Positions 1 through 36,773 of a stretch of DNA of 36,773 bases are shown in pieces. A model generated the notes under the pieces. It searched no databases. It had not been told where the DNA came from and saw only the letters and a list, made by a program, of their open reading frames with translations. The position numbers and the translations under genes were made by a program. This stretch comes from Oehlia diaphana. Lineage: Eukaryota > Glomeromycota > Glomeromycetes > Glomerales > Glomeraceae. Location of the stretch: assembly GCA_003833135.1 (NCBI GenBank), contig QZLH01000130.1:98645-135417 (forward strand). Direction: 5' to 3'. The stretch's first letter is position 1; every line of letters starts with the position of its first letter.

Positions 1-234
1 GATCCCCCATCTTTGGTATTGATTTGCTGATTATATAAATACATTTCGAATCAAGCTTTTCTATTTTAGTACGATCGGCAACCAACAAATCTTTTAGTGT
101 TTTAATTAAAATAAAATATCAAAAAAATTTTTGGCCGAGCACTCCCTTTTGCTATAAGTCCGCCCAAATATTAATATTATTATTGGAAATTATTTGTTAT
201 CATTTTTTTTTTTATTATAAAAATATTATTTTAG
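1..234. other. Left edge, no gene assigned
   Basis: AT-rich sequence before the Sel1 relic. On the minus strand, bases 1 to about 100 form a short frame without stops that reads KTLKDLLVADRTK and onward and runs off the left edge. It could be an exon of a gene lying mainly outside the window, but about 34 codons without a recognised motif is not enough to call it. Bases 225-234 end in TATTTTAG, which could be the acceptor of the following Sel1 exon on the plus strand. Confidence 0.3.
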
Positions 235-858
235 ATACGATAAATTTTAGTAAAGCAAGTGAAGCTACAATTAATTATTTAAAATATGCTAGAAGAGGTG
301 ATCCAATTGCTCGGATGTTGTTATCAATCCCTATATAAAATTTTTCAGAAAAATGATCACGTGTTCGAGTTTCTTCGGAATAAAAACTAGAAAAATGATC
401 ATTTATCGGCGGAGTTTTTTTCCAGAATTTTTTTATAGGGAATATGGTGAAGAGATAGAACAAGGTTACTTTAAAGCATTTGAATGGTATTATCTATCAG
501 CCAAAAATGGTTCTGCTGAAGTCAGTATAATTTGGGTCATTGTTATTATAATCGATTTGGAATAACACAAGATTATAAAAAAGCATTTAAATGGTATTTA
601 AAATCTGCTGAATTAGGAAGTATAAAGGGAAATTAGTTTATGATATTGTTACGAATATGGTGAAAGGATATCACAAGATTACGACATGGCGTTTAAATGG
701 TATATTCAATCATCTATTGATGGATATAATTAATATATTTTAGCATATTGTTATCAATAGGTAAAAAAACTGAAATAAATATTAAAGAAGCCATCATTTG
801 GTATAGAAAATCTTCAGATAACGGAATGAAGTATGCAAATATGGAATTAAAATATAAT
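235..858 (+). pseudogene. Degenerate Sel1-like repeat protein
   Basis: At least four Sel1-type repeats can be read if frames are changed several times. The segments are ATINYLKYARRGDPIAR (about 270-318), EYGEEIEQGYFKAFEWYYL (about 441-500), GITQDYKKAFKWYLKSAELG (about 560-620) and ISQDYDMAFKWYIQSS (about 668-715), ending with IKEAIIWYRKSSDNGMKYAN up to a stop near 858. Sel1 repeats are alpha-solenoid units of about 36-40 residues used as scaffolds; in Glomeromycotina they are often fused to or encoded near TKL-like kinases. The frame breaks at least three times and is also interrupted by the inverted-repeat insertion at 329-440, so this is a relic. Confident about the family, less so about its original ends. 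Confidence 0.75.
329..440. mobile_element. 112-bp MITE-like insertion in the Sel1 relic
   Basis: The segment begins CCCTATATAAAATTTTTCAG and ends with the imperfect reverse complement (CCAGAATTTTTTTATAGGG), giving terminal inverted repeats of about 19 bp with a few mismatches. It sits exactly between two parts of a Sel1 repeat that would otherwise adjoin. AAT occurs on both sides and may be a 3-bp target duplication. Inside are two direct copies of AAAAATGATCA. No coding capacity, so a non-autonomous DNA transposon is the likely identity; the superfamily cannot be set from this copy. Confidence 0.55.
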
Positions 859-3285
859 TAATATCTAATAAATCTATAATTAATATTAAACACTATTTAT
901 GATTCTATTTTGCTATAATGAATTACTAGGTAACGGGAACTATTGCACTTATAATCACATGATTACCAACAATATTACGGATTTACGGAGGGCAATACGG
1001 CCTATTATCGTTGTTACACCTGACCCTAAATTTCATTGTCCATGCACATGACGTGACAGCATGGTTTTGAATGTACTTTAAAGTCCTTCACTAAGTTTAC
1101 GAAAATAAATGCATTAACTTTTGCAGTTCAGTTAGGAAATCTTTTCAAGTATTTTAAAATGTTGTATTATTGATCTATATTATTTTCTTATCATATAAAT
1201 ATTTAGTTTTAAAAAAAAATTATAAACAACAGATATATTAAAGATTTAAGATGATTTACTAATAGAAGTTTGTTAATGATATTGACGTATATATGATTAA
1301 TATGAATGAGGGTATGATTGAATAATTATTTCTTATCAAATTAGCCACAAAAATTACTAATTAATTTACCTTAATAAACGTATTTAACCTTCAAACAAAC
1401 TTGCATTTTTGGACTAAATTCAAAAATAAAATAGAATAAGTTAGCTCAATCAAAATTTTTATACAAGTATTATTAAAAAACTATTAAAATAAGAAGATAA
1501 ACCCAAAGTACAAAATTTAATTAAGATATACAGGTATATTTCTTAATAAAAAATCATATTACATTGTCATTATTTTCGATTTAGTAGAAAAAAATCTACA
1601 CATAAACACATAATTACAAACTGATCGCTTGTCTCAGAATAAAATAAAATAAATAAAATAAATTCAAGAGAAAAAATTTTTTTCATTATTTTTACAACTA
1701 TAAATAATTAGAAAATTTCACCATTTAAACGAAAATTATTCAAATCAAATTATATATATTACAAAATTTAAAAAACTTAATGACTTAGTGTTTTGTAACT
1801 CAATTCATGAAATTCTCTAATTTTTGAAAGAACAAATCACTTTCTAACAACTCAAAATTTCCTTAGCCCACGCATCTATCTAATATATAGTTATTGAAAT
1901 ATTTTTATATACAGTTAGAGATTTTATATAAATATTTATAAGATCTATAATAAAGCGAAATAAGAATTAATAGTTATTACTTGATAGTATTAAATAGTAA
2001 ATACTCAATATAAATAATTAAACTTAGTTTACCTTTTAAATAACATTAAACTTTGCAATCTAAAATATTGATATTGGCAAGAACTTTGTTGATAAATATT
2101 TCTGCCAAGTATTCCATTTAAATAAGTTAAATCGCTAGTAATCTTTAGTAAAACATGACGGAAATATATAAGCAATACAGGTAGTGGCTTATATCGATCA
2201 AAATATTTATATAGTCACGTGAAGCATTATGGTTTATTAGCACAGTTTCAACAAATTTGCAAGTTTTCTGTATTTTATTATAATTGATCGATTATGCGCA
2301 GTTTCAATCAACGACGATAATATATTTGCAAACAATATTTTTGCTATATAAAATTTTTAATGTCATGTAAAATTATGTGACATGATCGGTATTTGCTAAA
2401 TATCTTTTGGATGTTATAAGATTCTTCTAAAGGTAGTTAATATAAATTGGTGTGAGTTTGTGGGTTTGATTCTGATGAATGATATTTCTTTTATTAATTT
2501 TGGTTTTTAAAACAATTTCGTACTTCAAGTAATGTCGTCAATAAAAGTGAAAAAATAAATAATTATGAAATTGATCTACCATTTCTAATATTTCCAAAGG
2601 TAGGTGTTTTCTGATTAGGAACAAATAATAAGAATAATTTAAAACAAGTAAATATCGTGGTTTATTTTGTTAGATATTGATGCTAATCTATATTTTACTT
2701 TCTCATAATTTATAAATGAAATTAATTATGCAATATCATATGTTCTTAGAATTTCGTGATATTTGCGATTGTATTTTAAATATCATTTATTTAATATATT
2801 TTCATACATAAATTTCTTTTATTTAAAATGTTTATTGTAATAAACTTGTAAAGAAATGTGATTACAAATAAATTAAAATAAAATAAATAAACATAAAAGT
2901 AAAAATAAAACAAGTTTATATAATCACAATTAAAAAATTAACTAAAATATAGGAATTAAGCAAAAATTAAACACTTCATTCAACATAATGCAATTGAAAA
3001 TTTATGACCGATCAATTTAGAGATGTTGAAGCATAAATTAAACTATATTAATTATATCTCAAATTCTATTCTAAAATTTAATAATTTGACAATCTAATCC
3101 AGTCTTATTGGAATGTAGTTTGGCATATTAGAGCGTTTTTTTCTTAAATCTGAATTTGTTGATTTGAGGATTATTTTGTTTAATTCATTTTTTTTTATTA
3201 TTTAGCGAAGTGGATACTATAATAAAGCATTTTAATAATTATACACTATATTGTAATTTTATAAATAAATCAAATTTGATAATTT
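859..3285. other. Intergenic, AT-rich, no gene seen
   Basis: About 2.4 kb with no sustained reading frame on either strand and no recognisable protein motif. A slightly GC-richer patch at about 960-1080 contains short palindromic bits around CATGCACATGACGTGACAG, too short to classify. The rest is A/T-run sequence of the kind that fills this genome between genes. Confidence 0.6.
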
Positions 3286-3529
3286 ATATTTAATAATTGA
3301 GTAAGTTACAAAAAAAAAGAATTATTTAAATTACAAACTAAGAAATTTGTAAAATATTTACTACTCTAGTCTTAGTGTTTAAATAATTCTAAGTTAAATA
3401 AAAAAAGAGAGAGAATACATATATTTAATAACTGGATAAGCTATAAAAATAAAAGAATTATTTAAATTACAATCTAAGAAACTTGTAAAATATCTTACTA
3501 CTCTAGCTTAGTGTTTAAACAATTCTAAT
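3286..3529. repeat. Direct duplication, about 108-bp unit
   Basis: Bases 3286-3393 recur at 3421-3529 at an offset of 135 bp with scattered substitutions. Shared landmarks in order are a TTTAATAA start, AAGAATTATTTAAATTACAA, CTAAGAAA, TTGTAAAATAT, TACTACTCTAG, CTTAGTGTTTAAA and AATTCTAA. The duplication lies just downstream of the kinase gene's stop on the minus strand, so it may be part of the 3' UTR or the region after it. No coding potential. Confidence 0.7.
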
Positions 3530-3631
3530 AGGATAAAGTATAAAGTAATTTTTGTTGAATATGTAATATCAAATATTACTTAAAAAAAATATAAATTTTT
3601 TTAAGAAAACACAAATAAGTAGTAATTAAAT

Positions 3632-4060
3632 TTAATCTGTTTTAATATCTAAATAATTAAATAAACAAAATTAATTTTCACAAAAATAATTTGCAAGATT
3701 AATTTTTTATATATCATAGTACATACCTAATGACCCAAAATCTTTAATTACATAATCATTCAAATCTTCAATTACAAGAATTTCATTTGCTTTTACACTA
3801 GCTTGTGAATCTTCACTTTCAAGAATTTTATTCAAATTTTTACTGGCATTTTCATCTGTTTTAATATCTAAATAATTAAATTAATTAATTAATTTCACAT
3901 AAATAATTACTTTTTATATATTTATAGTATATACCTAATGACCTCAAATCTCTAATTATATAATCATTCAAATCTGAATGACTTGCATGATATGCTTGTG
4001 AATCTTTACTTTCAATAATTTCATTCAATTTTTTACTAGTAAAATCAAGCAAGCGACTGG
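3632..4060 (-). repeat. Tandemly duplicated C-terminal exon plus intron
   Basis: The end of the large kinase exon (SKKLNEIIESKDSQA...DLNDYIIRDLRSLG, ending at donor 3935) and its intron (3868-3934) are repeated downstream. The second copy is exon 3727-3867 (SKNLNKILESEDSQA...DLNDYVIKDFGSLG) with intron 3649-3726. Both introns begin GTATRTACTAT and end ATTATTTAG, followed by the same ATATTAAAACAGAT, which reads D-I-K-T-D. After the second intron this is followed at once by TAA (3632-3634). The 141-nt duplicated exon is a multiple of three, so the frame survives. Before the duplication the protein probably ended right after the first DIKTD. Confidence 0.8.
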
Positions 4061-7000
4061 TATAACATGCTTGTGGATGAGATTCAGCAGCAGGATTGTA
4101 ATACTGCCCAATTGGTGCATTTATAAATTCCATAATGTTGCTTTTTAATTCTTCATCAATATCTTTAATTTTCTTTTCATGTGGAAGAAGAATCCACCTT
4201 TCAAAAATAATTTTAACTTCTTTAGAAGATGGTCTTTTTAATGGGTCTTCATCCCAACATTTTTTCATCAAATCCATATAACATTGTGGAGTATTTTCAA
4301 TAATTTCTGGTCGTTCACCTTTACAAATACTTAAACTAAGTTGAAGATCATGTGCTCTATTTTTAAATGGCGTAACTCCAGATGTAAACTCCCACATAAT
4401 CATAGAAAAACTATATATATCACTAGCTGGAGTGTAAGGTTTACCTCTTAAAACTTCAGGTGCCATAAATGGTATAACACCATAAATACTATCTTTTTCT
4501 AAAAAAGATTTTACAGGTTGACTTAATCCCAAATCACTAATATAAACTAAATCCATCTTATTCTCTTCATTTATATTCCCATTTAAAATATTGCCATCAT
4601 GAAAATCACAATGAATAAGGTTTTTTTCATGCATTCTAGTAAGCCCAAAAATAATTTTATATAACATATGCAATTTCTGTTGCCAATTATATTTAATTAC
4701 TTCTGGCAAATTTCCTCTTAAATTACCTTTATTTGCATAATCCATTACTGCCATATAATTTAATGTATTCGGATTTTTTGTGAATCCATATAAATCAATA
4801 ATTGCAAGCCATGAACTAAAACCTGAAAGACATCTCCACTATAAAATAAAACTAAATATTAGTTTAAATAAATTTATAATTGAAATTAAAACAAATAATG
4901 CATTATCATACTTCTTCTAAAAATTCATATAAATTTTCATTCAAATTATTGACACATTTAAGAACTACTTCCATATTTTCTATACTATTTACCCAAATAG
5001 CTTTATATATAGTACCAAATCCTCCTTTATCAAAATATTCAACATTTTTAAATTGATCATAAGGGATCCATTTTAATTTTTCTTCAAGAATAAATTTATC
5101 CAAAATTTCATTTTCACTATTTCCAAATCTATAATTTAAATAGTTAATGAAAAAATTATTAAGGTTTATATTAAATTTAAAACTAAAATAAATACCAATA
5201 AATACTTACTCTAAAATTTAAATAGGAATTTAATAAATATGAATTTTAGCCTTTGTATAAATATATATAATAACTTGGCTATAATTATAACTTACCAACT
5301 AAATAAAATAATTTTTGTATAAAGGATAAGAATTTAGTTTAAATTATATACAAATATTATATAAATATATAATAATAGACGGAATTAAATAAATAACTTA
5401 CAAGCTATATTATTAAATAAATTTTTTAATTAAAAAATTCAGTTAGTTTAAATTATATGTAAATATTTTATAAATATACAATAATAGAATTAAATAAATA
5501 ACTTACAACTTACCATCTAAAGAAAATACAAAATAATTTTTTAGTTAGATTATTATATAAATATATAATAATAGAAATAAATAAAAAACTTACTCTCTAT
5601 ATTATTAAATAATATTTTAAATAAGGAATTTAGTTAGTTTAAATTATATGTAAATATTATATAAGTAGAATTAAATAAATAATTTATAACTTACTATCTA
5701 AAGAAATTACAAAATAATTTTTTAAATAAAGAATTTAGTTAGTTATATTATATGTAAATATATAATAATAGAATTAAATAAATAACTTACAAACTATATT
5801 ATTAAATAAATTTTTTATATTAAATAATTTTTTAAATAGGAATTTAGTTAGTTTAATTATATGTAAATATTATATAAATGTGTAATGATAACAGAATTAA
5901 ATAAATAACTTACCCACTATATTATTAAATAATTTTTAAATAAGAAATTTAGTTAGTTTAAATTATATGTAAATAAATATATAATAATGGAATTAAATAA
6001 ATAACTTACTCTCTATATTATTAAATAATGTTTTAAATAAAGAATTTGGTTAGTTTAATTATATGTAAATAAATATATAATAATGGAATTAAATAAATAA
6101 CTTATAACTCACGCGCTATTTAAATAAAGAATTTAGTTAGAATATTATATAAATATGTAATAATAGAATTAAATAATAACTTATAACTTACAATCTGAAA
6201 GAAATTACAAAATAATTTTTTAAATAAAGAATTTGGTTAGTTTAATTATATGTAAATATTATATAAATATATAATAACAGAATTAAATAAATAACTTACT
6301 CACTATATTATTAAATAATTTTTTAAATAAGGAATTTAGTTAGCTTAAATTATATGTAAATATTATGTAAACAAGTAATAATAGAATTAAATAAATAACT
6401 TACTCTCTATTATTAGTAAATAATTTTTAATAAAGAATTTAGTTTAATTTGTATGCAAATATTATATAAATATGTAATAGAATTAAACAAATAAGTTATA
6501 ACTTACGAACTATTTAAACAAAGAATTTAGTTAGTTTAAATTATATACATATTATATAATGATGTAATAATAGAATTAAATAAATGACTTACTCCCTATA
6601 TTAAGTAATTTTTTTAATAAGGAATTTAGTTAGTTTAAATTATATGTAAATATTATATAGGTAGAATTAAATAAATAATTTATAACTTACTATCTAAAGA
6701 AATTACAAAATAATTTTTTAAATAAAGAATTTAGTTAGTTAAATCATATATTTATATAAAAATATGATATTGTAATTATATATACAACTTACACTCTATA
6801 TTATTTAATAATTTTAAATAAAGAATTTAGTTAGTTTAAATGATATTTTAATTATATAAATATGTAATAACAGAATTAAATAAATAACTCACTTGCTATT
6901 TTATTAAATAATTTTTAAACAAAGAATTTAGTTAGTTTGAATTATATATAAGTATTGTATAAATAATTAATAATAGAATTAAATAAATAATAACTTACGA

Positions 7001-10000
7001 TCTAAAAGTAATTACAAAATAATTTTAAATAAAGAATTTAGTTAGTTTAATTATATAAAAATATTATTTAAATAATTAATAATAGAATTAAATAAATAAT
7101 AACTTACGATCTAAAAGTAATTACAAAATAATTTTAAATAAAGAATTTAGTTAGTTTAATAAATATTATATAAATATATAATAACAGAATTAAATAAATA
7201 ACTCACTTGCTATTTTATTAAATAATTTTTTAAACAAAGAATTTAGTTAGTTTAAATTATATGTAAATATGTAATAATAGAATTAAATGAATAAATTATA
7301 ACTTACTATCTAAAGAAATTACAAAATAATTTTTAAATAAAGAATTTAGTTGTCTAAATTATATATAATAGAATTGAATGAATAACTTATGACTTACCAG
7401 CTATCAAATAATTTTTTTTTAAATAAAAAGTTTAATCAGTTTTAAATTATACGCAAATATTTTATAAATATATGGATAATATAATTAAATAATAACTTAC
7501 CAGCTATATTGTTAAATAATAGTTATTTAAATTATATACAATTATTATATAAATACGTAATAATAGAAGTTAAATAAATAACTTACTTGCTATATTATTA
7601 TGTATTTTTTTAATTAGTTGGTTTAAATTATATGCAAATATATATAAATATGTAACAATAGATTTAAAATAAATAACTAATAACTTACGATCTAAAATGA
7701 ATCACCGAATAATTATTCAAATAAAGAATTAAATTATATATAAATATTATATAAACTATATTTAAATGAGGGAAATTAACCAGTTACATAATTTCCAGTC
7801 AAGCTTCAAAACTGGATTGTACCAGAATTGGCGCAATTTCTTACCCGGTTATTTTCCCCCTGTTAAGATTAGCAACACTCATATAATAATAGAAATAAAT
7901 AACTTACATGCTATATTAACAAATAATTTTTTAAATAAAGAATTTGGTTATTTTAAATCATATGTAAATATTATATAAATATTTAAAATAGAATTAAATA
8001 AATAACTTACCATCTACGAAATAATATTTAAATAATTTTTAATTAGTTAATTAGTTTAAATCATGCAAATATTATATAATAGAATTAAATAATAACTTAC
8101 CCCCTATATTATTAAGCAATATAATAAATAAAGAATTAGTTAGTATAAATTGTGCATAAATATTATGTAGCATATTATCATATGCCACTGCAATTAGTGC
8201 CAAAAATTAAACCCTGTGATTAATACCCGAGTATTATACATGGCATAAAATTCTTAATTCTGGTAGAAAAAGGCTAATTTTGACCATACACCTCATGAGC
8301 ACTATTCAATTTTAAAACTGAGGTTTTTGAGTAAGACCTGATACTGTATGCAGTGGCATATGATAGGATCATGTCAATCATGGCAGACTGTTATTTTTGC
8401 CAGTAAAAAGGGTGGAATAAAATATTGAATATGTATAAAAATAACATTAAATATTTAAAAAATTAAACTTAATTATAAAAAATGTTAAAATTAGGCATGA
8501 TCTTGAGTGGCATGTATAATGATACAGTTATTGAATAGGAAAGGTAACATATAAGTCAGCCCTACAGGATGACTGAACTTTTACCCATCCACAACTATAG
8601 TATATTCTATAAATATGTATAGAATTTAATAAATATACTTACATACTATATTATTAAATAATTTTTTAAATAAAGAATTTAGTTAGTTTAAACTATATAA
8701 AAATATTTTTTAAATATATGATAATAGAATTAATAATTAACTTACTAGCTATATATATTAAATAATTTAAATAAAAATTTAATTAGTATAAATTGCATGT
8801 GAATATTATATAAATGTATAATAATAAATTAAATAAATAACTTACTCTCTATATTACAAAATAATTTTATAATTTTTTTTTAAATAAAATATTTAGTTAG
8901 TTTAAATAATATGCAAATATTAAATAGATATATATGTAATAGTAAATTAAATAAATAGCTTACTATCTAAAATTAAATTACCAAATAGTTTTTTAAACAA
9001 GAATTTAGTTAGTTTAAATTACATGTAAACATTTTAAATTGTATGTAAATATTTTATAAATATTTGATAAAGAATTAAATAAATAACTTACTCCCTATAT
9101 TAATAAATTAATTTTTTAAATAAAAAATTTAGTTAGTTTAAATTGTATACAAACATTATATAAATATGTAATAATAGAATAAATAAATAATTTAACTTAC
9201 CAACTAAGATAAATTAATAAATAATTCATTAAATGAAGAATTAACTGATTTAAATTTATATAAATAACATAAATACAATATTATATAACTTACACCCTGT
9301 AATATTATTAATTAATTATTAGATATAAATATTTACAATGAAAGTATATACTGAAAATAATATATTACTTACAATCTAATCATTTGAATAAAAATATAAT
9401 TAATTTAAGTTATATGTAAGTATTAAAACTATAAAGTATGATTAAAAACTGTAACTTGCCTTCTATAATAGAATTAATTATAAAGTAGTTATTTAAATAG
9501 TTACTGAACTTTATAAAAATATAGTAAAAAATAAATAACTGATAACTTACTAACTATAGTATTTTATTAATCATTATATGAATTATTTTAATTATATAAA
9601 AGTAAGTAATTTCATTATTATTCAATTACAAGATAACCTATTGACTTACGGGCTAAATTATTGAAGATAATTTATGTAACAGATAAGGTATAGTTGTTAG
9701 TTTAGATTATATGTGAATATCACGTATATTAAATTATTTATAAATAATTTTCTTAACAAAAAAAACTTTTAATATTACAATCATTTGGTGTATTGTACTT
9801 ACCTATAGACTCCTCTCTACTGCTTCCTTCAAATTCTTCAGTGTTACTGGAAACTAGTTCTATTATATTGCAAGTTTGTTTAATATATTTATTTATTTAC
9901 AATTATTTTTTTTATGATTAAATAAAAATTTTAATATTTCAGTCTTTTTAGTATATTATATTTACCTTCAGATTCTGTGTCATAACACAAAGCTGATTTT

Positions 10001-10080
10001 ATTATTTGTAAATTTGTTTTAAAATTTGAATATTATATATTCATGCTATAATCTTTACCTTTACCAATGCATTGACCCAT
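3632..10080 (-). CDS. TKL-like protein kinase split by 39 3-nt microexons
   Basis: Inferred exons in gene order: 10065-10080, 9966-9992, 9803-9859, thirty-nine 3-nt exons between 9652 and 5296, a 1-nt exon at 5210, 4912-5128, 3935-4838, 3727-3867 and 3632-3648. They total 1497 nt (498 aa plus stop) with phases matching at every junction. Residues 1-5 are MGQCI, with ATG at 10078-10080; this fits N-myristoylation at Gly2 and possible palmitoylation at Cys4. Residues 34-73 come from the microexon array. The kinase domain spans about 99-365: glycine loop DKGGFGTIY (106-114), Lys130 in VLKC, catalytic HCDFHDGN (from 221), SDLG (Asp247), APE (271-273) and DIYSFSMIMWE. This resembles the large TKL-like kinase family of Glomeromycotina; all catalytic residues are present, so activity is likely. 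The substrate is unknown. The C-terminal tail is lengthened by a tandem exon duplication. The kinase part is near certain; the upstream exons rest on splice-site and phase logic. Confidence 0.78.
5210..5210 (-). other. Predicted 1-nt exon (A) restoring frame
   Basis: On the minus strand TTTTAG is followed by a single A and then GTAAGTATT. The 39 upstream triplets all keep phase 1, while the kinase exon that starts at 5128 needs phase 2 (A, then TTT GGA AAT). One extra base is exactly what is required. Codon 73 (GAA, Glu) would then be built from three exons: G from the exon at 5296-5298, A from here and A from 5128. Skipping this base would shift the kinase domain out of frame. Confidence 0.6.
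6961..7159 (-). repeat. Most recent one-unit duplication in the array
   Basis: Bases 6961-7050 and 7070-7159 are identical over 90 nt at an offset of 109 bp, and each contains the same microexon ATC (6999-7001, 7108-7110) with both splice sites. This is a fresh copy of one intron plus 3 nt, showing how the array grows by one codon at a time. Longer-range copies also exist: about 125 nt at 5620-5744 match 6616-6740 with about one substitution (microexon ATA in both). The GTGAGT-type unit with microexon CAA at 6893 recurs at 7207, three units away. Confidence 0.8.
7769..7862. mobile_element. Small inverted-repeat insertion in a microexon-array intron
   Basis: The intron between microexons 7908 and 7689 is 216 nt instead of about 100. 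The extra, less AT-rich segment starts GAGGGAAATTAACCAG and ends CCCGGTTATTTTCCCCCT, so its ends are imperfect inverted repeats of about 16 bp. No coding capacity. It looks like a MITE about 94 bp long. I could not define a target duplication. It leaves donor, branch region and acceptor of the host intron intact. Confidence 0.5.
8168..8605. mobile_element. Nested inverted-repeat insertion in a microexon-array intron
   Basis: The intron between microexons 8643 and 8101 is 539 nt. The unit sequence is interrupted at about 8168 and resumes at about 8605. Inside, TATCATATGCCACTGCA at about 8177-8193 recurs inverted at about 8351-8367, giving a MITE of about 190 bp. A related inverted motif (TATCATTATACATGCCACT read on the minus strand) lies near 8505-8525, so a second, nested or chimeric element is likely. 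No coding frame. The host splice signals are undamaged. Confidence 0.5.
9803..10080 (-). other. 5' exons of the kinase gene (MGQC N-terminus)
   Basis: Three exons precede the array. Exon 1 (10065-10080) starts ATG GGT CAA TGC ATT G, and the +4 G is favourable for initiation. Exon 2 (9966-9992) and exon 3 (9803-9859) follow after introns of 72 and 106 nt. All three end in phase 1. The joined N-terminus starts MGQCIALCYDTESEE and continues acidic and Ser-rich to residue 33. A second donor six bases further in exon 1 (GTAAAG repeated in tandem) would add two residues without shifting frame. The minus-strand TATATAG just before the ATG could be the acceptor of a 5' UTR intron. Confidence 0.6.
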
Positions 10081-13000
10081 TACTATATAATTATATAATT
10101 ATATCAAAATTCTCCCTAAAAAGAGATAATGTAAATATCTTTTTTACTTTATTAAAACGCCTTATTAACATTTATGCAAAATGCAGATGCCAAATTTTCA
10201 GGTTTCACTGCATTATTTATATACATGTACTGATTGTACTGTGCAATAAATGTTGATCACAAGAACTGCATGTATGACAGTATGACAACAAATTTTTCTG
10301 ATACAGTCAAGTCTCATTGTGGCACAGCAAAGAATCACAAATGGAAAAAATTTTAATATACAATTTCTAAAGATCATTAAATATAAGTAAATTTAGCCGC
10401 GTCGCAAGTTTACTTATAATGATAAAAGCGATTTGAATATTTTTTTTTTTTTTTTTTGAAAAATATTTTTTTCACTAGATCCACCTTAGAAATGATCGGC
10501 AAAAACGATAATATGCCTAACATAGGATTTTAATTTATTTTTCAGTAAAAGGTTTTAATTTATTTATATTTTTTTAGAAAGTGTGATGCCACAATTCTTT
10601 TAAAATTTGACATATTTGAAGCAGAACTGGTTATGTAGCAAAAAAAAAAAATTAGTGATTATAAAGCACATACCTTTTTTGTAATTAATTATTTTTTTTT
10701 TTTTAGAAATCTTATCATAATGTACGTAAAAAAAAAATTTTTTAGTTCTCTTCATCTTCTTAGTTTACGAAGTGTTCTCTGGATCCACGTTAGGTTAAGA
10801 GTGTGTCGACACACCAACCTATCCTTAATTTAGTGATACAATTTCTTTCAATTTAAACTAGCATTACCCGTTGCTTTGCACCAGGATTAATGTTTTTTTG
10901 ATCAATATATATGAAGAATTATGTACAAAAAAGTATTATACAAAGCAAAAATATGAACAAAAAAATATAAATTATTTGAGTGAAAATAAATAGCGACTAT
11001 ATGGTTTTTCTTTATTTTACTAATTTATAAAAACAGCAGTAGAATAACGGATAAGCTATTATACATAATATATCATGTGATTATTTTTTATATGACTAAT
11101 ATTTTGATATATTAAATAATGCTTCAAATCCTACCTAGTATGTTCTATTTTAATTATTTCAATTCGTTATTTTTTATTTTTAGATACTGTGCTTTAACAA
11201 TTATATTCATCTTACTTTTTTGAGCTATTATACTATATTTCTACAAAAATATCCTCATTTTGTATTTCGTTACTTTTCTAGATGTATTATTTTTTTTCAA
11301 GGTTCTGAAAAATATAAAATGATTTTTATGATATTTACTTATAAAAGAATGACTACAGTTCTAAAATTTGTTGTTAATAGTGAATGATATTCGAAATGAT
11401 AAATAAAATGGTTCACAAAAAGAGAAATGAAAAATTTAATTTTATTACAAATTATATTAAAATGTGATTAAAAATTTTTAAGTGATTCATATAGTTATAG
11501 GTATTTAAATTATCGGATGCTATTTTCTAAGTTATATTCTTTATTAGATAATTGCATAATGTTAATAAAGAAAATAAACCATTATTATATATAATTATGA
11601 ATTTCAGCCTATAACGGTATTTAAAAAAAGTAAAAAAAAAGTATAGCTTTGGCGATTTGCTGCGGTCGATCACGAGATAGTAGAGATAGTACAGAAGGTA
11701 AGTTTCATAAATAAAAATTACAGATTAAAATAGAATATTGAAATATTATTTAAACTTTTTAATTCGGTATAATAAGAATAACGTTCACTTAAAAACATTA
11801 TCCTAATAAGTTGTAATTGTCAAAGGACATACATTTTTTTTTTTTTTTGTTTGACGTAAACATTTGGGTGTTTATTATCATGTCTGCATTTAATGTTACA
11901 TAGTTCATGAAACCTTTTTAGGTCTTAATTCATCTCAGCTTTCCCTTAATATACAATCCTCTTATAGAGGCAAATCAATCTATCTTGAAACTCCATTTCT
12001 AAAAAGTATAATATTAATGTTTGATTTACTATTCACATATAACTTGAAGGAAAAAGTAAGAGAAACCTTTACTTACTACCATAATATAAAACTTTAATAA
12101 TTCCTCAGAATGTTGATAAGTTCGAACTTTTGAAACAATTTTCAGATAAAAGACTAAAAATCTAACTATAGGTTAACAATATTTTGTAGAATCTAGAAAA
12201 ATTGTAGGATTTTTTCAAGACCAATTTTAATAACCAAATTAGGGTTCATATTCATTATAGTTATGCCGCCGTCCTTTATATCGTTTAAAAAGAAATTTTC
12301 AATATATATAAAATATTTAATTTAAATTTGATTTTTTCATTAATAGATTATACGTGTTCTCTTATGCTGGATTAGTTCATCAATACCTGATAGTGTTAAA
12401 GAAATATTTGTTAATATATTCCGGTAAATAAACGTTGTAAATGGAGTTTTTTAAGCAAGAACATCATGAAAACAATTCTGTATATTTCAAATTACATAAT
12501 TTGTAATAACTTAATTTTTTTATATTATTTGAAAAAAATTTTGCAATAGGCAATATCTTATTTTATTATTTATTATATTTTAAAAAAAATAAAAAATTAA
12601 AATTGAATTAATGAATGCAAACGAAATATGAAGCAAAAATTTTATTTTAGTTTACCAAATATCATATTACTGTATTATATGGCAGTTTAATATGTTTTGA
12701 CAATTTTTATTGCATTTACAGATTATACGACATTTTTACTATAATATTATTATATTAGGCATAAATTGATAGATAATTTTTGCGTACAATATTTATTTAA
12801 TTAACACTTTTAACATTCCCATTAACTTTTTTCCACAGAATATGTAAAAAAAAAAAGATTTGATTAATTAATGTATAAATTAGTTACCTAAATATAAATT
12901 TTTTAACATTGAAAGATTTCATTATTGGCATAATAATGATCCAAAACAATTATGAGAGACGTATAACGGTATACTGTATATCCTTTTTTTTTTGAAACAG

Positions 13001-13478
13001 ATATAATAGATATAATAAAAATCATGAAACAGTGAATTTAATTCAAGAAATGTAATTAAAAATGATTAGAATTGCATATACTGCACTTACAACCTATAAT
13101 AATTTAACACGTATTTGTAAGAGATTCGATGGCGATCTGATCACGAGTAGTACGAGTCCAAGAGCAAGAATACATGTCTGTATTCTTAACGGATTTCTAA
13201 CTTTCCATTTTCAAATGGAGTATTCTATTATGAGATTTGGAATTTGGGATTTTTGCAAATTTTTATTTTATTTTTATTTTTATTTTTAAAATATAGACAC
13301 GAGGATTTTTGCAAAATTTTTAGCGTTTTTGAAAATAATAATTTACGAAAAGATATCACGTGATCAAATTCATCAAGGCGCAAAAATTTTTAAAATGATC
13401 GTCAAAAAATATTGACTAATATGTCAAAATTAAGTCTGATCTTTATATTTGTTTAGTTACATATTTTACGCCAACCGT
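10081..13478. other. Intergenic between kinase and F-box genes, no gene seen
   Basis: About 3.4 kb flanked by divergently transcribed genes, so both promoters lie here. A GTGTGTCGACACAC palindrome sits at about 10801-10815 and CATTACCCGTTGCTTTGCAC at about 10864, both small repeat-like islands less AT-rich than the rest. A patch at 11650-11700 and another at 13115-13165 share GATCACGAG followed by TAGTA-like sequence. A short frame at 13062-13289 has no recognisable motif and ends in a T-rich run, so I do not call it a gene. Confidence 0.5.
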
Positions 13479-13486
13479 TATAAAAG
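13479..13486 (+). promoter_or_regulatory. TATA-like element of the F-box gene
   Basis: TATAAAAG lies 47 bp before the ATG of the F-box gene, in a stretch that is otherwise T/A runs. The spacing is compatible with a TATA box and a short 5' UTR. In DNA this AT-rich the match alone is weak evidence. Confidence 0.35.
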
Positions 13487-13532
13487 CAAAATTTTTATTT
13501 CCCTTTAAAAAAAAAATTCAGTAATAAAAAAA

Positions 13533-15020
13533 ATGTTACAACTATACAATGACATAATTTTACTAATATTAGAAGAATTTCAAGATGATGTCAAATCATT
13601 ATTTTCATGTCTTTTAGTCAATAAAACTTGGTGTGAAGCAGTAGTACCAATTTTATGGAAGAATCCTTCTAAACAATTTTTACCAGCAGATGAATCATTA
13701 AAAATTCTATTTAATGTAATACTTTCACATTTATCTGAAGAATCAAGAGATAATGTGAAAAATCAAGGAATTGATCTTTTTATGAAAGAATTTGAATTTC
13801 AACGACCTTTATTTAATTATATTAATTTTTGGAAACATTTAAATTTATATTTCTTAAAATATATGATAAGTAAAAATGTAACAAGAATTGAAATGTCTAA
13901 TAGATATATTGTAGGTAATGAAGTATTAAAATTATTTATTAATAATAATACAAAATTTGTTTCACTTTCTATTCCAAAAATGAATTTTTTTCATATTTCA
14001 GGATCTGAAAATTGTTTTTCAGAACTTGAACATTTTCATTGTGATAATAATATTGATAGTAATATTTTAGAAAGATTGGCTATAGTAAATACGTCAATTA
14101 AAAAATTGACTTTTGAGTGTAACAGTACCATTAATCATGGAATAGTTAGATTTATTGAAATTCAAAAAAATTTGAAAGAAATCAATCTCACCTCAACAAA
14201 AGGAAGTGAAATATATCGTCAATCTCTTGAAGAATTATTAATCAAATGTGCTGATACTGTTCAACATTTAAAAATAAATTGGAATCCTGTCACTAAATTC
14301 CTTTCATATCTCGTAAATTTAGTGAGTTTAGAAATAATAAATTATAATGATTGTTTTTTTAAAATAAATGAGAATCATTTAGAAAAAGTGTCTTTACCAC
14401 ATTTAAAATTTTTAAAAGTACAAAGTATTTCATCAAATATTTTGACAAATATTATTGAAAATACTAAAGGTTATCTTATTGAAATCACTATACTTCATCA
14501 AAATGAAGATGATGGAAAACTTATTCAAAAAATTTATCAAAATTGTCCGAAACTTAATTATCTTAGATTATCATTATATAATAGTGATATTTCAGAATTT
14601 CAAAATTTGTTAAAGAGTTGTAGATTTTTAATTGGATTAGAAATTGTTGATGTTTCTGTTGAATGGAATGAATTATTTGATGTATTGACAAGATTTTCAC
14701 CAACTAGTTTGTTTAAATTTAAATTTTCTGCTGAATATTTTATTTGGGAACATAAATTAGAATCTTTAAAATCATTTCTTGATACTTGGAAGGATAGACC
14801 TTCTATGTTATTGCAAATCAGTATAACAGGATTAAGAGGATTTACAAGTTCTAAAATTCCATGGCAACATCATCAACAAGAGCCACGGCGAAGATTAGAA
14901 GCATTATTACGAAGATATAGAACATATGGTGTAATTAAAAGATACGAAATTGGTGGGATTGATTTTGAAGATTTTGAATGGATCCAAAAAAGAACCCCAA
15001 CTTATACTTTAATAGTTTAA
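13533..15020 (+). CDS. F-box protein with LRR-like C-terminal region, 495 aa
   Basis: Single exon, open from ATG 13533 to TAA. Residues about 1-45 form the F-box (LYNDIILLILEEFQDD, then SLFSCLLVNKTWCEAVVPIL and WKNP), the helical motif that binds Skp1 in SCF ubiquitin ligases. Residues about 110-480 are an irregular series of leucine-rich segments of 25-30 residues without cysteines in LRR_CC positions (for example VSLSIPKMNFF, LKEINLTS, LKFLKVQSISS, LNYLRLSLYN), probably the substrate-recognition solenoid. Such F-box proteins are one of the largest expanded families in Glomeromycotina; the target is unknown. No frameshift or early stop, third codon positions are AT-rich as expected, so the gene appears functional. 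A second, broken member lies at 35491-36634. Confidence 0.88.
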   Translation: MLQLYNDIILLILEEFQDDVKSLFSCLLVNKTWCEAVVPILWKNPSKQFLPADESLKILFNVILSHLSEESRDNVKNQGIDLFMKEFEFQRPLFNYINFWKHLNLYFLKYMISKNVTRIEMSNRYIVGNEVLKLFINNNTKFVSLSIPKMNFFHISGSENCFSELEHFHCDNNIDSNILERLAIVNTSIKKLTFECNSTINHGIVRFIEIQKNLKEINLTSTKGSEIYRQSLEELLIKCADTVQHLKINWNPVTKFLSYLVNLVSLEIINYNDCFFKINENHLEKVSLPHLKFLKVQSISSNILTNIIENTKGYLIEITILHQNEDDGKLIQKIYQNCPKLNYLRLSLYNSDISEFQNLLKSCRFLIGLEIVDVSVEWNELFDVLTRFSPTSLFKFKFSAEYFIWEHKLESLKSFLDTWKDRPSMLLQISITGLRGFTSSKIPWQHHQQEPRRRLEALLRRYRTYGVIKRYEIGGIDFEDFEWIQKRTPTYTLIV

Positions 15021-16399
15021 AAATTTTATAAATTGGAAAATATATTTAGTCAAGATTTGTTTATTTTTTTCTTGCTTTTCTTGTATATGGATATATATAT
15101 ATATTGTATATCGTTAAACATTTATTTAAGTAGTATATTTTATAAATTTAGTTATAGTATAGTTATAACTAAATACGTAGTTATAGGTTTAAAACTTACA
15201 TTCTTTTTATGTAAAGTAACGTAAATAAATATGTACATTTTGAGTCAAATGTTATACACAATAAATTTTGGGTTATATAATAATAGTATGATAACTCAAG
15301 AATTACTTTTTTTTTTCACGATAGTGGGGTAACTTAAGAATTTTTTTTTTTTCGCGATAATAGGATATCGGTTGCATTTTTCGGTCGGGTTTGTTTATTT
15401 TGATTTACCTTTTTTTTGTGTAATATATGAAATATGCGACCTTTTGACCCATAAAATTATTAGGTTTTTCGGTCGAAAATGTTCCAACAATTGAATGGTT
15501 TATTTTGGATATGAACGAAAAATGCATTGAACCGGACTACCTATAGAAACTAAATTATCAATGTTGTTATAGCGCGTTCAATTCATTCATTGGTTTGTTA
15601 TGGCTAACCTATCACTAGTTGACTCAGCCAGAAATCTTTAACAATAATCCTAAAAGTCTTCATTACGTCATTTGTAATAGTTATTATTAAAAGAGCGTAC
15701 CATTCTATAATTATCTACGAGTAATAGTATTATTTCTTTCTAAGTACTTGTTACTGTAATCATATTTTCAAATGACTTTATATCATACATATTCAAAAAA
15801 AAATACATCCTATTTGGTGGGATTATGGTTAAAGTAGTGTTCATACACTTTATATTGAAAATAGTGTCAATCTATAAAATTTTATGATCCCAGAATTTTT
15901 CTAGTCAGTTATGGGTGTAGCAGATTTCTGGAATATTTTAATTTACTCGAAATTACAAACTTTTTGAATATAAGTAATTGAAATATAAAATAAATCTTCT
16001 TCAAATAAGATTTTTTTTACAAAATAGATAAAATCGATTATATAAAAAGATATACGATTCATACACTTTTAAAAAGGCTCAATTATTTATTTTTTCCTTG
16101 AAATGTAATATTATTAAATCCACTAAATTATTATTTAAACAATTTTATAATCATATTATTGCCAGTTTTTGTAATAGATACTGTTTGTAAATAAATAAAA
16201 TTATCAACAAGATAGTATAAACAAGATCGTGAATTAATTAGTTTAATTTAAGGAATTTTTGACATAACAATATTGATTTTAATAAACGTCACAAATTTGA
16301 ATATAGTTATTCAAAAAAAAAAAAAAAAAAAAAAAAATTTGACAAAAACCTTTTTTTAAATTTTTTTTTAATCGTTTTTGAAAAAACAAAAATAAAAAA

Positions 16400-16430
<31 letters not shown>

Positions 16431-16489
16431 AACCTGATTTTAAAGTTTTTTTTAATCGTCTTTGAAGAACCAAAATTAGAATAAAAAAA
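15021..16489. other. Intergenic downstream of F-box gene
   Basis: No gene seen. About 15300-15365 holds two adjacent copies of a short motif (CACGATAGTGGGGTAACTTAAGAATT and a variant with CGCGATAATAGG). From about 16311 to 16490 there are two tandem copies of a roughly 95-bp A/T-rich unit: each has an A-run of 20-30, then RATTTGACAWAAACCT, a T-run and AATCGTYTTTGAA. Short open frames here only reflect the homopolymer runs. Confidence 0.55.
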
Positions 16490-18560
16490 ATTTTCAATTA
16501 ATGCTTCGATTGCTTGCATACTTATGGGAGGACAAAATATTAAAATGGTAAGTTGCACGGAATTTGTTAGCTGGTCGTCTATCATTTAACGGATTCACAA
16601 ACTTTATTTTTTTAAAAATTTTTTTTTTACTCCTACTCTTTTTCAAATTATAAATTTAACAAAAAAATATGTCCAAGCAATTTTTTCCGAATTTAAGTCG
16701 AAACTATATTGAAATTTTGGAAGATGATGAATATTATGATACTACTATTGAAGTTGGTGAAGACCCAAATGTAAAAATATTCCGTGCACACATGATCATC
16801 CTGTGTTACCGTTCTCCATTTTTACGACGAACTTTGATTTCAAGTAGAAATAATAACAATAATATCGTAGCTCACATTAAATTGCCAAATGTCTCACCAG
16901 AAATTTTTCAAATTATTTTATTGTAAGTTATATTACTAATACTTATTGTATATTAAATATTTTTATATTTATTATATTTTTTATTATTTAGATACATTTA
17001 TGGTGGTTTTATTTCGTTAAATGAACAAGAACCTTCAGAAATATTAAAGGTTTTGGTCGCTGCTGATCAACTACTACTTCAAGAACTAATTGATTACTTG
17101 CAAACATATTTAATTGAAAATAAATCTGAGTGGATGGAACAATATTTTGAACTTATTTACCAAGCAGGTTTTCAATCTAATTCTTTATTAGAACTTCAAC
17201 AATTTTGTACAAATTTCATGGCTAAATTTCCTGAGAAAATATTTAAATCACTTAATTTTACCTCGCTTTCAGAAAAATCGTTTGTTTCGCTTATTAAAAA
17301 AGATGATTTACAAATGAAAGAAATTGAAATTTGGGATCATGTATTAAAATGGGGACTTGAAAAAAATCCTACACTTCTTCCAGATCCTACAACTTGGTCA
17401 GATGATGATTTCAAAATGATGGAAAATACTTTGCAACATTGCTTACCTTTAATTAGATTTTTTAGTTTATCTTCGGAAGATTTCTTTCAAAAAGTTCGAC
17501 CTTATAAAAAACTTTTAAAATGTCAACTTTATGAAGAGTTATTAGAATCATATTTAAATCCTAATAGTGAACCAAATGATAATATTTTACTTCCTCGATT
17601 TAGAAATATTGATGGAATTATTGATTCGAAAATTGTCAATTTAAATATTGCTTCTTTAATTTCTAGATGGATTGATAAAATTGATATTAAAAGCAAATAT
17701 TCTTATGCAAGAGAATTATATTTACCATATAAATTTAAATTACTCTTAAGAGGAAGCCGAGATGGATTCACTCCTAAAAAGTTTCATGAATTATGTGATG
17801 ATAAACTTTATACTGTAACATTTATTAAAGTGAAAGGAACAGAAGAAATTATTGGAGGATATAATCCTTTAGAATGGAAATCAGGTGGTGAACATGCTAT
17901 ATCCAAAGATAGTTTCATATTTTCTTTTAAGAATAAAAATAATTTTAAAGATCTGATTTTAAGTAATGTAATAGATATGAATCGTGCAGTGTATTATGGT
18001 AGTAATGTTGGACCTGCGTTTGTTCAGGATATTGAGATTTTTACAAGATATGGTGGTGATTCAATTGAATATGATTATTGTCAATGTAAACAATATTCTT
18101 ATGAAAAGAAGATAAGAGATACGGAAGATTTGTTTTCAATAGAAGATTATGAGGTATTTCAAATTATAAAGAAAGATGATTAATACTCAAATAATTTACT
18201 TTAATTTTATTTGTTTAATTTATATTTAAATCAATTTTATCATTTATTATATTTTAGAAAATATATTTAAATTTAATGTAACTATGGATTCACTAAATTA
18301 GTGACATTTTATTTACTAAAACCATATTACTGTATTGCATACCAGTTTGTGCATTTGGTACTGTTTGTAAGGTGTAAGCCATAAATAACTAACAATATTA
18401 AATAAAATTTGATAATATAACACAAATATTTAATTAATATTTTGACGCACAATTTTTACTGCGCATTTACAGAATATATGAATTTTTCAATTTATTACTT
18501 TAGTCATAAATTAATATTCTTAAAATTTAATAAATTGGAGAATTTACTATAATTTTCCTA
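16490..18560 (+). repeat. Segmental duplication copy A (BTB-TLDc locus)
   Basis: This segment matches 29505-31520 in the same orientation. The match covers about 170 bp upstream of the ATG (including CACGGAATTTG, AGCTG and TCG landmarks and an ATGGTAAGT), the whole gene with its intron in the same place, and about 370 bp after the stop, where CTTAAAATTTAATAAATTGG is shared. The coding part is most similar. The copies are about 13 kb apart with the Argonaute gene between them. Confidence 0.85.
16669..18183 (+). CDS. BTB-BACK-TLDc domain protein, 481 aa
   Basis: Two exons, 16669-16922 and 16992-18183, separated by a 69-nt intron (GTAAGTTATA to TTATTTAG); joining them gives LLYIYGGFISLNE across the junction. 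Residues about 1-110 are a BTB/POZ domain (DTTIEVGEDPNVKIFRAHMI, FLRRTL, FQIILLYIYGG), about 125-230 a BACK helical region (KWGLEKNP), and about 295-478 a TLDc domain (SLISRWID, YLPYKFKLLLRGSRDGF, FHELCDDKLYTV, IIGGYNPLEW, FIFSF). BTB-BACK proteins usually act as Cullin-3 adaptors; TLDc domains are linked to oxidative-stress protection and V-ATPase binding. This combination is very abundant in Rhizophagus-type fungi. The reading frame is intact, unlike its paralogue at 29713. The substrate is unknown. Confidence 0.92.
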
Positions 18561-19521
18561 TATGATAAACACTTGTTATTTTTAAATTTGTTGTTGTTTA
18601 TGTTGATAGATGATTTGCAAGATATTTTCTTCGTAATCTATCTAAACTCTTTAATTCTGTTTTAGTAAACATAAAAATTATAAGATAGACTTTTTTTCCA
18701 TCAGTTAAAATATATTTTTTATTAATTTCCCAATTTTGCTAAAAAACACAGATTTTTCTAAAAATTTATCCCAGTAAATACATTGTAAACCATTTGTCTA
18801 TTATTCATACAAGGGCGTCAGTTTTTTGGCCATGGTGATTCAATATCAAATCATGTGAATTTTATATTCCCTTCCGGATATGTATCATACTCAATTTCAA
18901 ACCAACAAACCAACAAATATTGTAGTTTATCTTTTTAAAAAATTTTCTTTCTTAATGTAATAAACTTTTTCTTTTTTAAACAATAAAATATTTTTTTTTT
19001 TTTTTTAATTACCAATTTCTTCTGAATATTTACGTATATACGGTTGTATAAATATTGAAATATAAAATAATGAATAAATCACGTCTAAGAAATAAAATGA
19101 TATTTATGATTTCAGTATTTATAACACGCGATAGTGATACATTTAACCAATTTTTATTAACTAATTTTATTGGGCGCCAATGACATTTTCCCTATTTAAA
19201 AGTAGTTATTTATTATTGTCAAATTAAGTTCGGTTAGATTTTTGAAACTACGTCGTATTGCACGAAAAAAGGAAATCTTTTAATCTTAAGCACATAAATA
19301 GCGCCCTAGTACTTCATAGTGTACGCTTCCACATTTCATACGGGTATTAAATTGAAGCCCTGATACTTTCTGGAGAAATTTTTTTCTGATTACCTTAATC
19401 AATAACTATTTATTTATTCTTTTAAGTTCATTATACTCTTTTTTTTTTTTTTGATTCCAGCAATGCAAACCCGGATGTATTGTCCTCATTTCGAAAGCCC
19501 ATTCTTACAAGCTCTTAATCG
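18561..19521. other. Intergenic, no gene seen
   Basis: AT-rich sequence with several T- and A-runs. No sustained frame or recognised motif on either strand. Slightly GC-richer patches at about 19160-19190 (TTGGGCGCCAATGAC) and 19300-19350 have no clear partner repeats. Confidence 0.5.
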
Positions 19522-20590
19522 ATGATCCTGAATTTTTTTGATTCAATACAAAGATTCTTTAAGACTACAACCATCTTCCTATCTGGAGAAAATTTAGTTG
19601 CATCTGGAATTGCATATACTTTTAATGCACAAAATGTTACATTCTTCCAATATGCTTTTGGACCTTTTACAAAATTTCATAGCAATTTTTACCAATACCA
19701 TTTGGGATCATGGATTGAAACTAGATCATCATTCCTAACTAGGGATGTTAAATAGTTTGATCCGAACCAGTTTAACCTAAGTATAAGTTATACTGATATA
19801 GTTTAGCCTAAACTAATTAGTTTAATAGAAAATGAAACTAATTTTGATCAATTAATCGGCCAACAGTTTATAGTGTAAATAAAATTGTCAATAACTTTAT
19901 AAATTCACACTTTATCCTCTCAATTATATAATAAAGATATTAGATTACTTTTCCGTGGTATTTATTGTTATCCGGAGAGCTAAAGTATGTTATAAAATAA
20001 TTTTAATCCATACTCTCAATAATGCTAATACCGGAAAAACATAAGTAATCCTCTTAAATACAAGTGAAACAGATCCAACCCTTCTACAATTGATAATGAA
20101 TGCAAGTGAAGCATCCAGTACGGAAATATCTCTCATGCAATAAAATTCAAGCATGGATAAAAACCCATTGATTGGTTCAATTTCATGTGATGATTAACAA
20201 ATTGCAGTCCTCACATTTGATTCGAACTTCATTAATAAATAGTTTGCAAATAACTACGTAATATATTTAAATAATAATTTTAATTTAATAATTAATAATA
20301 ATATTAAAAGCAATTTTACCGTAGCACGTCAATATGGCTAATCTTTTCAAATTCTCCATTGTTTGAGCTTAAAAAAGTTTTTATTTTTAAAATAAAAATA
20401 ATTTATAGACAATAAAATAAACACAACTTGCTGCAGCATACCACCAGAATTTTTAACATCCAGATTTAGACACCATTCACCATCTAAAGGGGTACAAAAT
20501 GGTATTGATGACAAGTTGAACATCAAAGAGAACTCAGGTTCGTCCTGCGTGATGATGTTTTACACTATAGTTCTTGCTAGGTAATGTTGC
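19522..20590. pseudogene. Unidentified coding relics, interrupted
   Basis: Three patches have protein-like codon use but no recognised family. On the plus strand 19522-19755 reads [15 protein letters not shown] and onward, ending at a stop near 19755. Also on the plus strand about 20060-20235 reads NTSETDPTLLQLIMNASEAS and onward with two in-frame stops. On the minus strand about 20400-20560 reads DEPEFSLMFNLSSIPF then LDGEWCLNLDVKNSGG. The mixed orientation and stops suggest unrelated decayed fragments, not one gene. Confidence 0.3.
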
Positions 20591-22267
20591 GAGAGGCGAC
20601 CTTATTATCGCCATTATACTGTTTGGTTCATGTATTCCCCCTTTTTCGTATTTTTAGTTCCTCATTTTCAAATTTCTGGTTCATGTCTTTCCCCTTTTTC
20701 TCATATTTTTCTCCTTTCGTATTTCATTTACTTTAACAAGAAGATTGCTTGTAGTAATTGGATTTCTGTCATGTCGTGATATAGTGGAGGTTTTCCCATT
20801 TTTTTTTAGGAATCTGACATCCTACAATTTTGCCATTTCCAAATGGAGTGAAGATAAGAAATCAATAGTAATGAAACGAGATTCGAATATTTTTTGGTGT
20901 AACTGTAAATAATGTTAGAAAGTTCTTTGGGCACGAGTTTATGGAAGATTAAGTAAATCAGATGGCTTTCATACCAAAAGATCTTATATTTTCATTACAT
21001 GTAAGTGAACTAAGTGAACCTACGTTATAAAGGGGGTGATACAAATGAATCATCAGTGAATTTACAATATAATAATCAATAATTCATAATGTATTAATGT
21101 ATGTAGCTTGAAGAACATATATTATATATTTTTGTTGGAATAAATCAGATTGCATTATAATAAATCTTAAACATAATAATATCTTAATATTGTATTTACA
21201 AATCAAACAGTGGTTATCATAGTGATTTCAATCGCAGATTTTGTTTTATTTTCACTTTCCTTTTCAAATTTTGTAATTATATTAATGTTGGTACTAGTTT
21301 ATGAAAAATGTTTCTCTTTAATAACTTAACAAGAATCCAACATTTGAATAAACTATGAATTGATTCAAGATATATCTACAATTTAAATTATCGTATAGGA
21401 AAAAATTCAAAATAATATAATATTTCAAGAAATTCAATATAAGGAACTGAAATAGATTTTCTTTCAACTTCCAGTTATAAAAGAAAAGTTAATATTATAA
21501 CAAAAAACAAAAAGATATCAGTGGAGAATACAATAATTACTAGATAATTTTTTCTGTTCATGAATTTTATTGGTCCAATAAATTAATTAATTTTTTATTT
21601 ATTTGTTCATTTTTTTTTATTTTTTATTTATTTCATGTACTGTATTTAATAATATTTTGCCTTGTATGTTAATTCATAAACAATTGCAAAAGCAAGCTCG
21701 CCAGCAGCCTTCTGTTTCTTTACACGCTATTACCAACTTTTTAATAGTAAACTTTAGTTAGAAATTGATGAAGCAACAAAAAAAAAATGATGTTGAACGC
21801 TATTTTGAAGCTAATGATAGATAAACAAAAATACAGACGGTTTAGAAAATTGCTATATCTTATTCGTTATATCGCTCATAAAATTTTAATATAATATCGA
21901 AATTAAAGTGTGAATTATAAAAAAAAAATTTTCAAACTCCAAATTTTATTAGAAATTACCAAAAAATATATATGTTTAAATATATTATAATACAGTGTTT
22001 ATTAGAACGAAAGATTTTAATTGAGCCACTAAAATTGCTTTTAAAAGCGGAAAGGTTTAGATCGGTAAATCGATGCTAAATTGATGATTGATATTTTTCA
22101 TAGATAATACTACAATATGATTTCGTAATTCATAAAAATTTCAGTGATTTTCACGACTTGATAATAAACAGTATAATGCTATTTCAACATATTTCTCAGA
22201 TTTCTATTAAAGGCTCATTATGTAAATTCTTTTCAGTGAAATCATCTTAGCCCTATAAAAAATAAAT
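20591..22267. other. Intergenic, no gene seen
   Basis: A region with T/C-rich patches (about 20630-20720, repeated CCCCTTTTTC next to TCGTATTTT or TCATATTTT) followed by ordinary AT-rich DNA. No frame of note and no RNA gene recognised. The CCCCTTTTTC repeats at 20640 and 20690 are a short imperfect direct duplication, each preceded by GGTTCATGT. Confidence 0.45.
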
Positions 22268-22545
22268 GTCCAGAAAATGTCTACGAAAATGTCCGGAAAT
22301 TGTCCAGAATAAATCTGGAGTGTCCAGAAATAGTCCGGAAAATGTCTATTTTTTGCTTCAGGATTGATACTTAAAATTTTGACATATCCAGAATTTGTCC
22401 AGAATTTATCCAGAATTTGTCCAGTATAAAATTTTGGACAAATTCTGGACAGATAAACCTGGACAAATTCCGGACATAGTAAAAATTCAGAAAATTTGAA
22501 CTGGACAAATTCCGGACATAAAAAAATTCTGGACAAATTCTGGAC
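22268..22545. repeat. Foldback repeat built of TGTCCAGAATT motifs
   Basis: About 278 bp. The left half carries GTCCAGAA or GTCCGGAA motifs every 15-20 bp and the right half carries the reverse complement (TTCTGGAC, TTCCGGAC). The outer ends align as inverted repeats over roughly 40 bp (GTCCAGAAAATGTC, then ATGTCCGGAAATTGTCC, against GTCCAGAATTTGTCC, then ATGTCCGGAATTTGTCC). The whole could fold into one long hairpin. Short open frames inside are by-products of the repeat. A foldback transposon or MITE with internal subrepeats is likely; no target duplication could be fixed. Confidence 0.6.
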
Positions 22546-24279
22546 GCTACTTCCAATTTATATCAAAAAATAAAAATTTCCATTATTAATATATGGTTAT
22601 AAAAAAAAAAAAATATTCGTATCACCAAAGCCTATTGTTATTACTAAAAATCGATAGAATTATTACATAAGTATTAGAATGACGCCAGTTACCGGGAAGC
22701 AAAAAAAAGTAAATTTTTTTTTATAACCGGAACTAACTATTACGAATTAATATTAGTAAATGTCAGTTACCGAATATAAAGAAAGGGCTAAGTCCGATCT
22801 ATTGTTGGAAAAAAACAATTTTTAAAATAATTCAAATGAAAAAAAAAAAAAAATTTACCGAAGCTGTAAAAAGAAAAGTCACTCAGGTCTGTTGTTATCG
22901 GGTTATCGGGAATAAAAAAAAATTTGAAAAAATGCTTACTAAAAAATTTAAAACATTACTAAGAAAAATCGGGAAAAAAAAATCTATACTAAAAAAGAAA
23001 ATATCGATAAAAATTACTAAAACTAAAAGGAAAAGAATATCAGAAAATTACTAAAAGAAATTATATCGTTAAAGACAAAAAATATTACTAAAAACTAAAA
23101 TAGAAAAAAAAATCAGTAATAAGAAAAATACTAAAAATACTAAAAAAAATAAAATTCTTAGAATTTAATGGTATTCTTTAATATATATATTAATTAAAAT
23201 AAAATAAAGGAATAAACTAAAATCGGGTTTTAAAAACTATTTAGAAAAAAAAGAATAAAAAAATTAGTATAAACCGAATATTTCAGGTCAACCCGACTGC
23301 TGGTCAACTCGATCATATGTAGCTTACGATACGTAAAAAGCTTAGTATAATATAACAGATAAGTTAATTGGTAAATTAAGTTTTAATAAAATGTGATTCC
23401 ATCTTTTTTTTCCTCGTATAGTTAATTATTAATTGCGTTAAGATCAATTTATAATATTAACATTAATAAAGTGCCGTTAATAATATATTACGTGACTATA
23501 ATTAATCTAAATCATTATTTTTTTATAAAAAAATTTAATAATTTTGTAATTGTTAGTACGTAACGTAATAATTTTAAGAATTCTAACGTTTTTTATGGAT
23601 TTTTATTGACTTTCTAAATTTTATTTAATAGAATTATTGCGCAAATAATTAAGAAAGCTCATAATAAGAATATGCTGTTACCACAGTGTTACCACAAAGA
23701 CAAGAAAGAAAATCAATAGTGTATCAGTATAAAATATTGCATAATGTTTTCATTTAGTTGAACTAAATGCAGTAATACCTCACTATAAAATTGCCGATTA
23801 AACGATTCTACAGTGTCTAAATCGTTTAGTTTTTTTTTTTTGGTTAGTATCGCACTAACGCTTAATGCGCATTTCTTCATTAATCTTTTAAATTTAGTAC
23901 TTTAAAGCACATTTAAGAAATATATAAAAATATAACAAAATTTTTAAATTTACATACTAACACAACACTATTTGTAACAGTTGGCAGTTATATTCTATAA
24001 GGCCAATTTCCGATAAATATAAGAAAATCCTTTTTTATTTTGGTTTAAATACCATATACAATATTTTTAACCCGAAATAAATTAATAAATAAAATTTAAA
24101 ATTTAAAATATATTTTTTTGAATCAAATATCGATATGATTATATATTTTTTATAAAATAAAGTAAGGTAAATTTTTCATCAAAAACGAGTTGTCACATAA
24201 AGTACATAACCTAAAAGAGAAGTTTGTTATAGAAATGAGATAATTGGGATAATGGGGATAATTGACATTTGAAATATCT
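22546..24279. other. Intergenic with A-rich low-complexity sequence
   Basis: From about 22800 to 23170 the plus strand is dominated by degenerate ACTAAAAA-type repeats; the lysine-rich open frame there is low-complexity noise. At about 23771 TGCAGTAATACCTCACTATAA resembles the kind of end seen in pogo/Tigger-like elements, with a nearby short inverted pair (AAACGATT and AATCGTTT, 23800-23828), but no second end was found. Nothing else could be supported. Confidence 0.45.
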
Positions 24280-27200
24280 TTAATTTACCTTTCGTAGCTC
24301 GCCCTTTACTTCTCCAATTGTGGTCGCGGCACTTTTGTCGCCTTTGGATGATTCCGTATCAGTATCACGGTAGGGTGAGTGAATTTTTGCCCTAGCAGCA
24401 GCTAAATGGGCGTAATATACCGGAGGTACCTATTTAAATACAATATGATATTTATCATTTACTATATATAATGATATAAAATGTAATTTAAAACCTTACC
24501 AAAGAGACTGCACGTGTACAACGCGCATATACATAACAAAGATTATAAGATAACATTTGTAACCTAAATTATTAATTATATATTAGTTATTTATATAATT
24601 TATTATTAAATTAGATTAAATTGAATTACCTATTTGCATCAAACCCGTTTTCGTCATATAAAACACGATAATGGGCTGGTCGAGACGTCCCCAACAGTCC
24701 AGCATGACTTAATAAATCTGATAAGGATTTAAAGTCATTTAGGAATGCTACAGAATTTTATATACATCAATGTACAATTTAATTACTTACAAAAATCAAA
24801 TTCAAATGGATGTGTAATGTCCATATCAACAACAGTGCCAGGAATACAATTTCCCGTTCTATCGCCGCCATGAATTGGGAAAAAACGTGTGTGGTGTCTC
24901 TTCTGCACCACAACAAACGTGATATTGGGTTTATAATTAGCCTCAAGACTTCGACACGCGGCTGTAGTAATTAAATAGATTAACGAAAAGCATGAATAAA
25001 TCTATCGACAAGATGACTTTCAATCACTTCTCCATAAGAATAATATGTTTCAATTACCTCTAATCGCGGTTAGTTCACACTCTAGTACCTCCATAAATTG
25101 ACTCTCCGAAACTCCGTCTCGGTAAAATAAAATTTTTTTGGGTTTTAACCCACAAGTTTGATAAAATGCTTTTAACGATTCTTTAACCATGCTTTCCAAA
25201 TCTATTATTATTTCGGTACCGCCGGTTTGAACCCTAAGTGACGCTGCATAACGTGATGCCTTAACGTTCATGGAACCACACAGGGCAGCATAAGATGGAC
25301 TTTCGTCATCGGCTGAAGAGATGCAAAAAACATAGATATATTAGTAAAATAATTCGTGTGAAAAAAAAAAAATTACAATTTACCAGCCGCCGAAGGATGA
25401 GTAACGTCTGCGCCCATCAAAATTGTAGGATCATCTATCAAAAATTGAATATGTTCGGGAATGAGGAATGAATTCTCTCCTCCAAGTTTAACGTTCATCT
25501 TTAGGCAAACATTCGCACAATATTGTTTTTTGGGGTTTTTCATATGTATACTTTGGATACACTGTGTTGCGACACCAATAGCTGTTTCGCCAATACGTTT
25601 AATTTCGGCATATAATTCTGTTCCAGCATTTGGGAGAATACAAAGAATAAGCTGTGGTTTAATTATCCTCGCCTTTTCTTTAGCATTCAAGTAGGCTTTG
25701 TTTAATGATTCCTCAATATTTCCTATAGGATTTCCGCGGCATATAGGAGGATCTCTATCTAAAATGTTCTGTTATAGATGATTAGAAACTTGAATGATTC
25801 ATATACTGTAAAAAGGGTTGATATCATTTAACTTACCATTCCAGTATCTTGACATGTATTAACTAATTCTCTCACAAAAAACTTAATAGCTTGATCAGGT
25901 AAGTGCTTATAATTAGAAAAGACCATAACTGACCATGAGCTGAGCGTGGCACCATTTGCTACTTTTTTATCTCGTAAATTCCACGCTCCACCATTCGGCC
26001 GGACGCGGTGCTCCCTTGACGACTGATGGTATTGAATTGTTGGAGTAGGGAGAATCCTAGCGTTCACCTATAAATTCTTGTTATTAAAAATATTCCTATG
26101 ATGCAACAATAATATTTCAAACCTACCACAGCCATATCTTTTGATACTTCCATCCCGAATTGTTTAAGGTATTCGTTACCTTTATAATTTAATATATTGA
26201 GGCCATCTTGGATCTTATTTGCCCGAAAGTTCGGATTTTGACGAGTAAATTTCATCATTTCATCTGTTTGATTCTTATCCAATTTCCGTATATATCGTTG
26301 TTCCTATTATACGAAATAATAAATTTTTAATAAATACATTTCTTATAATCATATGATATCACTAGATGAATATATAATTACCGGAATTACGTCACAAACT
26401 TCTAATGGAAGATAAACGGTTTTCCTTACGACAACACAAGGAAGAAATGGGTATATTAAACGTTTATTGAATTGATTTTGAAAATAGGTTTTCACATCAA
26501 TCCTACTACCGTCCTTATCAAACGTAGTATGAGAAGCTGGAGTCTTAGTTAATTTCTCAATCTTAAATTTTCGTCTATTTTCCGGGTTATGATTATCTCT
26601 TATTTTAAGATTTTTTATTCTCTTCTCAACTTTTTGACGGTCTTCATCTAATAATCCTTTACGTAGATCATTGGGAGATCTAAGATCCAATATTTTTGCA
26701 ACCATCCGAATAAGTGGACCATTTTCATAGAAAGCGGTAGCACTTAAGTCTATGTTTATCATCATTTTGCCCCTTGTAGGACGTGCTGATTGGTAATACC
26801 CCTGCCAAGCCTCAATACCCCCAAAGAGTGATCTAGCTCCATGCGAAGTGTAAAATGAATTACGTACAGTAGGATGTTTTGCAGAAATCTCGTGACTGAT
26901 AATGATGTCCATTGCCGTTATTGCTTATTACATAAATATGATTAGAATACATTATGATATTCATTCTTATTTAAGAAAGAAAGAAAGGAAAAAACTTACC
27001 CATTTGGCAATTGTCAGTCATCCTGCTTTTTGCGAATAAAAATTGAAATAGTTCCTTCATGTCAATATCTCTAGCTTTTCTTATTGTAATTCTGAAATCT
27101 TCAGGTGGACGTTTTCTTGCCACGGGCACGTTACCTTCCTCTAATTTTACCTAATTATAATAATTAAACTTAACGTTAATAATTTCAAAGCATAAAAAAG

Positions 27201-27714
27201 TAAAAAATAAACTTCAAGATATTTTACGTCAAAACTTTTGCCTTCAAATGGTAATGGCTTGTGTGTAAACATATTTGTTCTTCCTACAAACATTTGCAAT
27301 TAGTTAGTAAATATTAATTTCCCTTTTTTAAATACAAGCATATATTTAGACATCATATAGCATTGATATTCTAAAAAAAGGAATTAGTACGTAATACAAT
27401 TTGGTATCGCTATTATAAAATTAAATTCATTTTGTTTTAGATATTTGTAACGAAAAATATTTTTTTTCTACCGAATACATACCATCGAATACTGGTCTTA
27501 CACCCCCAAGAGCTTCTTGATTTTTCTCCGAAAAACGGTTAAATACTTTCCTATTTAATCGCGGGGGTACCTCAGGTTTTATCGTTACATCATAATGTAT
27601 AATTTTCGTTTTTTGCATCTTAGTAACTTCAAAGAAGTTTGCTCGAACTTTTATTGGTTCTCCTTTATCACCAATACCTGGTCTTTTTATAATTTGAAAA
27701 GTTTCTTTTTCCAT
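24280..27714 (-). CDS. AGO: Argonaute, slicer-competent, 12 exons, 833 aa
   Basis: Inferred exons in gene order: 27483-27714, 27228-27283, 27000-27150, 26382-26923, 26127-26303, 25837-26067, 25384-25768, 25058-25312, 24791-24961, 24630-24717, 24500-24563, 24280-24429. They sum to 2502 nt and keep frame throughout. Domains in order: N (about 1-150), PAZ (about 190-330), MID with GVATQCIQS and [10 protein letters not shown] (5'-phosphate-binding Gln and Lys positions), and PIWI. The catalytic tetrad is complete: Asp584 (GADVTHPSA), Glu625 (GGTEIIIDL), Asp657 ([11 protein letters not shown]) and His792 (VYYAHLAAA). Spacings are close to those of human AGO2. [13 protein letters not shown] and [15 protein letters not shown] are also typical. 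It should load small RNAs and cleave targets in RNA silencing, in cytoplasm or nucleus. Argonautes are expanded in Rhizophagus-type fungi. At 833 aa it has a short N-terminal extension. The exact last donor and stop (KVN end) are the least certain points. Confidence 0.9.
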
Positions 27715-27846
27715 ATTATAAAATTAACGAAGAGAATATAAATGGATACAAATAAGAATTATTTTTTTAATTTCTTTGAAAGATATTAAAAGTGATCGAA
27801 ATATAATTTTTTTTTTTTTTTTTTTTTTAAATAGAGTTTTTCCGGA
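27715..27846. other. Upstream region of the Argonaute gene
   Basis: Short AT-rich stretch containing the Argonaute 5' UTR and probable core promoter, ending in a T-run of about 20 at 27811-27828. No specific element stands out. The next sequence begins a transposon-like block, so the promoter may be short or partly within that block. Confidence 0.35.
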
Positions 27847-28622
27847 ATTCGGCCAAATTTATAATTCTGACCAAAATTATGACTCGATAAGATGATCATT
27901 GCTTTTTGCGATAGCCGTTCCAACAAATTCTTAAAACCGACCGGACTCTCCGATGATCACTGGTCCAAGGACGAAACAAAATCGGAAAAGTTCACAAAGT
28001 TCTTAGGAAAAGTTCGTATTTTGATACTAGACATAACACCAACTTACCTTTTACTCCTTTACCTTCGGTTTGAGACTTTTTTCTTGGGAGGTTGATAAGA
28101 AGAAAAGTATTTAGGCCTTTTGCAAGAATTTTACTCAACCTGAAGTCAAAAAGCGTACAAAATACAAGGTTTCTTTGAACCACAGAAGTATCGGACGGTG
28201 AATTAGAAGTTTTGAACGGAGACCGACAACTTTTTTTCTCTTTGACTATTTGTGGACTTAGACCGCCTTTGGGCTTCGGATTTCTAGGGATTCTTGAGAA
28301 TTTTTTTAGTTCTATTGCGCAGTACAAATTTGACATGTGCTTGGAACAACAAACTAAGAAGTTTTGGACTCTCATCGGGCACCAATCAGTTTCGACAGAA
28401 ATGGCGCAATCGATCAGCGGTCACGTAGTTTCGCAAATTATGAACCACACATTTAGAGTTTGAAACCGGTTCTATTTTCGAAAACCAAATTTTAAACGGG
28501 TGCAACCGGTTCAACCCGGTTTCGCAAAACCCGAATAACCATCTGGTTATATTTGTTAATTCCGGCCAGAATAACATGTGATCGCATAAATCTGGCCAAG
28601 TTATAATTCGGCCAGAATTAAA
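27847..28622. mobile_element. Non-autonomous TIR element, about 775 bp
   Basis: The left end (ATTCGGCCAAATTTATAATTCTGACCAAA and following) aligns with the reverse complement of the right end (ATTCTGGCCGAATTATAACTTGGCC and following) over about 40 bp at roughly 75 percent. The inside is clearly richer in G and C than its flanks. It contains overlapping open frames of 80-130 codons on both strands (for example 27992-28375 minus and 28212-28463 plus), none with a motif I know. The best reading is a decayed, non-autonomous DNA transposon. A related GGCC-containing piece (CTGGCCAGCGCTATAAAATTGG) occurs at about 29163-29190. Confidence 0.45.
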
Positions 28623-28689
28623 ACCCTGTGTAACACTACTAAATTTTGATCGCACAAAAGATGACGTCATCATTATTCTCGGATTTTTG

Positions 28690-29130
28690 GATTAGCTGGA
28701 TTCATATGCTCAAGGTTGTCCAATGTAGAGGGACAAGCATCCAAATCCTAAAATTAACTACTCGGTAGTGTTCTTGATGCGTCTACTTACCCGTTCGTGA
28801 CCTGGCTAGGGAAAGGTCGGTCATGATGGGGAGGGAATGTATGGTTTACTCGCCGGGAACCCGTAATAAAGGGTAGGGAGTTAGTTGGAGTCGGTAGGTT
28901 GTGTTCCGTTTTCCAGAACGACGCCAGTTGACGTTATAGTTTAGTTTTTATGAATATATTTTATGTTTTCTTTTATTTTTTGGAAGGCCGTCTGGTGTTA
29001 TTTTATTTAGTTTTGTGTTTTATTAGACTGGTTAGTTATAAGGTTATCGTTGTTATGAATGTTTTTATACATCAGCATGATAAATAAAATGCTCTGCTAA
29101 TTTTTTTTTTTAAAAAAAAAAAATTCTTAA
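28690..29130 (+). mobile_element. Probable retroelement 3' fragment (LINE or SINE tail)
   Basis: A GC-richer block with structured, repeat-like sequence: GACCTGGCTAGGGAAAGGTC can form a small stem-loop, followed by TCGCCGGGAACCCGTAATAAAGG and TTTCCAGAACGACGCC. It then shifts into a T-rich tail carrying AATAAAATGCTCTGC and ends in a T-run joined to an A-run at about 29100-29130. An untranslated retroelement end with poly(A)/oligo(T) tract fits this. There is no reverse transcriptase frame in the window, so LINE and SINE cannot be told apart. Confidence 0.4.
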
Positions 29131-29504
29131 AACCGGAAGTAACAATAAATTTAACATTATTCTGGCCAGCGCTATAAAATTGGCCCGAAATACTGCCCCA
29201 ATTTGGTCCATACCAATTTTATTAAATTAACAAATAATTTCAATTTTTCTGTATCTAAAACATTATCATCGGTTTACTATTATATTTAAATAAGATTCTA
29301 ATAATTCCTCTTAAAATTGACTTTTATAGTTTTCCGTATACAAATTGATATAGTTCTACAATGTTTAATTAAATGATTACTTAATTATTTCTCACATCAC
29401 CCAGATAAAATAGATATTATCCATTTTGATAGTAAAATTGATTTTAGAGAAACATTGCAAATCTGATTACGAAAACTTTTTTTATTTTTTTTCGTCAAAA
29501 TTAG

Positions 29505-31520
29505 AATTGAAAATTTTTCAATTACAGTAATACTTGGCTTGTATACTAATTGTATACTTCACAACGATGAACAAAATATTATAATGGTAAGTCACACGGA
29601 ATTTGCCAGCTGATCGACATCCAAACATTTAATGGGATTCGCAAACTTTTATATTATTAAAAAAAAAATTGTTTTCTCTCTTATTCTTTTTCATATTATA
29701 ATTTAACAGAAAATGTCCAAGCAATTTTTTCCAAATTTAAGTCTGAACTATATTGAGATTTTGAATGATGATGAATATTGTGATATTACTATTGAAGTCG
29801 GTGAAGATCCAAGTGTAAAAATATTTCGTGCGCATATGATTATTCTGTATTACCGTTCTCCATTATTACGACGAACTTTGGCTTCCAACAAAAAGAATGA
29901 TAATGGTGCCTTGTCTCACATTAAGTTACCAAACATTTCACCAGATATTTTTCAAATTATTTTAAAGTAAGTTTATATTACTAATTCTTATTAGTATTAT
30001 AAATATTTTATATTTGTTACATTTTTTATTATTTAGATACATTTATGGTGGAGTTATTTCATTAAATGAACGAGAACCTTCAGAGATTTTAAAAGTTTTG
30101 GTCGCTGCTGATCAACTACTGCTTCAAGAATTAATTGATTATTTGCAAACATATTTAGTTGAAAATGAATCGGAGTGGATGGAACAATATTTTGAACTTA
30201 TTTATCAAGCAAGTTTTCAATCTAATTCTTTATTAGAACTTCAACAATATTGTACAAGTTTCATGGCTAAGTTTCCTGAAAAAATATTTAAATCACTTGA
30301 TTTTACCTCACTCTCTGAGAAATCATTGATTTCGCTTATTAAAAGAGATGATTTAAAATGAAAGAAATTGAAATTTGGGATCATGTATTAAAATGGGGAC
30401 TTGAAAAAAATCCTACACTTCTTTCAGATCCTACTGCTTGGTCAGATGATGATTTCAAAATGATGGAAAATACTTTACAACATTGTTTGCCTTTTATTAG
30501 ATTTTTTAGCTTATCTTCGGAAGATTTCTTTCAAAAAGTTCGACCTTATAAAAAACTTTTAAGACTTCAACTTTATGAAGAGTTATTAGAGTCATATTTA
30601 AATCCTAATAGTGAACCAAATGATAATATTTTACTTCCTCGATCTAAAAATATTGATGGAATTATTGATTCAAAAGTTGTTAATTTTAATATTGCTTCTT
30701 TAATTTCTAGATGGATTGATAAAATTGATATTAAAAGCAAGTATGCTTATGCAAGAGAATTATATTTACCATATGAATTTAAATTACTCTTAAGAGGAAG
30801 CCGAGATGGATTCACTCCTAGAAAGTTTCATGAATTATGTGATAACAAACTTTATACTGTAACATTTGTTAAAATAAAAGAAACAGAAGAAATTATTGGA
30901 GGATATAATCCTTTAGAATGGAAATCAAATGGTAAATTTGTTAAAACCAAAGAGAGTTTTATATTTTCTTTTAAAAGTAAAAATAATTTTAAAGTTTCAA
31001 TTTTAAGTCGTATAAAAGATTCGAATCATGCGTTGTTTTGTGGTAGTAATGTTGGACCTAAATTTGGTACTGATGATTTTGATATGATTGCGATGGAAGA
31101 TTCAAAAGAATATGAATATTTGAGATGTTTACAACGAAGTTATGAAAAAAAATAAGAGATACGAAAGATAAGTTTTCAATAGAAGATTATGAAGTATTTC
31201 AAATTATAGAAAAAGATGATCAATACTCAAATTAAATTTCTTTGCTTATTTAAATTCAGTTGATCAAACTATATGGGTTCACTATATAAGAAGCATTTTA
31301 TTTATTAAACTATTTTATTGTATTTCGCTGCAGTTTACTTGTTAATGACTCAAATATTAAATAAAATCTGACAATATAACATAATACAAATGTTTAGTGT
31401 TTTGACATGCAATTTTTACTATACATTTTCAGAATATATGAAATTTTCAAATTATTGCTTTAGGCGTAAATTAATGTTCTTAAAATTTAATAAATTGGAG
31501 AATTAACATTTTCCTATACT
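29505..31520 (+). repeat. Segmental duplication copy B (BTB-TLDc locus)
   Basis: Partner of 16490-18560, same orientation. Upstream landmarks (ACAAAATATTATAATGGTAAGT, CACGGAATTTGCCAGCTG), the two-exon gene and the downstream AAATTTAATAAATTGGAGAA are all conserved, with more change outside the coding part. The upstream ATGGTAAGT and the TTTAACAG directly before AAAATG could mark a 5' UTR intron; in copy A that acceptor AG is missing. Confidence 0.85.
29713..31235 (+). pseudogene. BTB-BACK-TLDc paralogue with two frameshifts
   Basis: Exon 1 is 29713-29966 and exon 2 starts at 30037 after a 70-nt intron at the same position as in the copy at 16669. The protein matches that copy closely through BTB and BACK up to IKRDDL. 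There one base is missing compared with the paralogue (DDLQMKEIE), so the frame hits TGA at 30359-30361. The correct frame resumes at 30358 (MKEIEIWDHVLKWGL) and runs through the TLDc domain. A second 1-nt loss in an A-run at 31145-31152 gives a stop at 31153-31155; the natural C-terminus (FSIEDYEVFQII) continues in the next frame, and the original stop codon is changed to CAA, so reading would end near 31235. Sequence error in A-runs is an alternative explanation. Confidence 0.85.
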
Positions 31521-32262
31521 CCCATTGTTGCCATGTTTACGGTCCTATATATAATATCAACCATTTTTACTATTTTTACATTTATTGTTTATTTTGACTC
31601 ATTGTTTGAAATGATGTCTTTCTCCATTTTAAAGGAATAATTTCATTTGTTAGTAATTCATATTGGGTTACCATCTACTAAAAAGAAATTTTTGTGCCTC
31701 TGGATTCTTGCTTATATAAATTGACCAACTAAATATTTGAGATCATAATAAAGAAAGTTCACGTGAATTTTAATATTACATTCGACTTTGAAATAATGCT
31801 GTATTTTCTGTATACACATTGCGAGTACGACATTATATTTGAAAAAATTCAATTAATAATTAATTATTAATTGTCATTTAAATTTTGTTATGATATATAA
31901 AATGTATATAATTATATAGTTTTAATTAGCTTTCTTATAATTTGAAATACTTGTTTTCAAATTCCATTTAAAGTAAAATAAGCGAATTGAGAAATATTTG
32001 ATTATGTAGTTTATATACAATATTATTCAAATTTTAATAAAGAATTATTATATTGCAAATAATCAACTAATTCTTATTTGATTAGCAGCTGTCAATAAAA
32101 AATTTCTTAGATTCATACTCATTTAATAAAATGATATCACCATAAATATGTCTGTATTGTTAAATTAAACTTGCTGTAAAATAACTAAGTTATTATTGAA
32201 AACTTTACTTATAAGAATTTGGTAAGATATTTGGCAATTTGACGTGAGCAAAGGCGCAGTCA
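31521..32262. other. Intergenic, no gene seen
   Basis: AT-rich DNA with no sustained reading frame and no recognised motif. A short palindromic stretch of AATTAATAATTAATTATTAATT lies at about 31850-31872, typical of such base composition. It ends at the target duplication of the MITE. Confidence 0.5.
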
Positions 32263-32520
32263 TATAAGTTGGACTACCCCTGCGTACCCTTCAAAAATGT
32301 CACGAAACGGCCGGCATTACGGCGTTATGCATTAACACGTGAAAATAACAGTGACGAATAAGGGTGTAACGAATAAGTTTTTACTTACTCGAAAAAAACT
32401 AAGTCCCTCAGATAAATATAAACAGTGAAACTCGGCCGGGGTGTGACGATGTGATGCAAAAATATCACGTGATTTTTCGTGACATTTTTTGAAGGGTACG
32501 CAGGAGAAGTCTATAAGTTG
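32263..32520. mobile_element. 240-bp MITE with 37-bp TIRs and 9-bp target duplication
   Basis: The element is 32272-32511. Its left end reads GACTACCCCTGCGTACCC and its right end is the reverse complement of GACTTCTCCTGCGTACCC; pairing continues through CTTCAAAAA(A)TGTCACGAAA, so the terminal inverted repeats are about 37 bp with two substitutions and one indel. TATAAGTTG is repeated perfectly on both sides (32263-32271 and 32512-32520). A 9-bp duplication with long TIRs is the hallmark of Mutator-like elements. It encodes nothing; the minus-strand open frame across it is incidental. The intact ends and duplication suggest a fairly recent insertion. Confidence 0.85.
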
Positions 32521-33080
32521 GTTCATCTTTAAAAATGAACGTTTTATTAAAAGAAAAAAAAAATTTTTTTTTACGTTGTAATCTGCTAAAATATTACAAT
32601 ATTGTATTCTAGAAAATATATAAATTAAATATGAATGAGTGAATTGCTCAATTAATTATCTAATTATCATTTTTTCAATTTCCTTACCAATCAGTTACTA
32701 GTTATGGTTAGGATATCAAAATATCAAATCTACCACTTGATAATGATGTAATATATTCGAAATTTACTTCACATGTTCACATGACATTTATATTATATTA
32801 TGATAAATGTTATAAGACACCAATTTACAATTCCAACTTAAAAGAAAACATGGGTAATCAATTTTAATTGCTGAAAATTTTGGAAAAAATTTTAAAATCT
32901 ATCATTCTTGATAACAATTGATAAATTATATATTTATATATATATATATATTGATCCTTTATCTTTAGTCGTTCGTAAAAAAAAAGTCTTTGCTGCCTAT
33001 TTATTTATTATTTAGAGTCCTAATTTTGTAAATAATCACAAATAATTATACACGCTTTTACTATTGGTTAGAGGAATGAT
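32521..33080. other. Intergenic, no gene seen
   Basis: AT-rich, with a T/A dinucleotide run at about 32930-32950. No reading frame or RNA gene recognised. Confidence 0.5.
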
Positions 33081-33202
33081 TTATCTGACGCGTCAACCAA
33101 ATGTCACGTGGCAAAAGTATGTGATAAAATCTTGATGGTCAGTGATTGGCTAATTAATTAATTACTGTGATTTGTGAAACAGTGAAGCATCTTTCAAAAA
33201 TT
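33081..33202 (+). promoter_or_regulatory. Promoter-like cluster: ACGCGT, CACGTG, inverted CCAAT
   Basis: Within 115 bp before the ATG at 33203 lie ACGCGT (33088-33093, the MCB/MluI cell-cycle box of fungi), CACGTG (33105-33110, E-box for bHLH factors) and ATTGG (33145-33149, inverted CCAAT box). The patch is GC-richer than its flanks. The clustering fits a polymerase II promoter for the following gene, though that gene now appears broken. Factor binding is inference. Confidence 0.4.
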
Positions 33203-33839
33203 ATGAACGCGAAAAAGGCAAAAAACGCAAAAAGCTCTTCCGATAAAACCACTTGTCCTTTGTGTCAATTTACTGATAATTCAACCCTTCTTTATACAAA
33301 AAACAAACTCTCCTTACATCAAAGACAATTACATCCAAACAATCGCCTTGTTCCACATATTCAACAATCTTTACTTGACAATATTTCAGATACTCAAGTA
33401 TTAAGTTCTGGAGCTCTTTATTAGTTAGAATTGAAAAAAAGCTTTCATATAGTCATTCTAAAAGTGTTCCTAGACAGTTAATATGTGAACCATTTAATGA
33501 AGAATTATTTGTTAAAATTTTTTCCAACAAAGAAAGTTTTACCTATATATCTTATCTGAAAAATGCATTTTCACAGGAGAAGCAGGGTATAATTGACTAG
33601 GATATTTATTTGATTGCAAAGACTGGGGAGAGAAAAATCACATTAGTGGTACAAAGGCTTATGTGTTTATGGAAAGTGAAGAGCGAAAAAAGGATGTATC
33701 TTTTATTTGGTCTGATTTTATAGCAACAAGAATTCATGATGGTAAAAAACCTTTGATTTTACATAGTCCAAAATTAGTGGTTTCCTTCACAATTTCTACT
33801 GGTTACTTTATTCAAAATCAAGATGAATTCTTTGTTTAA
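33203..33839 (+). pseudogene. Degenerate gene with C2H2-like zinc finger N-terminus
   Basis: From ATG 33203 a basic N-terminus (MNAKKAKNAKSSSDKTT) leads into a zinc-finger-like motif CPLCQFTD followed by LSLHQRQLHP (two Cys, two His). The frame stops at 33422-33424. A second frame continues (RQLICEPFNEELFVKIFSNK up to about 33597), and a third (GYLFDCKDWGEKNHISGTKA, then FIWSDFIATRIHDGKKPL) ends with TAA at 33837-33839. Three consecutive protein-like frames in order imply one gene with about two disruptions, unless an intron explains one. Function unknown; single zinc fingers of this sort occur in DNA-binding or transposase-related proteins. It converges with the minus-strand remnant starting at 33854. 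Confidence 0.5.
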
Positions 33840-33853
33840 TACATTGAGATGTA

Positions 33854-35071
33854 TCATTTATTATGTAATATAATATATAACAATCTATTTTCAAAAGATA
33901 ACATATCTTGTAAAACAGAATGATTGCTATTACTATTTCCTCCCCCATGGTAGTTCCCATAAAACAATTTTACCTAAAAAAAAAAAAAATTTAATTTTAA
34001 AATAAAGTAAAATAATTAAAATAATTATATAATCAAATAAATAAAAATAATCTTACATGTAAATGATTCTTCTTTTCTATACTTGAAGTAGAAAACTATC
34101 TCATATTTAATCCTTTATCTTGTAATTTTCTCAGAAATTCTGGGATATGAAATACAAAAACATGCATATATGGCATTATGTCAGTTGGATTAAACATACC
34201 TCTTTTTTGATTAATAGAATTTGATTTTCCAATAATAGGTTCGCAAAATAACTTAATCCAATTCTTTACATTAATCTCAAAAGAGTCAATATCAGGATCA
34301 GTGAATGAATCCCTTCATAAAAATTGACATAAATTGAATAATTCTTTCCATAAAAAGAATATTTTCCTTTCACGATCACTTGCAATAAATTTTGTTACAT
34401 CAAAATATTGTACATTATTAGTCTTTCAGGTCCAGTTAATGTTGTCCAATCCCAGAACTTTCCTTTGGACTTTTAATTGAAAAAGAAATGCAGAGGATTG
34501 GCTTGATACATTTTCAGTTTTTGAATCAACCTTTAGTAACCTTTTTAAAATCAATTAAATCCATCATTAAATCTTAAATAAAATAAAATAAAATAATAAA
34601 TTAATAAAATTTTAAAAAAAATTTACCTTTAAAAAATCTTTGGCGACACCCGATGCAGAATTGTTATTTGATATATACCTGTCAATACCCTGTGAATCTT
34701 TCCAATTAAGTAAAAACTTTACTGTTCCATCAAGTAAATAATTTGTCTCACAAACAATGTTATATCCTTCTAAAGTTGTTTCAACTTTATAATTATCTGG
34801 TATTTCATATTCAGGATAATTTTTTGATATTTTTTTTTTTTTTTATATTAGAAGGATCAACACCTAATGAATGAATAATATGCTTTCTTGAATGTTATTT
34901 TCATGATAAGTAGTAGTAATTAATTATATTGCTATTTGGGTAATCATGAGCGAAAGTACAATTTGAATTCTAATAAAAAATGAAATAAGTAAAACATATC
35001 TAATGTAACAAAAAATATATATACATGGCAAAAATAATAATTTATTCACTTACTTGATCTGAACTATCCAT
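33854..35071 (-). pseudogene. Degenerate gene of unknown family, repeat-like
   Basis: Read from right to left, ordered protein-like segments appear in changing frames: MDSSDQ (ATG 35069-35071, then a donor), NYPEYEIPDNYKVETTLEGY and DGTVKFLLNWKDSQG (about 34640-34830), YFDVTKFIASDRERKIFFLW and ELFNLCQF (about 34320-34420), then DSFTDPDIDSFEINVKNWIK, LFCEPIIGKSNSINQKRGMF, IMPYMHVFVFHIPEFL (about 34110-34310). Finally HGGGNSNSNHSVLQDMLSFE with a stop at 33854-33856. Several frameshifts and stops separate them, although some gaps look like introns (TAG acceptor and GTA donor at the segment ends). I cannot name the family with confidence. The organisation suggests a multicopy, possibly transposon-derived, gene. 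Confidence 0.5.
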
Positions 35072-35490
35072 TGTAACCAGCTGAACACCTTAAAATTATC
35101 AGTTGTATGTCGCCAAATGTAAGAAAATTAAAAAAATTATAAAAAAAAAATTTTACAAGCACCATGATCTAAAAAATTACCTAAAAATGAAGGTATTACT
35201 AATATATTTTAAAAAAATCAAATGAATAGTATAAACAGGACTGACCAATAAGACAACGTTCCTCATGATTCCCCACTATATTGTTTGTAGAGAAAAATAT
35301 AATAGAAAGTATGTATCTCCGCTTCGATTTGCAGATCATCAAATATACCCTCAATTATATCACGTGAAATTAATTAGTGAAATGCATGTTATTTGTTGTC
35401 TTTTTATGGAATACTAGATAAAAATTGTACAACTCCAAAAAAATGAAAGCAAACTTCTTTTCCCCTTTTCCTTTACCAAACAATCCAAAC
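35072..35490. other. Intergenic before the F-box relic
   Basis: AT-rich. It contains ATCACGTGA at about 35359 and little else. Probably holds the former promoters of the minus-strand remnant and of the F-box relic, which are divergent. Confidence 0.4.
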
Positions 35491-36634
35491 ATGGCATGTT
35501 CAAAAATATTTTCAGGAGATTTACCTGAATTAACAGAAGAAATTATACAGTATTTTAAAAAGATTTTTCAACATTATATTCATGTATTTTAGTTAATAGA
35601 TTATGGTGTCGTCTAGCAATTCCATTATTGTGGGAAGATCCATTTTCAGCTCCTACTCAAAATTATCATTGTATTAAAACTTATTTTTCTTTTTTAGTGA
35701 AGGTAACAAAGCAAAACTTAATGAATATGAAATTAATGATAATTTATTACTTTCAAATACATTATTCAATTATCCTAGTTTTATTAAATACTTGAATATA
35801 ATTAAGATTTGTTGTTCTATTAAATATTGGAGTAGTACTTTAGCTGATGGGTATAATAATGAGTTAGGAAAGTTAATTTACAGGTCATTATTTGAAGTGT
35901 TTATTGAAAATGAAGGAAATTTACATTCTTTTGAAGTTATACTGAATACGAGTGATGATTATTATTATTTTGAGGATAATATGGATTTGATTTTACAAAA
36001 TCCAAATTTTACATACAATATCAGAAATTTAAAATTAAATTATAATCCTACTTTTTTTCAAAATTATATTCCATTTTTGACATTTTTATGCTCTAATTGC
36101 AAATCAATCTCATCTATTGTTTTTAAATTTTCTAAATATAGAATTGATAATTATTCATTAATTGAAAAATATTTACCACAAATAATTATTATCTTCAAAA
36201 AATTTCATTTAAATATAATACCAACCCATTTTTATCATTAAATACAATTATATTTTTTTCCATTGATTTTAAGAGTATAGTTAATATTTTTCAAGAAATT
36301 TTTAATCAATTGAATGTTTTAGAATCTATTCATATTATTTATTGTCATTCTTTAAATTTTGATTTTATTCAACAAATTATTAAGGTTATTAAACCTGTTA
36401 AGTTGAGATCTTTGTTTATTAAAGAAATATTACATATTGAATCATTATTATTACTATTACAGAAATATAGTGATTGTTTAGAAAATTTTGGATTTGGGCC
36501 TATGAATGAAGAATATAATGAATCAAAACAACAATTATTTGAATTTATTATGAAATATTGTAAAAATATTAGATATTTTGAATCAGGTATACCTAATTAC
36601 GATAATATTTACTTTAATAGTAAAATAATTGTAT
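35491..36634 (+). pseudogene. Degenerate F-box/LRR-like protein
   Basis: From ATG 35491 the N-terminus reads MACSKIFSGDLPELTEEIIQ, then the frame slips by one base in an A-run at about 35557-35561. The rest of the F-box follows in another frame (STLYSCILVNRLWCRLAIPL, LWEDPF). A further change near 35690-35700 leads to LNIIKICCSIKYWSSTLADG and a leucine-rich region up to about 36220. After a shift the frame resumes at about 36310 (MNVLESIHIIYCHSLNFDFI and onward) until the hairpin at 36635. It is the same family as the intact F-box gene at 13533, with at least three frameshifts. The C-terminal part is cut off by the hairpin insertion and the window end. Errors in homopolymers could account for some shifts. 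Confidence 0.75.
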
Positions 36635-36719
36635 GTTATTGTACGGGCGTGCTTGATAATGGTATGATGTGGCACGGAGTGCCACATCAGATCATTATTA
36701 AGCACGCCCGTACAATAAC
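36635..36719. mobile_element. 85-bp near-perfect hairpin inserted in F-box relic
   Basis: The arms 36635-36675 and 36679-36719 are 41 nt each and pair with only a few mismatches around a 3-nt loop (GGA). The outer 20 nt (GTTATTGTACGGGCGTGCTT) and the inner TGATGTGGCAC are perfect. It is GC-richer than its surroundings and interrupts a leucine-rich frame. This is a short palindromic MITE or a remnant made only of two TIRs. No target duplication is clear, because the flanking TTAT/ATAA is itself palindromic. Confidence 0.75.
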
Positions 36720-36773
36720 AATATTAATATACAGATCAGAATGACCATCATTAAACTTTTTTTATACTTTATT

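Follow-up and report, generated by a model that had tools for sequence, protein, structure and literature searches.

In the microexon genes of schistosomes, runs of symmetric small exons, mostly of 6-36 nt, encode variable protein segments, variation arises from exon skipping, and the product is secreted and has a signal peptide. Introner elements are families of near-identical introns with target-site duplication at the intron ends. In recursive splicing, ratchet points consist of AG followed directly by GT, representing a zero-length exon.

The bicycle genes of aphids evolve fast as a family and have an unusually high number of small exons; nearly every internal exon is of phase 2, more than 100 microexons are found in the single megacycle gene, and the bicycle genes are putative gall effectors (PMC9168663). 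Additionally, a 1-nt exon is described in Arabidopsis APC11 (PMC4674806), 1-nt microexons exist in plant APC11 and VPS55, with GTRAGT donors in VPS55 (PMC8831610), and a 3-bp exon exists in Drosophila homothorax (PMC7392893). Among the matches listed from open PubMed Central papers, no one-codon exon array was found. As judged from its sequence, the gene described here, apparently from an arbuscular mycorrhizal fungus, seems to build about 40 kinase amino acids from 39 consecutive 3-nt exons.

Layout of the array and its gene

The window is the whole 36.8 kb stretch of DNA that was analysed. Sites of the form AG-NNN-G[TC][AG]AG[TC] number 42 on its minus strand, 39 in the array and 3 elsewhere, and 1 on its plus strand. 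All 39 triplet units that an earlier note had placed on the minus strand were present in the pattern scan. The donors that the note had named, GTAAGT (34), GTGAGT (3) and GCAAGT (1), were also found, together with one GTAAGC missing from it. The first bases of the triplets run from 9652 down to 5298, and the units are spaced 79-128 nt apart, two longer ones of 542 and 219 nt excepted. Like a microexon gene, the array would consist of small internal exons, no longer than 30 nt and flanked on either side by splice sites. The features of the gene are as follows.

10059..10080, minus strand: putative exon 1, MGQCIGK, ending in phase 1 (sequence, in-silico splicing)
9966..9992, minus strand: putative exon 2, 27 nt, phase 1 to 1 (preceded by AG and followed by GTAAAT, frame open)
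9803..9859, minus strand: exon 3, 57 nt, E/S-rich, with a phase-1 end directly before the array (in-silico splicing)
5296..9652, minus strand: array of 39 predicted one-codon (3-nt) exons (sequence, in-silico splicing, paralog tests)
9201..9652, minus strand: conserved leading triplets (positions 1-6), read A-L-K-D-W-F, with position-specific introns common to paralogs (intron edit distances)
5514..9094, minus strand: hypervariable core, about the 7th to the 37th triplet, whose triplet order could not be aligned among paralogs
8104..8642: array intron of 539 nt (unit u11, 542 nt where about 100 is usual), with about 440 bases of foreign-looking insertion, by eye
7692..7907: array intron of 216 nt (unit u14, 219 nt), with about 120 bases of foreign-looking insertion, by eye
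5210..5210, minus strand: 1-nt exon (A), restoring the kinase frame (in-silico splicing, paralog arrays)
4912..5128, minus strand: first kinase exon (FGNSENEIL..GGFGTIYKAIW)
3885..4838, minus strand: last exon, with the remaining kinase domain and the C-terminus (PF07714)

The array triplets are given with their low coordinates, all on the minus strand.

Triplets 1-10: 9650 CCC, 9551 TTA, 9460 AAG, 9373 ATT, 9294 GGT, 9201 TTG, 9092 GGA, 8964 ATA, 8846 AGA, 8746 CTA
Triplets 11-20: 8643 TAT, 8101 GGG, 8011 ATG, 7908 CAT, 7689 ATC, 7587 CAA, 7501 CTG, 7398 CTG, 7307 ATA, 7207 CAA
Triplets 21-30: 7108 ATC, 6999 ATC, 6893 CAA, 6793 AGT, 6691 ATA, 6593 GGA, 6507 TTC, 6404 AGA, 6300 TGA, 6192 ATT
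Triplets 31-39: 6113 CGC, 6010 AGA, 5914 TGG, 5791 TTT, 5695 ATA, 5594 AGA, 5514 ATG, 5402 CTT, 5296 TTG

An alternative donor 6 nt upstream in exon 1 leaves the phase unchanged. The start MGQCI[GC]K also opens the R. irregularis model P0035 and is present in the paralog loci L041 and L046. A similar E/S-rich exon precedes the array in several paralogs; its phase-1 end, seen by eye in L036, L038, L041 and L051, agrees with in-silico splicing of the window and with what had been claimed for the exon before the array. The kinase domain (PF07714) scored 136.1 bits against a Pfam cut-off of 23.1. According to in-silico splicing, the assembled coding sequence has 1395 nt with its stop codon (464 aa) rather than the 1497 nt given previously; divisibility by three is true of both lengths.

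The kinase frame requires 3n+1 nt after exon 3 and is broken if the array and the 1-nt exon are both skipped. The 1-nt exon A at 5210, also predicted by the earlier note, was recovered by in-silico splicing. Since the join of exon 3 to base 5210 and the kinase exon with zero triplets is also open, the array is not required by the frame alone. The predicted 118-nt insert starts ..GAGTCTATAG-CCCTTAAAGATTGGTTTGGG.. and finishes ..ATGCTTTTG-A-ATTTGGAAATAG.

Paralogs and stop avoidance across neighbouring triplets

In the array of the window, the phase-1 reading contains 0 stops, the in-line reading 1 (TGA at 6300) and the third frame 5. The stop-free phase-1 reading put forward earlier is therefore true, but it is weak evidence for one array, as 23% of order shuffles are alike; for this reason the window alone is insufficient to prove that the triplets are exons. 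The third positions had also been described as similar to those of other genes in the window. Array units of 20 loci have T 58, G 26, A 13 and C 3%, and three ordinary coding stretches of the window have A 37-45, G 7-11 and C 3-4%; the likeness extends to the T-rich, C-poor composition, but the A-poor, G-rich composition differs. It is the paralogs, rather than the window alone, that appear to decide the exon status of the triplets.

Of 30 related loci retrieved from this genome, the window's locus among them, 28 have such units upstream of the kinase exon, and it appears that over two dozen sister kinases have arrays of this type, each different. At their ends the arrays are conserved, with a start mostly reading A-L-x-D-W-F and an end consisting of a small residue followed by F-E. 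The core differs between paralogs, ranging from roughly 6 to 46 codons, and is unalignable even for paralogs with 92%-identical kinase DNA (L040 left out). Several loci look odd or damaged: L039 is without the acceptor of the 1-nt exon, L035 and L047 have stops, and L032 is truncated. In L040 and L046, the longest chains do not directly adjoin the kinase exon match. Elsewhere in the genome there are two more arrays, a second and a third, whose introns are different and which both follow phase 1; the L052 array is open in phase 1, and the exon preceding the L053 array has a phase-1 end. The single-array stop test of the second array is likewise weak (23% of shuffles).

From the window and 20 loci, 596 units with AG upstream and a GT/GC donor downstream were collected. 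Junctions across gaps of more than 140 nt were dropped before counting, and L032, having one unit, provides no junction. In the predicted phase, straddling stops occur at 2 of 540 neighbour junctions versus 22.5 +/- 3.5 in within-chain order shuffles, and 2 or fewer were seen in 0 of 2000 shuffles. With the window's own array left out, the count is 2/504 versus 21.3 expected. Stops of the types TAA, TAG and TGA were observed 1, 0 and 1 times versus 6.6, 8.0 and 7.6 expected, and the non-stop codons TAT and TGG 37 times each versus 40.0 and 24.5. Among the arrays of at least 12 units, 15 of 17 are wholly open in phase 1 (shuffles: mean 4.7, maximum 11). No depletion was seen in the other straddling phase (73/540 versus 66.7 in shuffles) or with reversed triplet order (27/540). 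A separate small set of 9 loci gave 0/56 versus 2.3 (P 0.04), with the control phase also low (3/56 versus 6.4, P 0.04). Stop avoidance aside, the amino-acid composition of the core did not differ from shuffled order (P 0.18). Because neighbour-junction stops are depleted in the predicted phase and not in the controls, we conclude that the triplets are in all likelihood joined to their neighbours and translated. The structure of the array, its presence in many paralogs and the avoidance of stops across neighbouring triplets are computationally demonstrated features of this family, and the one-codon exon run in phase 1 with a frame-restoring 1-nt exon, as originally proposed, is supported by avoidance in exactly that phase.

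It is distinctly unlikely that these real exons are used combinatorially, with a variable subset in each mRNA generating isoforms as in schistosome microexon genes. Any subset would keep the frame, and skipping would be tolerated, with stops at only 24 of 493 distance-2 junctions (5%). However, this number is not reduced compared to shuffles (20.9), nor is that at distance 3 (22/450 versus 19.3), and stops at distances 4-5 are about as common as in shuffles. As stops are avoided only between direct neighbours, skipped forms are seemingly not seen by selection.

A reading in line, in phase 0, would make each triplet one codon and have the array end in a 5-nt exon, AGTAA, that precedes the kinase exon. 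The R. irregularis models P0028 and P0035 are read in this way, with an apparent 5-nt last exon. Stretches of both fit the triplet vocabulary read in line by +35.9 and +30.0 bits, compared to -0.2 bits for the top scorer among some 15,000 other windows of the 43 relatives, which counts in favour of the array being coding. Further in favour of phase 0, stop triplets are few (3/596 versus 19.0 expected, TA-initial triplets being rare in general), and 14 of 17 arrays are open. Phase 0 is nevertheless very unlikely: TGA triplets exist in the window, L043 and L044, the neighbour-specific stop avoidance falls in the other phase, and exon 3, like its counterparts in four paralogs by eye, ends in phase 1. 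Additionally, at the second unit of the 14 arrays that have the usual start, phase 1 yields Leu 13 times and Phe once, while the triplets themselves (TTG, TTA, TTT, TCA, TCG or TCT) would give Leu 6, Ser 5 and Phe 3 times.

In a homology search, none of the 43 public protein relatives was seen to contain a phase-1 version of the array. Only 2 of them have array-like residues, in the in-line reading, and 7 begin at the array's end, with MSKFG or MSNFG. If confirmed, the array of one-codon exons would suggest a reason for the break that public models of the kinase family show there.

Splice signals and probable turnover of the core

Genome-wide, the three-unit pattern with 3-nt exons gave 855 overlapping matches and its reversed-pattern control 11; with 4-nt exons, the only other size compared, there were 0 matches and 3 in the control. 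Triplets that would create a donor (GT-) number 7 of 596 versus 84.3 expected, and those that would create an acceptor (-AG) 9 of 596 versus 20.8. The same 1-nt A exon was found in 13 of 16 arrays examined, or 14 of 16 counting one with the donor GTTAGT. The introns have a median of 96 nt over the arrays examined, and the CTRAY branch-point motif is present in 384 of 563 versus 107 in shuffled sequence, these introns being related and not independent; L040 was left out of the 1-nt-exon and CTRAY surveys. The genome-wide 3-nt arrays, the avoidance of splice-site-creating triplets and the recurring 1-nt exon further strengthen the case for the one-codon exon run.

They also bear on the proposal of a non-coding tandem repeat within one long intron, with AG-NNN-GTAAGT arising by chance. 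The units are related tandem repeats, and splice-like motifs are common in a window that is three quarters A+T, but such a satellite would have no reason to avoid stops in one phase across neighbouring triplets, to keep to exactly 3 nt, to avoid GT-initial triplets or to arise again elsewhere with different introns. Its removal together with the 1-nt exon would break the kinase frame, and it is highly improbable. Recursive splicing, in which the units would be ratchet points and no triplet would be kept in the mRNA, can practically be dismissed: AG is close to GT in every unit, and with the other introns being short a stretch of about 4.6 kb might plausibly be removed in steps, but ratchet points juxtapose AG and GT, GT-initial triplets are precisely those avoided, and the stop avoidance indicates translated triplets.

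Intron relatedness was judged by edit distance, as gap-ignoring alignment identities are inflated in A+T-rich sequence, and pairs whose lengths were more than 15 nt apart were dropped. The core introns are related and mostly not near-identical, with mean distances of about 0.25 for introns of one gene and 0.274 for those of different genes versus a shuffled baseline of 0.402. For the first six introns compared between genes, the mean is 0.266 at the same position and 0.370 at different positions. Pairs below 0.10 are just slightly commoner among close neighbours; they represent 5.8-6.8% at separations 1-3, 1.5% at separations of at least 16 and 0.7% between genes.

Several sources of core diversity were rejected. 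Under an introner model with 3-nt target duplications, flanking core triplets should match, and they are identical in 8.2% of 257 pairs, compared to 5-12% at larger separations. Block duplication as the main source was also rejected, with 16 repeated 3-triplet core words versus 14.6 +/- 4.3 in shuffles. Some block duplication does exist in the core; repeated 4-triplet words number 3 versus 0.9 in shuffles. Point mutation with positive selection alone was rejected, as all three triplet positions differ often in near-identical intron pairs. In 17 same-gene intron pairs differing by at most 5%, the identity of the mostly silent middle triplet position is only 0.71 and 0.53 on the two sides. Because this position changes too, it is more likely that unit turnover or recombination is involved. 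The turnover of the core probably combines duplication and recombination within related introns with fast triplet change.

Proposed reading and comparison with known systems

Very probably, the array is genuinely coding and is spliced constitutively, and it forms the hypervariable segment of a large family of kinases in a Rhizophagus-like fungus. The spliceosome would remove about 40 short introns, apparently sequentially and constitutively, and would join 39 one-codon exons and the 1-nt exon between the N-terminal exon and the protein kinase domain. As each exon measures exactly 3 nt and lies between phase-1 introns, units could be gained, lost or exchanged without frameshift, and the segment could grow or be rewritten. 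The variable segment may be a tolerant linker or a diversified binding surface beside the kinase. More doubtfully, the codon-by-codon array might be the hypervariable-peptide device of the fungus in dozens of kinases, recognising varied partners (self/non-self, plant hosts, microbes), with introns serving as recombination spacers for frame-safe rewriting.

The removal of about 40 introns flanking 3-nt exons makes high steric demands, and we know of no precedent on this scale. If confirmed, the array would argue against the view that one-codon exon runs cannot be spliced and would directly test how the spliceosome copes with a succession of 3-nt exons (sequential intron definition). A new genetic architecture for hypervariability would also be represented, in which introns turn each codon into a frame-safe module that can be shuffled on its own, here in the kinases of an apparent plant-root symbiont, and the gene models of this family would need revision.

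Compared to recursive splicing, the array shares AG near GT inside a long intervening stretch, but here AG and GT are parted by three bases, apparently retained and translated, rather than meeting at a zero-length exon. With introner elements it shares many related introns, here about equally distant from each other; it is without 3-nt target duplication, and its introns lie exactly 3 nt apart. The bicycle genes, as far as the cited account describes them, are similar in being a fast-evolving family with many small exons mostly of one phase, but that phase is 2 and the products are putative gall effectors, whereas the exons here are of phase 1, exactly 3 nt, and in a kinase. Schistosome microexon genes share the runs of symmetric small exons and the variable protein segment; their exons are mostly longer and are skipped, whereas stop avoidance here argues for constitutive inclusion. 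APC11, VPS55 and homothorax indicate that 1-nt and 3-nt exons can be spliced. In the cited passages such exons are isolated, and in another known case, as far as its source describes it, two or three very small exons are adjacent in one gene and no hypervariable family is mentioned, whereas here one-codon exons occur in runs of dozens, about 40 in a single gene.

The array within the kinase gene

By motif count, 39 sites of the form AG-NNN-G[TC][AG]AG[TC] are located on the minus strand from 9652 to 5296, and the remainder of the 36.8 kb window contains 3 such sites on the minus strand and 1 on the plus strand. The one-codon-exon-like array described in the earlier note is confirmed, as is the putative 1-nt exon A at 5210. 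The units are diverged tandem repeats; among their similar introns, the AG and the donor are constant and the three bases between them are free to vary. Unit spacing is 79-128 nt except in two units (542 and 219 nt), where inspection by eye suggests inserted foreign sequence. These foreign-looking insertions, in introns 8104-8642 (~440 nt) and 7692-7907 (~120 nt), left the flanking splice sites intact and are perhaps mobile-element fragments.

Features of the window
10059-10080, minus: exon 1 of the predicted kinase gene (in-silico splicing)
9966-9992, minus: exon 2 of the predicted kinase gene (in-silico splicing)
9803-9859, minus: exon 3 of the predicted kinase gene (in-silico splicing)
5296-9652, minus: 39 triplets (motif count and in-silico splicing)
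5210, minus: 1-nt exon A (in-silico splicing)
4912-5128, minus: first kinase exon (in-silico splicing)
3885-4838, minus: last exon of the kinase gene (in-silico splicing)
16957-18183, plus: TLDc-domain ORF (PF07534), also BACK domain (domain search)
30352-31155, plus: TLDc-domain ORF (PF07534), second copy (domain search)
25373-26924, minus: Argonaute exons ArgoL1, PAZ and Piwi (domain search)
22264-22424: 11-bp short repeats AAATGTCCAGA and TCCAGAATTTG, within minus-strand ORF 22207-22557

The two TLDc ORFs resemble each other, and the second copy is divided between two reading frames, 29966-30361 and 30352-31155, which overlap.

The spliced model, comprising all exons, the 39 triplets and base 5210, is 1395 nt long and encodes 464 aa without an internal stop, with a kinase domain (PF07714) scoring 136.1 bits. 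In silico, joining exon 3 directly to 5128 breaks the frame; joining exon 3 to 5210 and then to 5128, without any triplet, leaves it open. A homology search with 130 residues found relatives among kinase-like proteins of Rhizophagus, the best being P0001 of R. irregularis (95% identity across 43% of the query). Judging by them, the genome is probably that of a Rhizophagus-like arbuscular mycorrhizal fungus. The stop-free phase-1 reading reported previously does hold in the window, but it is weak evidence alone, as 23% of triplet-order shuffles of this single array are also open. The window was therefore insufficient, and its paralogs were examined.

Stop codons between neighbouring triplets

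The genome holding the window (108.8 Mb, 1672 contigs) was searched with the first 120 residues of the window protein. Among 1658 first-look candidates 150 places were scored, and 74 of these, the window's own included, had E <= 3.4e-10, mostly aligned from the kinase-exon start onward. Inspection of ~1.5 kb upstream at each of 30 fetched loci (window's own counted) revealed a cluster of at least 3 units, on the same strand as the match, in 28; no such cluster was present in this stretch at L003 and L030. In the window and 20 longer loci (L032-L051), a splice-site model with chaining called 596 units, and 17 of the 21 loci have at least 12 (range 15 to 55). The longest chains of L040 and L046 do not adjoin the kinase match and may belong to a neighbouring gene. 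Read by eye, L032 keeps no more than the final portion of an array, situated behind a neighbouring kinase gene; its 1-nt exon is apparently T, not A, and the locus looks like a truncated paralog copy.

For neighbouring triplets to be spliced together and read in phase 1, no junction codon (last base of one plus first two of the next) may be a stop. The junction test drew on 47 chains (587 units) in the window and in 19 of the 20 longer loci, took junctions across gaps of up to 140 nt, and used as its null 2000 shuffles of triplet order within each chain. Stops were found at 2 of 540 junctions in the predicted phase versus 22.5 +/- 3.5 in shuffles, none of which was as low. The other straddling phase gave 73/540 (66.7 expected), and reversed triplet order 27/540. 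Stops were not avoided at distance 2 (24/493 vs 20.9 expected), which argues that triplet skipping is not the rule; distances 3, 4 and 5 gave 22/450 (19.3), 22/412 (17.7) and 12/379 (16.3). Counts were 1/388 vs 15.8 in the variable middle of the arrays, 2/477 vs 19.0 +/- 3.3 in a strict-motif first pass, and 2/504 vs 21.3 with the window array removed. The depletion is specific to stop codons: TAA, TAG and TGA occurred 1, 0 and 1 times (6.6, 8.0 and 7.6 expected), compared with 37 for TAT (40.0) and 37 for TGG (24.5). Of the 17 arrays with at least 12 units, 15 are fully open in the predicted phase (shuffles: mean 4.7, maximum 11), the exceptions being L035 and L047. A separate 9-locus set (0/56 vs 2.3, P 0.04) adds little because its control phase is also low (3/56 vs 6.4, P 0.04). 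This stop pattern is as expected for triplets spliced to direct neighbours and translated, and at the sequence level it supports the earlier reading of them as one-codon exons in phase 1.

Other signs of splicing were also observed. Across the genome, a pattern of three consecutive units gave 855 overlapping matches for an exon size of 3 nt (reversed control: 11) and 0 for an exon size of 4 nt (control: 3). GT-initial triplets, which would place GT directly after the AG, number 7/596 vs 84.3 expected, and AG-final triplets 9/596 vs 20.8. Median array-intron length is 96 nt (528 introns kept), and 384 of 563 introns have a branch-point-like CTRAY at 12-62 nt upstream, versus 107 when shuffled, the introns being related and so not independent. 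A 1-nt A exon with donor GTAAGT or GTAAGC follows 13 of the 16 arrays examined; by eye, the exon is present in L038 with GTTAGT as donor, whereas in L039 its acceptor is lost, and L046 shows no 1-nt A exon. The window's pre-array exon ends in phase 1, and the same was read by eye for L036, L038, L041 and L051.

Of the same 596 triplets, 505 (85%) have T or G in the middle, and TA-initial triplets occur once vs 16.7 expected, a larger deficit than stop avoidance explains.

Conserved start and variable core

The first six introns are position-specific, with a mean edit distance between paralogs of 0.266 at the same position and 0.370 at different positions (shuffled 0.402). Introns of the core (in the window, about the 7th to 37th triplet) are nearly equidistant: 0.246-0.260 for pairs in one gene, whatever their separation, and 0.274 for pairs from different genes. 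Core triplets are unalignable between paralogs (highest z = 2.9 among 105 pairs), even for L037 and L047, whose kinase DNA is 91.7% identical (z 0.5). Triplets evolve far faster than the surrounding introns. Same-gene introns differing by <=5% (16 pairs) share an identical triplet in 19% on the upstream side and 38% on the downstream side, and 116 same-gene pairs with 24 identical nt upstream do so in 18%. Chance expectation is 5%, so some intron-triplet linkage remains; acceptor subtypes are associated with triplet classes.

Removal of the short introns would rely on intron definition and, in the simplest case, proceed one after another, with the upstream exon growing at each step. Each unit would contribute one codon without shifting the frame. 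Gaining, losing and exchanging units in this frame-safe way, under selection that preserves splice sites and disfavours stops, could keep up a long segment that is rapidly rewritten. Core amino-acid composition, stop avoidance aside, is no different from what shuffled triplets give (P 0.18) and so does not show that individual residues matter. That the variable segment is a diversified recognition surface is a speculative and rather unlikely proposal; alternatively, it could be a neutral linker that persists through drift and ratchet-like growth.

Arrays elsewhere in the genome and in public gene models

A second array, L052 (contig C38, 73491-75791), consists of 22 consecutive one-codon exons, including one (donor GTAAGG) read by eye, and then one apparent 6-nt exon. 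It is open in the same straddling phase as the kinase arrays, as are 23% of its shuffles. More matches to the three-unit pattern occur on this contig, up to 89747. A third array, L053 (contig C66, 45300-46500), is preceded by a coding exon ending in phase 1; its triplets are CAT, ATG, ATT, ATT, ATA and ATA, and it runs into a stretch of N. The L053 introns are similar among themselves, at least one pair being identical in body. Measured against kinase-core introns, those of L052 and L053 have edit distances of 0.393 and 0.363, near their shuffled-sequence baselines (0.414 and 0.397); among themselves they differ by 0.17-0.18. This closeness to baseline suggests either that the architecture originated repeatedly or that it spread and its introns later lost their likeness.

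Among public relatives, 7/43 start with MSKFG or MSNFG, at the array's end. Two R. irregularis models contain stretches matching the triplet vocabulary in line (+35.9 and +30.0 bits), compared with -0.2 for the best of ~15,000 other windows of relatives. Judging from this fit, arrays are probably present in R. irregularis as well, and the two models are likely to be ab initio predictions that use the wrong phase. The phenomenon is wider than the earlier note stated.
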